Shown one piece after another: positions 1-64,000 of a stretch of DNA of 64,000 nt. The number at the start of each line of letters is the position of its first letter. The first letter of the stretch is position 1. A model generated the notes under the pieces. The model was not told where the DNA came from. It ran no database searches and saw only the letters and a list, made by a program, of their open reading frames with translations. The stretch covers positions 124,001 through 188,000 of the forward strand of contig NZ_JAUHLN010000002.1 in assembly GCF_030412265.1 (NCBI RefSeq), in the 5' to 3' direction. The DNA is from Fictibacillus terranigra. GTDB taxonomy: Bacteria; Bacillota; Bacilli; Bacillales; Fictibacillaceae. The position numbers were made by a program, and so were the translations under genes.

Positions 1-144
<144 letters not shown>

Positions 145-335
145 TTCATTACATTTAAATCAGAAAAGAAGAGCATTCGAATTAGGAGAAACATTGACAT
201 CTATTGTAAGAAACCAGTCACTAGGACATTTAAGGGGGGCAGTAACTGAAGATCGATATTGATGTCTGTTAAGATTATCTTGAACTTGAGTCTTCTGTTA
301 AAGGGCGCGATTGCTGGATAAAAGTTTTCCAATAA
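145..335. other. Intergenic, nothing recognised
   Basis: This stretch between the PEP-utilising enzyme and its terminator holds no ORF with a ribosome binding site. I see no recognisable protein similarity or repeat in it. Confidence 0.5.
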
Positions 336-386
336 AAAGGAGAAAACATATTAGAATGTTTATTATGTCTTCTCCTTTATTTTTTA
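336..386 (+). terminator. Rho-independent terminator after the PEP-utilising enzyme gene
   Basis: The arm AAAGGAGAA (336-344) pairs with TTCTCCTTT (370-378). The inner bases AACATA and TATGTC extend the stem. A T-rich run follows at 379-386. Confidence 0.75.
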
Positions 387-544
387 TGGCATTTGTAATT
401 TAGGTCTTGATAACTTAATCCTGCTATATACCCTTCAAAGCATCGGGAGCAAGGCTATGGCACCACCAATAAGTCTAATACTAATTTCTTTCGTAAGTAC
501 TCTCTTACTGTTTATAACCTCCTATTTTTTAATAGGACGATAGA

Positions 545-592
545 TTGGCACTTTTTTGCCGTATTTACGGTTGGATTTGCCGTTTTTTTGGC
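545..592. promoter_or_regulatory. Candidate activator-binding dyads upstream of the adh sigma-54 promoter
   Basis: A cluster of inverted repeats lies about 80-125 bp upstream of the predicted start site of the Zn-ADH gene. The clearest is CCGTATTTACGG (559-570), a perfect 5-bp dyad with a 2-bp spacer. It is flanked by GGCA...TGCC (547-560) and TGCC...GGCA (578-593) arms separated by T runs. The distance is typical for an enhancer bound by an NtrC-type activator. Assignment to the response regulator at 4985-6469 is inference. Confidence 0.45.
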
Positions 593-642
593 ACCAGGAA
601 AGATTCAGAAGTTAATATTAATAAATGAAAGCGTTTTATAAG

Positions 643-660
643 TTGGTATGGTTTTTGCAT
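643..660 (+). promoter_or_regulatory. Sigma-54 (-24/-12) promoter of the Zn-alcohol dehydrogenase gene
   Basis: TTGGTATGGTTTTTGCAT has the invariant GG (645-646) and GC (657-658) separated by exactly 10 bases, as in the sigma-54 consensus YTGGCAC-N5-TTGCW. Transcription would start near 670, about 32 bases before the chosen ATG. An NtrC-type regulator with a GAFTGA motif is encoded 4 kb downstream. Confidence 0.75.
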
Positions 661-701
661 GTAAATATAGTGAATTTAAAAATTGAGAGGAGATGTTTTA
701 C

Positions 702-1742
702 ATGTGTACAAACAATAAGAGAAACAGAATGATGAAAGCAGCGGTGGTGAATGAGTTTAAACAGCAATTAGAAATCAAGGAAGTCCCAGTGCCAGAATTA
801 GAATATGGAGAAATTCTTGTCAAAATAAAAGCTTGCGGTGTTTGTCATACAGACCTCCATGCTGCTCATGGGGACTGGCCGGTAAAGCCAAATCTTCCGC
901 TTATTCCAGGCCATGAAGGCGTTGGGATCGTTGAAGAAGTTGGTGAAGGTGTTACTTCAATAAATGCAGGAGATCGCGTTGGTATTCCATGGCTTTATTC
1001 GGCCTGTGGCGAATGTGAATACTGCTTAACAGGCCGTGAAACGTTATGTCCAGATCAATTGAATGCAGGTTATTCAGTGGATGGAGGATATGCAGAATAT
1101 TGTAAAGCTCCTTCCAACTATGTTGTTAAAATTCCAGAAGGCCTTGATTTTGCTGAAGTATCTCCGATTTTCTGCGCAGGCGTTACCACATATAAAGCAT
1201 TAAAAATAGCAGAAGCAAAGCCGGGAGACTGGGTAGCGATTTATGGAATCGGCGGTCTGGGGCATGTCGCGCTTCAGTATGCTAAAGCAATGGGATTTAA
1301 TATCATTGCTGTTGATATTCAGGATGACAAACTTGAGTTAGCAAAGCAATTGGGTGCTGACATCACTATTAATGGATTAAAAGTAGATCCTGTTCAAGAA
1401 ATTAAAGAGAGAGTAGGCGGAGTGCAATCGGCTGTGAGCGTTGCCGTAACGAAAAAAGCGTTTGAACAAGCTTACGATTCAGTAAAAAGAGGCGGCACAT
1501 TAGTTGTTGTAGGTCTTCCGAATGCTGAATTGCCTATTCCCATTTTTGACACTGTGTTAAATGGTGTAACAGTAAAAGGTTCTATTGTTGGTACAAGAAA
1601 GGATTTACAGGAAGCACTTGAATTTGCGGCACAAGGAAAAGTGCGTACAAATATAGAAATTCAACCTCTTGATCGTATTAACGACGTATTTGACCGCATG
1701 GAGACAGGAAAAATTAATGGGCGTGTTGTCTTAACAATGTAA
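702..1742 (+). CDS. adhA: Zinc-dependent alcohol dehydrogenase (AdhP/AdhA type)
   Basis: Medium-chain dehydrogenase that interconverts primary alcohols and aldehydes with NAD(H) in the cytoplasm. Visible features are the catalytic-zinc Cys in CGVCHTD and His in PGHEGVG, the structural-zinc set [15 protein letters not shown], and the cofactor-binding glycine motif GIGGLGHVA. Its length (about 336-346 aa) is normal for the family. The ATG at 702 is chosen because GAGAGGAG (685-692) is 9 bases upstream; homologues usually begin at the internal MMKAAVV (729). It is preceded by a -24/-12 promoter and putative enhancer dyads, so expression probably needs sigma-54 and an activator. No partner gene is co-directionally fused; the next gene starts 426 bases later. 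Confidence 0.9.
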
Positions 1743-1906
1743 TAAATTGCATCAAGGCCAATGAGAGGAACAATTGTCATTATTCCTCCTATTTAAAGAC
1801 ATGGGTGTAAGAACAAGTATATAAATAGATTGGGGGAGTTTTAGGATCTTGAAGAGTGTTTGGGTGAATATGAACTAAGTCGCAAATCTTATTTCAATAT
1901 GAAGAG

Positions 1907-1955
1907 AGGCGTGTATAACGGATTGTGTAACAACGTTCCGTACACGTCTTTTTTT
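1907..1955 (+). terminator. Terminator-like hairpin between the two alcohol dehydrogenase genes
   Basis: AGGCGTGTA (1907-1915) pairs with TACACGTCT (1941-1949) with one G-T wobble. An inner CGG/CCG pair extends it and a run of seven T follows. The rest of the 426-base gap (1743-2168) contains no gene I can support. Confidence 0.6.
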
Positions 1956-2168
1956 GTTTTAGATAAGAAATACTGGATGTCCTACTAAAGGAGTTGTATT
2001 AAACGTATCACAGGGATTTGAATAATAGATATAACGCGTATAGGTAAGGAATCAAAAACCCTATTCTAATACACACGAGATTTTTTTATAAAATTCTCTA
2101 TAATAAAACAGGAATTTTTATATTTTGCAGAAAAATAATATAATATAAAACTTATGTAGGTGAAAATC

Positions 2169-3317
2169 ATGTATATAAATAAATTTGTAACACCTGAAAT
2201 TATTTTTGGTAAAAACGCAATAAAACAGGTCGGGGACGCCTGCCTGCGGCTTGGAGCGAAGAAAGTGTTGATCGTAAGTGATTGTGGCGTTGCAAAAGCT
2301 GGATGGCTGGAAAAAGTTATTGATATCTGTAAAGAATCTCACCTTCCTTTTGCAACGTTCATTAATGTAACAACGAACCCAAAAGATACAGAAGTTGTTT
2401 ATGGGTGCCGTACTTTTATCGAACATGAATGCGATGCCATTATCGGCGTTGGAGGCGGCAGCGCATTAGATGCAGCCAAAGCCATCGCTATACTTGCTAC
2501 TAACGGTGGAAAGATCAGTGATTATGAAGGTGTAGATAAAATCGAAAAACCCCTTCCTCCAATGATTATGATCATGACAACTGCCGGTTCAGGCTCTGAA
2601 GTATCTCAATTTTCTGTCATTGTTGACTCTAACAGAAAAAAGAAAATGACCATTATTTCTAAGACACTGGTACCTGATATTGCCATTATCGATCCTTACA
2701 CACTTATTACAAAAGACAGTAGTTTAACTGCAGCAACTGGCATGGATGTTCTTACACATTCTGTTGAAGCTTATGTAAGCATCGCCGCTACACCGCTTAC
2801 TGATGTCCAGGCTAAAAATGCCCTTTCCCTTGTCTCCTCCTATTTGCGTCCGTCGGTAGCTTCTAAAACAAATGAGGAGGCGAAAGAGGCAATGGCAATG
2901 GCTAGTTTGCAGGCTGGACTTGCTTTTTCAAATGCTATTTTAGGTGCTGCCCATGCGATTTCACATGCGATTGGAGGAAAGTTTCTATTGTCCCATGGAG
3001 AAATCAATGCCATTCTGCTACCTTATGTAATGGACTTTAACTTTATTGCTTCTCCCCAACGGTATACAGAAATGGCTGAATTTATGGGAATTGATACAAG
3101 AGGAATGACACAACGGGAAGCCGGAAATGCGGCAATTCAATTTGTAAAAGAATTATCACTTGATATTGGAACACCACAACGGTTGAGTGACGTAGGAATT
3201 ACAGAAGAGATGATAGATTTCACAAGTCAAACAGCGCTTGAAGATACATGTATGATTACCAACCCCCGCGACATGACTCTTGAACAGGTAAAAAACTTAC
3301 TAAAAAACGCATTATAA
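2169..3317 (+). CDS. Iron-containing alcohol dehydrogenase
   Basis: Group III Fe-ADH of about 382 aa, oxidising alcohols or reducing aldehydes with NAD(P)H. Visible family features are the nucleotide-binding GVGGGSALDAAKAIA, the TTAGSGSEVSQFSV strand, and the metal-site region with ATGMDVLTHSVEAYVS and AHAISHAIGGKF...SHGEINA. The ATG at 2169 is preferred over the upstream GTG at 2160 because GTAGGTGA lies just before it. It ends 15 bases before the histidine kinase gene, so kinase and regulator are probably transcribed with it. Its own promoter is unclear: no -24/-12 element is visible upstream. In Pseudomonas an Fe-ADH (ErcA) is also encoded beside a sensor kinase of the ethanol regulatory network; that parallel is only suggestive. 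Confidence 0.88.
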   Translation: MYINKFVTPEIIFGKNAIKQVGDACLRLGAKKVLIVSDCGVAKAGWLEKVIDICKESHLPFATFINVTTNPKDTEVVYGCRTFIEHECDAIIGVGGGSALDAAKAIAILATNGGKISDYEGVDKIEKPLPPMIMIMTTAGSGSEVSQFSVIVDSNRKKKMTIISKTLVPDIAIIDPYTLITKDSSLTAATGMDVLTHSVEAYVSIAATPLTDVQAKNALSLVSSYLRPSVASKTNEEAKEAMAMASLQAGLAFSNAILGAAHAISHAIGGKFLLSHGEINAILLPYVMDFNFIASPQRYTEMAEFMGIDTRGMTQREAGNAAIQFVKELSLDIGTPQRLSDVGITEEMIDFTSQTALEDTCMITNPRDMTLEQVKNLLKNAL

Positions 3318-3331
3318 GGTGGTGAATGATC

Positions 3332-4975
3332 ATGCTGGAGGACAAACACGAGATGATTGCGCTGTTAACCGGTGTGAAATCTTCTAAAAAAAGTTATTAT
3401 ACAGAATTAAAGAAAACAGTTGAGCAATTGAAAAAGAAAAACATGCAGTTAGAAATCATTAATGAAGTGATGAAAAGTATTAAGATTGATATGTCGCTGG
3501 GAGATATTTTAAATAATGTGGTGGATAAATTAAGAGTACTCGTTCACTTTGATCGTCTGAGTCTATTATCGTTACATAACGATAACCTTACTTTAACGAA
3601 TATTTATCCCGAAGACAGTCATTATATTAAAATAGGTTCTGCTATACCCAACGAACATTCTCTCTACTGGTCAGCATTAAAAAATAGACAAATCATCTTC
3701 CAACGATTAAATGACTCTTATTCCAGCTTTTATGAAAAGGAATATCTGACCGTCCTTCATCTAAGAACCATTTTAGTATTGCCTATTTATAGTAAAAACA
3801 AAGGAATTGGAGTTCTAAGTATTGGCCGTCATAATGAATCCGAATGGGGTATGGATGATCTTGCTTTTCTGGAACAACTTACTGATCATCTAGCAGTTAG
3901 TATTGAAAATGCCCAATTATATAATGAAGTATTACGGGGAAAACAAGAATGGGAGGATACATTTAAAGCAGTTGATGATATGATTCTTGTTTTTGATAAA
4001 GATCTAAATGTGGTTCAATTTAATGATTCCGTAAAAGCCTTTGTTAATATTAATGAACAATCCTCTGACCTTCCCATACTGGAAGAGTCCTGCAAAAGTC
4101 TTGTTAGAGAAACGTTTTACTCCAAAAAGCCAGGATATAAAGAGATATATTTCCAAAATAATTCTACTTGTGAACTATATACATATCCAGTATATAACAA
4201 TGAGCAACAGGTTTATGGGGTTATCGCCTATATCAAGGATGTAACAGAAAAAAGAAAAATGGAAGTGCAGTTGCTTCATTCAGGAAAACTGGCGGCTATA
4301 GGAGAAATGGCAGCCGGTATAGCCCATGAATTAAATAGTCCTTTAACTGCTATTTTAGGAAATTCTCAACTGTTATTAAGAAATATAACAAGTAGTGATC
4401 CATCGTTTACACTTCTAAATGACATAAAAAATTGCGGAAATCGCTGTAAACAAATTATTAAAAGTTTACTCACCTTTTCTCGACAGGATGAGTACGTTTT
4501 TGATTCTTGTTCTTTAAACGAAGCAGTAGAACAAGTGCTTAATTTACTAAAGTATCAATTAGAAAAAAAACAAATCGTAATAAAGTGCCTACTTCAAGAA
4601 AATTTACCTTTTATTGACGGAAGCCAGCCACAGATTGAGCAAATCATTATTAATTTTCTCTTAAATGCAAGGGATGCTCTTGAACTTTCATCAAGAAAAA
4701 ATAAGGAAATCATAATAACAACATCATCTCTTCAATCAAATGAAGTCCACTTATCAGTTAAGGATAATGGCATTGGAATTGAAGAAAATAGATTATCTGA
4801 AATCTTTCACCCTTTTCATACGACAAAAGAAACAGAAAAAGGTACCGGATTGGGTTTATCTGTAAGTATTGGTATTGCGAAAACACACAGGGGAACAATT
4901 GAAGTTAGCAGCAAACTTAATAAAGGCAGCACTTTTACATTAAAACTGCCTCTTCAACAATCAAAAAATCGTTGA
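3332..4975 (+). CDS. Soluble GAF-PAS sensor histidine kinase (NtrB-like)
   Basis: Kinase of about 547 aa with no membrane segment. Order: short coiled region (about 20-50), GAF domain (about 55-195), PAS domain (about 205-308), dimerisation/phosphoacceptor helix GEMAAGIAHELNSPL (His near residue 332-334), then an HATPase with the N box INFLLNARDAL, G1 DNGIGI and G2 GTGLGL. The layout resembles NtrB- and AtoS-type kinases that partner sigma-54 response regulators. The ATG at 3332 is chosen for its 9-base spacing from AAGGTGG; 3326 is possible. It follows the Fe-ADH gene by 14 bases and precedes the regulator gene by 9. A cytosolic signal (alcohol, aldehyde or redox) sensed by GAF or PAS is inferred, not shown. 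Confidence 0.9.
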   Translation: MLEDKHEMIALLTGVKSSKKSYYTELKKTVEQLKKKNMQLEIINEVMKSIKIDMSLGDILNNVVDKLRVLVHFDRLSLLSLHNDNLTLTNIYPEDSHYIKIGSAIPNEHSLYWSALKNRQIIFQRLNDSYSSFYEKEYLTVLHLRTILVLPIYSKNKGIGVLSIGRHNESEWGMDDLAFLEQLTDHLAVSIENAQLYNEVLRGKQEWEDTFKAVDDMILVFDKDLNVVQFNDSVKAFVNINEQSSDLPILEESCKSLVRETFYSKKPGYKEIYFQNNSTCELYTYPVYNNEQQVYGVIAYIKDVTEKRKMEVQLLHSGKLAAIGEMAAGIAHELNSPLTAILGNSQLLLRNITSSDPSFTLLNDIKNCGNRCKQIIKSLLTFSRQDEYVFDSCSLNEAVEQVLNLLKYQLEKKQIVIKCLLQENLPFIDGSQPQIEQIIINFLLNARDALELSSRKNKEIIITTSSLQSNEVHLSVKDNGIGIEENRLSEIFHPFHTTKETEKGTGLGLSVSIGIAKTHRGTIEVSSKLNKGSTFTLKLPLQQSKNR

Positions 4976-4984
4976 GGTGACGTA

Positions 4985-6469
4985 ATGACAAATATATTAA
5001 TTGTTGATGATGAAAAGGAAATTGGCACTTTTCTATCCCACCTTTTTACATCTAAAGGATACCGTGTCACTGTTGTGAACAGCGGTAATAATTTTTCAGC
5101 TATCGACTTTAATAAACAATGTTTCCATGCTGCAATGATTGATTTAAAGCTACCTGACATAGACGGTCTTTCCTTATTGAAACATTTAAAAAAATTGCAG
5201 CCAAGATGTAAAGCTATCATTATGACAGGATACAGTACAATTAAAACAGCCGTTGACGCTATAAAGCTAGGAGCGAGTGATTATATCGAAAAACCATTTG
5301 ATGACATTGATTTACTAGAAAAACAGGTTGATAATCTATTAAATTCAAATGTTACCTCCACCCAGCAACACATTAAAGACTTGGCTAGTAAAGTCGGGCT
5401 TATCGTTGGACAAAATGAAAAGATGAATCAATTGATCCAAACTGCCTATAAAGTGGCAAAGAAAAATGTAAATGTTTTAATTGAGGGTGAAACCGGAACT
5501 GGAAAAGAAGTGTTGTCACGCTTTATTCATCAGGCAAGTCAACGCAGTGATGAATCTTTTATTGGAGTAAATTGTGGAGCAATCTCTGAATCTCTTCTAG
5601 AAAGTGAACTGTTTGGCCATGAAAAAGGAGCATTTACAGGAGCAACCCAACCACGAAAAGGTTTATTTGAAATCGCTAGCAAGGGAACTCTGTTCCTTGA
5701 TGAAATCGCAGAAGCTTCACATTCCATTCAAGTAAAGCTGCTTCGTGTACTGGAAACACGTGAATTCATGCGTGTCGGAAGTGGAAGCATTTTACGTACA
5801 GATACTCGTTTAGTAGCTGCAACAAATGAAAACCTTCAAGAAGCGATTCAACAAAAGAAATTTCGAGAAGATTTATTTTATCGCTTGAATGTAGTTCACT
5901 TAAACATTCCTCCTCTTCGTGATAGAAAAGAAGATATACCTTTATTAATTGATTACTGCTTACGTTGGAATCCAAACATAGATATATCCTTTTCTGATAA
6001 CGCAATCGAAGTACTACAAAACTATGATTGGCCAGGGAATATCCGTGAATTATCTAACTTTATTACAAGAATTGATACTTTAGCCGATTCAAATCATACG
6101 GTCTTTACTGCCGACGATTTACCGTTCTCCGATAACGGTGTAGCAACGTCTGTTCCTGTAAAAAAAATAAAACAATTCAATACAAAAAATCAGGAAAGTC
6201 AACTTGAAAGTTACTTGCAAAAATGGATCAATGAAATTCTTACAGCCTTCGAACAAAAAGATGAAATCAATTTAGAAGAGGTTCTTGCACAGGTTAAACA
6301 ATTAGAGTTACAAGTTGGGAAAGCATTTATTTTAGAAACATTAAAAGATACGCTTGGAAATCGAAAAGAAGCAGCAAAAAGATTGCAAATTACGATGAGA
6401 AAACTTCGTTATCTCTTAAATGAAAAAAGTTTCTGTCTCGAAGATTCTGGTACAAAAAGTGTTCACTAG
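4985..6469 (+). CDS. NtrC-type sigma-54-dependent response regulator
   Basis: A 494-aa transcription activator. The receiver domain (1-120) has DD at 8-9, phospho-acceptor D53 in MIDLKLPD, the conserved Thr in MTGYS and Lys in IEKPF. The AAA+ domain (about 140-370) has Walker A GETGTGKE, the sigma-54-contacting GAFTGA loop, Walker B GTLFLDEIAE and the R-finger region FREDLFYRLNVV. The C terminus carries a Fis-type helix-turn-helix (GNRKEAAKRLQITMRKLRYLL). An unusually long linker of about 60 residues separates AAA+ and HTH. Start ATG has GAGGTGA 4 bases upstream. True two-component NtrC-family regulators are uncommon in Bacilli, where sigma-54 activators are usually single proteins. The likely target is the -24/-12 promoter at 643-660. 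Confidence 0.92.
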   Translation: MTNILIVDDEKEIGTFLSHLFTSKGYRVTVVNSGNNFSAIDFNKQCFHAAMIDLKLPDIDGLSLLKHLKKLQPRCKAIIMTGYSTIKTAVDAIKLGASDYIEKPFDDIDLLEKQVDNLLNSNVTSTQQHIKDLASKVGLIVGQNEKMNQLIQTAYKVAKKNVNVLIEGETGTGKEVLSRFIHQASQRSDESFIGVNCGAISESLLESELFGHEKGAFTGATQPRKGLFEIASKGTLFLDEIAEASHSIQVKLLRVLETREFMRVGSGSILRTDTRLVAATNENLQEAIQQKKFREDLFYRLNVVHLNIPPLRDRKEDIPLLIDYCLRWNPNIDISFSDNAIEVLQNYDWPGNIRELSNFITRIDTLADSNHTVFTADDLPFSDNGVATSVPVKKIKQFNTKNQESQLESYLQKWINEILTAFEQKDEINLEEVLAQVKQLELQVGKAFILETLKDTLGNRKEAAKRLQITMRKLRYLLNEKSFCLEDSGTKSVH

Positions 6470-7172
6470 CAATAAAGCCATGCATTGTTCATCCCTGTCT
6501 ATGTAAGCACAGAAACCTGCATAGGCTCTGACCGCGGAGAACAATGGGGATCGGGTACTATAGTTGATTTTATGTTAAGGACCGCTATGAAAGCTAAACA
6601 ATCCTAGAAATAGAAACAAATCAAAAACCACCGGATAGCTTTATTTTTTCACTTAAACAAATAAGGCTTACTTTTAGATTAACCAATAGAAAAAACGTTC
6701 CTATTAAACGCGAAAGGAATAGGAACGTTTTTCTTCTAGCCCGTAATTTTGTTTGGTGGATTCAGGGTCATAATAGGTTTCGGTATTTGTTATCAAAAAG
6801 TGGCCATACAATGGTCACATTAAACTAGAAGTGGTTAGGATGTTGTTGATGGTACCTTAATCTGATGGGGTGAAGTCAAAACAAGAGATAGCTTAAACAA
6901 GATTTCTTGGCAATATAAATGAAAATAATAAGAATGAGATGATCGAAAGGGTGGAACCAAAAAGGGTCCACTTGTACTCGGGCAGCATTATGACTTCAGG
7001 GATTAATATGTTTTTCAAACGGGTGAAAGCATTTAGGGCGTACTCATCACTCTTTTATCGCACACTATCTTAACAAGATATTTAGAAAGCATTGGAATAA
7101 GTTGGGATGGGAGGAAAAATTGGACTGATCGCTGACAGAAGGATACATTCCACCTCTAATATATGTAGTCAG
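6470..7172. other. Intergenic with a strong terminator and no supported gene
   Basis: The stretch holds the terminator at 6691-6732 and otherwise only short frames interrupted by stops. Some segments (about 6940-7110) look mildly coding in one frame but I recognise no family and see no start site. Confidence 0.5.
6691..6734 (+). terminator. Rho-independent terminator downstream of the two-component regulator
   Basis: AAAAACGTTCCTATT (6691-6705) and AATAGGAACGTTTTT (6718-6732) form a perfect 15-bp stem with a T-rich 3' side. It is 220 bases after the stop and, being A/T-flanked on both sides, could work in both directions. Confidence 0.85.
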
Positions 7173-7661
7173 CTATTGCATGGGCTCCATGAAGTAATAT
7201 ATCTGCCGCTTTTTATCAATGGTAGGCGCAACTCTATTTCCATTGACCGTGTCAATCCCATGAAGGTTCGATTTTACTCTTCCTAGATATACCGTATACT
7301 TTTGTTTGGTCAGTGATTCTACCTTGAAATGAACAGATGGTGAGGTGTTGTTTTTCTTGTTCTTTATCTGAATCTCATTGGAAGAACGATACCAAGTATA
7401 TTTTCCATTCTTTTTGCCAATATTGACGACACCTACAGCATCTCCATCGCTGACCTTCTTTTCGTAAAAGATAAAAACATCTCCTGCAATTTCAGTTCTT
7501 CCTATTATTTCATCTACCGTTATTCCTTCTTCTTTCGCTCCTTTATGGATGGCATCATTGGAAGTATCATGCCAAGTGAGATTCTCTTTCCCATTCGTGA
7601 ATAAAGAACACCCTGTAAGGAGTAGTATCCCTAAAGTAACCCATAACGTTTTTGTTTTCAT
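7173..7661 (-). CDS. Putative lipoprotein of unknown function
   Basis: A 162-aa protein starting with a lipoprotein signal: positively charged N terminus, hydrophobic stretch WVTLGILLL and lipobox LLTGC with Cys at about residue 18. The mature part is hydrophilic (contains a stretch of KNKKNN) and would sit outside the membrane. I recognise no domain. A ribosome binding site (GGGAGAAG) precedes the ATG. It stands alone; the next gene on this strand starts 220 bases away. No function is proposed. Confidence 0.6.
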   Translation of the reverse strand: MKTKTLWVTLGILLLTGCSLFTNGKENLTWHDTSNDAIHKGAKEEGITVDEIIGRTEIAGDVFIFYEKKVSDGDAVGVVNIGKKNGKYTWYRSSNEIQIKNKKNNTSPSVHFKVESLTKQKYTVYLGRVKSNLHGIDTVNGNRVAPTIDKKRQIYYFMEPMQ

Positions 7662-7883
7662 TCCATCTTCTCCCGTTCTTTGCTATAAAAACAAATTCGA
7701 GATGTGAGTGGAAAACACCTTGCTAATGATTTCTATTTAGTGGAAGAAAAAATACTGTAATCCCTGTTTTTAGGCAGTAACACCCAACGACACATTATTG
7801 GAGCCGTAATGTTCGATGCGTCTATGACGATTCCACAACCAGTTAGTTAAAGATTATAAATGCCTCTTTTTTATTGATGCGAA

Positions 7884-8540
7884 TTATTCCCCGTAGCTTT
7901 CAATCAGGTTGGCCATATGGGCATAAGCACCACCTGCCAACAGAGCAGCTGCAACTAAAATAGCTTCTGATAGCTCTTCTTTTGTTGATCCTGCTCGTTG
8001 GGCAGATTTTGTATGAACGTCAATGCAGTACGGGCATTCTGTGGTATGGGCTATTGAAACTGCTATTAATTCTTTTAACTTTGCATTTAATTTTCCTTCT
8101 TTGGTTGCTTCAGTGTTGAAACGGGAATATGCCCTAAAACCATTAGGGATTAATTGATTCAAATTGGCTAACTTTTTAAGATTGGATCGGCGATAGAGGG
8201 TATCATTGGCATCTTGATCAAGGGCATTTTGCATATGAGTGCTATGAGTAACTGCTCCTCCGGCTTCAAGTGCAGCTGTTACAAACACTGCTTCTACCAA
8301 TTCTTCGAGGGATGCACCCGATTTTTTAGCATTACGGGTATGCACATCAATACAATAAGGACACTCAGTTGCGTGCGCCACAGCGACAGCAATAATTTCT
8401 TTATCCTTTTTTGTAAGAACGCCTTCTTGCATTACGGTTCTACTAAAATTTTCGTACGCTTGCTGTTGGGCAGGAGCTAATTCGCCCAGCTTAGCAAGAT
8501 GACGTAAGTTTTCCCTTTGATATAAGTTATTTGCCATCAT
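7884..8540 (-). CDS. Carboxymuconolactone decarboxylase/AhpD-like protein with duplicated domain
   Basis: A 218-aa protein made of two tandem copies of the AhpD-like fold. Each copy carries the family motif ATECPYCIDVHT or TTECPYCIDVHT, in which the CPYC cysteines and nearby His form the redox/proton relay of AhpD, followed by LAGGA or EAGGA helices. Each half is also introduced by a similar YRRxNLxxLAxL segment, so the gene arose by internal duplication. Single-domain members are about 110-190 aa. The role is probably peroxide defence or a related thiol-disulfide reaction; the substrate is unknown. GAGAGGA lies just upstream of the start. Confidence 0.85.
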   Translation of the reverse strand: MMANNLYQRENLRHLAKLGELAPAQQQAYENFSRTVMQEGVLTKKDKEIIAVAVAHATECPYCIDVHTRNAKKSGASLEELVEAVFVTAALEAGGAVTHSTHMQNALDQDANDTLYRRSNLKKLANLNQLIPNGFRAYSRFNTEATKEGKLNAKLKELIAVSIAHTTECPYCIDVHTKSAQRAGSTKEELSEAILVAAALLAGGAYAHMANLIESYGE

Positions 8541-8923
8541 TCATATTCCTCTCTATAAAACTGATTTTTTTAAATTCAAAGTCCTTCCTTTATTACTTCC
8601 TCAGATTCACCTTGGCCTGTTCCATTTTTTATACTATCCATTTTGAATAAGAGTATTCAAAGCTTGTCAAGCCGTATTTTACAAATTAAAAATCAGCAGG
8701 GCATTTTCTTGGACACAGAACCGCCTGCTTTTTCCTGCCTGGTAAGCAGCTGATACCGGTTTACAAAACTTTGCGAACAACAAAGAAAACCCCAGGTGAA
8801 AAGTGCAATTATAGGTAAACCCTTACCACACCATTTAATATAAAAATAGGAAACATTTTAGAAATTATTGCATAAAAAATAGTTTAAATTGAGATGTTAT
8901 GTAAAAAAGGAGGTGAGTACATA
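8541..8923. other. Intergenic region upstream of the SASP gene
   Basis: This divergent spacer of about 380 bases should contain promoters of the AhpD-like gene (minus) and the SASP gene (plus). I could not find a convincing sigma-G promoter; an AT-rich block at 8830-8890 is the likely promoter area. Confidence 0.4.
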
Positions 8924-9145
8924 ATGGCAAATCGTAGTGGTGGTAATCGTAATCAAGTATTAGTACAAGGTGCACGACAAGCACTTGATCAAATGAAATA
9001 TGAAATCGCAACTGAATTTGGTGTGCAACTTGGAGCTGACACAGCTTCTCGTGCGAACGGTTCAGTAGGTGGTGAGATAACAAAACGTCTTGTTGCTCAA
9101 GCACAATCGCAACTTTCCGGAGGTTTTGGTGGAGCATCTCGTTAA
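8924..9145 (+). CDS. Small acid-soluble spore protein, alpha/beta type
   Basis: A 73-aa protein that coats and protects spore DNA. It shows the alpha/beta SASP signature: [22 protein letters not shown], with the EIATEFGV stretch that contains the germination-protease cleavage site, and the second conserved block [19 protein letters not shown]. The ATG at 8924 is chosen because AAAGGAGGTGA is 8-10 bases upstream; the longer frame from 8894 has no such site. Expression is expected in the forespore under sigma-G, from family knowledge. A terminator follows at 9200. Confidence 0.96.
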
Positions 9146-9199
9146 TTGTAGGTAATAATGTATAAGTTTTACTTCTCTCAAACAAAACATAAATGGATC

Positions 9200-9226
9200 A
9201 GGCTGCCTAAAAATAGGTAGCCTTTC
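9200..9226 (+). terminator. Terminator after the SASP gene
   Basis: AGGCTGCCT (9200-9208) pairs with AGGTAGCCT (9215-9223) with a single G-T pair and is followed by TTT. The T run is short. Confidence 0.6.
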
Positions 9227-10170
9227 CGTATTTCGATTCAAAACTAGATCACTTTTTTTAAAAGAGCTAAGGGATAACACAGAGGTGGTCTACAATGGCC
9301 AAGCAGACTGATTGTTATCCCAATAATCATTAACATCAACAAAAGGATAAAAAAATATCCATTTTTTGTGTTAAATAAATGTAAATTTACTACATAACAA
9401 TCGTTGGTTTGAACAAAAAATTTTAAAACTGGATTTATAAATACCGAAAAGCCTCGTCACAACTGGCATCGAGCGACCAAACAATTACTGTGGTTGGTAA
9501 GGCTCACGACAGTCGGGAATTTAGATGTACGACGATCAATTAGAATAACAACATTAAAAGACGAAGATAAAAGCAAAGCTCCCAATAGAGAAAGCTTTTT
9601 CAATGGGATCAACTAATTTTAAAATTATTTTCTGTTTCCCACAAATAATGGGCATGTGTGTCATCTACAAATGACCCGTCAAGCACAATCAAACAATTTG
9701 ATGGAACCAGTGTTTTGCATTGGCGGTGTTAACCGAGCTATCCAACACCAGACTGGTTATGCTTGTGACGATGTTGAATGTTCAACTTTCCCTTTAATCT
9801 GAATTTCCATTCTAATAAAGAAGGTTATTGATGATTGAAAGCGCTTCTTATAAAATTTAGGTAGACACAAATCTATAATAAAGGCGTATCCCCCAATATT
9901 CAAGAAGGGACTTTATCACCACATATCAAAAAAAATTATATTTTTACACAAGAATCTATTATATTGGCTTGTACTAAAGAATATACAAAGAAGAGAATAC
10001 CATCTTTAAGAGTTAATATCACAGTGGAATGTATGACAAAATCTGGTTGTAATAACGATTTGGATGGTATCAGAGGTACAAGAACATACAAAATCGGTAG
10101 TTAAACATAGTGGTACCAAAAAAAAACAGTAAAATGAAATTTATGGAATTAAGGAGAAAAGAGGGAAATC
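9227..10170. other. Long intergenic stretch, no supported gene
   Basis: About 940 bases without an ORF carrying a usable start. Fragments near 9660-9790 and 9885-10100 look like worn coding sequence broken by stops on both strands, but I recognise no family. This may be the remains of inserted or lost genes. Confidence 0.4.
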
Positions 10171-10305
10171 ATGAACATAGAAATTGTTTTAAGGGAACTG
10201 ATAAAGGACTTTGAGGAAAAACTTAAAAGGGAGTTACACCCAAAAGAAGTCGATTTCTTAAAAGACATTCTCTCCTATGAACGAGATGACGAAACATCCA
10301 GTTAA
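10171..10305 (+). CDS. Small ORF of unknown function (44 aa)
   Basis: ATG with GAGGGA 5 bases upstream opens a 44-aa acidic, helix-prone frame (MNIEIVLRELIKDFEEK...). Its stop overlaps the stop end of the convergent sda-like gene by three bases. I recognise no family. The good start signal and tight tail-to-tail fit argue for a real gene, but length alone gives weak support. Confidence 0.4.
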   Translation: MNIEIVLRELIKDFEEKLKRELHPKEVDFLKDILSYERDDETSS

Positions 10306-10445
10306 ATCTTTTGTAATTCCTTTTTTATATTTCTTTTTTTTAATTCTTTAGCGAGTAAGTCAATAAAATCCTGGGCTAACATTAGATTTTTTGCTTCAAT
10401 GTAAGCCTTCATTAGAGACTTGTTAGACATCTTGTCTAAAGTCAT
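10302..10445 (-). CDS. sda: Sda-like sporulation histidine kinase inhibitor
   Basis: A 47-aa protein on the minus strand. Its core MSNKSLMKAYIEAKNLML then AQDFIDLLAKELKKRNI aligns with the Bacillus Sda hairpin (LSDELLIESYFKATEMNL, then NRDFIELIENEIKRRSL, from memory). Sda binds the dimerisation domain of sporulation kinases KinA/KinB and blocks phosphorelay firing when DNA replication or integrity is disturbed. The ATG lies 10-12 bases after AAAGGA. I did not see clear DnaA boxes upstream, which control sda in B. subtilis. The gene is short enough to be missed by automatic callers. Alternative: an Sda paralog with another kinase partner. Confidence 0.8.
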   Translation of the reverse strand: MTLDKMSNKSLMKAYIEAKNLMLAQDFIDLLAKELKKRNIKKELQKI

Positions 10446-10803
10446 CTGTACCATTCCTTTCTAACCGATCAGACACTTTATGTACAATTATAATAACGTT
10501 TTTAACAAAAATTAACCCTTATTTTGTCCTATTGTTTCGACAATTTCTTTATTTTTGTTCATTTTGAACAATCACCGATTGATCGTTGTAGAAAAGCGGA
10601 TACACGACGTGGTGAAAAGCTTATGTGGGTGAGATTGCAAAAAATAGAGCACGAACAGAATGAGGAAAAATTTAACTACGTATGGTAAAAATAATGATAG
10701 TGTCCTTGTTTTCTCTCATTCAAAAGGTTATTTTTTGTTTCACGTTGTAAGAATAGTTCAATCATATTAAGATAAAGAGAGTGAGTGGAAGAGGAGGGAT
10801 GTT
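10446..10803. other. Intergenic between the sda-like gene and the next small gene
   Basis: AT-rich divergent spacer. It should hold the minus-strand sda promoter; ATTATA at 10485-10492 reads as TATAAT on that strand, but no matching -35 was found. Nothing else recognised. Confidence 0.35.
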
Positions 10804-11034
10804 ATGAACAAGTGTAACATGGATCACTCAAAAGATGATGTCAAACGTAAATACGAGGCACGGAAGGAAGAACTTCCAGAAGATATTTGTGGGTTGTTTG
10901 ATGATTTTTTAAACAGGAATAACTCACAACCCACCTTAAATGAGATGTTTCATCTTCTCAAAAAATATGATTTAGCGGATGAATTGGAAAGATTAGAACG
11001 AAATAGAAAAATGAGATCGTTACTTCTTAAATAG
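10804..11034 (+). CDS. Small hypothetical protein (76 aa)
   Basis: A charged, predicted all-helical 76-aa protein (KRKYEARKEELPEDICGLFD...LKKYDLADELERLERN). AGGAGGGATGTT places an excellent ribosome binding site before the ATG. I do not recognise a named domain. Its place among small sporulation-related genes suggests, but does not show, a sporulation or stationary-phase role. A perfect hairpin sits immediately after the stop. Confidence 0.7.
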   Translation: MNKCNMDHSKDDVKRKYEARKEELPEDICGLFDDFLNRNNSQPTLNEMFHLLKKYDLADELERLERNRKMRSLLLK

Positions 11035-11037
11035 GGA

Positions 11038-11059
11038 TGTAATAAGCCTTCTTATTACA
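11038..11059. other. Perfect hairpin directly after a stop codon
   Basis: TGTAATAAG (11038-11046), loop CCTT, CTTATTACA (11051-11059). It is a perfect 9-bp stem with no T run, so it is more likely an mRNA 3' stabiliser or a protein site than a full intrinsic terminator. Confidence 0.45.
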
Positions 11060-11914
11060 GGAGTGCTGACAATTCAATAGGCATTTTAGAACTTGTGTCG
11101 ATCTTTCGACATAAGTTCTTTTTGATGGGGAATTTTTATGATAGGAAGAATAGAAGAAACGGTCTAAATCGTTTTTCGGAATATGCCCCTTTAAATGACT
11201 ATAATTTCACGTACCTTAATTTTATCAAAAAAAAGATGAATTTTCTTTTTACTTTCTATACCCGCCCATTGTTATTAAGCGAAGGAACTGACTGCCTGCA
11301 AAAGAATGCCCTTGTGTGAGGTGAAAACGCTCACTGTGTTTCTTTTATTTTGTTTAATTCGCAATGTGAAAAGGGATGGCTGCTTGTTTGTTTTAGCTTC
11401 ATGGTCCATCGTTCAGCTTTACGGCGTTTTAGAAAAGGGACATTAACACCATTATACATTCCTGGATTTGTTTTAAATTTTAAAACAGCTAGTTCTGCAG
11501 CATCTTATCTTTCACCGAATTAGTAACATAAGATTCAACTCATTACCTAAGATTCCCTGAAAACAGGTTTGAAATAGGTATGAATGCCTGTTTCATATCT
11601 AGCTCTTAATTAAAAAACCAAAGGTCGGGAGGAATTGGACATTAACCAGAAATATTTGGTCATCTTAGATATAGTTGAATCCTCTCCAACAAATAAGAAA
11701 ATTCAACAAAACAAAGCTAGAAATTACATTGGAGTAAGGAGATGCTTAATTGCTTTTGCTTGCTGGTACAGTTACATCACAAGTTAGACGGGTATATGAA
11801 GTTAACCTCTTAGTCCTCCAAATTCGATTTATACACGGACTTAGGCGGCCATAAGGATGGACAAGAATGGGCTATGCGTTTATGTAAGCATTACTTTCCA
11901 GGAGGTGTTAAGGT
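11060..11914. other. Degenerate region with coding-like fragments
   Basis: No intact gene is supported. Two short frames look coding and then stop: about 11630-11780 (ELDINQKYLVILDIVES...) and about 11825-11935 (DLYTDLGGHKDGQEWAMR...). Neither has a start signal. They precede the two broken small-gene copies at 11915-12382 and may be part of the same decayed block, perhaps of phage or toxin-locus origin. Confidence 0.35.
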
Positions 11915-12161
11915 ATGGCAAAGTCAGTAGACGTAATAGTATCAATACCTAAAGGTTACACTGTAAGAAAGGTGAGTGATAAAATGCTGCGTCATGATAT
12001 TGAAAAATTTGAAGATAACTTTCCAGAGGTGTTTACACACTTCCAAAGGATCCTAAGAAGGCGCGCCTAAAGGTAAAAGCTTTGGCAGAGTATTGCATGA
12101 AAAAAGGGAAGAGTCCGAAGAGCTTACAGAAGAAGAACGACAGCAGTTTCTGGAGCATTAA
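11915..12161 (+). pseudogene. Small-protein family, copy 1 (two frameshifts)
   Basis: A good ribosome binding site (CCAGGAGGTG) precedes an ATG that opens MAKSVDVIVSIPKGYTV... Reading the three frames in turn gives one continuous protein: HDIEKFEDNFPEVF, then LPKDPKKARLKVKALAEYC, then ESEELTEEERQQFLEH. The frame shifts once near 12035 and again near 12110, in an A-rich run. The restored protein would be about 82 aa and closely parallels the next copy. No function is known to me. Confidence 0.5.
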
Positions 12162-12162
12162 T

Positions 12163-12382
12163 ATGGACCAACGAAAGAAAGATCTCCTAAAAGAGATCGA
12201 GACTTTTGAAGCTGTTTTTCCAGATGGAGTTTATGCGGTTCCTCCTAAACAAGGTCAGCCAAGAATTAAGGTGCGAAATGTTTAAATACTGCAGGCAGAA
12301 CGGTAAGGAATCTGAAGAGCTAACTGAGAAAGGGAACAATTCTATGATTATGAGAAGCAGCAGGGAAACCTGCCGCTTTTAA
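12163..12382 (+). pseudogene. Small-protein family, copy 2 (frameshifted)
   Basis: Starts 2 bases after copy 1 with MDQRKKDLLKEIETFEAVFPDGVY. It is open to 12285 and continues in another frame with KYCRQNGKESEELTEKGNNS. The blocks FE-x-FP, xKYC-x4-GK and ESEELTE are shared with copy 1, so this is a tandem duplicate. The single break near 12275 suggests decay or a sequencing slip. Confidence 0.5.
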
Positions 12383-12715
12383 TACTTCAAAAAAACTTAG
12401 GTATTGGCGTTTGATCCAAAAACTTGGAAACTTATTTACCTAAGGTTTTGTTAATAAATAAGCAGCTCCTTTTGTAAAATAGGGCTGCTTATTGCTATGT
12501 AGTATGTTGTTAATTTATTGGTGCGGAGCGTTCATGACCCCTCTGTTATAAATTCTTCTGCGTTTTACATTTCTTAATGTATGGTTATTTTTTCTTCTTC
12601 AAATCCCAGGGGTAAATAGCTGAAGATTGGCACTCCCAGTCTTAGAAAACATGGTGATGCCATCCCGGCTCCAATAACAAACAATACAATACAATTTTCT
12701 ACTTTATATTGAACA
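12383..12715. other. Intergenic with a weak terminator-like hairpin
   Basis: AAGCAGC-TCCT (12460-12470) pairs with AGGGCTGCTT (12481-12490) after a 10-base loop. It could end transcription of the decayed small genes. Nothing else recognised. Confidence 0.4.
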
Positions 12716-12747
12716 ATGAGTAAAAGGCAACGTATAAGCAATACTAT
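12716..12747 (+). promoter_or_regulatory. Candidate sigma-G (forespore) promoter
   Basis: TGAGTA (12717-12722) and ATACTA (12741-12746) lie 18 bases apart and 34 bases before a small gene. This resembles the sigma-G pattern TGAATA-N17/18-CATACTA. It is a pattern match only. Confidence 0.4.
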
Positions 12748-12779
12748 GAAGGAAGTTTTTGAATAAAGGAGGGAATGTA

Positions 12780-12950
12780 ATGACAAGTCGCAATGGCAGC
12801 AAAGGAAGCCAAAATCAAGGTTCACCACAAGCACAAAACAATCTAGAATTTAGCAGTGAGTTTGTGAGTGGGGATGATAATAAAGGAAAAGAATATCGTT
12901 CTAAAAAGGGTAGTAAATCAAAGAGTGATCCAAAGGAAAGCGGAGCATAA
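12780..12950 (+). CDS. Small hydrophilic protein, possibly a gamma-type or minor spore protein
   Basis: A 56-aa, Gly/Ser/Lys/Gln-rich protein with no hydrophobic core. ATG at 12780 follows AAAGGAGGGAATGT, the strongest kind of Bacillus ribosome binding site. The run NNLEFSSEF is reminiscent of the FGTEFASETN repeat of gamma-type SASPs, and a sigma-G-like promoter lies upstream. Together with the spore-gene neighbourhood this suggests a minor small acid-soluble spore protein. No firm homology can be shown by eye. It ends directly at a strong terminator. Confidence 0.6.
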   Translation: MTSRNGSKGSQNQGSPQAQNNLEFSSEFVSGDDNKGKEYRSKKGSKSKSDPKESGA

Positions 12951-12983
12951 AAAATCGTGAGGTAAACGCCTCACGATTTTTAA
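12950..12983 (+). terminator. Strong Rho-independent terminator
   Basis: AAAAATCGTGAGG (12950-12962), loop TAAACG, CCTCACGATTTTT (12969-12981). It is a perfect 13-bp stem starting at the stop codon of the small spore-protein candidate. Confidence 0.9.
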
Positions 12984-13512
12984 CATCATCGTCTTTGCGA
13001 TTGGCGGGTGCGCAGCAGATGAAACACCTGCAGAATTCATGAGTATTCAGCGTGATTCTAAAAAGAGTGATGAAGTTCGCTATAAAAGGGGATTAAGAAA
13101 AAAAGCCCAAGTTTGCCTGCTGGAATGTAAAGCTGAAGATCCAGCCTTTTCTGGTGGTGCTGGAGGTAAGCCAATACGAGGCGGAATAATTTAACTGATT
13201 TCGCAGTTTATTGTCATAAGTTTGTGACTTATGCAAAAAGGCCAATGTGGTGTGAAATCTGCATACAGCTTTGAAAAACGCCCGTTAGTAACGCGTTTTT
13301 TAATCATACACACAAACTAAAATTGAAGGTTATTGTGACAATAGCATTCAGGCATCCAAATCAGGTGGCCTGTTTATTTTTTTGTATAAAAAGGTTTGAT
13401 TACAAAGGAGAATGGGAATATTTTTATAGTTAATTTAAAAACTCTTCAAAAATAAAGGAAATTTAAAATAGGAAAAGAGATAATTTTTTTACCACTGGAA
13501 GGAGAACAGCAA
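12984..13512. other. Intergenic with a coding-like remnant and a weak terminator
   Basis: A frame from about 12985 to 13194 looks coding (GCAADETPAEF...GGAGGKPIRGGII) and includes an ATG at 13039, but it has no ribosome binding site and opens just after a terminator, so it is probably a gene remnant. A partly paired hairpin at 13350-13373 followed by TTTATTTTTTT could be its terminator. The rsbR promoter must lie in 13375-13490. Confidence 0.4.
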
Positions 13513-14355
13513 ATGGACAGAGTACAGCAAAGAGAAATTATTGAGTTTATCATCAGTCGGAGAGAAGAGTTTCAAAATAAGCTGTTATCCGAAGCTGTAG
13601 AAGTCGCGCCTAAAATAAATGATATTTTACAATCAGGGAATATTGATCTTTTGAAAAACGCTGAGAAGATGGTAACGTATGTGGTGGAAAGGAAAGAGAA
13701 CGAACTCATTTCCTTTGCCAAGCAAGAAGGGATAGCCTGGGCAGAGCATTCTTTAACTCTTACTCTTAAGCTGGAGTGGGTACATGCGATTAGAAGGACG
13801 GTCTGGCACTACCTGTTTAAATACGATCAACTGAATACCCATGTAGTCAGTATTTCAGACTACAGAGCAATGATTTATGAGATGGAGACGCAGATCAATG
13901 ACGGCATCGATAATTTTCTTAATAGCTTTTTCATTAGTTATTCATCTTATAAAGATGAATTAATCAGCTCTCAGCGAAAAATAGTTGAGCATTTATCCGC
14001 GCCAATTATACCGATCAGTCCTCATATAGCCGTCCTTCCTTTAATCGGTTTAATTGATGTGTACCGTATGGATACCATTGAGGAAAAAATATTGATGGAT
14101 ATTTCAAATTTAAAAATCCGAACGTTAATCATGGATCTATCAGGCATTACAGATATGGATATTGAGGTAATACACCAGTTTCAAAGAGTGATGAGCGGGG
14201 TTTCCTTGATGGGATGTGAAGCGGTCATTACCGGTCTGCGTGCAGAACTTGTCAGGAAAATGATTAATTTGGATATTTCGTTTGATGAGTATGCATCAAC
14301 TAAAGGTACGCTTCAGCAAACATTAGCCGATTATTTAGATGCAAATCTGATTTAA
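13513..14355 (+). CDS. RsbR-family stressosome protein with atypical STAS domain
   Basis: A 280-aa protein. The N-terminal half (about 1-150) is the helical, globin-like RsbR sensor domain; the C-terminal half (about 165-275) is a STAS domain (IAVLPLIGLIDVYRM..., LIMDLSGITDMDIEV). In B. subtilis RsbR paralogs scaffold the stressosome that releases RsbT to activate sigma-B. The two Thr residues phosphorylated by RsbT lie in the contexts VDT and AQT of canonical proteins (from memory); here they read MDI and VRK, so neither phosphoacceptor is present. This protein may be a constitutive, non-phosphorylatable stressosome member. AAGGAG precedes the ATG. It is not beside rsbS or rsbT. Confidence 0.88.
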   Translation: MDRVQQREIIEFIISRREEFQNKLLSEAVEVAPKINDILQSGNIDLLKNAEKMVTYVVERKENELISFAKQEGIAWAEHSLTLTLKLEWVHAIRRTVWHYLFKYDQLNTHVVSISDYRAMIYEMETQINDGIDNFLNSFFISYSSYKDELISSQRKIVEHLSAPIIPISPHIAVLPLIGLIDVYRMDTIEEKILMDISNLKIRTLIMDLSGITDMDIEVIHQFQRVMSGVSLMGCEAVITGLRAELVRKMINLDISFDEYASTKGTLQQTLADYLDANLI

Positions 14356-14359
14356 TACA

Positions 14360-14384
14360 GGAATGGTCAACACATTCCGTTTTT
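14360..14384 (+). terminator. Short terminator after the rsbR paralog
   Basis: GGAATG (14360-14365) pairs with CATTCC (14373-14378), followed by a run of T. The stem is only 6 bp. Confidence 0.45.
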
Positions 14385-14532
14385 ACTTTCTTTTTTGAGG
14401 GAAAGGAATACTCCTCAAAACTTATTGAACTAATAAATGGGTTTAAGAAAAAGCGATTTTTTCCGTCAAGTCAGGAAAAAAATTTTACTTTAATAAAAAA
14501 TTTAGGTTTAATTTTGATAATCAACAAAGGCG

Positions 14533-14556
14533 GAGCATCCAAATTGGGTGCTCTTT
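14533..14556 (+). terminator. Terminator-like hairpin
   Basis: GAGCATCC (14533-14540) and GGGTGCTC (14546-14553) pair, followed by TTTATG. It lies 60 bases before the next small gene. Confidence 0.4.
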
Positions 14557-14614
14557 ATGATAAAGGAATATCCTGGCTTCTTGTCCAATTATTAAAGCGG
14601 AAGGAGGTTATAAA

Positions 14615-14824
14615 ATGGATTACAGTCCTTTGTTGAATAGATTAAAAAACGCCAGTCAAAACGGTGAAACATTTACAATTTTTATAAATACAATTAGTGA
14701 TAAAGAAGATGATCAAGTAATGAGGACAGCGAAGAATCTCCAAAGTGAATTGTTTATACATTTAAGAGTTTGTGAAAAACAAAAAGATGGCGTGTTGCTC
14801 TCAGGAATGATTGAGCAGCTATAA
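14615..14824 (+). CDS. Small hypothetical protein (69 aa)
   Basis: A 69-aa protein (MDYSPLLNRLKNASQNGETFTIFINTISDKED...) with AAGGAGG 9 bases before its ATG. It looks like a small alpha/beta protein without cysteines other than one. No family recognised. A hairpin CATCC/GGGTG with a run of seven T follows the stop (14833-14857) and probably terminates transcription. Confidence 0.65.
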   Translation: MDYSPLLNRLKNASQNGETFTIFINTISDKEDDQVMRTAKNLQSELFIHLRVCEKQKDGVLLSGMIEQL

Positions 14825-15016
14825 ATTTTTTAGGCATCCTTTAGAGGGTGTTTTTTTGTTGCTGCTTATAGAGAAGACTTTGAGGCCATACCAGGCACTT
14901 AATGATCGGGGTGGTCGAATCAATTTGTATCCATTAATAGAAATCTCGAATTGTTGGTGTTTATGCCAAATCATTCAGGGTAAACACTATAAAAACAATA
15001 GAGCGGAGAATGAGAT

Positions 15017-15247
15017 ATGATAAGAAAACCAGAGGAATATAGACATGAACTCATTGCAGGTAATAAGAAGATTTTTTCAGGAACTGGTGAACAACTTTTG
15101 TTATTGCTATCTAATAATAAACCCATTATATCAATCGGTGACACAATTAAACTGCACGGAAATAAATTTTTTGTAAGGCGAGGTATGTTTATAAATAAAA
15201 AAAATCAAAAAAATCTTATTAGGTATTATTTAGAAACAGCCTTATAA
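15017..15247 (+). CDS. Small hypothetical protein (76 aa)
   Basis: A basic 76-aa protein (MIRKPEEYRHELIAGNKKIF...). The pattern of short strands with GDTIKLHGNKFFVRRG suggests a small beta-rich fold. A modest ribosome binding site (CGGAGA) precedes it. No family recognised. Confidence 0.5.
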   Translation: MIRKPEEYRHELIAGNKKIFSGTGEQLLLLLSNNKPIISIGDTIKLHGNKFFVRRGMFINKKNQKNLIRYYLETAL

Positions 15248-15380
15248 AAATGGATGAATAAATAACGGGTCACCATAGAGTAATCTTTTTCGTAGCTATA
15301 TCCCATATTAAAATTAAAAACCTTTTGTTAAGGCATGCAAAAGAAGCCTTTTAAACAGGTATTTTTAACATAATGAAAAT

Positions 15381-15653
15381 CTATCGTTTTTTTCTTGGAT
15401 CTACCCTTAATTTTATTGCAGTTTTTTCTTGATTATCGATTAAAATAGGTATAAAACCAGGAACAAAGACCAAATCAAGACCAGCGGGAGCTACGAATCC
15501 TCTTGCAATCGCAATGGCTTTAATCGCTTGATTTAATGCACCGGCTCCCAACACTTGAATTTCTACAGTACCTGTCTCCCTAACAACGCCTGCTATTGCG
15601 CCCGCAACTGAACTCGGCTTTGATTTTGATGATACTTTTAATAGATTATCCAT
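15381..15653 (-). CDS. spoVS: Stage V sporulation protein S (SpoVS family)
   Basis: A 90-aa protein matching SpoVS over nearly its whole length: LKVSSKSKPSSVAGAIAG, GAGALNQAIKAIAIARGFV and the ending TAIKLRVDPR. SpoVS is a small ssDNA/RNA-binding-like (Alba-type) protein; in B. subtilis its loss affects septation and lets sporulation pass stage V. The segment VFVPGFIPILIDNQE differs from the canonical sequence, so this may be a second SpoVS paralog of the genome. AGGGGGA lies 10 bases before the ATG. Confidence 0.92.
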   Translation of the reverse strand: MDNLLKVSSKSKPSSVAGAIAGVVRETGTVEIQVLGAGALNQAIKAIAIARGFVAPAGLDLVFVPGFIPILIDNQEKTAIKLRVDPRKKR

Positions 15654-16006
15654 ATAGCTGGGTCCCCCTGTTATTTGATCGCATTGATTTCATTACTAGA
15701 AGGAATATATATTCATATCTAAATCAAACAGAAACTATTAAAGCGTAATACTCATGGAATGTAAGGTCATTAAAGGGCTAATTGATTTAAAAACCTTTCG
15801 CGATTTCTGTGAACAGCTGAATCTAGTTTCTTTCATTATACATCTTGTTTCTATAGAAACTATCTTTTTCGATTTGTTCTGTATATTAATAGTACTGGAA
15901 TGACTTTGAACTCATCATAAAGATGATCATTTACTGTTCTTCCTTCTTTCATGTTTAATCTTTGTATCAAAGGCAAGAATAGTGCTAAAGACAAGGAGTG
16001 AATCCA
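15654..16006. other. Intergenic, divergent promoters expected
   Basis: About 350 bases between spoVS (minus) and a small plus-strand gene. No clear promoter, operator or repeat was found by eye. Confidence 0.35.
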
Positions 16007-16180
16007 TTGGAACCTAATTTATCAGCAAAAGAAGTGATCATGCAGATTCAGGAGCTTGAAAACAGGGGAAATTCATTAAGCAAAAAACAAGTGAAACAAA
16101 CTCATCCTGAGCTCATGCGTAGCGCTTTATATTACTATCCGAGTTGGCAACATGCACTTGATGTAAGTAGCATAAGTTGA
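16007..16180 (+). CDS. Single homing-endonuclease-associated-repeat-like protein (57 aa)
   Basis: A TTG start at 16007 is chosen because ACAAGGAG is 8 bases upstream; the GTG at 15998 overlaps that site. The 57-aa product has the pattern of HEAR-type DNA-binding repeats: VIMQIQELENRGNSLS, then KKQVKQTHPELMRSALYYY and PSWQHALDVSSI, comparable to I-x-LxxxGxxLxxxxVxxxxPxLxxxAxxxFxSWxxAL. Such repeats occur in tandem in Bacillus proteins or beside HNH nucleases; here a single unit stands alone. DNA binding is inferred. A perfect hairpin follows the stop. Confidence 0.55.
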   Translation: MEPNLSAKEVIMQIQELENRGNSLSKKQVKQTHPELMRSALYYYPSWQHALDVSSIS

Positions 16181-16210
16181 CGAGAGCCCTGTCCAACGAC
16201 AGGGCTCTCG
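16181..16210. other. Perfect 13-bp GC-rich hairpin without T run
   Basis: CGAGAGCCCTGTC (16181-16193), loop CAAC, GACAGGGCTCTCG (16198-16210). It begins at the stop codon of the HEAR-like gene. There is no following T run, so it is either a weak terminator, an mRNA-stabilising end or a remnant of a mobile element. Confidence 0.6.
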
Positions 16211-16562
16211 GCCGGATAAGGTGCTACGAACAAACCACCTCCACTCCAATTCATATAAATAATTCAAAAGGACTTTATTTAATGCCCTGTAATCCATCTT
16301 AGAAATTATGGTGTTGTTGCTATTTAGCAGTAGCATGATACTTTTGAGTAACCTTTTTGACTGTTAATAATTAGGACAAACTGAAGTGAATCATATGCTA
16401 ACCGTCTGGAAAAGTACACGCATTTATGATGAGCTTAATAAACACTATCTAGAGCTTCATTGTTTAATTTTTGGCTATGTTAAATTACAATGTTGATATT
16501 TGATAAATTCGAACGTTTGTTCTATAACTAAGGTAACACTATCGTTCGGAGATGATTTTCCT
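16211..16562. other. Intergenic upstream of a broken transposase
   Basis: Expected to contain the left end of the insertion sequence. I could not match an inverted repeat here to one downstream of 17506. Confidence 0.35.
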
Positions 16563-17506
16563 ATGGACCTAAAGGATTTGAAAAAGCGTGCTGATGTTTT
16601 AGACAACAGCGGCAAGCTGGAACTCTTCCACTTTTTGCAATCTCGTATCACGGGAATGACTACTCCTATACGTGCGATCGATGAAATCCAGGAGCTAAAA
16701 GCATAAAGCTGGTCTTGTCTGCCCACATTGCGATAGCCTCTCGGTTGTGCAATTTGGAAAATACGTGATTAAAACCCGTACTGGGGAGGTTAGACGGCAA
16801 CGTTATCGCTGTAAATCCTGCCGTCAAACGTTTAACGATCTCACGAATACTCCACTTCAATGCACCAGAAGACCTCACCTTTGGGTTCGATTCATTGAAT
16901 TTATGATTGAGTGTTTTTCGCTGAGGAAATGTGCCGAGTTGTTGCATGATGAGGTAACTCATGTAACCCCTATTATTGGCGGTATAAAATTCTTTCTACT
17001 CTGAAACAAATTTCAACGGAATCATTCCAAGGTATCATCGAGATGGATGAGACCTATTTCCTCTACTCTGAAAAGGGGAAAAGAAACATCTCTGAACGCA
17101 AGTCCCGTAAACGCGGCGGCAAAGCTAAATATCGGGGCATCAGCAACGACCAAATATGTGTATTGGTCGCCCGTGATCGTCAGAAGATGACTTTCTCCGG
17201 CGTTCTTGGACGTGGGCGTATTCGGACTACGAAATTGGATGAGGCTATGGCGGTCATTTATCAGAGTCGAATGTACTTTGTACCGATTCATGGCGTGCAT
17301 TCAGTTCCTACGCCAATTCGAAAGGTTTAACCCATTACCGCTTCAAGTCCGACTGGAAACAGCGTGTGAAAGGGGTTTACCACACTCAGAATGTAAACAG
17401 CTACCATAGCCGTTTGAAGCGTTGGATTGACCGCTTTAATGGCGTTGCAACAAAATATTTGCAACATTATTTGGCTTGGTTTCGTTACTTAGATAGCAAG
17501 GAATAG
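16563..17506 (+). pseudogene. IS1595 (ISXO2)-family transposase, multiply frameshifted
   Basis: One transposase can be read across shifting frames. The N-terminal part (MDLKDLKKRADVLDNSGKLELFHFL) ends at 16706. The zinc ribbon then continues in the next frame with CPHCDS...RYRCKSCRQTFNDLTNTPL, and the catalytic part with IIEMDETYFLYSEKGKRN. A third shift gives VLCTDSWRAFSSYANSKG, then HTQNVNSYHSRLKRWIDR and a stop at 17504. The zinc ribbon, the DET aspartate, the second D (CTD) and the N of NVNSYH fit the family's DDN catalytic set. At least three frameshifts (near 16703, 16965 and 17265) make it inactive. No flanking inverted repeats were identified. Confidence 0.85.
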
Positions 17507-17671
17507 GAGAATACTGCGTCGAATAAGAAAAATATGTTAATCACTTCTTGCCTGTTCACTGTAACAGAGACAAATACTAATCTTCGAAGGTCAGCTTTGA
17601 AAGAATACTTCAATATAACTGTCTAAATTAATCTGTGGTTTGAAAAAAATTTTACTTGAATGAGGTGTAAT

Positions 17672-18148
17672 GTGGAAATCGTGTTGTTGCGTGACGTAAT
17701 CGAAGATGACCTATTGATTTTTTTTGAACAGCAGTTGGACACGACAGCCAATTTTATGGCTGCCTTTACTTCTAAGGACCCGTCGGATAAGATTGCTTTT
17801 AAGGCACATTGGGAAAAGATTTTAAACAATGAGACGATAATAAAAAAGACGGTAATTTATAGTGGAAATGTGGCAGGACATGTCTCATGCTTTGAACAGT
17901 TCGGTGAACGGGAAGTCAGCTACTGGATCGGACGTGAATACTGGGGGAAAGGTGTCACGACCGAAGCACTCTCTCAATTTCTGGATTGTATAACCATTCG
18001 CCCCCTTTATGCTCGTGCGGCGAAGGATAACATTGCTTCCATTCGCGTATTAGAAAAGTGTGGCTTTGAGATAAAAGGAGAAGACAAGGGATACTCCAAT
18101 TCACGAGCTGAGGACGTTGAAGAATATATCCTGAAGTTATCTCTATAA
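17672..18148 (+). CDS. GNAT-family N-acetyltransferase
   Basis: About 158 aa. The acetyl-CoA-binding motif A region is visible in YWIGREYWGKGVTTEAL, followed by ARAAKDNIASIRVLEKCGFE, the typical motif B of RimJ/RimL-type GNATs. The GTG at 17672 is preferred since GAGGTG lies just upstream; 17660 (ATG) is also open but has no ribosome binding site. A closely related copy is encoded at 38700-39200 on the other strand (shared FFEQQLD-TANxMAAFT and YWIG-EYWG). The acceptor substrate is unknown. Confidence 0.85.
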   Translation: MEIVLLRDVIEDDLLIFFEQQLDTTANFMAAFTSKDPSDKIAFKAHWEKILNNETIIKKTVIYSGNVAGHVSCFEQFGEREVSYWIGREYWGKGVTTEALSQFLDCITIRPLYARAAKDNIASIRVLEKCGFEIKGEDKGYSNSRAEDVEEYILKLSL

Positions 18149-18349
18149 AAAGTCAATGTTGACTCAACTAACAAGGACACTCAGAAGGCGGTTAGCTTTA
18201 TTCCCAGAATCAACACTAAAGCTTAACATAGCCTAATTTTTAAAAACAGTGTATGCTTTATTTAGATTTATATCTTGGATTTCAGTTATTATTGACTTAA
18301 TGGTTTTCGAAAGTCCAGACTTATTACTAAGAAAAAGGAATGAATCCTC

Positions 18350-19027
18350 ATGACTTTGGAAGAAGAAATCAAACTAGAGCCACTTGGTGAATTACCAACT
18401 TATTTACCATTGCGAGAGGTTGTTTATCAAACTATCAAAAAGGCAATATTAGACGGAAAGTTAAAGCCTGGGCAACAATTGAGTGAGAATTCAATTGCAA
18501 ACATGCTATCAGTAAGCCGTACCCCGGTTCGTGAAGCTTTTCGAAGTTTGGAAAATGAAAACTTGGTTTCCGTACTTCCAGGCCGCAAAGTAATTGTTTC
18601 GATTCCTACATTAGAGGAAATTCAGGAAATCTATGAAATTCGAATGATTGTAGAGATGGAGGCACTCCGTAGGATCTTACCAGATAATTATACGATTATT
18701 AATCGACTTGAGGCTTATGTAAAAAAGGCAGAATTACTTCTCGAAGAGGAAAATGTTGAAGAGCTTAACCATATAAACTCTGAGTTTCATCTTACCATTA
18801 TATCAGCATTACAGAATAACAAATTACAACAGTTTATTCATTCACTGCAGGATACGATATCTAGATATCGTATCTATTCTTTAAAAAACTCTAAATGGGC
18901 AAAAGGTTCTGAACAGGAGCATGTCCAGATTTTAAATCACTTAAAACAAGGGGAAACCGAATTAGCTGTTGGTATTCTAAGAAAGCATCTATTAACAGCA
19001 AAGGAAGTATTAAGAGACATGTTGTAA
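18350..19027 (+). CDS. GntR-family (FadR/FCD) transcriptional regulator
   Basis: A 225-aa regulator. The N-terminal winged helix (about 18-90) has the GntR signature AILDGKLKPGQQLSENSIANML-SVSRTPVREAFRSLE; the C-terminal part (about 95-220) is the helical FCD ligand domain, with the E-x3-R...H-x3-H type pattern (EIRMIVEMEALRR, NSEFHLTI, EHVQIL). FCD regulators usually bind organic acids. It lies directly upstream of, and in the same direction as, the FAD oxidoreductase and the Nramp-like transporter, which it probably controls. Confidence 0.88.
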   Translation: MTLEEEIKLEPLGELPTYLPLREVVYQTIKKAILDGKLKPGQQLSENSIANMLSVSRTPVREAFRSLENENLVSVLPGRKVIVSIPTLEEIQEIYEIRMIVEMEALRRILPDNYTIINRLEAYVKKAELLLEEENVEELNHINSEFHLTIISALQNNKLQQFIHSLQDTISRYRIYSLKNSKWAKGSEQEHVQILNHLKQGETELAVGILRKHLLTAKEVLRDML

Positions 19028-19207
19028 ATAAACAATCATTTCCACAGTTTAAAAGCTTAAATTGAGTTCGGTCATTCTGATTACTTTCAGGTGGCTTTTT
19101 TTTATGCTATGAATGGATATTAAATTTTGAATATTTACAATTATATGAAAACATTTTATAATACATGTATACAAGGATACAAAGATTCGAAAAAAGGAGG
19201 AAAATTT

Positions 19208-20572
19208 ATGTATGAAATGGATTGTGATGTATTAGTAATTGGGGGCGGGGTAACTGGAGTGGCGGCTGCTACTGCTGCAGCTAGGAATGGAGCCAAAACG
19301 ATTCTAATAGAATCAAAACCTTTTGTTGGAGGAAATGCTACTACTGGACTTTGTTTGCATAACTTTATAACAAAATTGGGGCGACAGGTGGTTTTTGGGA
19401 TTGCCCAAGAAATGGTTGATCGATTAGTTATGATGGGTGGAGCTGTAGGTCATATTCCATACGGAACCTTTGTACATTCCGTCACTCCTGTTGATGGAGA
19501 ACTGTTTCGAGTCCTATCTACTGAATTATTAGATGAAGCAGGAGTAATCGTTTTGTTAGGCTCTAATGTTGTTGGAACTGAGTCAGAGAGAGGGAATATT
19601 AAAGGAGTTAAAGTTGCTGTAAAGGGCGGGATTCGTACTATCAGGGCGAAAGCATATATCGATGCCAGTGGAGATGCCGATGTAGCTGTTTCTGCAGGAG
19701 CGAATTATACAAAAGGTGATCAAAGTACTGGTAAAATGCAACCGGTTTCAATGGTGCTTCGTTCTTACGGAACAAATAATCAAGAAATCGCTGATGCCAT
19801 AGCTGTCTCAAAACCTGCGATGGCAACTCGCTCTGATCATCCAGAGCCGTTTCCAGTATATTTTAATGGTACGTTCAGTAAGTGGAATGACATCATTCTT
19901 GAAAATAATATCTTCCCTAATAAAGATCACAAGGTCTTTTTCAATACCGTATGGCCGAACCACATTAATGTGAACACTTCAGCTGTGATAGGTGTTGATG
20001 GTACGGACCCCCTCGCATTATCCAGAGCCACCGTAGAATTAACAAAGCAAATGTACCGAATTAGCCAATTCCTAAAAGATAACGTTCCCGGATTCCAGAA
20101 TGCTTATTTTGTTCCATCTGCATTTGCTGGTGTAAGAGAAACCAGGAGAATTGAAGGACTTTATGAGATCAGTGATGAAGACTGTATTGCAGGACGTAAA
20201 TTTGAAGATACAATTGGGCAGGTTTGTTTCCCTGTTGACATTCACGATCCAGACACCGGTCAGGCACATTTTTATGAAATTGGAGACGATGGTGCTTTCG
20301 ATATTCCTTTCCGTGCAATGGTTCCGAAGTATGTGGACAATGTTATAGTAGCAGGCAGATGTATCTCAACCACTTCCTTTGCACTGGGGGCAACTCGGAA
20401 TATGGCACCATGTTTAGTAATGGGGCAGAGTGCCGGAGTTGCAGCAGCAATCGCGGCACACAACAATGAGCTTATAACTGAACTCGATATTCAGAAGCTT
20501 CAGGGCAAATTAGAGGAACAAGGTGTATTTTTAGGTGATAGCAAAAAAAAGGTGACGAATTCACCCCATTAA
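19208..20572 (+). CDS. FAD-dependent oxidoreductase (FAD_oxidored family)
   Basis: A 454-aa flavoprotein. The N terminus has the dinucleotide-binding fold VLVIGGGVTGVAAATAAARNG followed by the acidic residue of LIESKPFVGG. A second FAD-contact block is near the C terminus (NVIVAGRCISTTSFALGATRNM...GQSAGVAAAIAA), as in PF12831 proteins. ATG 19208 is chosen for AAAAGGAGG 7 bases upstream; the longer frame from 19127 lacks one. Substrate unknown; in other bacteria such genes appear in catabolic operons for hydroxy acids or sugars. It sits between a GntR regulator and a transporter, which suggests uptake and oxidation of an organic compound. Confidence 0.85.
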   Translation: MYEMDCDVLVIGGGVTGVAAATAAARNGAKTILIESKPFVGGNATTGLCLHNFITKLGRQVVFGIAQEMVDRLVMMGGAVGHIPYGTFVHSVTPVDGELFRVLSTELLDEAGVIVLLGSNVVGTESERGNIKGVKVAVKGGIRTIRAKAYIDASGDADVAVSAGANYTKGDQSTGKMQPVSMVLRSYGTNNQEIADAIAVSKPAMATRSDHPEPFPVYFNGTFSKWNDIILENNIFPNKDHKVFFNTVWPNHINVNTSAVIGVDGTDPLALSRATVELTKQMYRISQFLKDNVPGFQNAYFVPSAFAGVRETRRIEGLYEISDEDCIAGRKFEDTIGQVCFPVDIHDPDTGQAHFYEIGDDGAFDIPFRAMVPKYVDNVIVAGRCISTTSFALGATRNMAPCLVMGQSAGVAAAIAAHNNELITELDIQKLQGKLEEQGVFLGDSKKKVTNSPH

Positions 20573-20589
20573 AGAAAATGACATCATGT

Positions 20590-20642
20590 GGGCTTAGAAT
20601 CCAACTTAAGCCCTTGGGGAATTACAGACAATTCCTCAAGGG
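20590..20642 (+). ncRNA. Overlapping hairpins in the oxidoreductase-transporter spacer
   Basis: GGGCTTA (20590-20596) can pair with TAAGCCC (20607-20613). CCCTTGGGGAATT (20611-20623) can pair with AATTCCTCAAGGG (20630-20642). Both stems use the CCC at 20611-20613, so they are mutually exclusive. No T run follows either. This could be a 3'-end structure, an mRNA processing site or an attenuator-like leader of the transporter gene; the sequence does not decide. Confidence 0.4.
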
Positions 20643-20799
20643 CAATCGTTGATTTTCAAGACTTGAGGATTGAAGGCAAAGCAACTTAATAGGAATAACA
20701 AATACCTTTTTAGAGGAGCGAGCTTTCCTTAAGTAGAAATAGTTGCTTCATAGTTTGCAAAAACAAATGCTAGTTTTTTATAAAGGGGAGGAGTAACAG

Positions 20800-22107
20800 A
20801 TGTCATTACCCGTTCAAAAAACAGTACAGCAAAAGCGACCACAATTAGCCCGCATTCCCTCCAACTTCAAGGAATATATGATTTCGTTTGGACCAGGAAT
20901 AGTAATGGTTCTAAGCTGGTTGGGCGCAGGAGATCTTGTCGATATGTCCGTTTCAGGTGCCCATTATGGTTATAATCTTATGTGGGGATTGGTTATAGCC
21001 TTACTTCTAAGATATATCTTAGTGAATGTAATTTCCAAATACGCCTTATGTAATGTCCATGGGGAAACAATTATTCAAGGTTATAATCGAATAAATAAAT
21101 TTTTGCCCATGTTTTTCGGTATAGCCAGTCTTTTGCTCGCGCATTTTTATGCAGCTTATCTTGTTAAAGGTGCCGGAGAAGCATTAGTGAAACTTACTTC
21201 AGTGGGAAACACATTCATCTGGTCAATTGCCGTTGTTGTCGTGGCTCTTGTTTTAGTTGGAAATGGTATTTATAACTATGTTGAGATAACAATTAAAGGC
21301 GTTCTTATAGTAATGGTTATCAGTCTAGTGGGAAGCGCATTATGGGTCGGTCCTAACGTTGCCGATATCGCAAAAGGGACGATCGCATTTAGTGTCCCGG
21401 ATAATGTGGGTGGGTTAGACACTTTGGTTTTTGTCTTTTCTTTAATCGGTGCTGTGGCCGGTTCAATGTCAAATTTGATTTATCCCTATCTGTTTAAGGA
21501 AAAGGGCTGGGAGGGTCCATCCTATCTAAAACTTCAACGCTATGATCTCTTGTTTGGGATTGCAATGATTATTCTAATCGATCTAGCAGTTTGGACACTC
21601 GGCGCTGAAATTCTCCATCCAAGGGGTTTAACAGTTGAGAGTGTGGGAGATATGGCTCAAATGTTAACTTTAACACTCGGTATACTTGGAGGTATCCTTT
21701 TCTATCTCGGGGTTTTAGGTGCTTGTGTTAAGACCGTCATCGTTTATGCACTTGGCTTTGGAACTCTTTTTGTAGATGCTATTCATACTACCTTCCCTGA
21801 AAGAGCGAAAAAATATAATCGTGAGTATACTAAAGATCCTGTTTACAAAGCCACTCTTCTTGTTACAGTAATCTCTCCCCTTATTTGGGCACTACCATCA
21901 ATGCCTGGATTTGTATACTTAACTATTGTTGTTAACGCATTTCAAATCATTCTTTTACCTGCAGTTGCCATAGGATTAATGGTGTTAACGAACCGGAAAG
22001 AGCTTTTAGGTCAGTATGCCAATAATTGGTGGGAAAACATGCTATTACTATGCTTGATTGGTTTGACTCTTTGGTCAACATGGCATTTAATCGTAAGCTT
22101 ATTCTAA
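20800..22107 (+). CDS. Divergent Nramp-like membrane transporter
   Basis: A 435-aa protein with about 11 hydrophobic segments, related to Nramp/SLC11 by its first helix (FGPGIVMVLSWLGAGDLVDM) and general layout. The metal-coordinating motifs of true Nramp proteins are absent: DPGN in helix 1 is GAGDLVD-like, and MPHN in helix 6 is replaced by AGSMSNLIYPY. It therefore probably does not carry Mn2+ or Fe2+ in the standard way. It follows the FAD oxidoreductase gene by 227 bases and begins with AAGGGGAGGAG before the ATG. An organic substrate for the neighbouring oxidoreductase is a reasonable inference. Confidence 0.75.
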   Translation: MSLPVQKTVQQKRPQLARIPSNFKEYMISFGPGIVMVLSWLGAGDLVDMSVSGAHYGYNLMWGLVIALLLRYILVNVISKYALCNVHGETIIQGYNRINKFLPMFFGIASLLLAHFYAAYLVKGAGEALVKLTSVGNTFIWSIAVVVVALVLVGNGIYNYVEITIKGVLIVMVISLVGSALWVGPNVADIAKGTIAFSVPDNVGGLDTLVFVFSLIGAVAGSMSNLIYPYLFKEKGWEGPSYLKLQRYDLLFGIAMIILIDLAVWTLGAEILHPRGLTVESVGDMAQMLTLTLGILGGILFYLGVLGACVKTVIVYALGFGTLFVDAIHTTFPERAKKYNREYTKDPVYKATLLVTVISPLIWALPSMPGFVYLTIVVNAFQIILLPAVAIGLMVLTNRKELLGQYANNWWENMLLLCLIGLTLWSTWHLIVSLF

Positions 22108-22190
22108 TTTGAAAAGAATAGCACCTATCTGAAATCTTCATTTTCAATTATATTGTTTGTAAGCGGTTGCATTAACGAGCTGAGTTTAGT

Positions 22191-22547
22191 ATTGATCTTC
22201 GAGCACAAACGAATAGGGCGATGGAAGCTTTAACACAGAGTGTAATGAGAGCGGTTCAATATGCAGGAGAAGGCAATGGCGCCGAAGTACAACTTGAAAT
22301 TCGGGCACAAATGGTAGCAGCAGAGAAGAACCCCCTTTTGGAATAAATCGGGATAGGCGGTTCGAGAGATGCTTGGTGTAAGGACCCTCGTCCATCCTCC
22401 GGTTACTCCAGGAGGCGAAGATTTTCATTTCTATACAATCGAAAGACCTAATATTCAAGCAACGATGGTAGGGCTAGGTACAGGCTTAGAACCTGGTCTT
22501 CATCACCCAAAGATGAAAAGTAACTTAGAAGTATGCGGAATGGCGTA
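22191..22547 (+). pseudogene. M20-family amidohydrolase/peptidase remnant
   Basis: Two frames restore the C-terminal part of an M20-type amidohydrolase: IDLRAQTNRAMEALTQSVMR... in one frame, then after a stop and frameshift near 22340 the metal-site region TPGGEDFHFYTIERP and GLGTGLEPGLHHPKM. The N-terminal catalytic part is missing. It lies just after the Nramp-like transporter gene in the same direction and may once have belonged to that locus. Confidence 0.7.
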
Positions 22548-22596
22548 GCGATTTTATTTTGACATAAAAAAGCATCATAATGATGATCATTAGCAT

Positions 22597-22627
22597 GCAG
22601 ACTCTAAAAAAAGAGTCTGCTCTTTGT
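22597..22627 (+). terminator. Rho-independent terminator
   Basis: GCAGACTCT (22597-22605), A-rich loop, AGAGTCTGC (22612-22620), then TCTTTGTTT. It closes the transporter/amidohydrolase unit. Confidence 0.75.
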
Positions 22628-22990
22628 TTGGTTAAAGCATGTATGCCATTACGGCCGAGACGAAGCTAAGTATCATACTTTAAAGAAATAATACCTCTGT
22701 CATCTTTCGAACTTTGTTGCATTTTGTGTAATCACTCCGACCTCATCACAGATTCCTGTGAAACAGCATAAGTTTTAAATTACAAGAAAGAATGGGCTTT
22801 AATATCATCAGCGGTACAGGATGTACCCAAGTTTAAGACACATTAGGCCCGTTGCCATGCATCTGGAAGTTTGCTTCTTCGTAAGCGAACCTTCACAAGT
22901 TTGCGTCTATCATTGCTTCCTTATTAAACAAAGAAAGGCATGTAAATTCATTTAACAATATTGACAGAATAGAGTAAGAATCTTAGAATT
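22628..22990. other. Intergenic, nothing recognised
   Basis: No gene or clear signal before the BirA-like operator at 22996. Confidence 0.4.
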
Positions 22991-22995
22991 TAATT

Positions 22996-23024
22996 TGTTA
23001 ACCATTTTTTTATTTTGGTTTACA
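22996..23024 (+). promoter_or_regulatory. BirA operator of the biotin operon
   Basis: TGTTAAC (22996-23002) and GTTTACA (23018-23024) are separated by 15 bases, matching the BirA/BioR-type operator TGTNAAC-N15-GTTNACA known for Bacillus biotin genes. It lies about 190 bases before bioW. Repression by biotin-loaded BirA is inferred from the family. Confidence 0.75.
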
Positions 23025-23214
23025 TTAAGGGATAGTGCGTTTGAAAATGGAATTTCAGATTAATTTTGATTTTTTTGTTTTCATTACAGAAAATCCATTA
23101 AAAACCATTGGGTTGGTAGACCGTTAATTATTGCGCGGTACAAGGATATTAAAAATGACTACGCACTTTCACTAACAAGATGTTGAAGCAAATTCTAGGG
23201 GGGAGAATAAAAGG

Positions 23215-24006
23215 ATGCAAGAGGGAAAGTTTTATAGCGTTAGAATGAGAGCTGCAAAAAATGGATCTCATGAACAGGGTGGAAAGCATATTTCTGGTGG
23301 GGAAAAACTTTCAACTTTAAGCCATATGAAACATGCTGTGAATGCCTTATTGGAAAAGGGCTTAACTCATTCAAGGGGTACACCAGATTTTATGCAGATT
23401 CAGTTTGACTCTCTTGACGAGCCTATAAAACTAATTAAGCCTTTACAAATTGAGACAAATGAAGTGGAATCAGTTGAAATAGGACAAGCATTGTCTTGGA
23501 ATCTGTTAGAAAAGGTTGGTATTTCTAGACAAATCATTGAAAAAGCGTATACATATATGACTCAATATTCAGGAATCAGAGGCGCTATATTGATTGACAT
23601 ACATTTAGGCGAACGAATTGATTATAAGAACGAAAAGGGTGTGCGTGTTTCCAGAATGGACTGGATGAACACTAATTTTGAAAAATGGGCTGACTACTAC
23701 AAGGTTCCTAAAAATTCCAGAGTTAAAGAGGCGCTTGTACTTGCAACAAAGGTGTGTGAGCATCCGGCAACTGTCGCAGAATTATGCTGGTCAGATGATC
23801 CTGAATACATAACAGGTTATGTTGCAAGTAAAAAGCTAGGCTATCAACGTATTTCTAAGCTGAAAGAATACGGAGATGAACGAGGCTGTCGAATCTTCTT
23901 TGTTGATAGCTCAAAAGACGAAGATCTAAATTCATATATACAATATTTGGAAAAACAGCCTGTTATCATCCAATGGGGGGAAGAGAATGACTCAAGAATG
24001 GATTGA
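23215..24006 (+). CDS. bioW: 6-carboxyhexanoate-CoA ligase (pimeloyl-CoA synthetase)
   Basis: A 263-aa enzyme that activates pimelate with ATP and CoA to give pimeloyl-CoA, the first step of the BioW route to biotin. Features include N-terminal [25 protein letters not shown], the nucleotide-binding [15 protein letters not shown] and VRVSRMDW, and the C-terminal CRIFFVDSS. Length is normal for Bacillus BioW (about 255-265 aa). ATG 23215 follows GGGGGGAGAA. The gene overlaps the start of the broken bioA by 20 bases. It is intact, but its pathway partners are not. Confidence 0.93.
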
Positions 24007-24636
24007 AAAAAGTAAAAAGTACCTTTGGCTACCTTTTACACAAATGAAAGATTATGATGAAAACTCTTTGCCTGTGGACATGAAAGTGTGCAACCAGATT
24101 TGATGGCAGCTGGGAAGGGGATTTCAGGAGGCTATTTACCAGTAGCTGCAACATTTACAACTGAAGAAATCTACATGACATTCTATGATGACTACGAAAA
24201 GTTAAAAACCTTGTTCCACTGCCATTCTTATACGGGAAATCAGCTCGGATGTGCGGTTGAGATCGAAAATTTACGTTTGTTTGAATCTGAAAAAATCGTA
24301 GAACAGGTAGCCCAAAAAGCAGAGGACCTAGATTTACTCCTTAATGAGCTACAATCACTCCCTCACGTGGGAGATATCAGGCAGCTTGGTTTTATGTGTG
24401 GAGTAGAGCTTGTTCACTCAAAGGAAACAAAAGTGGCCTATCCTTCTAAAAAACGAGTAGGCTATCAGGTTTCCTTAAAGATGAGAGAGCTCGGTATGCT
24501 AACGAGACCATTGGGCGATGTCATTGTCTTTATGCCTTCACTTGCCAGTACAAGGGAAGAACTAAAAGCAATGGTAACGATCATGAAAGAGGCAATTATT
24601 GAGGAAACAAATGAGGTAACAAGTGTTGAAGTTTGA
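23987..24636 (+). pseudogene. bioA: bioA (DAPA aminotransferase) with large internal deletion
   Basis: The ATG at 23987 opens the BioA N terminus [21 protein letters not shown]. At about 24070 the reading frame changes and the sequence jumps to the C-terminal third ([21 protein letters not shown], containing the PLP lysine motif AGKG, then [14 protein letters not shown]). Normal BioA is about 450 aa; roughly 220 residues, including most of the substrate and PLP-binding core, are gone. The product cannot be active. The C-terminal frame alone (24088-24636) would give 182 aa. Confidence 0.9.
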
Positions 24637-25798
24637 TGGATGGTTAAACCGACGATTAGACAAGACGAAAGAGGTTGGCTTGTATCGAAAGTTACGAACA
24701 ATGAATACAGCTCCTCGACCTGTAATGTCTATAGATGGTCAGAGACAAATCGTCTTTTCATCAAATAATTATTTAGGGCTGGCGAATGATAAACGATTGG
24801 TCAACGCAGCAGGAACGATACTACATGATTTTGGAGTAGGAAGTAGTGGCTCAAGGTTAACTACAGGGAATTCTGAATGGCATGAAAAGCTCGAAGAACG
24901 AATCGCAAGCTTTAAGCAAACGGAAGCAGCCCTTCTGCTTTCAAGTGGTTATTTAGCTAATGTCGGTGTACTGTCATCTTTACCTGAAAAAGGGGACGTA
25001 ATATTAAGCGATCAATTAAATCATGCGAGTATTATTGATGGCTGCCATCTATCAAAAGCTGACACAGTCATTTATAACCATGTTGATATGGATGATCTTG
25101 AAGAAAAGCTGAAAGAAACAGAATCTTATCAGCGACGTTTTATTGTAACAGATGGAGTATTTAGTATGGATGGTACGATTGCGCCGCTTGATATGATTAT
25201 GTCACTTGCTAAACATTATCATGCTTTCGTTATCGTTGACGATGCACATGCAACCGGTGTTTTAGGAGATGACGGCAGGGGCACTAGTGAATATTTTGCT
25301 GTTTTTCCTGATGTAGTGATTGGGACTCTAAGCAAAGCCATTGGAACGGAAGGTGGTTTTGTAGCTGGTTCGAAGGTGTTAATTGATTTTCTGCTAAACC
25401 ATGCTAGAACTTTTATTTTTCAAACAGCTATCCCACCATCCATCTGTGCTGCTTCGTATGCAGCCTTGGAGATTATTGAACATAGTAAAGAAAAGCGCAA
25501 ACTGTTGGTTTCAAAAGTAAAACAGATAAAAACTAGTCTAGAAGAAATGGGTTATACCGTGAAGGGGGACTATACACCAATTATTCCAGTGATTATTGGG
25601 GATACCGAAATGGCTGTAATATTTTCGAACAGACTACAGGAAAAAGGAATATACGCACCTGCTATTCGTCCACCAACAGTACCAATAGGAGAAAGTCGCA
25701 TTCGGTTGACTGTCACCTCTGACCATAGTTTTAAAGAAGTAGATTACTTGTTAGAGTCATTTAATTTAATTGGAAAAGAGTTGAACTTGATTAATTGA
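24623..25798 (+). CDS. bioF: 8-amino-7-oxononanoate synthase
   Basis: A 391-aa PLP enzyme that joins pimeloyl-CoA (or pimeloyl-ACP) and L-alanine. Visible features are [22 protein letters not shown], the PLP-phosphate and ring contacts [10 protein letters not shown] and the lysine motif [16 protein letters not shown]. It starts at GTG 24623 (or TTG 24626), overlapping the end of bioA by 14 bases; GAGGT lies upstream. The frame is complete and normal in length. With bioA and bioD broken it has no complete pathway here. Confidence 0.92.
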
Positions 25799-25932
25799 AG
25801 GGTTTATTTGTAACAGGAACTGATACTGGAGTAGGGAAAACAATTATATCTTGTGGACTTGCAGCAGTATTAAACGAGAATAAAGATCGATGTTGGAGTA
25901 TTTAATCCATTGTTAAGTGGCATTTGTAACCG
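25795..25932 (+). pseudogene. bioD: bioD (dethiobiotin synthetase) fragment
   Basis: A TTG overlapping the bioF stop opens [18 protein letters not shown], the P-loop N terminus of BioD. The frame breaks near 25893; the next BioD motif (DVGVFNPLLSG) continues in another frame and homology ends near 25932. Only about 45 of roughly 230 residues remain. A transposase fragment on the opposite strand begins where bioD stops, so an insertion probably truncated the operon. No bioB follows. Confidence 0.88.
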
Positions 25933-25934
25933 TC

Positions 25935-26125
25935 AAGAACAATTGAACACTTTTGATGAATTCGTTCTATTCCGATCAACATCGAATCCTGCTTTCTCAA
26001 ATATCTCCCTGGGCCGTTTCCCATTATCATAATGATCGGATAAAACTACGCTTGAACTCATCCATATAGGTAATTCCTTTTGGGCTTACTGATTTAACGT
26101 GAGGAGTCTTCAAATCATCCCCGAT
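25935..26125 (-). mobile_element. IS3-type transposase N-terminal fragment
   Basis: Minus-strand frames give DDLKTPHVKSVSPKGITYMDEFKRSF, then after a frameshift YDNGKRPREIFEKAGFDVD and GIERIH. This is the helix-turn-helix start of IS3-group orfA proteins of the Bacillus type (YTDEFK...GKLPREIFEECGFD). No intact element or orfB remains. It adjoins the truncated bioD. Confidence 0.65.
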
Positions 26126-26148
26126 TTTTCTTCAATATACAGAAAAGC

Positions 26149-26190
26149 ACCCTATAGGTAGACTTTTTAGTGTCTATTCTATAGGGTACA
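26149..26190. terminator. Hairpin, possible bidirectional terminator
   Basis: ACCCTATAGGTAGAC (26149-26163) pairs imperfectly with GTCTATTCTATAGGGT (26172-26187). The loop is T-rich. It lies between the dead bio operon and the convergent end of the sigma-54 activator gene. Confidence 0.5.
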
Positions 26191-26322
26191 TATTATGATG
26201 GGTTTAATCTTTTAAAGCTACCTTCGATAACCCGTTCATTACTTGCTTAAGGCACCTTCACCATTTACCGTTATAGGATTATTAATATAAAAGTCTTTAA
26301 CGTGATTAAACTGGGCCATACA

Positions 26323-27669
26323 TCAGTGGTTGTGCATATGGAATTTTTTAATTTTCTTCACAAGGGTTGAATGGTCTACTCCTAAATAGGCCGCAGCTTT
26401 CCTAATAGAGGGCTTCCTCTGTAGTGCATCTTCAATCAATCTTTTTTCAAAGAGTTTGACCCGCTGTTTCAAAGGAAGAATGGATTCAGGATGATTCTGA
26501 ATCCTGAAGTGAGGCGGGAGGTCAACTGGTTCAATCGTAAGGGAAGGAACCGAAACAATCATGCTTTCCACTAAATTTCTTAATTCTCTAACATTCCCTG
26601 GCCAATGATAATTTTCCAATATGTGCAGCGTATCTTGTGAGATATGCTTCTCCACATTATATAATTTACAGAAATGAGCAAAAAAGTGCTGCAGCAGGAC
26701 ATGGATGTCTTCTGGACGCTCACGCAAAGGCGGAACGTTCAATTCTACAACCTGCAAACGATAAAAAAGGTCTTCCCGGAATTTACCTACTCTAACCAAT
26801 TCCTTTAAATTTTGATTGGTAGCCGAGATAATTCGAATGTCCAATTGCTTCGTTTTGGTGCCTCCAACTCGCTGGACTTGCTTCTCTTGGAGTACACGGA
26901 GCAATTTGACCTGCAGCGGTAGCGGCAGTTCACCTATTTCATCAAGAAGAACGGTCCCTTTATCTGCCAGTTCCAACAACCCGATTTTTCCTTCCCGGCG
27001 TGCTCCAGTGAACGCGCCCTCTACATGGCCAAACAACTCTGATTCTAACAATGGTTCAGGAATGGCCCCGCAGTTCACTTTAATAAAAGGCTTATCTTTC
27101 CGGTCACTTAATTGATGAAGTAAATCGGCGATGACTTCTTTTCCTGATCCGGAAGGGCCTAACAATAAAATACTTGTAGGGAAGGATGCCACCTGCTCTA
27201 CTTTTTGAATAACTTCTTTCATTCGGACACTTTGGAAGATCACTTGTTCATCCGAGCCATCTGTCATAAACGTGTAACGGTTTTGGCTCATTTCTGAAAA
27301 ACTTTTCGCCTTTGTTAACTCTTTAGTCATCCTATTTAATTGAGTAATATCGCGGACACTCGTCACCACCATCTGAATCTCACCAGATTCATTGAATACG
27401 GGATTTCCGGTGACGATGACATCTTTTTGTTGTTGCCCGATTTTCTGCAAAATGGAAATCCTCTTTTTGGCATCCAATACGAGTAGAGAGACAGACTGAT
27501 CAAAATATCCTTTCTCCATTAATTCACTCATGTGCTTGCCAACTAGCTCCTCTCGTTGGAACCCAGTCATTTCCTCATAAGCCGAATTAACAAGCAATGT
27601 CTTGCCTTCTTTATTAACCACATAGATACCGTCGGTGGAAAATTCTAGTATCTTCTCTAATTTATCCAT
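26323..27669 (-). CDS. PAS-domain sigma-54-dependent transcriptional activator
   Basis: A 448-aa one-component bacterial enhancer-binding protein. Order: PAS domain (about 1-112, ending VVTSVRDITQLNRM), linker, AAA+ domain (about 142-375) with Walker A GPSGSGKE (171-178), GAFTGA loop (218-223), Walker B GTVLLDEIGELP and R-finger region FREDLFYRL, then a Fis-type HTH (RKPSIRKAAAYLGVDHSTLVKKI). It is divergent from the aldehyde dehydrogenase operon. Three 16-bp dyads lie in the 220-base gap, two of them 29-60 bases from its own start, so it likely activates the operon and may control itself. The PAS domain probably senses a small ligand such as a lactone, hydroxy acid or semialdehyde; that is inference. 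Confidence 0.93.
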   Translation of the reverse strand: MDKLEKILEFSTDGIYVVNKEGKTLLVNSAYEEMTGFQREELVGKHMSELMEKGYFDQSVSLLVLDAKKRISILQKIGQQQKDVIVTGNPVFNESGEIQMVVTSVRDITQLNRMTKELTKAKSFSEMSQNRYTFMTDGSDEQVIFQSVRMKEVIQKVEQVASFPTSILLLGPSGSGKEVIADLLHQLSDRKDKPFIKVNCGAIPEPLLESELFGHVEGAFTGARREGKIGLLELADKGTVLLDEIGELPLPLQVKLLRVLQEKQVQRVGGTKTKQLDIRIISATNQNLKELVRVGKFREDLFYRLQVVELNVPPLRERPEDIHVLLQHFFAHFCKLYNVEKHISQDTLHILENYHWPGNVRELRNLVESMIVSVPSLTIEPVDLPPHFRIQNHPESILPLKQRVKLFEKRLIEDALQRKPSIRKAAAYLGVDHSTLVKKIKKFHMHNH

Positions 27670-27697
27670 GATAAAAACCCTTCCTTGTACAAAATAC

Positions 27698-27789
27698 GGT
27701 GAAAATCGTCACCGATGGTGAAAATCGTCACCGTCTATATTATATAACCATTCGTTCATAATACGGTTTTTGTGGTGAATTTTATCACC
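27698..27789. promoter_or_regulatory. Three enhancer dyads (GGTGA-N6-TCACC)
   Basis: Copies: GGTGAAAATCGTCACC at 27698-27713 and again, identical, at 27717-27732; GGTGAATTTTATCACC at 27774-27789. Each is a perfect 5-bp inverted repeat with 6-base spacer. The first two are 19 bp apart centre to centre (nearly two helical turns). They lie about 80-165 bp upstream of the predicted sigma-54 start site, the usual place for activator binding. Confidence 0.85.
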
Positions 27790-27841
27790 ACATGATAATC
27801 AACAAAGCCGTGCCATCGTAATCAACACAGGCTTTTTTATT

Positions 27842-27859
27842 TTGGCATGGATCTTGCAA
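27842..27859 (+). promoter_or_regulatory. Sigma-54 (-24/-12) promoter of the dehydrogenase-lactonase operon
   Basis: TTGGCATGGATCTTGCAA: GG at 27844-27845 and GC at 27856-27857, exactly 10 bases apart, one mismatch to YTGGCACG-N4-TTGCW. Transcription would start near 27868, 25 bases before the ATG. Confidence 0.9.
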
Positions 27860-27892
27860 GCATATGAAGAAGTGAAAGGAGGGAAGTCCATT

Positions 27893-29320
27893 ATGAATAT
27901 CAAAGGTTTATTTATCAATGGAAAACCAGTAATCAAGCAAAGAACCTACGATCTCCGGTCTCCCTATCACGGAGGAACCATCGCCACAATTAGTATGGCG
28001 GATCAAGAAGATGTAAATCGGGCAATCGACGGGGCTCAGGCGGCTTTTGAAGTAATGAAAGAGATGCATGCCTATCAACGCTCTGAGATCTTGTTAAGGG
28101 TTGTGCGAATCTTTGAGGAAAGGAAGGAGGAGTTAGCTCGTGTGTTGGTACAGGAAGCCGGCAAACCTATTCGCAACGCACGGGGAGAAATCGATCGAAC
28201 CATTGCCACCTACCAGCTTGCTGCAGAGGAGGCAAAAAGGATTTATGGGGAGACGATTCCGATGGATGCGGCCCCAGGCGGTGAAAATCGAATCGGGTTT
28301 ACATGGAGAGAACCATTAGGCGTTGTGGTCGCCATTAGCCCTTTTAACTTTCCGTTTAATTTGGTCGCCCACAAATTGGGTCCGGCCATCGCTGCAGGAA
28401 ACACGGTTGTTTTAAAACCTGCTGAACAAACCCCATTAAGTGCATATCTTACCGCTGAAATTTTTCAGCAGGCTGGACTTCCGGATGGAGCTGTTCAGGT
28501 AGTTTCAGGTAGCGGCAGAGAACTCAGTGATGCTTTAATCCTGGATCCAAGAGTCAAAAAGATAACTTTCACAGGCAGTTCTCAAGTAGGTAAAGCAATT
28601 AAAGCAAAAGCGGGATTAAGAAAAGTAACATTGGAACTTGGTTCAAATTCCGGGTTAATTGTCGAACCGGATGTACCTTTGGAAAAAGTGATTCAGAGAT
28701 GTGTGGAAGGGGCATTTTCCTTTGCTGGCCAAGTTTGTATTTCACTGCAGCGCATTTATGTCCACGAATCGATTTATGAGGATTTTAGTAAGCGTTTTAT
28801 AGAACGCACAAAACAATTAAAAGTCGGTGACCCGTCGGAAGAAACTACGGATATAAGTGCCATGATCACCCCCCGGGAGTTGGAGCGGATCGAATCGTGG
28901 GTAACTGAGGCCGTAAAGCAGGGTGCCAAAATTGGCATCGGTGGGGCAAGGAATGGAACTATTTTTCCACCAACCGTTTTGCTGAACGTCACACGAGATA
29001 TGGCAGTTTCATGTCAGGAAACGTTTGCTCCCGTGGTGTCAATCGTGCCCTATAAAGAACAGGATGAAGCGATTAACATGGTGAACGATTCGGTGTATGG
29101 ACTCAATGTGGGGATTTATACCCAAAACATTATGAACGCCTTGCATGCCGCACGTAAGTTGGAGTCGGGCGGCGTGATAATCAATGATATCCCAACCTTC
29201 AGGCTCGATCATATGCCTTATGGCGGTGTGAAAGAAAGCGGTTACGGCCGTGAAGGAATTAAATACGCGGTTGAAGAAATGACCGAATTAAAATTCGTTA
29301 CAATGAAAACGACTTTTTAA
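27893..29320 (+). CDS. NAD(P)-dependent aldehyde dehydrogenase
   Basis: A 475-aa enzyme of the ALDH superfamily. Landmarks: SPFNFPFNLVAHKLGPAIA with AAGNTVVLKPAEQTP, GSSQVGK in the Rossmann fold, general base Glu in TLELGSNSG, and nucleophile Cys in GAFSFAGQVCISLQRI. The GSNSG in place of GGNAP is typical of lactaldehyde/sulfolactaldehyde-like and other broad ALDHs, so succinic semialdehyde is only one possible substrate. The ATG at 27893 is chosen since AAAGGAGGG lies 10 bases upstream and the promoter at 27842-27859 overlaps the longer frame. The lactonase gene follows after 13 bases. Expected role: last step, aldehyde to acid. Confidence 0.92.
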   Translation: MNIKGLFINGKPVIKQRTYDLRSPYHGGTIATISMADQEDVNRAIDGAQAAFEVMKEMHAYQRSEILLRVVRIFEERKEELARVLVQEAGKPIRNARGEIDRTIATYQLAAEEAKRIYGETIPMDAAPGGENRIGFTWREPLGVVVAISPFNFPFNLVAHKLGPAIAAGNTVVLKPAEQTPLSAYLTAEIFQQAGLPDGAVQVVSGSGRELSDALILDPRVKKITFTGSSQVGKAIKAKAGLRKVTLELGSNSGLIVEPDVPLEKVIQRCVEGAFSFAGQVCISLQRIYVHESIYEDFSKRFIERTKQLKVGDPSEETTDISAMITPRELERIESWVTEAVKQGAKIGIGGARNGTIFPPTVLLNVTRDMAVSCQETFAPVVSIVPYKEQDEAINMVNDSVYGLNVGIYTQNIMNALHAARKLESGGVIINDIPTFRLDHMPYGGVKESGYGREGIKYAVEEMTELKFVTMKTTF

Positions 29321-29333
29321 GGGGGAGTAATTC

Positions 29334-30182
29334 ATGACAAACATTATAAAGCCTAATCCTAAACTTTATGTACTGGATAACGGTCGGATGAAGATGGATA
29401 AAAATTGGATGATCGCCATGCATAACCCGGCAACCATTGACAAACCAAATGTGCAAACCGAATTTGTTGAGTTCCCCGTTTATACCGTTCTCATTGATCA
29501 TCCAGAGGGTAAAATCCTTTTTGATACCGCTTGCAACCCCAATTCAATGGGTCCTGATGGCCGGTGGGGACAAGCAACTCAAGCCATGTTTCCGATTTCC
29601 ATGGGGGAAGAATGCTACCTTCATAACCGTTTGGAACAGCTGAATGTACGGCCGGAAGATATAAAGTATGTAGTCGCTTCCCACCTTCATTTAGACCATG
29701 CGGGTTGTTTGGAACTATTTACGAATGCAACGATTATCGTTCATGAAGACGAGTTGAACGGTACACTCCAATCCTACGCACGCAATCAAAAGGAAGGGGC
29801 ATATATTTGGGTTGATATTGATGCTTGGATCAAAAATAATCTTCAGTGGCGAACAGTAAAACGGGGTGATGACAATCTCCAATTGGCAGAAGGCATTAAG
29901 ATTTTAAATTTTGGAAGTGGCCATGCCTGGGGCATGATTGGACTTCACATCGATATGCCGGAATTGGGCGGAATCATCCTTGCTTCAGATGCGGTCTATA
30001 CGTCGGAAAGCTTTGGTCCACCGATCAAGCCGCCCGGCATCATCTACGATTCACTGGGCTATGCAAACGCGGTTGAAAAAATACGCAGAATAGCTCAGGA
30101 AACAAACTCTCAGGTCTGGTTTGGGCATGATCCTAATCAATTTAAAGAATTTCGCAAATCCACTGAAGGCTATTATGAGTAA
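29334..30182 (+). CDS. Metallo-beta-lactamase-fold lactonase (AHL/gamma-butyrolactone lactonase family)
   Basis: A 282-aa protein of the AiiA/AttM-like branch. The dinuclear metal site is visible: HLHLDH (117-122), His in FGSGHAWG, Asp in LASDAVYT and His in VWFGHD. No signal peptide. Members hydrolyse N-acyl-homoserine lactones or gamma-butyrolactone. Its position between an aldehyde dehydrogenase and an Fe-ADH, 13 bases from each, matches the Agrobacterium attKLM (blcABC) set, in which the lactonase opens gamma-butyrolactone to gamma-hydroxybutyrate. GGGGGAG precedes the ATG. Which lactone is the true substrate cannot be told from sequence. Confidence 0.88.
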   Translation: MTNIIKPNPKLYVLDNGRMKMDKNWMIAMHNPATIDKPNVQTEFVEFPVYTVLIDHPEGKILFDTACNPNSMGPDGRWGQATQAMFPISMGEECYLHNRLEQLNVRPEDIKYVVASHLHLDHAGCLELFTNATIIVHEDELNGTLQSYARNQKEGAYIWVDIDAWIKNNLQWRTVKRGDDNLQLAEGIKILNFGSGHAWGMIGLHIDMPELGGIILASDAVYTSESFGPPIKPPGIIYDSLGYANAVEKIRRIAQETNSQVWFGHDPNQFKEFRKSTEGYYE

Positions 30183-30195
30183 GGGGGAATCTTAA

Positions 30196-31383
30196 ATGAG
30201 TTTTGATAAGTTAGTTTTTGCCCCATTAAGTTATACCGGATGGGGTGCTTTGGAACAACTATTGCCCGAAGTCGAAAAATACGCGCCTAAGAAAATACTG
30301 GTGGTAACGGATCCCACGCTTGAAAAAATAGGGTTAGTCGAGCGGGTGACTACTCCCCTAAAAAAGGGGGGGTATCATGTTACGATATATACGGATGTGG
30401 TACCTGAACCACCTATAGAAACAGGTGAGAAGCTAGTTTCCTTTGCTCGAACAGGCCAATTTGAAATGGTGGTTGGCCTCGGTGGAGGTAGTGCATTGGA
30501 TTTAGCGAAATTAGCAGCCGTTCTGGCGGAGCATGAAGGATCAGTAGCCGACTATTTAAACCTCACCGGAACAAAGAAAGTGGAAAAGAAAGGATTGCCA
30601 AAAATCCTTATCCCGACAACTTCTGGTACGGGTTCGGAAGTGACAAATATATCCGTCTTGTCCTTAAAATCAACAAAAGACGTCGTTACCCACGATTATC
30701 TTTTAGCAGATGCAGCCATTTTGGATCCTGAATTAACGGTTTCTGTTCCAGCGAAAGTCACAGCAGCCACAGGAATTGATGCATTAACCCATGCGGTGGA
30801 AGCCTATATTTCGGTTAATGCAAGCCCAGTGACCGATGGTTTAGCCCTTCAAGCCATTCGTCTCATTGGCCGTTCATTACGAAAGGCCGTCCATAATGGC
30901 AATGATAAAAAGGCCCGGATCGATATGAGTAATGGGAGCTTTATCGCAGGACTAGCGTTCTTTAATGCAGGGGTGGCGGGAGTTCATGCGTTAGCCTATC
31001 CATTAGGCGGTCAATTCCATATTTCCCATGGTGAATCAAACGCCGTATTGCTGCCTTATGTCATGGGTTATATCCGAAAAAGCTGCACGGCAAAAATGGC
31101 GGATATTTTAAACGCGCTAGGGGGCAACTCCAGCTATTTATCTGAGGAAGACGCTTCTTACAAGTGCGTTGAGGAACTGGAGAGGCTTGTAAAAGATGTT
31201 GGAATTCCGTCAACTTTAGCAGAGTTTGATATACCTGAATCCGCTTTGGAACGCCTCACTCAAGACGGAGTCCAGCAAAGGCGGATACTGGCCAGAAGCC
31301 CTTACCCATTATTGGAGGATGACATTAGGAACATTTATCAATCTGCTTTTAACGGTGTTGTCACTGAGCCAACGAGGCGGTAA
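30196..31383 (+). CDS. Iron-containing alcohol dehydrogenase (hydroxy-acid dehydrogenase-like)
   Basis: A 395-aa group III Fe-ADH. Visible: GLGGGSALDLAKLAAVLA, PTTSGTGSEVTNISVL, TGIDALTHAVEAYIS and the metal histidines in HALAYPLGGQFHISHGESNAV. In the attKLM-type pathway the Fe-ADH oxidises gamma-hydroxybutyrate to succinic semialdehyde, which fits its place as third gene of this operon. It is only moderately similar by eye to the Fe-ADH at 2169-3317. AAGGGGGAA lies before the ATG. A strong terminator follows. Confidence 0.92.
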   Translation: MSFDKLVFAPLSYTGWGALEQLLPEVEKYAPKKILVVTDPTLEKIGLVERVTTPLKKGGYHVTIYTDVVPEPPIETGEKLVSFARTGQFEMVVGLGGGSALDLAKLAAVLAEHEGSVADYLNLTGTKKVEKKGLPKILIPTTSGTGSEVTNISVLSLKSTKDVVTHDYLLADAAILDPELTVSVPAKVTAATGIDALTHAVEAYISVNASPVTDGLALQAIRLIGRSLRKAVHNGNDKKARIDMSNGSFIAGLAFFNAGVAGVHALAYPLGGQFHISHGESNAVLLPYVMGYIRKSCTAKMADILNALGGNSSYLSEEDASYKCVEELERLVKDVGIPSTLAEFDIPESALERLTQDGVQQRRILARSPYPLLEDDIRNIYQSAFNGVVTEPTRR

Positions 31384-31420
31384 ATGAATTCTATTCCACA
31401 TCAAAAGCCACTGTATGCAT

Positions 31421-31459
31421 AAAAAACTCCTTGAGGACACTCTCCTCAAGGAGTTTTTT
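31421..31459 (+). terminator. Rho-independent terminator of the lactonase operon
   Basis: AAAAAACTCCTTGAGGA (31421-31437), 5-base loop, TCCTCAAGGAGTTTTTT (31443-31459). Perfect 17-bp stem. Confidence 0.95.
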
Positions 31460-31983
31460 ATTGCTATTCCAAATCTCAGGGCGGGATCTCCTAATTCATC
31501 ATCCCTTTTTCCAATTATGTCAAATGGTGAATGATCGAAGGGGGATTAAAAATCCATGTATAACGTAATTGTAAATCGCAATGCATAATTGATACTGGAG
31601 ATTGCTCTAGCACGAACTAAAGGGTTCATTTAAATGCCCTGAATAAAAATTTGCTGCATTAAAAGGACTTGAATCTTTTTTTAATAATTCAATCTGAGAA
31701 TAATAACTTCTATTAATAATATGCGTGTGGGATCTGAAACATTTTCGAGATCAGATTTTTGTTTCAATTTTTATGTTGTCTCAATATCATCAGTAAACTT
31801 AACATTTGAAACAAATTTCATTCGCTCTCGCATAGCTTCCTAGAATATATATTATGTTAACTAAGAAAAAACGTAAACGTACCATAACTTCAATCCCTCA
31901 CGTTCCGATAATATCTTATATTAGGAACTTCCTCCCTCTAAGTTTACGATAAAAACGTGTATCGACCTGATAACTGTTGGAAC
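31460..31983. other. Intergenic upstream of a tyrosine recombinase
   Basis: No gene. An imperfect dyad with outer arms GTTCC (31902-31906) and GGAAC (31924-31928) lies about 130 bases before the recombinase start. The remainder is AT-rich and unremarkable. Confidence 0.4.
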
Positions 31984-32035
31984 CGTTCCATAATTCTCAG
32001 GGTCGTCCCATAATTTATGGGTACGTCCTTATAAT
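31984..32035. repeat. Three phased direct repeats with an embedded palindrome before the recombinase
   Basis: CGTTCCATAAT (31984), CGTCCCATAAT (32004) and CGTCCTTATAAT (32024) recur every 20 bases. The middle copy is part of a perfect palindrome CCCATAATTTATGGG (32007-32021). Placement 25-75 bases before the recombinase ATG suggests binding sites for the recombinase itself. Confidence 0.65.
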
Positions 32036-32057
32036 AAAATTTTACGGAGGTCGTTAC

Positions 32058-33002
32058 ATGGATTTAAAACAAGCAACTGATGATTTTTTAATGTATTTAC
32101 AGGTAGAAAAAAATTACTCCAAAAATACGCTTAAAAGCTATGCCTTTGATTTAAAGTTATATGCTTCATTTTTGACCAAACACGATCGCTCGCTGAATTT
32201 AGATGATTTAACAGCAGCTACAACCCGTAGATTCATTCAGGAGCAAGTGTTGGAATACCAAATCAAGCCCAGAACATTACAACGCCGTATATCCGCCTTA
32301 AAGTCGTTTTGCGTCTATTGTATAAAAGAAAATTATCTAAAGCACAATTTTATGCTGGGCGTTCAGGCTCCTAAATCAGATAAAAAATTACCAGTATATA
32401 TGACACTCCAAGAACTACTAAAATTATTTACGTATTTAGAAAACTCTACGGATCGGTTTGCTACACGCAATCATGTAATGTTTAAATTACTTGCGACAAC
32501 TGGGATGAGACGACAGGAATTAGTGGATTTAACATGGGAGCAAATCGATATGTATAACCAAACGATTCGTATCTTTGGGAAAGGAAAAAAGGAGCGTCTC
32601 CTCCCTCTTCATCCCATTCTTATCCCTTTACTAAAGGAATATATTGAACAGCAAGAACACTATCAGCTGTATCCAACTGAACCCGTATTTTTAAATAAAA
32701 ATAAAATGAAGATGGATCCTAGAGGTTTACACAAAGTTTTTAAAGATATCTTACCTAAAGCAGGATTGCCTCCTAAACGGTACTCTTTGCACCATTTACG
32801 CCATACGTTTGCAACTTTGCTTCTTCAAAATAAAAATAATAAAGTGGATATACGAATCTTACAAGAATTATTAGGTCATGAAAGTTTATCCACCACAGCA
32901 ATGTATACCCATGTGAATTTAGAGCAAAAAAAAGCATGCAATTCATTCATTTATGCAGTAATGAAAAAACGCTTAGGAATCTTTCCTAAGCGTTTAATTT
33001 AA
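32058..33002 (+). CDS. Tyrosine recombinase/integrase (XerC/D-like, single gene)
   Basis: A 314-aa recombinase. The N-terminal SAM-like core-binding domain spans about 1-90 (FLMYLQVEKNYSKNTLKSYAFD) and the catalytic domain about 105-300. Catalytic residues are seen in TGMRRQELVDL (Arg), the HHLRHTFAT box (His-x2-Arg), LGHESLSTTAMYTH (His and nucleophile Tyr). ATG 32058 is chosen for GGAGGTCG upstream; the longer frame begins inside the repeat array. No excisionase or phage genes adjoin. The organisation (repeats plus palindrome upstream) resembles resolvase-type TnpI systems. Confidence 0.9.
   Translation: MDLKQATDDFLMYLQVEKNYSKNTLKSYAFDLKLYASFLTKHDRSLNLDDLTAATTRRFIQEQVLEYQIKPRTLQRRISALKSFCVYCIKENYLKHNFMLGVQAPKSDKKLPVYMTLQELLKLFTYLENSTDRFATRNHVMFKLLATTGMRRQELVDLTWEQIDMYNQTIRIFGKGKKERLLPLHPILIPLLKEYIEQQEHYQLYPTEPVFLNKNKMKMDPRGLHKVFKDILPKAGLPPKRYSLHHLRHTFATLLLQNKNNKVDIRILQELLGHESLSTTAMYTHVNLEQKKACNSFIYAVMKKRLGIFPKRLI
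32967..32998 (+). terminator. Terminator inside the recombinase 3' end
   Basis: AAACGCTTAGGAA (32967-32979), loop TCT, TTCCTAAGCGTTT (32983-32995). The perfect stem encodes the last residues (KKRLGIFPKRLI) and ends just before the stop codon. Confidence 0.8.
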
Positions 33003-33114
33003 TTTTGGGTTTTTTTAATCTAACACTACCCGATAATTGAAGAACAACAGTTACACAACAAATAACACCGCAAGCTCATCAACGGAAGGTTGATAATTAG
33101 ATTGCCACTAAATT

Positions 33115-33900
33115 TTAATTATACTGCTCATTTTTTTTAAAGCTCCCATATATCGTCTTTAAAGTATCAGTATCCAGTTCTATGTTATTTTCATAAGCGT
33201 ATTTAATTGCATACCCTAACGCTAAAGTCATTCCTCCAGCTACGCTTGCTCCCGCAATGGAACCTGCTCCAGGAACAAACTTTACAACTTGCCTAAATAG
33301 ACTTTTTCCAACATTTCAGTTAAAGATGCTATGGTTAATTCCTTTGTCCTGTCCTTTGTAATTGGCTTTTCATAAAGTGTAGCCAACCTTACTAATAATC
33401 CAACTTGAATACCTGTAATGGGGAAAATATCTGATCCAGGAATTGGCGAAGCTCCAACTACGACGGAAGAACTTGCGGCTGCTAATATCCATTTATTTGC
33501 GGTTGAAGATTTTTCTTTTATAAACTTCGCGAATAGAATATCTTTTTTTTCTTTTTTACAGTATCAAGGATTATACTCCTCAAGGTATCTATATTTTCTC
33601 CAGTTTTCGATGATATGGGTACTACTTTAAAGTTATTTTTCGTATTGTCTTCTATATACTTAACAAGATATGGAATGTTTTCCGCGGCATCTATTTTGTT
33701 TAGAACAAATATAATATTTTCATTCACTTTACTAAGTTTTTCGAAATTCTTTCTTTCCCCGTCAGATAATACTGTTCCCGCAGCATTCAAAAAGAAAAGA
33801 ATTATATCTGCTTCAGTGTAAAATTTCATGGTTTCTTGGGAATTTTGATGTTTTATGCAATATAATCCCATGTGTAATTATTAAAATTACCTACGTCGTT
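33115..33900 (-). pseudogene. Era-like GTPase with DUF697-type C-terminal domain, frameshifted
   Basis: Frames combine to one protein: a partial G domain (TEADIILFFLNAAGTVLS, G4 motif FVLNKIDA, G5-like PISSKTG), then a membrane-associated helical region (FPITGIQVGLLVRLATLYEKP, FVPGAGSIAGASVAGGMT, ending YGSFKKNEQYN). The frame breaks in the A-rich run near 33545 and again near 33310. The P-loop (G1) region is missing or lost at the 5' end (a GKS near 33890 is in another frame). It follows the tyrosine recombinase convergently. The breaks sit in homopolymers, so at least one could be a sequencing error. Confidence 0.7.
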
Positions 33901-33949
33901 GAAAGACTTGCCGCAGTCACGATATAAATATAAAGAAAAAAGTTTATTA

Positions 33950-34741
33950 TTATTGCTTCCACAGTTCTTCTGTCTTAATCACTTTATAATCTGAATTTCG
34001 AATCGTATATCTCATGGTAGGATGATTGGGATAGCCTGCGTTTCCATCAAAGAAGGTGATCACTGTGGTTCTATCATTTTTAACAAATTGATTGTAGCTT
34101 CCCCCAGCCCCGCCGATATTCGTCCAGTGTAACGTTATCGTATGATCTGAAGTTCCTTCCTTTACCAAATCCCACAAATCCCTTCGGTAATTATCCCATA
34201 TCATTTCTTTAGAAATCTCATTATTCGTATTCTTATAGGTGTTTTCATAAAAATCAATAGCTTCGTCCATACTTCCCCAGGCATTTTTTTGGAAGGCAAA
34301 TTCGATAATCTGTCCTTTTGGAACTGTACCATTAGCCAAATATTTGTTATAAGCTTCCCCCTCAACAGTTAAACCTTCAAAATTACTGTTCCCGTTTCTT
34401 TTCAATAACAAAGCATGTTGCCGCTTGACTTTGCTATTTTTTATCGTTACCACAGTATACCCATGAGGATCTTTATTTTTAGCGATTACATAAGAAAAAT
34501 GGTACATGTAATTGACAATTAATCGTCCGTTGCTAAAGTACCAAGTGCTATTTACACCATCCTGTTTTCCCGTTGCCAGCCAAACACCAGTGATATTCCC
34601 ACCAGCGTGTGATACTTCTGAAGATGTAGAACTTTTAAAAGGTGATTTCTTTACCGCTGGTTTAGTTTTTTGTTCCGAACTGCTACATCCAGAAAGAACT
34701 ACCCCAAGAACGACTACCCAAACAACTATTATCTTATTCAT
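33950..34741 (-). CDS. Putative lipoprotein of unknown function (263 aa)
   Basis: N-terminal lipoprotein signal IIVVWVVVLGVVLSGCSSSEQK with lipobox LSGC (Cys at about 19) and a Ser/Lys-rich spacer (about 20-48). The mature part contains a repeated TGVWLATG...W / WYFSNGRL strand pattern that suggests a lipocalin- or beta-barrel-like domain, then a helical segment (about 150-190) and a C-terminal beta domain. No named family recognised. AGGGGAG precedes the ATG. Confidence 0.7.
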   Translation of the reverse strand: MNKIIVVWVVVLGVVLSGCSSSEQKTKPAVKKSPFKSSTSSEVSHAGGNITGVWLATGKQDGVNSTWYFSNGRLIVNYMYHFSYVIAKNKDPHGYTVVTIKNSKVKRQHALLLKRNGNSNFEGLTVEGEAYNKYLANGTVPKGQIIEFAFQKNAWGSMDEAIDFYENTYKNTNNEISKEMIWDNYRRDLWDLVKEGTSDHTITLHWTNIGGAGGSYNQFVKNDRTTVITFFDGNAGYPNHPTMRYTIRNSDYKVIKTEELWKQ

Positions 34742-35435
34742 TTATTACTCCCCTTTTTATATAGAAGCTTTATTTAATTTTCTATAAAAACTCTTATTGA
34801 CGTGCCATAAGACATGACAATACTCGGAATTAAAAACCAAGAGTAGTTTTTTTTCACTTTACTCCCCCGCACATTTTAGTTATTCCGATCATATCAATAA
34901 ATGTAATATATCAGGAATGTTATTCGCGAAAAGTCTCAATAAGAGTAGGTTTTGTATTAAAAAAAACGAGAAGCTACGAATTAATTTCGATACGAACAAC
35001 CACATCAATATTAAAGGGTTCCGTTCCGTTACACAGGCAAAATTGTTCATTGCACAAGCGGCCCACGTACCGAGAAATCATCGTAGATTCCTACCTACTG
35101 GCCGAGAAAGAAAAATCGATGTATTCGGTTTTTTAATTGTTTGGACTAGCAGGTATTAAAATGCCTATACTTCTGCTTGTCTTTAAGTGGACATCAATAA
35201 TGCCACAATCGGTCGGGAGATAGGGAAGTGATATATTTTACCGTAAAAAGGAAGAAAAACAGGACCTAGTACACAAAAAACATAAAAAAACATTGGTACT
35301 TCCGCTCTTTTGGTTAAACTAACCTGCCCTTTTGGTCGATAAGAAAATCTTTTAAATGATGTCACTTTTTGTATTTTGAAAATTAAAGTGGTAAGGTGAT
35401 TGGTATGGTAAAGTAAGGGAAAAGGAGTTGATTCT
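34742..35435. other. Long intergenic stretch, no supported gene
   Basis: An 80-codon frame at 34917-35159 has no ribosome binding site and no recognisable motifs. The first of the dispersed ~30-bp repeats lies at 35311-35348. Nothing else seen. Confidence 0.4.
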
Positions 35436-35738
35436 ATGCCAAGCAAAATTGTTAGGTTCTCCCTTATAAAAGAAAATATATCATTTACTGAAAAACAAAA
35501 AGATGATATCAAGTCAGTGATCCAAACCTATAACTGGGATAATTTTAAGGATTTAATCTCTGTTGAGTTTTATGATATAGGAAACGATTATTTTGAGATT
35601 AAAGTTCAGGACACTGGACACGCTTGGTTTAGTAATTTCTCTCAAGTAGTTTGCAATAAAGCAATACTCGTAGGATTACGAGTAATAAAGCATGATAATT
35701 ATAGGCTATTTGATGCAAAAGAACAGGTAATAAAATAA
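35436..35738 (+). CDS. Hypothetical protein (100 aa)
   Basis: A 100-aa soluble protein (MPSKIVRFSLIKENISFTEKQKDD...) with alternating strands and helices and one conspicuous motif TGHAWFSNFSQ. AAAGGAG precedes the ATG. No family recognised. A strong terminator lies 18 bases after the stop. Confidence 0.65.
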   Translation: MPSKIVRFSLIKENISFTEKQKDDIKSVIQTYNWDNFKDLISVEFYDIGNDYFEIKVQDTGHAWFSNFSQVVCNKAILVGLRVIKHDNYRLFDAKEQVIK

Positions 35739-35755
35739 ATTAAAAACCAGTAAGT

Positions 35756-35784
35756 AGACGAACTCATCAGTTCGTCTTTTTTGT
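35756..35784 (+). terminator. Rho-independent terminator
   Basis: AGACGAACT (35756-35764), loop CATC, AGTTCGTCT (35769-35777), TTTTT. Confidence 0.9.
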
Positions 35785-35860
35785 TTCTAATTTAACTAAC
35801 GGCGTTCGTTAGTAGAATAAGGTAATTGGTAATAAAAGAAATGATCCTAAAGCATGCAAC

Positions 35861-36298
35861 CTATTTGGATTTTTGCCAATGTTGTTTAATAAGATTAATT
35901 AGCTTCGTTATTTCTTCTTTGGAATGAATTTTTATATCTGGTTGAGGATCCATAGAATTTCCTATATCAAATTGATTGGTTGCAAGAATTTCTCTAGATA
36001 AATGTGAAAATATTACAATATGTATGTGATCATGTTTTCGCCGAGGTGCAGCACTTAACAATCTTCTCCTTTTTTTAGCGTTGTAGTAATAAACCATTAC
36101 ACCGTACTCTCTCCCCTTATCTGGTACAGGACTTTCACCAATTAGCTCAACCAATCCAGCACTAGATAATTCATACTCCAAACTCTCCATTAAAACTTCT
36201 GAATTACTTGTAGCTTGGTAGATTTTTTTTGTTTGAGAATCATTCCATGTGGTGTTATAAATCAACGATTTTCCACGCCCTTTATTAGTTAATCTCAA
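35861..36298 (-). CDS. Hypothetical protein (up to 145 aa)
   Basis: A minus-strand frame with a coherent sequence (contains PRRKHDHIHIVIFSHLSRE). The only start codons near the 5' end are weak (TTG at 36298) and no ribosome binding site is evident; an in-frame stop precedes it. It may be the C-terminal part of a longer lost gene. No domain recognised; the HDHIHIVIF strand is the most distinctive feature. Confidence 0.45.
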   Translation of the reverse strand: MRLTNKGRGKSLIYNTTWNDSQTKKIYQATSNSEVLMESLEYELSSAGLVELIGESPVPDKGREYGVMVYYYNAKKRRRLLSAAPRRKHDHIHIVIFSHLSREILATNQFDIGNSMDPQPDIKIHSKEEITKLINLIKQHWQKSK

Positions 36299-36840
36299 TA
36301 TTTTATGGTAGCTTTCCTAATCATCCAATTGTAAAAAGAACCATCATACCAACGCTTCCTAACGTTTTGTTTTTAAACTTTCTTGCTTCATCGATACAGC
36401 TTCTATATCTGTTGTAAAATAATATGTCACCCCATTATGAACTATATGGTTTGTCAAACCATATTCCATTGTTTATAGCCGACCAGTTATAGCGTAGTTG
36501 TTTTGTATTTGTTTTCAACCACCTTGCAGCAGCTTGGATACTGGGACATTCTTTTGCTAAATATTGTCCGTGGTATATTCACTGGAATTTCATTGCCGTT
36601 TTTAATTTTTGGTCTAATTCTCTCCATTTAATTGTCTCCTGTCTAAGAAATGACTTGAATTTTTTTGTTTTAACAGCTTCTACCTTAGTGGAGCACGGTA
36701 GCCAGCCTCTTCTGCTTCTTCTGTTGAACAAAACTATACTACAACGCGTGGTTTTACTGTAATAAGTGCTTTTTGGCACATGGTATATCCCATCCTCCCT
36801 AATCTACCAATAATAGTTAATTAAGGGAATCTTTTTTATT
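36299..36840 (-). pseudogene. Degenerate minus-strand coding remnant
   Basis: Frames on the minus strand give KTKKFKSFLRQETIKWRELDQ, then after a stop AKECPSIQAAARWLKTNTKQL and, frameshifted, HNGVTYYFTTDIEAV. The SIQAAARWL piece resembles NUMOD1-type DNA-binding modules of homing endonucleases. No intact gene or start is present. The call is tentative. Confidence 0.35.
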
Positions 36841-37110
36841 ATTTATGTATAGAAAATTTTCAATAAATGGGTTAGAATTACATTTGGATTTACATACACA
36901 TGAGAGGAAGAATGAATTGAATAAAACAAAGAGACAATTGGTTAGTTTTATTCCCTCTTATATAAACACCCTTCCGCTAACATACTACAATGGTTATCCC
37001 TCCCCGTTGACTGAATGTTCAGACTAGTCTTTTTATATTTCCTAACCCTTTTTCCTCTAGGCTCTTCTCGCAAAGTTTGTTCCTATAAAAGACATCTAGT
37101 TAGATGCCTT
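36841..37110. other. Intergenic, nothing recognised
   Basis: Only a short frame (36845-37027) without a ribosome binding site. A dispersed repeat copy starts at 37111. Confidence 0.35.
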
Positions 37111-37150
37111 TGTTCAACTAAAGCACCCCTTAGTTCAATGAGAAAATAGC

Positions 37151-37711
37151 TTATATTTCAATCTGTTTAATTACTTTGGCTGGATTGCCGCCCACTACAA
37201 CATTATCTGGTACATCCTTAGTAACGACCGCACCTGATGCAATTACAACATTGTCCCCTACTGTTACTCCTAGGTTAATTACTGCACTTCCGCCAATCCA
37301 TACATTATTTCCAAAGGTAATCGGTTTTGCGTATTCATTACCAGAATTGCGTTCAGTTGGGTTAATTGGATGTGTTGCAGTATAGATTTGTACACCAGGT
37401 GCAAGCATACAATTATCACCAAATCGCACTTCACAAATATCTAAGATGGTACAGTCGAAGTTTGCAAAAAAGTTTTCACCAACGTGTGTATTATAGCCAT
37501 AGTCAAAACGTATATTTGGTTCCATATATACATTTTCTCCAGTGGAACCGAGTAATTCCTTTAATAACTTTGAACGTTTTTCTACTTCAGTTTCTAATGT
37601 TTGATTATAAATTCTAACTTTTCGTCTCGCTTCCTCACGTTCCTTTAATAATAATGGGTCAGCAGGGTTGTACATTTCCCCAGCTAACATCTTCTCTTTT
37701 TCTGTTCTCAT
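37151..37711 (-). CDS. maa: Maltose/galactoside O-acetyltransferase
   Basis: A 186-aa hexapeptide-repeat enzyme that transfers acetyl from acetyl-CoA to sugars such as maltose or glucose. N-terminal Mac domain [21 protein letters not shown] is followed by left-handed beta-helix repeats (about 70-180) with catalytic His in [39 protein letters not shown], and the usual end [11 protein letters not shown]. Full-length. AAGGAG precedes the ATG. Confidence 0.92.
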
Positions 37712-37892
37712 AAATACTTCTCCTTACTAAATTTATATATTCAATTATATCAGTTAGCTTGTTGATGTAACCTGCCCTTTAGTTGCATAAGAATAGGAGC
37801 TGCTGATCAGCTCCTGGTAATGAAGTAAAGCACTCGTTAGTTTAAGTACGTTTTTTCACAAACATATATCATAGCACTTAGCACACCAAAAA

Positions 37893-38131
37893 TTATTTCT
37901 GTAACATTATAAAAATAGCACCAACAATTAGACCTACTCCTAAAAAAAATAAGAAAATTCTTCTTATAATAGTGGGGAAAATCTTATAAATAATCATTAT
38001 AAATAGTTCACCAAAATCCGTTGGTATGCCAGGACCGAATTGTTTAATATCCTTTTTTTACCGAAAATAGACATCAATATAGTGAATATTCCCAGTAATA
38101 TCATAAATAGCGAAAATAAGACTAACCCCAT
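37893..38131 (-). pseudogene. Small two-helix membrane protein, frameshifted in a poly-A run
   Basis: The minus strand gives MGLVLFSLFMILLGIFTILM in one frame and, after a run of seven A near 38065, KDIKQFGPGIPTDFGELFIM and LFFLGVGLIVGAIFIML in another. Restored, the protein has about 78 aa with one hydrophobic helix at each end. The single break in a homopolymer could be a sequencing slip. No family known to me. Confidence 0.45.
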
Positions 38132-38358
38132 TTTTCGTTCTCATTCCCCTTCAATAAAAATAAATACCTTCACTTGCCTAAAGTTTATAATAGCTTTACT
38201 TTATCATACGACCCTAGATTATTTGTACTTATTTATTGAACTAACCTACCAGTTAGTTGTACAAGAAAAGCTACAATTATTGCTAAAACAGCCTAAAAAA
38301 AGAGAGGATTCTAACTTCAAGTGCACAGCACGTTATCTGTAAAAACGGAGAAAAGGTA

Positions 38359-38580
38359 ATGAAGAAAATTAAGGGGATTATTGACCGCTTTGAAGGCGAG
38401 TATGCTGTCATCGAGATTGGCAATGAAACCGAAGATATTCTTAAATCATCACTTCGCAAACAGGCAAAGGTCGGTGACGTCATCTATTTTAAGGGTGATC
38501 AGATTGTCGTTGATAAAGAGGAAACAAAGAAATTGAGAAAAGAAATCGAAGACCTGATGGATGAGGTCTGGGATGATTAA
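38359..38580 (+). CDS. DUF3006-family small protein
   Basis: A 73-aa protein with the family pattern IKGIIDRFEGEYAVIEIGN, KVGDVIYF and KEETKKLRKEIEDLMDEVWDD. DUF3006 proteins are small beta-barrel-like proteins often encoded beside a ComEC-type metallo-beta-lactamase protein; none is present here. GGAGAAAAGG precedes the ATG. Function unknown. Confidence 0.8.
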   Translation: MKKIKGIIDRFEGEYAVIEIGNETEDILKSSLRKQAKVGDVIYFKGDQIVVDKEETKKLRKEIEDLMDEVWDD

Positions 38581-38613
38581 AAAAACAGCAGCTATGGCAG
38601 CTGTTTTTTTATT
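38581..38613 (+). terminator. Rho-independent terminator after the DUF3006 gene
   Basis: AAAAACAGC (38581-38589) pairs with GCTGTTTTT (38600-38608), with a T run. Confidence 0.8.
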
Positions 38614-38699
38614 TGCTTCTTCAACAAACGCAACCCGTTAGTTAAACAACAGAAGGTTTCTTAGTCAAGAACCGCTCCAATCATATTACGGGTATTAAA

Positions 38700-39200
38700 T
38701 TACATATCATAAGGTTCAAGCTTCAAAATAAATTCTTCAACATCCTTGCCTCTTGCGTTGGAAAAACCCTTATCTTCAGAGATGATTTTAAACCCGCATT
38801 TTTCCAATACCCTGATGGAGGCGAGGTTATCTTTAGCGGCACGTGCATAGAGCGGGCGTACCTTAATATGCTCCAGAAACTCTGACAACGCTTTAGTTGC
38901 AATACCTTGACCCCAATATTCCGTCCCAATCCAGTAGCTTACTTCGGGTTCGCCGAACTGTTCAAAGTTCGAAACGTGCCCAGTGACAATGCCATTGAAT
39001 AATATAGTCTTAATTGTGATGGTCTCGTCAGCGATAATTTTTGTCCAATGGTCAAAAAATGCATCCTTATCAGTGGGGTCTTTAGCTGTAAAGGCAGCCA
39101 TATAGTTCGCCGTTGAATCTAGTTGTTGTTCGAAAAAGATAGGAAGATCTTCCTCTGTGATATCTCGTAGATTCACTTCGCTTTTGCTAATGGATTCCAT
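38700..39200 (-). CDS. GNAT-family N-acetyltransferase (paralog of 17672-18148)
   Basis: About 166 aa, RimJ/RimL-type. It shares with the copy at 17.7 kb the stretches IFFEQQLDSTANYMAAF, SYWIGTEYWGQGIATKAL, RPLYARAAKDNLASIRVLE and KCGFK. The acetyl-CoA loop is in WGQGIATKAL. The ATG at 39200 is preferred (AAGGAG 12 bases upstream) over the GTG at 39209, which nearly touches it. Substrate unknown. Dispersed repeats flank it on both sides (38617 and 39266). Confidence 0.87.
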   Translation of the reverse strand: MESISKSEVNLRDITEEDLPIFFEQQLDSTANYMAAFTAKDPTDKDAFFDHWTKIIADETITIKTILFNGIVTGHVSNFEQFGEPEVSYWIGTEYWGQGIATKALSEFLEHIKVRPLYARAAKDNLASIRVLEKCGFKIISEDKGFSNARGKDVEEFILKLEPYDM

Positions 39201-39368
39201 ATAATTCACAAGCTCCTTAACATATTTTTGAGTATAAATTCTTCCAAGTTTAGAGAAATTTCTTCTTCAACTATCCTGCCCCTTTAGCTTAATAAGAAAT
39301 TCAACAAAAAAGTTGTTTATCTTCCTTGGATCAATACACCCATTAATATTTGAAGTGTTAAATAAATT

Positions 39369-39911
39369 TCAATGTGTTAATGAATGATAAATTGTATAGT
39401 CCACTTCACCAGAAATGTTTTTCAACCCATCTTTATACAACTCCATTGCCATTAAATTCTCCTTGGATGGCGGTAAGTTTTTCTTGGACGCATAAATACC
39501 GAACTCAGTTGATGTTTTAAATCCAAAGCGTCGATAATATCTAAAATCTCCTTCAACAATAATTCCTTTATATCCTCTTTCAGAAGCTAATTTAATACCT
39601 TCCTGCAACATAAACGTACCAACACCTTGTCGTTGCTTTTCAATTGCCACAGAGACGGGGGATAACATTAAAATTTCGTTTTCATATTTATTACTTATTG
39701 GAAGTTTTGAAAGTATAAAGTGTCCTATAATTTCCCTTTTCTCCTCAGCAACTAAATCTAATTGTGGGATGTAATATTGTTTTTCCCGAATCTCTCTTAC
39801 AAGAGATTTTTCAACTACACCATCTGAATAGCTCGTATTCTTGAATATTTCATAAACAAAATCTTCGATAAAACTATTTTCTTCTTGTTTAACAGCTCTA
39901 ATTATCATCAT
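39369..39911 (-). CDS. GNAT-family N-acetyltransferase (YhbS-like)
   Basis: A 180-aa protein with the GNAT core: MMIIRAVKQEENSFIEDFV, ILMLSPVSVAIEKQRQGVGTFML (acetyl-CoA loop RQGVG) and GYKGIIVEGDFRYYRRFGF, the last typical of the YhbS branch. The ATG at 39911 follows GGAGGGG by 6 bases; the longer frame from 39932 has none. Flanked by dispersed repeats. Substrate unknown. Confidence 0.85.
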   Translation of the reverse strand: MMIIRAVKQEENSFIEDFVYEIFKNTSYSDGVVEKSLVREIREKQYYIPQLDLVAEEKREIIGHFILSKLPISNKYENEILMLSPVSVAIEKQRQGVGTFMLQEGIKLASERGYKGIIVEGDFRYYRRFGFKTSTEFGIYASKKNLPPSKENLMAMELYKDGLKNISGEVDYTIYHSLTH

Positions 39912-40039
39912 AATAGCCCCTCCATTACCCAAGAAAGTTCAACCTCATTTACTAAATTCTTTAACTAATCTGCCCTTTAAAGACAGCTCCGTTTTCTTCA
40001 ACTAACGAACCCGTTACTTTAAGTACATCTTTTCACAAA

Positions 40040-40513
40040 CTACTCCCAAATTTCATCTAATTTATTCGAGTAGAAATAACCTGAAATTTCATCGTCTGTT
40101 GTTGTATCTGTTAAGCATTTTAATAATAACTCCATCGCTTTACTATGTTCGTTCAAATTATATAAGGGCATCGAATAGAAGATTTGAATTGCTTTATTGT
40201 TTGGAAATGATTCAATTCCCTTTAGAAATGTACTTTTGGACTTTTCATATTCTCCTAATGTTCTATATGTACTCCCTAATCCCAATAAGGCTCCCTCCAG
40301 GTTCTTTGAAGACAACCCTAATTTAATTGCATTTTCGTAAAAGGGGACTGCTTTCGATTCTTCCCCTAATAAATCAAAACTCCATGCACATTGATAGTTT
40401 ATCGATGCATCATCAGGAAACTCCTGTACCAGTTTCATAAGTAATTTGTTGGATTCTTTATGGTTTCCACCTTTCCGTAATTCAATTGCTTTGTATAGCT
40501 CTTTTTCCATCAT
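40040..40513 (-). CDS. Tetratricopeptide-repeat protein
   Basis: About 157 aa with three to four TPR-like units (for example YKAIELRKGGNHKESNKLLMK, INYQCAWSFDLLGEESKAV, GLGSTYRTLGEYEKSKS). Such proteins are scaffolds for protein contacts. The first hairpin LRKGGNHKESNKLL is common in Bacillus TPR proteins of unknown role. ATG 40513 follows AGGGG. No partner gene is evident. Confidence 0.8.
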   Translation of the reverse strand: MMEKELYKAIELRKGGNHKESNKLLMKLVQEFPDDASINYQCAWSFDLLGEESKAVPFYENAIKLGLSSKNLEGALLGLGSTYRTLGEYEKSKSTFLKGIESFPNNKAIQIFYSMPLYNLNEHSKAMELLLKCLTDTTTDDEISGYFYSNKLDEIWE

Positions 40514-40555
40514 CTTCAACCCCTATACTTTATCTGTTTATACCACTAAACTGTT

Positions 40556-40738
40556 TTACGTTAGTTTAAGAAAAAGTGCCACCTCCAGCCTTGAAAACTT
40601 AAATCTGTCGAAAGCCTTCTTTTTTCTGTCATATAACTTGTTCCATGTTTCCTCTGTTGGGTATTCCGCATAATCCAAATAATGTGAGCCATAGCCATTC
40701 CTCCAATTACAACATATTTCCATTATAAAATACTTCAT
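40556..40738 (-). CDS. Possible small hypothetical protein
   Basis: A 60-aa frame (contains GYGSHYLDYAEYPTEETWNKLYDRK) ending inside a dispersed repeat. It has no ribosome binding site and may be a fragment. Confidence 0.25.
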   Translation of the reverse strand: MKYFIMEICCNWRNGYGSHYLDYAEYPTEETWNKLYDRKKKAFDRFKFSRLEVALFLKLT

Positions 40739-40958
40739 CTTGGCAACGTATTTAAAAATAAATCCTTGTAAACAATGGTTTATTTCAAGAATAACAGAAC
40801 CTCGAGTGTCCCTTTATCTATACCACTAGTCCTTTTAATTTTATCGATCGTTAATGGAATTCAACCAAATTTAACAATTCCCTCTTCGCCTAACCTTTCG
40901 TTAATTATGGCAGGAGATAGCAGCCTAAATTAATCTCCTTAAATTTACCAGTTCAACA

Positions 40959-40999
40959 AGAACGTATATTCGCATATAATAAAGAGAAACGTACGTTCG
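40959..40999 (+). promoter_or_regulatory. Two LexA (SOS) boxes
   Basis: AGAACGTATATTCG (40959-40972) and GAAACGTACGTTCG (40986-40999). Each matches CGAAC-N4-GTTCG in 8-9 of 10 defined positions. They lie 15-55 bases before the polymerase ATG. Repression by LexA and induction by DNA damage are expected. Confidence 0.8.
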
Positions 41000-41013
41000 G
41001 GAGGGTGTTAATC

Positions 41014-42268
41014 ATGGATTTCAAAAGAGAAAGCATATTATGTATTGATTTAAAGAGCTTTTATGCTTCATGTTCGTGTATAAAAAGAGGCTTAGATCCG
41101 TTAACCACCTACTTAGTTGTTGTTGGAGCTACCGATCGCCAAGGGAGTGTCGTTTTAGCGTCAACCCCCCTTTATGAAAAAAAAATATCGTATCAAAACA
41201 GGAAGCCGCTTGTTTGAGATACCCAAACATAAAGAGATCCACATCGTAAATGCGGAAATGAAGTATTACCTTGATATGTCTATGGAAGTAACCAAAATTC
41301 TCCATCGTTATGCAGCTAGAGAAGATATACACGTTTATTCCATTGATGAAGCCTTCATACGAGTAAATCCTGTTGAACGTATTTTTGGTGACAAATGGTC
41401 AATCGCAAGAAGGATAAAAAAGGAGATATTTGAAGAGTTAGGACTCACAGTAGCGATCGGAATCGGTGAGAACATGTTGCTCAGTAAACTATGTTTGGAC
41501 CTCGATGCTAAAAAAACAACAGAAGGGATCGCCGAGTGGACATATGAATCAGTCCCTCAAAAATTATGGCCTGTTACCCCACTGTCTGAAATGTGGGGTA
41601 TCGGTTCAAGACTACAAAATACATTAAACCGAATGGGTATCGTTAAAGTGGGTGACTTAGCCCACTACCCCTTAGAACTATTGGAAAAGAAGTTTGGAAT
41701 CATGGGAAACCAGCTTTATTATCACGCTCACGGTATCGACCATAGTGATCTTGGTGCACCTATTATACTGGGCCAAATCAGTTTTGGAAAAAGCCAAATT
41801 CTATTGAGGGACTACACAGACAAAGAAGAAGTAAAGCATGTGATCTTAGAAATCTGCGAAGAAGTGGCCAGGCGAACAAGGTCTGCACACAAAGCGGGAA
41901 GAACGATTAGTTTAGGTATCGGTTACTCCAAAGATTCCTTCGGCGGCGGATTCCATTGAGCAAAAACAATCGATCATCCGACCAATATCACGATGGATGT
42001 CTATAAGGTTTGTCTTGAATTGTTTGAGAAGTTTTATAATGGCGACGTGGTGAGAAGTATAGATGTTAGGATTTCTAATGTTGTGGATGATTCCGAAATA
42101 CAGTTATCGTTGTTTGATTTAGATAATCCTAAAAGAAATCGACTAGGTTATACGATGGATGAAATAAGAAGAAAACATGGTCCTGCATCTTTATTAAGAG
42201 CCGTCTCGTACACTCATGCAGGTACAGCTCTCCATAGAAGTAAGTTAATAGGTGGCCATAAAGGATAA
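41014..42268 (+). pseudogene. uvrX: Y-family translesion DNA polymerase (UvrX/YqjW-like), broken
   Basis: The protein can be restored from three pieces. ILCIDLKSFYASCSCIKRGLDP holds the first catalytic Asp. After a frameshift near 41170 (in a C6/T3 run) come KKKYRIKTGSRLFEIP, YSIDEAFI with the DE catalytic pair, and the thumb/little-finger region (WGIGSRLQNTLNRMG). An in-frame TGA at 41957 (FH*AKTIDHPTN, plausibly CGA before mutation) interrupts the last third, which ends with LRAVSYTHAGTALHRSKLIGGHKG. Intact members are about 410-420 aa; the restored length agrees. ATG 41014 follows GGGAGGG. SOS boxes remain intact upstream. Confidence 0.88.
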
Positions 42269-42296
42269 AGAGCTTGGTGTTCGCCAAGCTCTTTTG
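42268..42296 (+). terminator. Rho-independent terminator after the polymerase
   Basis: AAGAGCTTGG (42268-42277), 6-base loop, CCAAGCTCTTTT (42284-42295). Confidence 0.85.
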
Positions 42297-42345
42297 ACCC
42301 TTTTATTGAAAAAGTTTCGGGATTTTATGTTTTTAATTTCTTACC

Positions 42346-42795
42346 TTACCTCACTTTGATAAAGAAAACGTGACTCGCACTACCTTGTTTCCAGATACCG
42401 TGTGTATTAACCGCATAGACACCCTGATCACGAGGTGCTAAAAAGACACCACCCGCCATCGGCAACGCTTCTTCTGGTTCCGATTTATTTTTTGTCCAAA
42501 GAGTTACACTCTTTGATTCTTTAATTGGTTTTCGATTATAGGTAATCCTGATTTCTTCCTTAGGTTTTACATGTATAATTTTTTTATCACTCATCATAAA
42601 AGGTTCAACCATATCAACACATTCACCGCTCAAAAATCCGTCCCAACAATAACTTCCTTGTTTGACTGGAATATTGATACTTCCTTCTGCTATCACTTTT
42701 GGCATTGGTGGCTTAGCGTTCTTATAGTTGTATACAAAAAAACTTGATAATAGCAAAAGAGCAATAATAAGGACAGGTAACCATTTTCCTTTCAT
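42346..42795 (-). CDS. Membrane-anchored hypothetical protein (149 aa)
   Basis: One N-terminal membrane helix (about 5-24, LPVLIIALLLLSSFFVY) followed by an extracytoplasmic domain with two cysteines (YCWDGFLSGECVDM) that could form a disulfide. A beta-rich C-terminal part ends ASHVFFIKVR. It resembles other Bacillus exported proteins with a CW/C pair but I recognise no named family. AAGGGGGA precedes the ATG. Confidence 0.65.
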   Translation of the reverse strand: MKGKWLPVLIIALLLLSSFFVYNYKNAKPPMPKVIAEGSINIPVKQGSYCWDGFLSGECVDMVEPFMMSDKKIIHVKPKEEIRITYNRKPIKESKSVTLWTKNKSEPEEALPMAGGVFLAPRDQGVYAVNTHGIWKQGSASHVFFIKVR

Positions 42796-42968
42796 GTAAA
42801 TCCCCCTTCTTTTTTACATTTTATCCCTATGTATAGTTAGTCGTTAAAATTAGTTATTAGTTTCACTATGTCTTTTCCAACGATCAAGCTCGTTAATTGA
42901 ATAAAATGCAGGCAGGTGTTCAATGATTTTTTATGGAATATTTATACAAATACTTTTAGGAGGTAAAG

Positions 42969-43232
42969 ATGAAATATTTCGTTCTGTATACGCTTGAGGA
43001 CAATTATATCCATGAATCATATCTTAAAGGTAAGTCATACAAATATGTATTTGAAAAGATACAACATTATTCGAACGGTATACTTTCAACTGATAAAGAG
43101 ACATTAATCACTAGTAACATAAGTCATGGATATCTTCGGGAAGTGGATAACGAATATCCTGCTTTAACGAATCGTGACTACTTTTATATAGATGAAGCGA
43201 ACAGTTTTTCATCATTAGATATTTCACATTAA
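42969..43232 (+). CDS. Hypothetical protein (87 aa)
   Basis: An acidic 87-aa protein (MKYFVLYTLEDNYIHESYLKG...) with AGGAGG 6 bases upstream and its own terminator 7 bases downstream, so it is a complete single-gene unit. No domain recognised. Confidence 0.6.
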   Translation: MKYFVLYTLEDNYIHESYLKGKSYKYVFEKIQHYSNGILSTDKETLITSNISHGYLREVDNEYPALTNRDYFYIDEANSFSSLDISH

Positions 43233-43238
43233 TAAAGT

Positions 43239-43270
43239 AAAAAAGCCAGCAGGCAGCTGGCTTTTTTCTT
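43239..43270 (+). terminator. Rho-independent terminator
   Basis: AAAAAAGCCAGC (43239-43250), loop AGGCA, GCTGGCTTTTTT (43256-43267). Confidence 0.9.
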
Positions 43271-43322
43271 TTGTGTAACTGGAGTATGTGGGATTTTATA
43301 AATGGAAGGATTAATTCTTTGC

Positions 43323-43553
43323 TCATGCCAAATCTCGTTTCATGCATTTACCACAGTCTTTAAATGAAAAACCTTTATACTCAGAATCATAAGAGCTTAT
43401 CGCTTCTTCTTTAGAGGTAAATTTAATCCATCCACCATCCTCAAGTAAGTGATCAATACCTTTCCTTTTAGTTCCTTCTAAAAGAATAGTATGACAATTT
43501 AAAAAATGCAGAGTACAAGACTTAGTTGGTTTATCGATATTCAATAAATACAT
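43323..43553 (-). CDS. Hypothetical protein with C-terminal CxxC (76 aa)
   Basis: A 76-aa protein; the middle (DGGWIKFTSKEEAISSY) and the final DCGKCMKRD suggest a small zinc-binding domain with an early Cys pair (CTLHFLNC). AAGGTGGAGA precedes the ATG. It starts 13 bases after the next gene ends, so the three minus-strand genes at 43323-44098 likely form one unit. Confidence 0.55.
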   Translation of the reverse strand: MYLLNIDKPTKSCTLHFLNCHTILLEGTKRKGIDHLLEDGGWIKFTSKEEAISSYDSEYKGFSFKDCGKCMKRDLA

Positions 43554-43566
43554 AATATCTCCACCT

Positions 43567-43905
43567 TTATTTCAAATATTTCTCTTTTGACCTAATGACT
43601 CTTGCAGGATTAGAAATAAAGCTATTGTCAGACCTTGGAATCTTACCGTAATATTTCTCATCCTTCTTTGCAAAATCCTCTTTTGACCCTACACCTGCCG
43701 TTAAATCATCAAAGTATGATAAATGCTCGTCAACGGACTGAATGGTTCTTGATTGTAAAATCTGATTAGCACTATATAGTTTTTCAGCATATATTCTTGT
43801 AACCTTTTTTACTTGTTTTTTATCTTTTCCTCTAATATCGTCTCTGTATCTATCAAGGATTATAGAAAAAATCTCATTTTCAGTTTCCGTCCATTGTTTT
43901 CTCAT
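43567..43905 (-). CDS. Hypothetical protein (112 aa)
   Basis: A basic, helical 112-aa protein (MRKQWTETENEIFSIILDRYRDDI...). AGGAGTGC precedes the ATG. It sits in the middle of a three-gene minus-strand unit. No family recognised. Confidence 0.55.
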   Translation of the reverse strand: MRKQWTETENEIFSIILDRYRDDIRGKDKKQVKKVTRIYAEKLYSANQILQSRTIQSVDEHLSYFDDLTAGVGSKEDFAKKDEKYYGKIPRSDNSFISNPARVIRSKEKYLK

Positions 43906-43918
43906 AATATTTGCACTC

Positions 43919-44098
43919 CTAAATAATTAGTGATGGTATGGACGTTTTTACCTTTCCAATGAAAAAAGGTATATGCGATGAAATGTGTTCTCCTCCTGGG
44001 ACAAACACCCAGTGGAGATCTTGTGAAGCAGGTGGAGAAAATGCTTTCCATTCTTCAATGGAGTTAATGCTTTTTCCAGACAAACTTTTAATTAACAT
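43919..44098 (-). CDS. Short hypothetical protein, possibly a truncated DUF6946-like gene
   Basis: AAAGGAGGG precedes an ATG that opens 59 aa: MLIKSLSGKSINSIEEWKAF, then SPPASQDLHW. The W-x-A-F-xPP-x5-HW pattern resembles the N terminus of DUF6946-type proteins, which are normally much longer. After HW the expected continuation is lost. It may be a truncated gene. It precedes the two other hypothetical genes in the same direction. Confidence 0.45.
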   Translation of the reverse strand: MLIKSLSGKSINSIEEWKAFSPPASQDLHWVFVPGGEHISSHIPFFIGKVKTSIPSLII

Positions 44099-44209
44099 AC
44101 AAACCCTCCTTTATCCCAATAAGCAGAAATCCTTTTCTTTATTATCCATTATTTGTATTTAAATGAACACAAAAAGATTACAAGCGACTTCGCTTGTAAT
44201 CTTCTTATG

Positions 44210-44855
44210 TTATAAATACTTCCGATGCACAGTCTTCCCATCAAAAGTGAACAGAACAGGCTTCTGTTCAATCTTCGTCTCCATATGAACATGACGACCC
44301 CAGAGGTGATGAACATGGGGCAGCACTTTCTCCAGGTACTTCACATCAAGTTCCATATCTTCATAGCTATGAACGAAGTATAACTCACCATTTTTCATGT
44401 AATCCGCATCGTTAACTGTAATGTAAGGAAAGCCTCCATTTACTCGCATACCGACAAGCTGATCGCGGACTTGCTCCCACTGTTTATCAACGATCTTGTA
44501 TTCTTTCCCCTGCTTTTGAAACAGATACATATCTTCCCGTTGTGCCAGGTCCTTAGTTAAATAGTTTCGGATAAAGGATATGTCTGATTCAAGTTCACGA
44601 ACCTCAAATATCTTCTCACGTCCCGATTCAGGCTTCACTCCTTGTCGCAGCAATTCTTCATCTGGGTTATGATAGCGTTCTTCGATGTCTTTAAATATTT
44701 GAAGACCTAAGTAGTAAGGATTTATTGATGTCGTCGAAGGCTGTACAACGCCCGCGTTTAATTTAGCGAACTCGATTGTCTCATGAGAGGTTAAGTCCAT
44801 TTCTTGTAGAATTTTGGCGTTCCAATAAGATGCCCAGCCTTCGATCTCCTAAGGA
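44210..44855 (-). pseudogene. spoVR: spoVR, N-terminally truncated
   Basis: The frame [21 protein letters not shown] and onward ([74 protein letters not shown]) is the C-terminal part of SpoVR, a spore-cortex-related protein of about 468 aa. Only about 210 residues remain, and homology stops abruptly at about 44850, where no start codon or ribosome binding site exists. The internal ATG at 44800 would begin mid-domain. Deletion of the 5' half is the simplest explanation. Confidence 0.88.
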
Positions 44856-45164
44856 TTTTCATTTATTTTTTTAATAAACATTAAAGCAAGTATTTCATAT
44901 TATCCTAAGTTTATTACTTACTTACAGCATCATACTCTAAATTAAATTCTTCAATCTGATTTACTTCCAGGCGGTTCGACTAGAACGGATCAAGCAGCTT
45001 TCTCACACTCAGCCTGTCCAATTTGTGGTCTTCGATATTTTAATGTATAAAGAGACCTCCGCCCTCTCCCACTCCTGGAGCGTAAGAAAATTCTCCAAGA
45101 AGCGGGTGATCTCTCCTTCTTCATCGAATATGTAACATTGATACAATGAAAAGGTGGAATGTCT
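44856..45164. other. Intergenic at the spoVR deletion point
   Basis: Frames on the minus strand (for example CYIFDEEGEITRFLENFLTL at about 45050-45140) look faintly coding but overlap the promoter of the next gene. No supported gene. Confidence 0.35.
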
Positions 45165-45548
45165 ATGAACTCTCTTTCTTCTCCTATTGCCTGTAAGGTA
45201 AACAATGTTTTCATCCATGTTAGTAACCTAGAAAAATCAGCAGAATGGTACAGTGATTTACTTGCGATCCCATTCAATAAGGATGACGTTGCATCACCTG
45301 TATATAACATACCCATTACTTCTGAGACTGGACTTACTTTGGACGATCATACTTTTGATCCAGGATTTACATTAAGTCCTTCAGAACATGTTCTATTTAA
45401 TTTCTTCGTCGAGGATATTGATGAAGCCTATAAATTTGTTAAAAACAAAGAAAGTACAATCGTTAGGGAAATAGAACGTATTGATCATTTTGCCTATTTT
45501 AACTTTAAAGATTTAGATGGAAATGTGTTAATGATTTGTAATTGTTAA
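45165..45548 (+). CDS. VOC (glyoxalase/bleomycin-resistance) family protein
   Basis: A 127-aa single-domain VOC protein with the paired beta-alpha-beta-beta-beta modules: CKVNNVFIHVSNLEKSAEWYSDLLAIP, then VLFNFFVEDIDEAYKFV and the end FKDLDGNVLMICNC. Metal-binding residues are only partly obvious (His in FIHVS; Asp/Glu positions unclear). Ligand unknown. AAAAGGTGG lies before the ATG at 45165 (45159 also possible). Confidence 0.85.
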   Translation: MNSLSSPIACKVNNVFIHVSNLEKSAEWYSDLLAIPFNKDDVASPVYNIPITSETGLTLDDHTFDPGFTLSPSEHVLFNFFVEDIDEAYKFVKNKESTIVREIERIDHFAYFNFKDLDGNVLMICNC

Positions 45549-45681
45549 GGTTTTGTGCCCTGATTTATAACCAGGGTGCCATTCTTTTATGATCCGTTCC
45601 CGTTGTTCCTCTGTTTGATTTTTATGAGCGATAATATGTACGATTTGTTGCGTAAAAAAGAGATGCCGATTTGGCATCTCA

Positions 45682-46719
45682 CTAAAACGTGGGCATGTCT
45701 TTGTACGATTCATAGAATGATTCGGGGAACACATGATTCAATTCTGGTTCTTGTTTTCTCAACAGTTCAGTCATTAAGTCCCCTATAAACCGTTGGAAAT
45801 CAGCATCAGTAAAGGGGATATTCTGTTTTTTCAAAGCTAGGCGGTTTTCAGCGAGGCTGCTGAAAATCCCGAGATTGCCCTCCATTTTAATGGAAAAGAG
45901 GGCGATTTGTTCCGAATCGGAAATCAAAACAACAGAATATCCCGTATCTTCCGTCGTTTTTGGTAAAAGAATGAGCTGGAGATGATGACCAGCGTACAAA
46001 TCTACAACAAAAACTTGCAGGTCTTTTTTTAGGATGGGATGCTGCCCGAAAATCTTAATCGCGGGTTCCTCTGCCATCACAACTGCAGGTTCATAAAACC
46101 CTATGTTCTCCATATGTTTAGAATGGTTGAGCATATCAAGATCGATGTTGAACCTTTGTTTGACGTCATTTTTTATATGGTTCAAAACCGGTTCAACTTT
46201 TGTTTTCGCTCGGATGGTGTGATGCAACAAGAGGTCAATGTCCGAACCCTTTTTTTCAGTTCCAACAGCGACCGACCCGAAAAGGGACACGGTTTCAATG
46301 AACCAAAGGGAAGCCAAATGCTGACTGATCTCTCGTGCCCTCTGAAAGAGAGCACCTTCTATATTTGGTTTCGCCTTTTCTTCCGTGATTTTCCCTTGTT
46401 TCTTTAACTGATGAAACCATTTCACCAGCTTTTTCGCTTTTGGTTGGATTCGTTTCTGGATCTTCTTCAGTTCCGATTCCCAAGAAGTGATCGCTTCTGT
46501 TTTGGTCTCTCTTGCGTGCGGATAATAACTATAATAGAGTTCCATGTCGTCCAGGATAACAAATACGGTCCGAAACTCAGGGAAGTCCTCCAAATACTGA
46601 GTGAGGACGGTTCGTTGATTGGCATATTCTTTAAAAAGTTCCATCGGGAGTATCCGAGAAAATTGCATCAGCAGTATGCGTTCTTTTTTAGGTATCGATA
46701 GGAATAATTCAAGTTGCAT
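45682..46719 (-). CDS. Nucleotidyltransferase-fold protein
   Basis: A 345-aa protein with a Pol-beta-like nucleotidyltransferase signature in the middle, SLFGSVAVGTEKKGSDIDLLL (GS plus DxD), and a third Asp candidate in FNIDLDML. The N-terminal part (about 1-130) is helical; the C-terminal part (about 230-345) is unlike known families. It may modify an RNA, protein or small molecule, or be part of a defence-type pair, but no partner gene adjoins. ATG 46719 follows a run of eight G. No terminator is obvious. Confidence 0.7.
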   Translation of the reverse strand: MQLELFLSIPKKERILLMQFSRILPMELFKEYANQRTVLTQYLEDFPEFRTVFVILDDMELYYSYYPHARETKTEAITSWESELKKIQKRIQPKAKKLVKWFHQLKKQGKITEEKAKPNIEGALFQRAREISQHLASLWFIETVSLFGSVAVGTEKKGSDIDLLLHHTIRAKTKVEPVLNHIKNDVKQRFNIDLDMLNHSKHMENIGFYEPAVVMAEEPAIKIFGQHPILKKDLQVFVVDLYAGHHLQLILLPKTTEDTGYSVVLISDSEQIALFSIKMEGNLGIFSSLAENRLALKKQNIPFTDADFQRFIGDLMTELLRKQEPELNHVFPESFYESYKDMPTF

Positions 46720-46808
46720 CACCACCCCCCCCTATGGATTAAGTTGCCCAAGAATCCGACATGGTATGAACAAAAAAGGGATTCCGAGCTCACTCCTTTC
46801 TGTTGTCC

Positions 46809-48443
46809 CTAATTATTTAATTTTGTCATGCGGCCATCAATCGTTGGGTTTACCTCCCTTTTGGATTGAATAAAATGGATCAAGGCATCGAGGTCGGGTA
46901 TATCAACCAATTGGTTTTTTCCATCCTCCAACGTGGTAAATCCATCTCCCCCACTAGCCATAAAGCTGTTGACAGTAACAGTATAAGTTTTGGAAGAATG
47001 AATTGCCGTACCGTCAGGAAGAGTTATTTCAACAATTCGGCCGCCTGCAGGGCGAGAGTCATCGTATTTTACTTTTAATCCCGAAATCTGAAGGATCTTT
47101 GTTCTTTCAGGATCTGCCCATTGCTGATTCAACAACTGTTTCACTTGATCCCCCGTTAACTCCATTTTCACAAGATCATTGCCAAATGGCTGAGCTGTAA
47201 ATAGTTCCTTCCACAATATTTCGCCCTCATCAATGTCCGCGCGTATTCCACCAGGATTCATAAATGCGAAATCTGTATGAGTTTGAGCTCTCATGGCATC
47301 CGCAATCATGCTTCCTAACTCAGACTCTCCGTTCGAATTTTGTTGTTTGCTGATTGGAGCAGAGGCCGTTCCAATCCTTTGATTTAGAATTGGCGCTACA
47401 TCTGACGAATACGCATCCACCATCTTTTTTATTTTTGCATCCGGTTTGATTTTGTCACGGTAGGCAGTTACAATTTCTGCTTTCTTTTTCACAATATCTT
47501 TCGTTACGGGATTAATCACTAGATCAACATCAGAAAACGCAGTACCGTAAGAGTAAGATTCTACAAGTAATTTGTTGTCAACCGTGGTATTCGTTAGTGC
47601 ATGATTATGGCCGCCAAAAAGCACGTCTACTTCATCATCGGCTCCTTTAGCAATATCTACTAATTCTCCAGAAGCCTTTGAACCATCTTCTTTAGAAGCA
47701 GCCGGATTATGAGCTAGCACGACAATGGATTTGATTCCGTTCGCTTTTAATTTTTTTGCATATTTATTGATGGCTTTCGTCTCATCTGTAAATCGAACAC
47801 CATCTGTGCCGCTTGGCATTACCACACTTGGTGTATCAGACAACGCAATCCCAATAAAGCCGATGGGAACTCCCTCTACTTTTTTGATGGCGTACGGGTC
47901 GAGCAATGGCTTATTGGTTTTATTATCAATCACATTGGCGGCTACATAAGGAAAGTCCGCACCTTCAAACTTGCCGTATTTCTCGACTGTTTTAGGGTGG
48001 CTGCCTCCATTTATAAGACGGAGCATTTCTTTTACTCCTTCATCAAATTCATGGTTTCCAGCCGTGCCTACATCAAAGCCCATTTTATTTAGGAACTTAA
48101 TCGTTGGTTCGTCCTCAAGCAAAGCCGACACTGGAGAACTTGCGCCTACTGCATCGCCGGCATGAACCATAAGGGTGTTTTTAGGGTTGGCAGCTTTCCT
48201 TTTTTTAAGATAGGCTGCAAGATATTCCGCACCGCCAGCGTTACGTTTTTTATCATACGTATCAAGCTGTCCATGAAAATCATTAATACCAAGCAATTGA
48301 ACGTTCACATTCTTTTGCTTGAGCGTTTGATCATCTGCGAATGCTTTTACGGCGTCTACTGCCCAAGGTATGGCAAGTACAAATAATGCCAAGGATGCGG
48401 CTAAAATCATCGATCTTAATTTAGTGAATGGCTGTTTCCGCAT
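46809..48443 (-). CDS. Secreted 5'-nucleotidase / 2',3'-cyclic phosphodiesterase
   Basis: A 544-aa exported metallophosphatase. Signal peptide at about 1-35 (MRKQPFTKLRSMILAASLALF...). The N-terminal calcineurin-like domain carries the metal motifs LLGINDFHGQLD, HAGDAVGASSP, AGNHEFDEG and FGGHNHA. The C-terminal nucleotide-binding domain has MNPGGIRADI, ELFTAQPFGNDLVKMELTG and FMASGGDGFTTL. It is the one-domain UshA/YfkN-like type that releases phosphate and nucleosides outside the cell. There is no LPXTG anchor. ATG 48443 follows AGGGGGGAT; the longer frame has no site. Confidence 0.9.
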   Translation of the reverse strand: MRKQPFTKLRSMILAASLALFVLAIPWAVDAVKAFADDQTLKQKNVNVQLLGINDFHGQLDTYDKKRNAGGAEYLAAYLKKRKAANPKNTLMVHAGDAVGASSPVSALLEDEPTIKFLNKMGFDVGTAGNHEFDEGVKEMLRLINGGSHPKTVEKYGKFEGADFPYVAANVIDNKTNKPLLDPYAIKKVEGVPIGFIGIALSDTPSVVMPSGTDGVRFTDETKAINKYAKKLKANGIKSIVVLAHNPAASKEDGSKASGELVDIAKGADDEVDVLFGGHNHALTNTTVDNKLLVESYSYGTAFSDVDLVINPVTKDIVKKKAEIVTAYRDKIKPDAKIKKMVDAYSSDVAPILNQRIGTASAPISKQQNSNGESELGSMIADAMRAQTHTDFAFMNPGGIRADIDEGEILWKELFTAQPFGNDLVKMELTGDQVKQLLNQQWADPERTKILQISGLKVKYDDSRPAGGRIVEITLPDGTAIHSSKTYTVTVNSFMASGGDGFTTLEDGKNQLVDIPDLDALIHFIQSKREVNPTIDGRMTKLNN

Positions 48444-48546
48444 GAACAAATCCCCCCTAGAATCTAGTTGACAGCCCAATTATAATTTTTAAACATTAAG
48501 CTAAATGGGGGTAGTCGTAAAAATTAAGTAAATTCAAAAAATGGAA

Positions 48547-48584
48547 GACCTGGAAGGATGGTTTTCTTCCCACCATTCCAGGTC
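48547..48584 (-). terminator. Minus-strand terminator after the ACT-domain gene
   Basis: Read on the minus strand, GACCTGGAATGGTGG and CCATCCTTCCAGGTC pair with one or two mismatches and are followed by TTCCATTTTTT. Confidence 0.65.
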
Positions 48585-48624
48585 GTCCTCTTGCAAGTTA
48601 GTAATGCTACCTTACGTATTGAAA

Positions 48625-49099
48625 TCAACTGTCATTTTGGCATTGCTTCCATTCCTCTTGAGACAGGATCTTTATTGCTTTCTTAACATTGGATACATTC
48701 ATAATTATGAAATCGTTTTCTCCGATGTAAAATGATTTAACTTCTAAACTTACACCATAGGCTGCCGAACAATGTGCTGAAAACGCCTGGAATGCCCGCG
48801 GGAATGTTAGAGATAGCGATGATTGTTTCCTCTTGAAAAGAAATATTAAGAGATTGCAGTGTTTCTCTAACGATACGGAGACCATGGTTACTCTCAGATT
48901 CAGATGTACCAGCTACAAACCTGACAAAATTATTCTTTTGGCGGCCTTTCGTTAAGAAAAAACCCGAAATATTAACAGAATTCGAAGCAATATTTTTCAA
49001 AATACACGCCAAGGTTGGATCGTTTGCTATAAACGTAAATTGGGTTCTGAGATTGAGATCATATTTTAATTGCATGGGAATTTGATTAGAAGCCTCCAT
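48625..49099 (-). pseudogene. ACT-domain-like small protein with a frameshift
   Basis: The minus strand opens MEASNQIPMQLKYDLNLRTQ with a good ribosome binding site and runs to VFSTLFGSLWCKFRS, then stops. The next frame continues VSLEVKSFYIGENDFIIMNVS and ends at 48625. The joined protein (about 155 aa) has two repeats of the ACT pattern (LKNIASNSVNISGFFL... and GVFSTLFGSLW...). The break is near 48752. It may be a real mutation or a sequencing slip. Confidence 0.6.
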
Positions 49100-49325
49100 T
49101 TCCTCACATCCTTAATTTTTTTCATGGTAAAATATGTAAATGAAGAGGAATGGATTGGGTTTAAAAGATCACAGGAGAACAATGCGCTGAGAACTTGTGA
49201 ACGTGGTCACTTTTAAAAAATTATAAGGAGTGCAGCCTAATATGCTTGCACTTCTTTTCTCATCACTATTTATGTAACTCGTAATACGTCCTCTGAACGC
49301 AAGATTTACTTCACCTCAGAAATAT

Positions 49326-50252
49326 TTAATAAAATAAGACCTTTGATAAATAAACGACAAGCGTAACCGTAAGACTGCTGAAAAGCGTTGATAACAAGAC
49401 GGTTTGAGCTGCGTAGGACGGATGGTTTCCATGTTCCAAAGCAAACAGGGCGCTGTTTCTTGAAGATGGAAATGAACTTGCGATGAACAGCGCTTGTGCC
49501 GTTGTACCATCAAGTTTCAGTGATAAAATGAGGGCCAAGGCGATCATTGGTGATATAATCAGGCGCCCGATAAGACTCAGCAGGAGTGGAAGAGAGAACT
49601 GATTAATCCTTAAATATGCACTCTGAGCACCAAGCGTAATGAGGGCAACCGCAATAAAAGCACTGGAAATATTATCAATGGGAGTCCAAAGAAAAGAGGG
49701 TAATTTTATTGCTGTCATTTGAAACGCGAGTCCGAGCAGCAGGGCAAAGAAAATGGGGTTCTTAAGGAACGATTTTATAGCCGTGGAACGTTTTGTATGA
49801 ACCGAGGCAGAGTTCATTAAACCATAAGTATATGTAATAAAGTTCTGAAAAATAGTAACGATGACCTGAATGGAGGCCCCTAACGGGTTGTGCTGAAACA
49901 CAAGCTGGCTGACCGGAAGTCCAAAGTTGCCAGAGTTGTTGAGCACCACACTGTTTTTAAAAGTCGCAGAAAGACTGCGGTCAAAACGGGATATTTTTGC
50001 AACGGTGCTGCTTAGGAGAATGAGACATCCATTTTGCAGCAGCAGAAAACCGATGATTGTAAGCAGTGCCTCTCCCCGGATTTCACTTTGATAGATATTC
50101 ACAAAACTGACGGCTGGCATGAGCAGATAGTTATTTATCTTAGATAAGGTATTCAAATCGAGTTTATATTTGCGGTGAATAAACGCTCCGATGCCGATTA
50201 GAATAAAGACGGGGAGAATGACATTTACGATAATCATCAAAAATATTTTCAT
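49326..50252 (-). CDS. AEC-family (auxin efflux carrier-like) transporter
   Basis: A 308-aa integral membrane protein with about 10 helices. Family landmarks: N-terminal ILPVFILIGIGAFIHRKYKLD, the NNSGNFGLPVSQLVF motif, and the second-half inverted repeat VALITLGAQSAYL with SSFPSSRNSALFALEH. Bacterial AEC proteins export or import organic acids such as malate or malonate. ATG 50252 follows GAAAGGAAC; the longer frame to 50288 overlaps the upstream gene. It follows the hypothetical gene at 50275-50586 by 22 bases, and a LysR regulator lies upstream on the same strand. Confidence 0.88.
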   Translation of the reverse strand: MKIFLMIIVNVILPVFILIGIGAFIHRKYKLDLNTLSKINNYLLMPAVSFVNIYQSEIRGEALLTIIGFLLLQNGCLILLSSTVAKISRFDRSLSATFKNSVVLNNSGNFGLPVSQLVFQHNPLGASIQVIVTIFQNFITYTYGLMNSASVHTKRSTAIKSFLKNPIFFALLLGLAFQMTAIKLPSFLWTPIDNISSAFIAVALITLGAQSAYLRINQFSLPLLLSLIGRLIISPMIALALILSLKLDGTTAQALFIASSFPSSRNSALFALEHGNHPSYAAQTVLLSTLFSSLTVTLVVYLSKVLFY

Positions 50253-50274
50253 AAGATGTTCCTTTCTTCCTGAA

Positions 50275-50586
50275 TTAGTAAGGTTCATAGATTTGGATAA
50301 ACAGTTGATAGGAGTTGACGTATGTTACGGTGAATGCGATGTCATATTCACCGCAGCTTTCATCAAGTATATTTTCAACTCCCCAGAGAGGAAGGCTGAA
50401 ATAATTCGCAGTTTTTGGCTCGCTGACTATCATCTTTTTATTGACAGCTCGAACGATCCCGTTTTTTATAGTGTTCATAAAGCCGAAGCCTATATTGCCC
50501 TCATGTTCATTCTGCAGGATCGCATCAAAATTTTTGCCTTCATTATCCTTAAAGCGTGCATAAAGCTGTTTTGATTGAATCTCCAT
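50275..50586 (-). CDS. Hypothetical protein (103 aa)
   Basis: A soluble 103-aa protein (MEIQSKQLYARFKDNEGKNF...), apparently beta-rich, with no recognised domain. It starts the probable two-gene unit with the AEC transporter and follows a LysR gene. GGGAGAG-like sequence precedes the ATG. Confidence 0.6.
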   Translation of the reverse strand: MEIQSKQLYARFKDNEGKNFDAILQNEHEGNIGFGFMNTIKNGIVRAVNKKMIVSEPKTANYFSLPLWGVENILDESCGEYDIAFTVTYVNSYQLFIQIYEPY

Positions 50587-50714
50587 TCACGTTTCTCTCC
50601 CTTCCATATTTCCATCATAGAGAGAAAGCACGGATGATTAAAATATCAATAACGAATCGACAGCGATATAAAAATGGAATGATAATCAGCCTCGAAATGG
50701 TGATCTGCAAAAAA

Positions 50715-50742
50715 AACCACAGGCTCAGAGCCTGTGGTTTTC
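50715..50742. terminator. Terminator after the LysR gene (works on the minus strand)
   Basis: AACCACAGGCT (50715-50725) pairs with AGCCTGTGGTT (50729-50739). On the minus strand a run of T follows. The stem overlaps the last codon of the LysR gene. Confidence 0.8.
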
Positions 50743-51613
50743 AAAGATCATGGATAAAATCCAAACCTTGAACAAAACGGACAAATTCGGAAATTAGTTT
50801 CATCTCCATTGATTTCTCATGATAGAACATCCATGTTTCTCGAACAATCGGTTCTTGCTTTTCGTCCATAAGAGTAATTTTGAAAAGGTCTGTATTCTGA
50901 TCCACTAGAACACTGGGAAGTATTCCATAACCTAAACCGTTCATGACCATCTCCTTGGCCGTTTCCCCCTTGTCCACCTCCATACCGACTATCCCCGGGC
51001 GGGAAAAGGTCCTGCTCCACCAATTATCGATGATTGTCTTTAAGGCTGGGTCTGTTCCATAATCAATCCTCGGAGTGGATGGTAAATCACTCAGCTTAAT
51101 CTCCTCCCTGGATGTGATGCAGAGATTTTCTTCAAAAAGCCGTAGCTTTGCATCAGACCACTGATAATTTCCTCGCACAATACCAATATGTACATCATGA
51201 TTATAGACAAGATTAAACACTTCTCTACTCCAGCCGGTCGTAACTTTAAAGTCTACCTGAGGAAATTTCTCACGGAAAAGCATTAACAGTTTGGGAAGTT
51301 TGTGCAAGGTTATATAATTGGAAACAGCGAGCCTCAGTGTCCCTGCAACTTCTTCACTCATATTGATGACGGTCTCCCTGATATTCTGGAACCGGCTGAG
51401 CACTTCATCCGCACACGTGGCGAGATATTCACCCTGGGGTGTAAATTGAACTCCCCTTTTTCCGCGTTCGATAATGACCAGCTTGAACTCCTTCTCGATG
51501 TGCTGAATTCTTTTCGTAAGGGCTGGCTGTGAAATATACAATTGCAGCGCCGTCTTCGTAATATTCTTTTTTTCATATAGAACCTTTAGTATAAGCCAAT
51601 CCCGTTCATCCAT
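50741..51613 (-). CDS. LysR-family transcriptional regulator
   Basis: A 290-aa regulator. N-terminal winged HTH (about 1-60; NITKTALQLYISQPALTKRIQHIEKEF) and a periplasmic-binding-like ligand domain (about 85-290). ATG 51613 follows GATGGAGGAAG; the longer frame to 51637 overlaps that site. It is upstream of a hypothetical gene and the AEC transporter in the same direction, which makes them likely targets; control of the neighbouring nitrate genes is an alternative. Inducer unknown. Confidence 0.9.
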   Translation of the reverse strand: MDERDWLILKVLYEKKNITKTALQLYISQPALTKRIQHIEKEFKLVIIERGKRGVQFTPQGEYLATCADEVLSRFQNIRETVINMSEEVAGTLRLAVSNYITLHKLPKLLMLFREKFPQVDFKVTTGWSREVFNLVYNHDVHIGIVRGNYQWSDAKLRLFEENLCITSREEIKLSDLPSTPRIDYGTDPALKTIIDNWWSRTFSRPGIVGMEVDKGETAKEMVMNGLGYGILPSVLVDQNTDLFKITLMDEKQEPIVRETWMFYHEKSMEMKLISEFVRFVQGLDFIHDL

Positions 51614-51774
51614 CTCGACTTCCTCCATCGTTGCCATTTCAGATTGATATAATTAAAATTTACCACAGATCGAAGACATGTTCGCAGCAAAAAAGCTGTC
51701 CGCAATTGAGCAGACAGCCATATGTTAGGGGTTATTTGTCAATCAGCTGTTTAACTTCAGTATTCCTCTTCTAT

Positions 51775-51805
51775 AAAAACCCGGCTGCTTGCATGCCGGG
51801 TTTTT
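51775..51805. terminator. Terminator of the nas operon (minus strand)
   Basis: AAAAACCCGGC (51775-51785) pairs with GCCGGGTTTTT (51795-51805). Both arms end in A/T runs, so it can stop transcription from both sides. Confidence 0.85.
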
Positions 51806-51832
51806 CACTTTGTTTTTATTTGTCACCGACTT

Positions 51833-53974
51833 TCAATTTCTTGAAAGGTCAACCACGGGTGCAATTCTGACAGCACACACTTTGAACCCAGGCATCTTGC
51901 AAACCGGATCCAGTGCGTGATATGTAACTTTATTGATATTCTGCTCGTCCCCCCAATGAAAGGGGACGAATACCGTATCCTCACGTATGGACTCGTCATA
52001 AAGTCCCCGGGCTTGTATACTTCCCCGCGCAGATTCAACCTTAACCAACGAATGGTTTTGAACATGAAAGGCTCTGGCTGTACTCGGGTGAATCCTGATG
52101 AACGACTCGATCTCCCTCGCAGCGAGGGCAGGGCTTCTTCTGGTCTGTGCTCCCGTTAAATAATGGCTCATTACACGCCCTGTCGTTAAATACAGGGGGA
52201 ATTGCCTGTTCGGTTGTTCCTTTGGTTTATGGTTGGCTACCGTTAAAAATTTCGCTTTCCCATCCTCGTGTGCAAAGGATTCGGTAAACAGCCTTCCTTC
52301 TCCTGGATGGCCAGGAGCGGGACATGGCCAAAATACTCTTTCTTTTTCCAGTCTTTTGTAAGTGATGCCGTAGTAATCGGCCTTTCCTCCCTTACTGGCC
52401 ACTCTAAGTTCATTAAAGATCTCCTCTGCTGATTGAAAAGGAAAATATGTCTTCTTACCCAGCTGGACGGCTACATCACAAAGAATTTGCCAGTCATGTC
52501 TGACTTCGCCTGGACAGCTCCGCGCAGCTTTTCTTAACGTCACACGTCCTTCCATGTTGGTCATCGTTCCTTCGTCCTCCAGGTAGGACGAGCTCGGCAG
52601 CACTAAATCAGCGTGCTTTGCGGTTTCAGATAAAAACATATCAACCACGACTAAAAACTTTAGCTTTTTTAACGCGGATTCTGCCAGATTCGCATTTGGT
52701 GTTGAAACGAGCGGATTGGAGCCCATTATAAATAAAGCCTTGATTTCTTCGGCATCCATTTTCTCGATCATCTCATAGGCGGAAACACCTTTACCGGGCA
52801 GTTCTTCTTCGGTAATCCCCCAAACCTTGGAGATATATTTTCGATGTTCTGGATGCTCGATACTCCTGTATCCCGGAAGCTGATCTGCCTTCTGCCCGTG
52901 TTCCCTGCCTCCCTGCCCATTCCCCTGACCGGTTACAGCCCCGTATCCTGATCCCAGCTTACCGATGTTACCCGTCACTAAGATCAAATTTAAGAAGTTC
53001 CGTACTGTCGCATGACCATGTGTTTGCTGTTCGACACCTCTTGCTGTAAACACCATACCTGTGGAGCCTGTTGCAAAATGAACGGCTGCCCGCTCCATTT
53101 GTTCACGCTGGATCCCTGTTGACGCGGCAATTTCATTTAGATCAAGAGACTCGATATGCTCTTTTAACTCTTCAAAACCGTTCGTCCTCTCCTCAATAAA
53201 CGAAAGATCATAGAGATTTTGGTCGAGTATGACTTTCAGCATGCCGTTGACGAGTGCTGCGTCCATGCCTGGTTTTACTTTAAGGTGCATATCCGCCAGT
53301 TTCGTTGTCAGTGTCTCTCTGGGATCCAGCGCGATAATAAAGGCTCCGTTCTCTTTTGCTTTTTGAAAATAGGGAAGCAAGGTTGGCTGGCATTCAGCAA
53401 TATTGGTTCCCGCCAGGATGATACATCGTGAATAGGGGATCTCCTGCACCAAATTTGTTATGCCCCTGTCCAAACCAAATGCTTCATTCATCGCAGAGGC
53501 AGCTGCCGACATACAATAGCGCCCATTGTAATCGATGTGTTTTGTCTTTAAGGCAACCCTTGCAAACTTTCCTAATAAATAGGCTTCTTCGTTCGTTAGC
53601 GAGCCTCCCCCGTATACACCTACTGCATCATTGCCGTTCTGTTCCTGAATGCTCGTGAACTGCTCTTTAATAAAGTGTAATGCGTCATCCCATGATATTT
53701 GTTCGAAGTGACGACCCACTCTTTTCATCGGATGCAGAATACGCTCTCTATGAAGCGCATGCTGATGGGCGTTTCTTCCTTTTATACACAATCTGGCCTC
53801 TGACACCGTCTCTTTCAAGGGCAGTACTTTATATTTCTTTCGACCGCCTTCCCGTTGTTCCAGCAGCTGCATCGTGCATTGAACACTGCAGAACGGGCAC
53901 TGGGTATCCATGGCTTTTTCATAGGCTGCTTCCTGCTGCTGGTGACGAAAATGCTGGAGAAAATTATTGGACAT
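51833..53974 (-). CDS. nasC: Assimilatory nitrate reductase, molybdopterin catalytic subunit
   Basis: A 713-aa molybdopterin oxidoreductase that reduces nitrate to nitrite in the cytoplasm. The [4Fe-4S] cluster Cys are C26, C29 and C33 in CPFCSVQC plus Cys in ARLCIKG (about 62). Molybdopterin-contact blocks include CIILAGTNIAECQP, VFTARGVEQQTHG and FIMGSNPLVSTPNANLAE; the C-terminal domain starts at FPLYLTTGRVMSHYLTG. Length matches Bacillus NasC (about 710). Third gene of the minus-strand operon nasD-nasE-nasC; AAGGTGAGG precedes the ATG. A NasB-type electron transfer subunit, normally beside nasC, is absent here. Confidence 0.93.
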   Translation of the reverse strand: MSNNFLQHFRHQQQEAAYEKAMDTQCPFCSVQCTMQLLEQREGGRKKYKVLPLKETVSEARLCIKGRNAHQHALHRERILHPMKRVGRHFEQISWDDALHFIKEQFTSIQEQNGNDAVGVYGGGSLTNEEAYLLGKFARVALKTKHIDYNGRYCMSAAASAMNEAFGLDRGITNLVQEIPYSRCIILAGTNIAECQPTLLPYFQKAKENGAFIIALDPRETLTTKLADMHLKVKPGMDAALVNGMLKVILDQNLYDLSFIEERTNGFEELKEHIESLDLNEIAASTGIQREQMERAAVHFATGSTGMVFTARGVEQQTHGHATVRNFLNLILVTGNIGKLGSGYGAVTGQGNGQGGREHGQKADQLPGYRSIEHPEHRKYISKVWGITEEELPGKGVSAYEMIEKMDAEEIKALFIMGSNPLVSTPNANLAESALKKLKFLVVVDMFLSETAKHADLVLPSSSYLEDEGTMTNMEGRVTLRKAARSCPGEVRHDWQILCDVAVQLGKKTYFPFQSAEEIFNELRVASKGGKADYYGITYKRLEKERVFWPCPAPGHPGEGRLFTESFAHEDGKAKFLTVANHKPKEQPNRQFPLYLTTGRVMSHYLTGAQTRRSPALAAREIESFIRIHPSTARAFHVQNHSLVKVESARGSIQARGLYDESIREDTVFVPFHWGDEQNINKVTYHALDPVCKMPGFKVCAVRIAPVVDLSRN

Positions 53975-54005
53975 ATGGCCTCACCTTCTTCGTTCTCTCT
54001 TCTCC

Positions 54006-54311
54006 CTATAAGCACAGATAGACTTTCTCATCCTGCACTTCTACTTTATACGTTTTGACGCAGCCGGTATCCGGGCCTTGGGCCTCTCCACTCGTCGTGC
54101 AGATCTTCCAATCATGCATCGGACAAAATACATAATCACCGCTGACTATTCCCTGGGAAAGAACACCACCCTTATGAGGGCAGCGGTTTTCAACTGCTTT
54201 GATCTTTCCGTTAGAAAGTCTGAAGAGTGCAATGTCATGCTCTGCGATTTTTAGCGTCACCCCTAGTTTTTCCGGCAAATTATGGAGCTGTGCGACTTCG
54301 ATCCTGTTCAT
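54006..54311 (-). CDS. nasE: Nitrite reductase small subunit (Rieske type)
   Basis: A 101-aa NirD/NasE protein with a Rieske fold. Cluster residues appear as CPHKGGVL and CPMHDWKI, close to the canonical CxH...CxxH, so the cluster is probably bound. It lies 30 bases after nasD and 31 before nasC. GGGAGGC precedes the ATG. It supports the large subunit in ammonium formation from nitrite. Confidence 0.92.
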   Translation of the reverse strand: MNRIEVAQLHNLPEKLGVTLKIAEHDIALFRLSNGKIKAVENRCPHKGGVLSQGIVSGDYVFCPMHDWKICTTSGEAQGPDTGCVKTYKVEVQDEKVYLCL

Positions 54312-54341
54312 TTTGTCCTGCCTCCCTTTTCATTGTTCTGG

Positions 54342-56753
54342 TTAAACTTTCAAACTCTCAAACAATTTTTCTCGTGTTTCTTTGCTTCCAATAATTTCCT
54401 TCCAAGGATCCTGAGTATAAACGAGTGCTTCCTCGATCCGCTCGACTAACTGGCTGCGGCTTTCTTCGTCAAAAAGGACTTCACGTACATGCTCCAAGCC
54501 TACTCGTTCAATCCATTTCGATGTTCTCTCAAGATAGTTGGCTGTCTCTCTGTAGTACTGTAAAAACGCTGCAGCCATTGTGATTACTTCTTCTTTTGTC
54601 TGGACCGTACATAGCAGATCGCCGGCTCTCAAATGTGTGCCCCCGTTACCGCCGACATACAGTTCCCATCCACCGTCCACACCAACGATACCCAGATCTT
54701 TAATTCCGGATTCGGCACAGTTCCGCGGACATGCTGATACGCTCATCTTAACTTTATGCGGAGTATTCAGCCGTTCGAATTTCTTCTCAAGGTCGATCCC
54801 CATCTGGGTGGAATCCTGCGTGCCAAACCGGCAGAACTGTTCACCTACACACGTTTTTACGGTTCGCAAGGATTTAGCATAGGCATACCCTGATGGCATA
54901 TCGAGATCGGCCCAGACATTAGGAAGATCTTCTTTTTTTATGCCCAATAGATCAATCCGCTGCCCCCCCGTTAACTTGATCATCGGAACATTATACGCTT
55001 CCGCTACGTTTGCAATTTTCCGCAGATCTTCTGCCGTTGTGACTCCGCCGTACATTCTCGGCACTACGGAATAAGTTCCATCCTTCTGGATGTTGGCATG
55101 GAGCCGTTCATTAACAAACCTGGATGCTGATTCATCCTCATATTGTGCGGGATTGATCATACCCAAATAATAATTTAATGCCGGTCTGCATTTCGAACAT
55201 CCCTCTTTTTCTTTCCAATCAAGGACATGCATCACTTCCTTCACGAATTTCAAATCCTTTGTTCTGATTTCTTCAATGACTTCTTCCCGGCTTAATGTTG
55301 TACAGCTGCAGATCGCTTCCTTTTGCTCACTGTAATCGAAGTCATCACCAAGTGTATATTCCAGAAGTTCAGCAACGACGGGCTTGCAGCCGCCGCACGA
55401 CCGCGAGGCATTTGTACAATCTCTTACCTGATCCACTGTTTTAAGATCCTGAGTAACGATGGCCTCACAAATCTCACCTTTGGTAACACCATTGCACCCG
55501 CAAACGACTTCACTCGCGGGCATGGAAACTACAGCGCTCTCTGCGGTATCCTCTGAAGGAGTGGCCAGAACTGCAATTTTTGGAAGGCCTGAAACATCAA
55601 CCTTCTCAAGGATCATTTTTAGGAGGCGCGGACCGTCCTGAATATCCCCAAAAAGCACAGCTCCAATCACTTTGTTGTTCTGAAAAACAATTTTTTTATA
55701 TATTCCTTCCACATCATCATGAATTTTAATAGCTTTCGTATGTTCACTTTCCATGAATTGCCCTGCTGAGAAGACATCAACACCCGACACTTTTAATTGT
55801 GTTGAGATGACGGACCCTTCATACTTCCTGTTCTTAAGCCCGGTTATTCGTTCTGCTAGTATCTTTCCTTGTTCATAGAGCGGAGCTACCAATCCATACA
55901 CCATTTCACGATGCTCGGCGCATTCTCCCACTGCATAAACGTTTGGGATCTCGGTCTGCAAATAATCATCTACAACAATTCCGCGATTAACAGGAATGCC
56001 GCTGTCCTTTGCCAGCTGGACGTTAGGCTTTATTCCTACAGCCATTACGACTAAATCGGCATCCACAGTTGAACCATCCTTAAACCGTAATCCCTCTGCC
56101 CGTTTTCCTCCGAATATCTCTTCTGTTTGCTTTTCGAGCAGAAAATTCATCCCCTGGCTTTCCAGCTCTTTTTTCAGAAGATCTGATGCGACGAGGTCCA
56201 GCTGTCTGTCCATCAACTGGCCTGTAAGATGGACAACATCGACCTTCATTCCAAGGTTAATCAGGCCCCGTGCTGCTTCTAACCCCAGTAACCCGCCACC
56301 GATCACCACTGCTTTTTTATAATTTTGTGCAGCAGCAATCATGGTTTCACAATCTTTAATGTCCCGGAAAGCAGTAACTCCCTCTTTAACCGCACCAGGA
56401 ATCGGCAGCATAAAAGGCTGTGATCCGGTTGCGAGGATCAATTGGTCGTAAAAGACCTCCTTGCCGAGGTCGGTAAAGAGGAGCTGTTGATCAGGATCAA
56501 TCTTAATCACGGTTTCCCCTGTATATAGCTTGATATTATTTTCTGCATACCATGACATTTCATTTAACGTAATATCTTGAATCGACGTATCACCCTGAAG
56601 CACTGTGGATAAAAGAATCCGGTTGTAATTGGGATGAGGTTCACTGCCAAACACTGTAATATCAAAGGCTTCAGCGTCAATTTTCAAGATCTCCTCTATA
56701 CACCTGACGCCGGCCATACCATTTCCAACTAGGACAAGCTTCTTTCTTTCCAT
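54342..56753 (-). CDS. nasD: NAD(P)H-nitrite reductase large subunit
   Basis: An 803-aa NirB/NasD enzyme reducing nitrite to ammonium. Domains in order: FAD site (LVGNGMAGVRCIEEI), NAD(P)H site (VVIGGGLLGLEAA, about 145-175), two BFD-like [2Fe-2S] modules (VCGCNGVTKGEI...SCGGCKP and CSCTTLSREEV...GCSKCRP), then the siroheme/4Fe-4S domain with TCVGEQFCRFG and SACPRNCAES. AGGAGG precedes the ATG. It is the first gene of the operon and diverges from narK; a TnrA-like box lies between them. Confidence 0.94.
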   Translation of the reverse strand: MERKKLVLVGNGMAGVRCIEEILKIDAEAFDITVFGSEPHPNYNRILLSTVLQGDTSIQDITLNEMSWYAENNIKLYTGETVIKIDPDQQLLFTDLGKEVFYDQLILATGSQPFMLPIPGAVKEGVTAFRDIKDCETMIAAAQNYKKAVVIGGGLLGLEAARGLINLGMKVDVVHLTGQLMDRQLDLVASDLLKKELESQGMNFLLEKQTEEIFGGKRAEGLRFKDGSTVDADLVVMAVGIKPNVQLAKDSGIPVNRGIVVDDYLQTEIPNVYAVGECAEHREMVYGLVAPLYEQGKILAERITGLKNRKYEGSVISTQLKVSGVDVFSAGQFMESEHTKAIKIHDDVEGIYKKIVFQNNKVIGAVLFGDIQDGPRLLKMILEKVDVSGLPKIAVLATPSEDTAESAVVSMPASEVVCGCNGVTKGEICEAIVTQDLKTVDQVRDCTNASRSCGGCKPVVAELLEYTLGDDFDYSEQKEAICSCTTLSREEVIEEIRTKDLKFVKEVMHVLDWKEKEGCSKCRPALNYYLGMINPAQYEDESASRFVNERLHANIQKDGTYSVVPRMYGGVTTAEDLRKIANVAEAYNVPMIKLTGGQRIDLLGIKKEDLPNVWADLDMPSGYAYAKSLRTVKTCVGEQFCRFGTQDSTQMGIDLEKKFERLNTPHKVKMSVSACPRNCAESGIKDLGIVGVDGGWELYVGGNGGTHLRAGDLLCTVQTKEEVITMAAAFLQYYRETANYLERTSKWIERVGLEHVREVLFDEESRSQLVERIEEALVYTQDPWKEIIGSKETREKLFESLKV

Positions 56754-56827
56754 AAGAACCTCCTAAGCAGTATTTGATGCTTTCTTGTTAACACCATACC
56801 AAAAGCAGACGAAGAAGACTTCACGTA

Positions 56828-56844
56828 TGTCAGAAAACCTCACA
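56828..56844. promoter_or_regulatory. TnrA/GlnR-like operator between nasD and narK
   Basis: TGTCAGAAAACCTCACA matches the TnrA consensus TGTNANAWWWTNTNACA in all but one defined position (C for T at the 11th base). It is 75 bases from nasD and 102 from narK, so one site may serve both divergent units. Activation under nitrogen limitation is expected from family knowledge. Confidence 0.75.
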
Positions 56845-56945
56845 TTGTTTTTTATAAATTTGTCTGTTACCTTTTCTTCCATTAAAACTGCAAATCAATT
56901 TTAACCGGCGTAGACTAAGAGAAACCTTAGATTGGAGTGATATGA

Positions 56946-58151
56946 ATGAAGTTAAAGGACTTAAGAAATAACGGACATGCCCCCTCGTTGATTGGATCCT
57001 TCCTGTATTTTGATGTGAGCTTCATGATTTGGGTACTGCTTGGAGCATTAGGGGTTTATATCACGAAGGACTTTGGTCTCTCCCCTTCTCAAAAAGGGCT
57101 TATCGTTGCGATACCCATACTCAGCGGATCATTATTCAGACTATTATTCGGCGTTTTAACCGATCGAATCGGACCAAGGAAAACAGCGATAGGGGGGATG
57201 ATTGTCACTATGCTGCCGCTCTTGTGGGGTTGGCTGTCAGGTACTCATCTCGCTGAACTCTATGGAATCGGATTATTATTAGGGGTAGCGGGAGCAAGTT
57301 TTTCCGCCGCGCTGCCTCTGGCAAGCCGCTGGTATCCGCCCCATCTGCAGGGTGCTGCGATGGGAATTGCAGGTGCAGGCAACAGCGGAACCTTATTGGC
57401 TACCCTTTTTGGCCCGCGGCTCGCAGAACAGTTTGGGTGGAACGGTGTGATGGGGCTCGCACTAATCCCGCTCCTGGCCACGTTCACCCTTTATATATTG
57501 ATCACCAAGGATGCCCCTTCACAGCCTCCTGCAAAGCCAGTAAAGGACTATTTAACTGTCTTAAAGATAAGAGATACCTGGTATTTTTGCCTTCTTTACT
57601 GTGTGACCTTCGGGGGATTTGTAGGATTGACCAGCTTCCTAAGTATCTTTTTCGTGGATCAGTACCACTTGTCCAGTATCGCTGCAGGAAACTTTGTTAC
57701 CTTCTGTGTTGCTGCCGGCAGTTTTGTTCGTCCGATCGGAGGAATGATTGCAGATAAAATCGGCGGGGTACGGTTATTAAGCTATTTATTGATCGGTGTA
57801 ACGCTATGCATGCTGGGAGTTAGCCAGCTGCCGTCCTTATTCCTTGTGACCGTTCTATTGTTTGCAGGAATGTCGTGTCTAGGTATGGGGAACGGCGCTG
57901 TCTTCCAGCTTGTTCCTCAGCGATTTAAAGAAGAAATCGGGGTCATCACCGGTATTGTAGGAGCGGCCGGAGGAGTTGGCGGTTTTTTCGTTCCGATTAT
58001 TTTAGGTACACTAAAAGAGTTTTCTGGAAGCTACGCGGCCGGTTTTAACGTATACTCTTTGATTGGGATCCTCGCCTTTTTCATGTTAATGACTGCTCAG
58101 AACTCCTGGAAGAAAACATGGGCGATGAACAAAAGCTCTATTAAAATATAA
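56946..58151 (+). CDS. narK: Nitrate transporter (NarK/NasA family, MFS)
   Basis: A 401-aa major-facilitator protein with 12 helices. Features of the nitrate/nitrite porter family: [40 protein letters not shown], the Gly-rich signature [13 protein letters not shown] and [16 protein letters not shown], and its second-half counterpart [15 protein letters not shown] with [10 protein letters not shown]. The ATG at 56946 follows TTGGAGTGA. Divergent from nasD, sharing a TnrA-like box. Takes up nitrate for NasC. Confidence 0.93.
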
Positions 58152-58163
58152 ATCCATAATAAA

Positions 58164-58219
58164 AAGATGGCGGAAAGGTGGGCTCCTCTATTGGCCTGCC
58201 TGCCGTCATCTTCTTTTTT
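58164..58219. terminator. Bidirectional terminator between narK and nasF
   Basis: AAGATGGCGG (58164-58173) pairs with CCGTCATCTT (58203-58212) with a minor bulge; a T run follows. Inner bases also pair partly. It separates convergent genes. Confidence 0.7.
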
Positions 58220-58222
58220 TGC

Positions 58223-58996
58223 CTATAAACCGGAGCCTGCCACACTCGCCGGAAGCTGTTTGTTATCTGGATTGAACCAATTTATCTTGTCGTTAAACGT
58301 AACTACATCTCCAACTAGAAGAATACCAGGAAAATGCACCTTCTCATCCCCTGCGATCTTTTGCGTGGAGTTCAATAGACTTCTGCAGCAATATTGATCA
58401 GCTGTTGTTGCTTCCTGTATGTAGGCAACGGGAGTGTCGGCAGCCCAGCCTGCCTGCAACAGCTTGTCCTGAACCGTCGAAAGCCAGTTCCGGTCCATCT
58501 GGATGACTAGAGTATTGAAGCTTGCCGCAATCGAACGTAAGGAATCCGGATGATCATCAAGCTTCGATGCCGAGAGGAAGACAAAAGAGCATGCATACTC
58601 CCTGTGGGTGACGGGTACTCCGATATAGGCAGCAGCTCCAAGACCCTCTGAAATACCAGGAACTACTTCAAAAACAATTCCTTTTTCCGCAAGGTCATAT
58701 GCCGTTTCTTCACAACCGCTGAACAAAAAGGGATCCCCCTTCGTTAAATAAACGACCGTCTTACTATCCTCTGTATGCCGAAAGAGTTCCATTCTTATTC
58801 CACCAGTTTCCATCCCATCTTTATCATAAGGGATACAGACCCCTCGTTTTGCATTCGAATGGATGTATGTAATCATCTCGCTATTTATCAGCTGATCGTA
58901 ATAGATGAAATCTGCCGTTTTAATGCACTTTAATCCCTTCATTGTCAGTAGCTCCGGATCCCCCGGTCCAGCCCCTATTAAATAAACCTTCCCCAT
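58223..58996 (-). CDS. nasF: Uroporphyrinogen-III C-methyltransferase (siroheme synthesis)
   Basis: A 257-aa SUMT that uses two SAM to make precorrin-2, the first step to the siroheme needed by nitrite reductase NasD. Visible: KVYLIGAGPGDPELLTMKG, FIYYDQLI, VVYLTKGDPFLFSGCEE and EVVPGISEGLGAAAYIGVPVTHR. It is normally encoded with the nas genes (nasF in B. subtilis). ATG 58996 is 6 bases after GGGAGGG (58999 is the alternative). Separate transcription unit from nasDEC here. Confidence 0.92.
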   Translation of the reverse strand: MGKVYLIGAGPGDPELLTMKGLKCIKTADFIYYDQLINSEMITYIHSNAKRGVCIPYDKDGMETGGIRMELFRHTEDSKTVVYLTKGDPFLFSGCEETAYDLAEKGIVFEVVPGISEGLGAAAYIGVPVTHREYACSFVFLSASKLDDHPDSLRSIAASFNTLVIQMDRNWLSTVQDKLLQAGWAADTPVAYIQEATTADQYCCRSLLNSTQKIAGDEKVHFPGILLVGDVVTFNDKINWFNPDNKQLPASVAGSGL

Positions 58997-59239
58997 CATG
59001 ATCCCTCCCGCTTTATATTTTCATCCACGAATTATCTCATTTTTTGAAGGTGCTTAACATTCTTTCGGAAGATAATCTCACAAACTATTATACTCTTGGA
59101 AAATGGTATATATGGAAGAAGACCGAGTACCTGATCAATCACAAAGAGAAAATTTAGAGCGCTGGATTAAATAAGGCTCTAATGATAAAGGCAGCCCTCC
59201 TTATCTACAGGAATTGGTTGCCCTTTTAACATGGCTAAA

Positions 59240-59640
59240 TGCTATCTTGTTTCTCCAGCATGCTAAGAAGCTGCTTCCCAGCCTTGGAAATATACCTATC
59301 CTTAAGCCAGACCGCTGCAGGGTTTGGTCAGTGGAAACGATTTCTTAATGGCATGGTTTTAAACTTCCCCGATTTCTGATTTAGGAATGATCGTAATTCC
59401 CATGCCGGCGGATACAAGCGTAAGAATCGTAGAGATGTCGGGACAGTCCAGAATGACATTAGGGTGATGTCCATTTTTTTCAAATTGTTCCAGGATCATG
59501 TCATACATCCCCTGGCCGGAAATACGCCTTGTCAGCAATAAATCATGCTGTGCGATTTCTTTCAGCGTTACAAGCTCCAGTTGAAACAAATGCTCCCATT
59601 TTCTTGGCACCACGCAGACCATTCTTGCCGACTATTCGCT
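59240..59640 (-). pseudogene. LysR-type regulator, C-terminal remnant
   Basis: The minus strand encodes VVPRKWEHLFQLELVTLKEI...DCPDISTILTLVSAGMGITI, the effector-domain part of a LysR regulator. After IPKSEIGEV the frame stops; a shifted frame with one more stop gives the typical end AAVWLKDRYISKAGKQLLSML. The DNA-binding N terminus is missing. It is a dead gene. Confidence 0.75.
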
Positions 59641-59747
59641 AAAAAAGGACCAGCATGCATTGTTATATCAGATGGTCTTTAACACTTATTGTTATATTTT
59701 ATTGCTCTTACTCATAAAGAATAAGAAAAAATAGAAGGGGTTATCGA

Positions 59748-60452
59748 ATGAGAACAAATTACAGAAGATGGTCAGAACATCCTTACTTTGGAGAGCAAAC
59801 CCCGCCTCAACAGAATCCTGAACCAGCATATTTTCCAATGTTTTTTATTTTAAGGCAAACCAACAATGGGTTCCTGGATCCCTTTCAACAGCGTATCCTT
59901 TGGCAAATTAAAAATCCTAATGAAATTGATTGGGGATTTGAGTTAACGATTGTAGAACGAACTTTATTATCCATAACGCCTGAGCAAAGACAACTCGCAC
60001 AATACTGGGGTATGGTCGAAGCCACGCAGAACATGACGCCTATGATTTACAATTACGCCCAAAAATACCAGCTGGGTTCCCCGTTTATTGCCAGAGTACT
60101 CGCATATTTTCACGCTGCGGTTAATGATGCCTTTGTCATGTCGTGGTATTTTAAGTATCTTTGGGATGTGGCACGTCCCAATCAATATGGCACAAACCTA
60201 TCTCCATTGCTGTCTACACCTCGGTTCCCATCGTACCCTTCTGCTCACGCCACTGTTGCAGGATGTGCAGAAACGGTCTTAAGTTATTTCTTTCCGCAGG
60301 AAGCATCCGGAATAAAAAACACAATGGGGGAATGCGCTTTATCCCGTTTGTACGCCGGCGTTCATTTTAACGTAGATAATGATGAAGGGTTGAAATTAGG
60401 AAGGCAAATCGGGGGCATGGCTGTAAGTTTATTAAGGGCACAAAATCAATGA
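59748..60452 (+). CDS. Vanadium-dependent haloperoxidase / PAP2-like protein
   Basis: A 234-aa soluble protein. The three PAP2/vanadium haloperoxidase motifs are present: KYLWDVARP (K-x6-RP), PSYPSAHA (PSGH-like; here SAH) and SRLYAGVHFNVDNDEG (SR-x5-H). This branch is common in Bacillaceae and may be a phosphatase or a vanadate-dependent oxidase. No signal peptide or membrane helix. Single-gene unit with AGAAGGGG upstream. The true activity is unknown. Confidence 0.85.
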   Translation: MRTNYRRWSEHPYFGEQTPPQQNPEPAYFPMFFILRQTNNGFLDPFQQRILWQIKNPNEIDWGFELTIVERTLLSITPEQRQLAQYWGMVEATQNMTPMIYNYAQKYQLGSPFIARVLAYFHAAVNDAFVMSWYFKYLWDVARPNQYGTNLSPLLSTPRFPSYPSAHATVAGCAETVLSYFFPQEASGIKNTMGECALSRLYAGVHFNVDNDEGLKLGRQIGGMAVSLLRAQNQ

Positions 60453-60802
60453 TCAATTAGTGCTGAAGATTAATCCAATCATGGTCGGTGAAGGTATTTC
60501 TCTATTCGGCAGTGTAAAGCCATGTTTTCAATTAAAGTTAGTGGACACGAAAAAGTATGCAAAAGGAGTTGTAAAACCCACTTACAATATTATTTATAGA
60601 TAAGATTTTTCTTGTGAACGTATGTTAATAAGAAAAGCCGCCTAAATGGCAGCTCGATCTTAGTGTTTTCGCTTTTTTACGTCAAACCGTTTGATTGAGG
60701 AAGTAATATAAGGCTGGCTTCGACAAAAACGTCAAAAACAGCGCAACACTCTGGTACAACCGCGGTACAATCTTGTCGGCTCGATGATGAATACTGCTTT
60801 AC
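60453..60802. other. Intergenic, nothing recognised
   Basis: Between the haloperoxidase-like gene and a convergent hypothetical. A weak GC-rich hairpin near 60639-60656 (AAAAGCCGCC region) is the only structure seen. Confidence 0.35.
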
Positions 60803-61258
60803 TTATTCAATGAAATACATCTTGCCATTCACTTCAAGGGAAACGGACGATTGTTTCATCTCTTCTTTTAAAGTTTTTGCATAAGCTACTACTTCGTTAA
60901 TTTTCTTCTTGTTCAACTTTTTAGCAAAGCTATACACAATGGTGACTTTTTCTTTAATTAGCTGATCGTTATCACCTATCCAGGCCCCTGTTCCCTCAAT
61001 AGCTGTTGCCCCTCCAAACATCTTAGAGAATGTTTCCAGAGACCGATTCACGAACGGGGTATTATCGATGGGCTGATCTACATCATAGGTAGATGGGACA
61101 TAAATTTTCACAACATCATCAAGGTGGAATTGTCCCTTCAATGCGTTCGTTTCTTGAGCTTTTAATGTTCCTTGTTGGCCTGTGTCATATACCGTATGGC
61201 CCAAGAACCCAACTAATACCAAAGACAGAACCCAATACAAAATCTTTTTCCCTTTCAA
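60803..61258 (-). CDS. Membrane-anchored hypothetical protein (151 aa)
   Basis: One N-terminal membrane helix (about 5-22, ILYWVLSLVLVGFLGH) and an extracytoplasmic domain. The region DVVKIYVPSTYD...FSKMFGGATAIEGTGAWIG resembles DUF3574-type domains (F-x-GGAT...G-x-W). The start TTG 61258 is chosen since AAAGGAG is 8 bases upstream; GTG at 61267 overlaps that site. No partner gene is evident. Confidence 0.65.
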   Translation of the reverse strand: MKGKKILYWVLSLVLVGFLGHTVYDTGQQGTLKAQETNALKGQFHLDDVVKIYVPSTYDVDQPIDNTPFVNRSLETFSKMFGGATAIEGTGAWIGDNDQLIKEKVTIVYSFAKKLNKKKINEVVAYAKTLKEEMKQSSVSLEVNGKMYFIE

Positions 61259-61440
61259 ACCTGCCACTCCTTTTACTTGGATTATTAAACTATTTAGACG
61301 ATGTTGAGTGCTGCTTCTGCTCTATTTAAACTGTAAAAGGATTGAAAGATTTTGGAAATAGATAGGGAGTCGTTACTTTTTTAATAGATTTCGCTGTATT
61401 TCAAGACTTTCATCTTGAGCCATAAAGACCGATACAGCCA

Positions 61441-61467
61441 AAAAGCACGCCGGCAGCGTGCTTTTAA
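61441..61467. terminator. Terminator after the MHS transporter (minus strand)
   Basis: AAAAGCACGC (61441-61450), loop CGGCA, GCGTGCTTTT (61456-61465). Symmetrical A/T flanks allow use from both strands. Confidence 0.85.
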
Positions 61468-61504
61468 AAACATGTTCCTCTTCTTTAATTACAAGATTAA
61501 CTGT

Positions 61505-62830
61505 CTACACAGACAGCTGGTCATTTTCAGCGTTCAGCTCGGCCTCGATTTGGGAGACCTTCGAAGATTCACCCATTCGCCAGTAGGTGATAAAGCTTAT
61601 TGCGATACAAGCAGCTACATAGAAATAGAAAAGCGACTCGGCTCCGATGCTCTTCAGCCATAATGCGATGAACTCCGCCGTCCCGCCGAACACTGCGACT
61701 GTGAGTGCATAAGGGAAACCCACGCCTAGGGCTCGGATTTCAGTCGGGAAAAGCTCGGCTTTCACGATCGCATTGATGGATGTGTAACCGGTGACAATGA
61801 TCAGTCCTGCCATCATGAGCAAGAAAGCAATAATAGGACTCTTCATCTGCTCCATAATCATGAACAGCGGCACTGTCAGCAATGTTCCAAGAATACCGAA
61901 ACTAATCAATAGAGGGCGCCGTCCGATACGGTCAGACAGCATGCCGGCGAGCGGTTGAAGCACGACGAATACTAGCAGAGCAATAAAGTTGATCCAGCTG
62001 ACGACCTCCTTTTGGAGGCCCACAGTATTCACCATGAATTTCTGTAAATATGTCGTGTAGGTATAGAACGCGACCGTTCCGCCAAGCGTGAGTCCCACCA
62101 CTGTCAGCACCGCTTTGGGGTGTTTCATTAGAACCCTGATGGTCCCTGCGTTTTCTCGGTTTTCAGAGTCCATTTTTTCGAACTGCTCCGATTCGTCCAT
62201 CGTGCGTCGCAGCCACAGTACAGCCAAGGCTCCCATTGCTCCAATGACGAATGGGATACGCCAGCCCCAGGACATCATATCGGATTCGCTGAGCACTTGC
62301 TGCAGGATAATCTGCACACCAAGAGCCACTAGCTGTCCGGCAACAAGTGTCACGTACTGGAAGCTTGAGTAGAATCCGCGGCGGCCAGTGCTGGCCATCT
62401 CTGACAGATAAGTTGCCGAGGTTCCATACTCTCCACCTAATGACAACCCTTGAAGCAGGCGGGCGAGAACCAGAATAATAGGTGCTATTATACCAATGGT
62501 GCTATAACCTGGAGTACAGGCTATGATCAGAGACCCACCGGCCATGATAGTAATGGAAAGCGTCAGTGCGGCACGCCGGCCATGACGATCGGCGTAGCGG
62601 CCCATCAGCAGGCTTCCAATCGGCCGCATCAGAAATCCTACGGCGAAGATCGCCGCCGTGTTAAGCAATTGGCTGGTCGGGTCTCCCTTCGGGAAGAACT
62701 CTGCAGAAAAATACACAGCGAAAGCAGAATAGACATACCAGTCGTACCATTCGATCAGATTTCCAACCGAACCTTTGAAGATGTTACCCGTAATGCGTCG
62801 CGTCTTTGCGCGATCAATGGATTGAGACAT
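61505..62830 (-). CDS. MHS-family MFS transporter (KgtP/ProP-like)
   Basis: A 441-aa metabolite:H+ symporter with 12 helices. Signatures: GNLIEWYDWYVYSAFAVYFS, MRPIGSLLMGRYADRHGRRAAL, RLLQGLSLGGEYGTSATYLSE and LSDRIGRRPLL. Such proteins import dicarboxylates, citrate, shikimate or osmolytes. ATG 62830 follows GAGGAGGAT. The gene is noticeably richer in G and C than its neighbours (for example 62380-62720), which hints at recent acquisition. Confidence 0.9.
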   Translation of the reverse strand: MSQSIDRAKTRRITGNIFKGSVGNLIEWYDWYVYSAFAVYFSAEFFPKGDPTSQLLNTAAIFAVGFLMRPIGSLLMGRYADRHGRRAALTLSITIMAGGSLIIACTPGYSTIGIIAPIILVLARLLQGLSLGGEYGTSATYLSEMASTGRRGFYSSFQYVTLVAGQLVALGVQIILQQVLSESDMMSWGWRIPFVIGAMGALAVLWLRRTMDESEQFEKMDSENRENAGTIRVLMKHPKAVLTVVGLTLGGTVAFYTYTTYLQKFMVNTVGLQKEVVSWINFIALLVFVVLQPLAGMLSDRIGRRPLLISFGILGTLLTVPLFMIMEQMKSPIIAFLLMMAGLIIVTGYTSINAIVKAELFPTEIRALGVGFPYALTVAVFGGTAEFIALWLKSIGAESLFYFYVAACIAISFITYWRMGESSKVSQIEAELNAENDQLSV

Positions 62831-63073
62831 GGTTAAATCCTCCTCATGATGTACTAGTGTTAGACGCTCCTTTTTTGGCTTCGTCATCACTTTCAGGCTT
62901 TGAAACTACTGGAAACCGCTTTCTTTTTTAAACTATACCACTTATCACTCGACAGCAACAGACAAAAAATTGTAAGAAAAGTAATAGGGCTTCATTTTAA
63001 GCTTGGTCATATAATACAGTTCAAGTTGATGGATTTTTGCGGTCTCAGCAAGAACTCTCACGTTGATACAAAC

Positions 63074-63928
63074 TCATAAACTAGCAAGCACCGCTCCCAA
63101 AATGGTAACGATTCCGCCTAAAAGTGTGACGAAGGATATTTGTTCTTGCAGCAAAAGAACACCCAGCAAAACAGTCCAGACCGGGAGTAAGTTAATATAG
63201 GGCGCTGCTCGCCCTGCTCCTACAATTTTCACTCCGGCATTCCAAGAAAAATAAGCAATAACTGAAGCAAATGTACTCACGTAGAAAATACAAATCCATG
63301 CATTAGTTGTCATATGGATCATATTAGGATGGACCGTTCCCATACAGCTTATGGCACTAAAAATCGTCCCATAAAAAGCGGCTCCCGCAGTCATTGTAAG
63401 AGGGTCTATCGTTCTGCCATATTTCTTGCCCAGAACAGTATACATTCCCCAAGCGAAGCATGATAACAGAATTTCAATTTCTCCAACAATTGAACCGGGA
63501 GAAGAGTCTGCATGTTTTCCCTGAACCAAAAGAATCACGCCGATAATTGAGACCGCCGCTCCAATCCATGCCTTTGATTTGATTTTTTCTTTAAGAAATA
63601 TGGGAGTGAATAGCAGGATGGTAATCGGAATACCTGCTGAGATCATCCCGGCTTGTGATGCGCTAATCGATTTAAGACCTAAATAGTTTAATGTAGAAAA
63701 GGCGAATATGCCAAGAAACCCTTGTATTACAAATTCTCTCCATTTAGAAATGATCGGTAGTGGTTTTTTGTTAAGCATCAGTAATCCCCACAGGAGCCCC
63801 GTTGAAATGGCCCAACGGATAGTGTTTAATAAAGTTGCTGGCATGGCCGGTGCTAAATACCGGCCGCATATGTAATTACCTGCCCAAAGAAGGGTTGCCG
63901 CCACCAATAGTAAAATCCCTTTTTTCAT
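63074..63928 (-). CDS. EamA/DMT-superfamily transporter
   Basis: A 284-aa protein with ten helices in two EamA halves (LLVAATLLWAGNYICGRYLAP and EIEILLSCFAWGMYTVLGKKY), ending INLLPVWTVLLGVLLLQEQI...GGIVTILGAVLA. Family members export amino acids and other metabolites. AAGAGAGGATC precedes the ATG. The substrate cannot be predicted. The remaining 72 bases of the window hold no gene. Confidence 0.9.
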   Translation of the reverse strand: MKKGILLLVAATLLWAGNYICGRYLAPAMPATLLNTIRWAISTGLLWGLLMLNKKPLPIISKWREFVIQGFLGIFAFSTLNYLGLKSISASQAGMISAGIPITILLFTPIFLKEKIKSKAWIGAAVSIIGVILLVQGKHADSSPGSIVGEIEILLSCFAWGMYTVLGKKYGRTIDPLTMTAGAAFYGTIFSAISCMGTVHPNMIHMTTNAWICIFYVSTFASVIAYFSWNAGVKIVGAGRAAPYINLLPVWTVLLGVLLLQEQISFVTLLGGIVTILGAVLASL

Positions 63929-64000
63929 GATGTTGATCCTCTCTTGTCTCTGATTCTTGGCTAAACCATTTACGCAGTTGGTTAATATGAGCCTGATGAT

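Follow-up and report, generated by a model that had tools for sequence, protein, structure and literature searches.

Combining pattern scans, protein family models and the comparison of 82 orthologous loci, our work describes a cluster of three genes, for an aldehyde dehydrogenase (ALDH), a lactonase and an iron-containing alcohol dehydrogenase (Fe-ADH), whose regulatory sites are conserved and linked to a sigma-54 activator, and which probably constitutes an inducible, sigma-54-switched operon for the degradation of small lactones. We hypothesize that the activator responds, probably through its PAS domain, to a lactone or to the product formed from it; it would then bind dyads of the form GGTGA-N6-TCACC and drive sigma-54 (SigL) polymerase at a -24/-12 element. 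Once the lactonase had opened the ring, the primary alcohol thereby exposed would be oxidised by the Fe-ADH, giving an aldehyde acid, which the ALDH would oxidise in turn to a diacid that enters central metabolism. As far as we infer the substrate and the direction of each reaction, the simplest route and our leading guess would run from gamma-butyrolactone through gamma-hydroxybutyrate (GHB) and succinic semialdehyde (SSA) to succinate, an exact substrate that we propose only tentatively; delta- or epsilon-lactones fit as well.

All parts of the locus that the earlier note had described are present in the window, the 64-kb stretch of DNA analysed here, as judged from the list of open reading frames and from motif reads (Table 1). 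The ALDH, lactonase and Fe-ADH genes follow one another in that order with gaps of exactly 13 nt, the activator is divergent, three dyads and a -24/-12 promoter lie between, and the ALDH carries the GSNSG motif ascribed to it (ELGSNS at residue 248). The terminator proposed downstream is strong, with none of 200 shuffles as stable, and together with the spacing it suggests that the three genes are co-transcribed as one operon. The start of the ALDH appears better placed at the ATG at 27893, behind AAAGGAGG, than at the mechanically assigned TTG at 27842, which is disfavoured because it would overlap the promoter. The host had been called a Bacillus; since the four proteins are 95-98% identical to those of F. 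enclensis, it looks like Fictibacillus and not Bacillus sensu stricto.

Table 1. Features of the operon and its control region (positions in the window)
Feature	Positions	Strand	Basis
PAS-AAA+(GAFTGA)-Fis sigma-54 activator, 448 aa, divergent	26323..27669	-	Pfam PF00158, PF00989, PF02954
Predicted UAS dyad 1, GGTGAAAATCGTCACC	27698..27713	none	pattern GGTGA-N6-TCACC; similar sites in relatives
Predicted UAS dyad 2, GGTGAAAATCGTCACC	27717..27732	none	19 bp from dyad 1
Predicted UAS dyad 3, GGTGAATTTTATCACC	27774..27789	none	69 bp ahead of -24 element
-24/-12 promoter, TGGCATGGATCTTGCA	27843..27858	+	pattern scan
Aldehyde dehydrogenase, 475 aa, lactaldehyde-DH/ALDH21-like subfamily	27893..29320	+	family models, tree
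AhlS/GcL-family metallo-beta-lactamase-fold lactonase, 282 aa	29334..30182	+	NF047976, PDB match, HLHLDH
Iron-containing (type III) alcohol dehydrogenase, 395 aa	30196..31383	+	PF00465/PF25137, PDB matches
Intrinsic terminator hairpin and T-run	31417..31464	+	-29.6 kcal/mol, z -8.2

The control region stands out from its surroundings. With one mismatch allowed, the dyad pattern matches nine times in the window (0.78 expected from shuffles), and six of these matches are the three sites, each read on both strands; the third dyad is almost unchanged across nine aligned regions. The promoter element is the sole mismatch-free -24/-12 match in the window, where four matches with at most one mismatch were found and 0.91 expected. 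A possible hairpin between the third dyad and the promoter was rejected as weak (z -2.6, with 5 of 200 shuffles reaching its stability), and three relatives did not show it. All three activator domains exceed their Pfam cut-offs, and the protein carries GAFTGA and a Walker A motif. The locus thus shows the hallmarks of a sigma-54 EBP system, namely a -24/-12 element, an AAA+ domain with GAFTGA, a Fis-type HTH and conserved upstream sites that are predicted to bind the activator. The host genome holds one sigma-54 gene (213.5 bits, cut-off 22.8); control of the operon by SigL, in response to a ligand reaching the PAS domain, would be consistent with this arrangement. Genome-wide, dyads occur in nine places as against three in a backward-read control, and three of the nine are at the operon. 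We rejected a wider regulon in this genome because for none of the other six does a -24/-12 element with intact GG and GC and no more than one mismatch lie within 300 bp, the nearest having two mismatches; five of the six lie inside open frames of at least 80 codons.

Our lactonase-first set comprises 82 orthologue loci, the window included; of 108 confirmed lactonase loci, 80 were retained. An activator is present in 34 loci and missing from 48. A dyad and a -24/-12 element at the expected spacing of 50-110 bp occur together in 31 of the 34 activator loci, in none of the 48 activator-less loci and in none of 3400 shuffles, and the -24/-12 element by itself, when no more than one mismatch is allowed, in 33 of 34 and again in none of 48. 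The three misses also retain both sites, two at a different spacing (L028 and L045) and one 5' of an ALDH remnant (L018). Because the sites are conserved where the activator is present and absent where it is not, they support the earlier proposal of an activator-controlled, sigma-54-type operon, and the regulon is real and widely conserved. A search that started from the activator, in 299 genomes of the order, returned 13 loci with close activators (identity at least 54%), five of which seem to be contigs already present in the lactonase-first set; all 13 have a mismatch-free -24/-12 element. One locus, L124, has activator, promoter and lactonase, yet no dyad at one mismatch or fewer.

The lactonase itself is, by family models, an AhlS/GcL-type enzyme and not AttM: it passes the AhlS/GcL model NF047976 (559.1 bits, cut-off 475) and fails the AttM/BlcC model NF045700 (137.4 bits, cut-off 390), its best PDB match is GcL (6n9q), and it carries HLHLDH. 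GcL is reported to act on gamma-, delta- and epsilon-lactones and on N-acyl-homoserine lactones (AHLs) (PMC11423328), and AiiB of Priestia megaterium degrades AHLs (PMC12501872), so that, by analogy, an AHL side activity is likely here too. Research on GcL-type lactonases, engineering included, has treated them as quorum quenchers; what many lactonases are really for is called unclear, and the authors deem quenching perhaps the likelier native role of GcL on the basis of lower micromolar KM values (PMC11423328). Accordingly, AHL destruction could be the selected role of the present operon, with the dehydrogenases only processing by-products; an AhlS-family score above cut-off and the many Paenibacillus loci in which the lactonase stands alone agree with this. 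We nevertheless consider it unlikely, since the lactonase is repeatedly linked to alcohol and aldehyde dehydrogenases of different families and to a dedicated sigma-54 activator, since a Pfam scan of the operon found no gene of the AHL-receptor type, and since the locus of GcL itself carries activator, sites and Fe-ADH. That locus, in Parageobacillus caldoxylosilyticus NBRC 107762 (L023), encodes a lactonase identical to GcL over 282 residues, with a divergent activator, dyads and a -24/-12 element ahead of it and an Fe-ADH 3'; unlike the operon described here, it has no ALDH that we could find before the lactonase. We found no description of it in the available texts on GcL or its genus. A variant in which AHLs themselves are the food, the PAS activator sensing homoserine lactones, the lactonase yielding N-acyl-homoserine and the two dehydrogenases oxidising the primary alcohol of that product to N-acyl-aspartate semialdehyde and then to N-acyl-aspartate, would amount to Gram-positive AHL catabolism and seems to us quite improbable; were it true, quorum quenching in Bacillales would be sigma-54-switched feeding on the signals of neighbours.

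Part of this arrangement is already known. Among the matches listed in our literature search, the 2025 paper on P. megaterium aiiB was the sole fit to such a system by title or listing; it reports a sigma-54-interacting regulator 5' and an Fe-ADH 3' of an AhlS-like lactonase, whereas its available text names no adjacent ALDH, promoter, dyads or catabolic pathway (PMC12501872). The same source describes strains that have aiiB but degrade AHLs weakly, for which its authors give low expression as a possible cause, and a figure legend names an incomplete sigma-54 regulator (PMC12501872); a defective activator would be a testable explanation for weak degradation by strains with an active aiiB. More generally, lactonases known chiefly for silencing signals may serve their owners as enzymes for feeding on lactones or clearing them. 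With a conserved sigma-54 regulon that is also found at the locus of GcL, the inducer of one promoter becomes a direct test of lactonase purpose, and in biocontrol it would be a handle to turn quenching on.

The partners of the lactonase change from locus to locus: the alcohol dehydrogenase is an Fe-ADH or an unrelated Zn-type enzyme, and the ALDH comes from two subfamilies or is missing. A Zn-type ADH lies 3' of the lactonase in L049 and L121 (family scans), L068 (clustering) and L124 (reading), and an Fe-ADH neighbour is missing in 28 of the 48 loci that lack the activator, including many from Paenibacillus in which the lactonase stands by itself. Next to lactonase and Fe-ADH, L055 encodes an SSADH-family ALDH scoring 680 bits (cut-off 646); in L049 one follows lactonase and Zn-ADH with 636 bits, just below that cut-off. 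This variation among non-orthologous partners supports a path from lactone through hydroxy acid and aldehyde acid to diacid, and with it the lactone operon of the earlier note. Two oxidations after hydrolysis look catabolic, and sigma-54 activators of Bacillales often drive catabolic operons; both speak against detoxification, in which inhibitory lactones or reactive aldehydes would be cleared with no carbon gain, and which we regard as very unlikely even though lactonase-only and ALDH-less versions occur and GcL accepts a wide range of lactones (PMC11423328).

The likeness to the attKLM/blcABC operon of Agrobacterium is one of analogy only. That operon, reported to lead from gamma-butyrolactone through GHB to SSA (PMC5924552), shares the three enzyme classes in one operon, and this part of the likeness drawn in the earlier note stands; its regulator, by contrast, is an IclR-type repressor (BlcR), and its gene order is ALDH-ADH-lactonase. 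The protein comparison proposed there divides similarly: the best match of AttL in the host genome is the operon Fe-ADH (41%) and the only match of AttM is the operon lactonase (31%), whereas the operon ALDH falls outside the clade of AttK. We rejected orthology to attKLM on the lactonase and ALDH model scores and on the ALDH tree, in which the operon enzyme is split from AttK, itself a long branch, and the SSADH-type ALDHs with support of 100/100. An assignment as SSADH was considered as well, but the enzyme fails that model, scoring 394 bits against TIGR01780 (cut-off 646; AttK 736). Two residues of the operon ALDH, R102 and R437, are kept in the aligned rows of its subfamily; placed by eye, they fall on arginines of moss ALDH21 and are presumably carboxylate binders. 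Moss ALDH21 is reported to be an SSADH, in a text whose available part does not contain "Arg" (PMC7823795). Besides the failed SSADH model, several observations count against the proposed route: an ALDH match is present in 26 of the 34 activator loci, one remnant included; of seven genomes with no complete ALDH at the locus, only four encode an SSADH above cut-off elsewhere; and of two other ALDHs in the host genome, one exceeds that cut-off with 662 bits and the second reaches 645.7. The qsd operon of Rhodococcus erythropolis also places a lactonase that quenches AHLs in a gamma-lactone catabolic operon, and differs in pairing QsdA with QsdC under a TetR-type repressor, QsdR; the word "dehydrogenase" is absent from its main text as available (PMC6476934).

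The dehydrogenases could, conversely, be the core of the system, handling a diol, lactaldehyde or a directly supplied hydroxy acid, with the lactonase a later accessory. The best NCBIfam scores, lactaldehyde dehydrogenase for the ALDH and lactaldehyde reductase for the Fe-ADH, point this way; both are below cut-off, the Fe-ADH passing no NCBIfam cut-off at all, and AttL scores similarly undecided, though attKLM is a known lactone route (PMC5924552). In L125 and L126 a paralogous activator stands with ALDH and Fe-ADH genes, a gene for a 4HBT-type thioesterase comes next, and there is no lactonase. Although it was the lactonase that led to the 34 activator loci with GGTGA dyads, the search that started from the activator also places a lactonase beside it in 10 of the 13 close loci, while the ALDH is often missing, and we judge a dehydrogenase core unlikely. 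The third close activator without a lactonase, L120, has a membrane protein between an ALDH fragment and the Fe-ADH, with no match in Pfam (E <= 1e-5) or NCBIfam (E <= 1e-20). The paralogous activators of L125, L126 and L128 are accompanied by GGTTA-type dyads instead, at 57-70 bp.

The divergent sigma-54 activator, three-enzyme operon, dyads, -24/-12 promoter and terminator that the earlier note had claimed are all present in the window, and the operon, whose conservation is wider than could be seen from the window sequence alone, is a real finding. Gaps of 13 nt each separate the aldehyde dehydrogenase (ALDH), lactonase and Fe-ADH (ADH, alcohol dehydrogenase) genes, ribosome-site-like sequences are present, and the terminator is strong. 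The activator and three enzymes share 95-98% identity with Fictibacillus enclensis proteins. Within the host's taxonomic family a lactonase exceeding the AhlS cut-off occurs in 6 of 34 genomes, all six being among the seven of its own genus.

Features of the window, with side observations there, on another contig of the same genome (C9) and at relatives' loci (L-numbers; L115-L128 were found via the activator)
Feature	Position	Strand	Basis or remark
PAS-AAA+-Fis activator, divergent	26323-27669	minus	Pfam and NCBIfam domains
Dyads 1-3, GGTGA-N6-TCACC, 16 bp, candidate activator sites	27698, 27717, 27774		between activator and ALDH
17-bp direct repeat (82%)	27791-27830		between dyad 3 and promoter; overlapped by a weak hairpin with T-run that is not seen in 3 relatives
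-24/-12 element, single, mismatch-free	27843		between activator and ALDH
ALDH gene	27893 (best start)	plus	NCBIfam/Pfam
Lactonase gene, then Fe-ADH gene		plus	NCBIfam/Pfam
Tyrosine recombinase, XerC/D type	31977-33002		just downstream of operon; 242 bits, below cut-off of 335
Decaying biotin cluster	23215-25900		bioW and bioF above their cut-offs
bioA remnant	24088-24636		last ~160 profile positions only
bioD-like start	~25800		broken off (by eye)
Second Fe-ADH gene	2244-3296		31% to AttL
Fe-ADH and ALDH neighbours	C9:194031-196588		outside window
Activator locus without lactonase	L120:7900-11795		truncated ALDH, membrane-like protein (478 aa) matched to no known family, Fe-ADH
Paralogous activator first	L128 (turned) 7556-13314		thiolase, 3-hydroxyacyl-CoA dehydrogenase and enoyl-CoA hydratase lookalikes (by eye), then Fe-ADH (50%), thioesterase-like and CoA-ligase-like genes; GGTTA dyads
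Second-type Fictibacillus locus	L022:4648-6913		lactonase and Fe-ADH

Of 108 lactonase relatives confirmed in genome contigs, 80 entered a set of 82 loci that also includes the window and a Peribacillus plasmid (L083), and the 500 bases before each first gene (starts by tblastn) were scanned with at most one mismatch per element. The 34 loci with a nearby activator of at least 50% identity show the -24/-12 element in 33 cases, a dyad in 33 and both at 50-110 bp in 31, whereas the corresponding counts are 0, 1 and 0 among the 48 activator-less loci and 75, 33 and 0 among 3400 shuffled activator-locus regions. Among the misses, L018 does have the sites, an ALDH remnant having been taken for its first gene, and L028 and L045 carry the elements at different spacing. 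Because the loci are related, they do not count as independent events, and what matters most is how they differ from relatives that lack the activator. In an alignment of nine regions, dyad 3 and the promoter form the longest conserved blocks. A single sigma-54 gene is present in the host genome, and nowhere else in it do these dyads precede a -24/-12 element with at most one mismatch; the activator thus seems dedicated to this operon, and it may also regulate itself, since dyads 1 and 2 are near its own start.

Searching from the activator gave matches at E <= 1e-120 in 20 of 299 genomes of the order, the host included, and hence 19 loci. The 13 activators of at least 54% identity all have a mismatch-free -24/-12 element; a lactonase adjoins ten, nine of which also have a dyad within one mismatch, L124 being the exception. 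Five of these loci (L115-L119) appear to repeat contigs of L008, L009, L003, L006 and L004, so that 8 of the 13 are new. None of the six activators at 44-47% has a lactonase beside it. GGTTA-type dyads lie 57-70 bp from the promoters of L125, L126 and L128, whose activators belong to neighbouring subfamilies, which suggests that the candidate site changes along with the regulator. L125 and L126 carry ALDH and Fe-ADH followed by a thioesterase-like gene, and the L128 cluster may serve a related route for hydroxy acids with longer chains.

The likeness to Agrobacterium attKLM, the gamma-butyrolactone route, holds for the predicted manner of working and not for descent: the operon probably functions as attKLM does while falling outside that family. 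The lactonase scores 559 bits against the AhlS family (curated cut-off 475) and 137, far below the cut-off of 390, against the model of the attKLM lactonase AttM; its best solved relative is GcL, and the Ti plasmid AiiB is ~41% identical. The ALDH remains below the cut-offs of both its top model, lactaldehyde dehydrogenase (552 bits, cut-off 650), and succinic semialdehyde dehydrogenase (SSADH; 394, cut-off 646). In a tree of 23 ALDHs, AttK, flagged as a long branch, groups with seven SSADH-type locus ALDHs (cluster c5), and the window type falls on the other side of a 100/100 split. By sequence the nearest solved relative is moss ALDH21, an NADP+-dependent SSADH according to a passage in a review (PMC7823795). 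AttL, the attKLM Fe-ADH, and the window Fe-ADH are alike in passing no NCBIfam cut-off.

An ALDH accompanies 26 of the 34 activator loci (one a remnant) and an Fe-ADH 30; of the remaining four, two carry a Zn-type ADH instead (L049, L068) and two are cut short before this could be seen (L024, L030). Fe-ADH occurs without ALDH under the activator in L005, L016, L021, L023, L028 and L032. In four loci with an activator of this family (L049, L068, L121 and L124) the gene after the lactonase encodes a zinc ADH, and L049 and L068 continue with an SSADH-like ALDH. Among activator-less loci, seven from Lysinibacillus/Sporosarcina (L051-L053, L058, L069, L077, L079; regulator family scanned in L051) combine lactonase with an ALDH of 49-54% identity and a regulator resembling LacI, and Chryseomicrobium L055 and L061, Tetzosporium L056 and Sporosarcina L017 join it to Fe-ADH and an SSADH-family ALDH (scans cover L055 and L017, the latter cut by a contig end). 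That alcohol and aldehyde dehydrogenases seem to have been recruited independently agrees with a lactone-degrading pathway, in which ring opening would yield a primary alcohol, then an aldehyde and a diacid. Where the partner is of SSADH type, a C4 route is the favoured reading for that genome; the window ALDH subfamily would be compatible with more than one carbon number, and a better SSADH is encoded elsewhere in the host genome. An adjacent Fe-ADH is absent from 28 of the 48 activator-less loci, among them many Paenibacillus loci where the lactonase stands alone and which the pathway reading does not fit.

The L023 lactonase (Parageobacillus caldoxylosilyticus NBRC 107762) matches GcL at every one of its 282 residues, and one passage names this strain as the source of GcL (PMC12258673). 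Quorum quenching has been suggested, in a passage of PMC11423328, as perhaps its native role. The GcL locus resembles the window operon in its activator, dyads, -24/-12 element and Fe-ADH, which argues for lactone catabolism as the main role, with quenching as a side effect. The gene neighbourhood of such lactonases is already known: the passages available from PMC12501872 place P. megaterium aiiB between a sigma-54 regulator and an Fe-ADH, and describe Group 3 strains that degrade AHLs weakly although their AiiB is active in E. coli, the authors suspecting low expression. An incomplete sigma-54 regulator is mentioned in one figure legend. In the excerpts retrieved from mainly open-access literature, we found no description of the dyads, promoter or catabolic reading for the AhlS/GcL family.

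Nine Planococcus-group loci, L039 and L063 among them, have the lactonase gene, sometimes together with Fe-ADH, downstream of an aspartate kinase gene (family scan in L039) and of a hom-thrC-thrB-like cluster on the opposite strand (by eye); this may reflect either homoserine chemistry or chance neighbourhood. The lactonase-Fe-ADH pair of the second-type Fictibacillus loci L022 and L025 lacks sigma-54 sites and is divergent from a GntP-type permease and a 3-hydroxybutyrate dehydrogenase (NF009093, 404 over a cut-off of 258 in L022).
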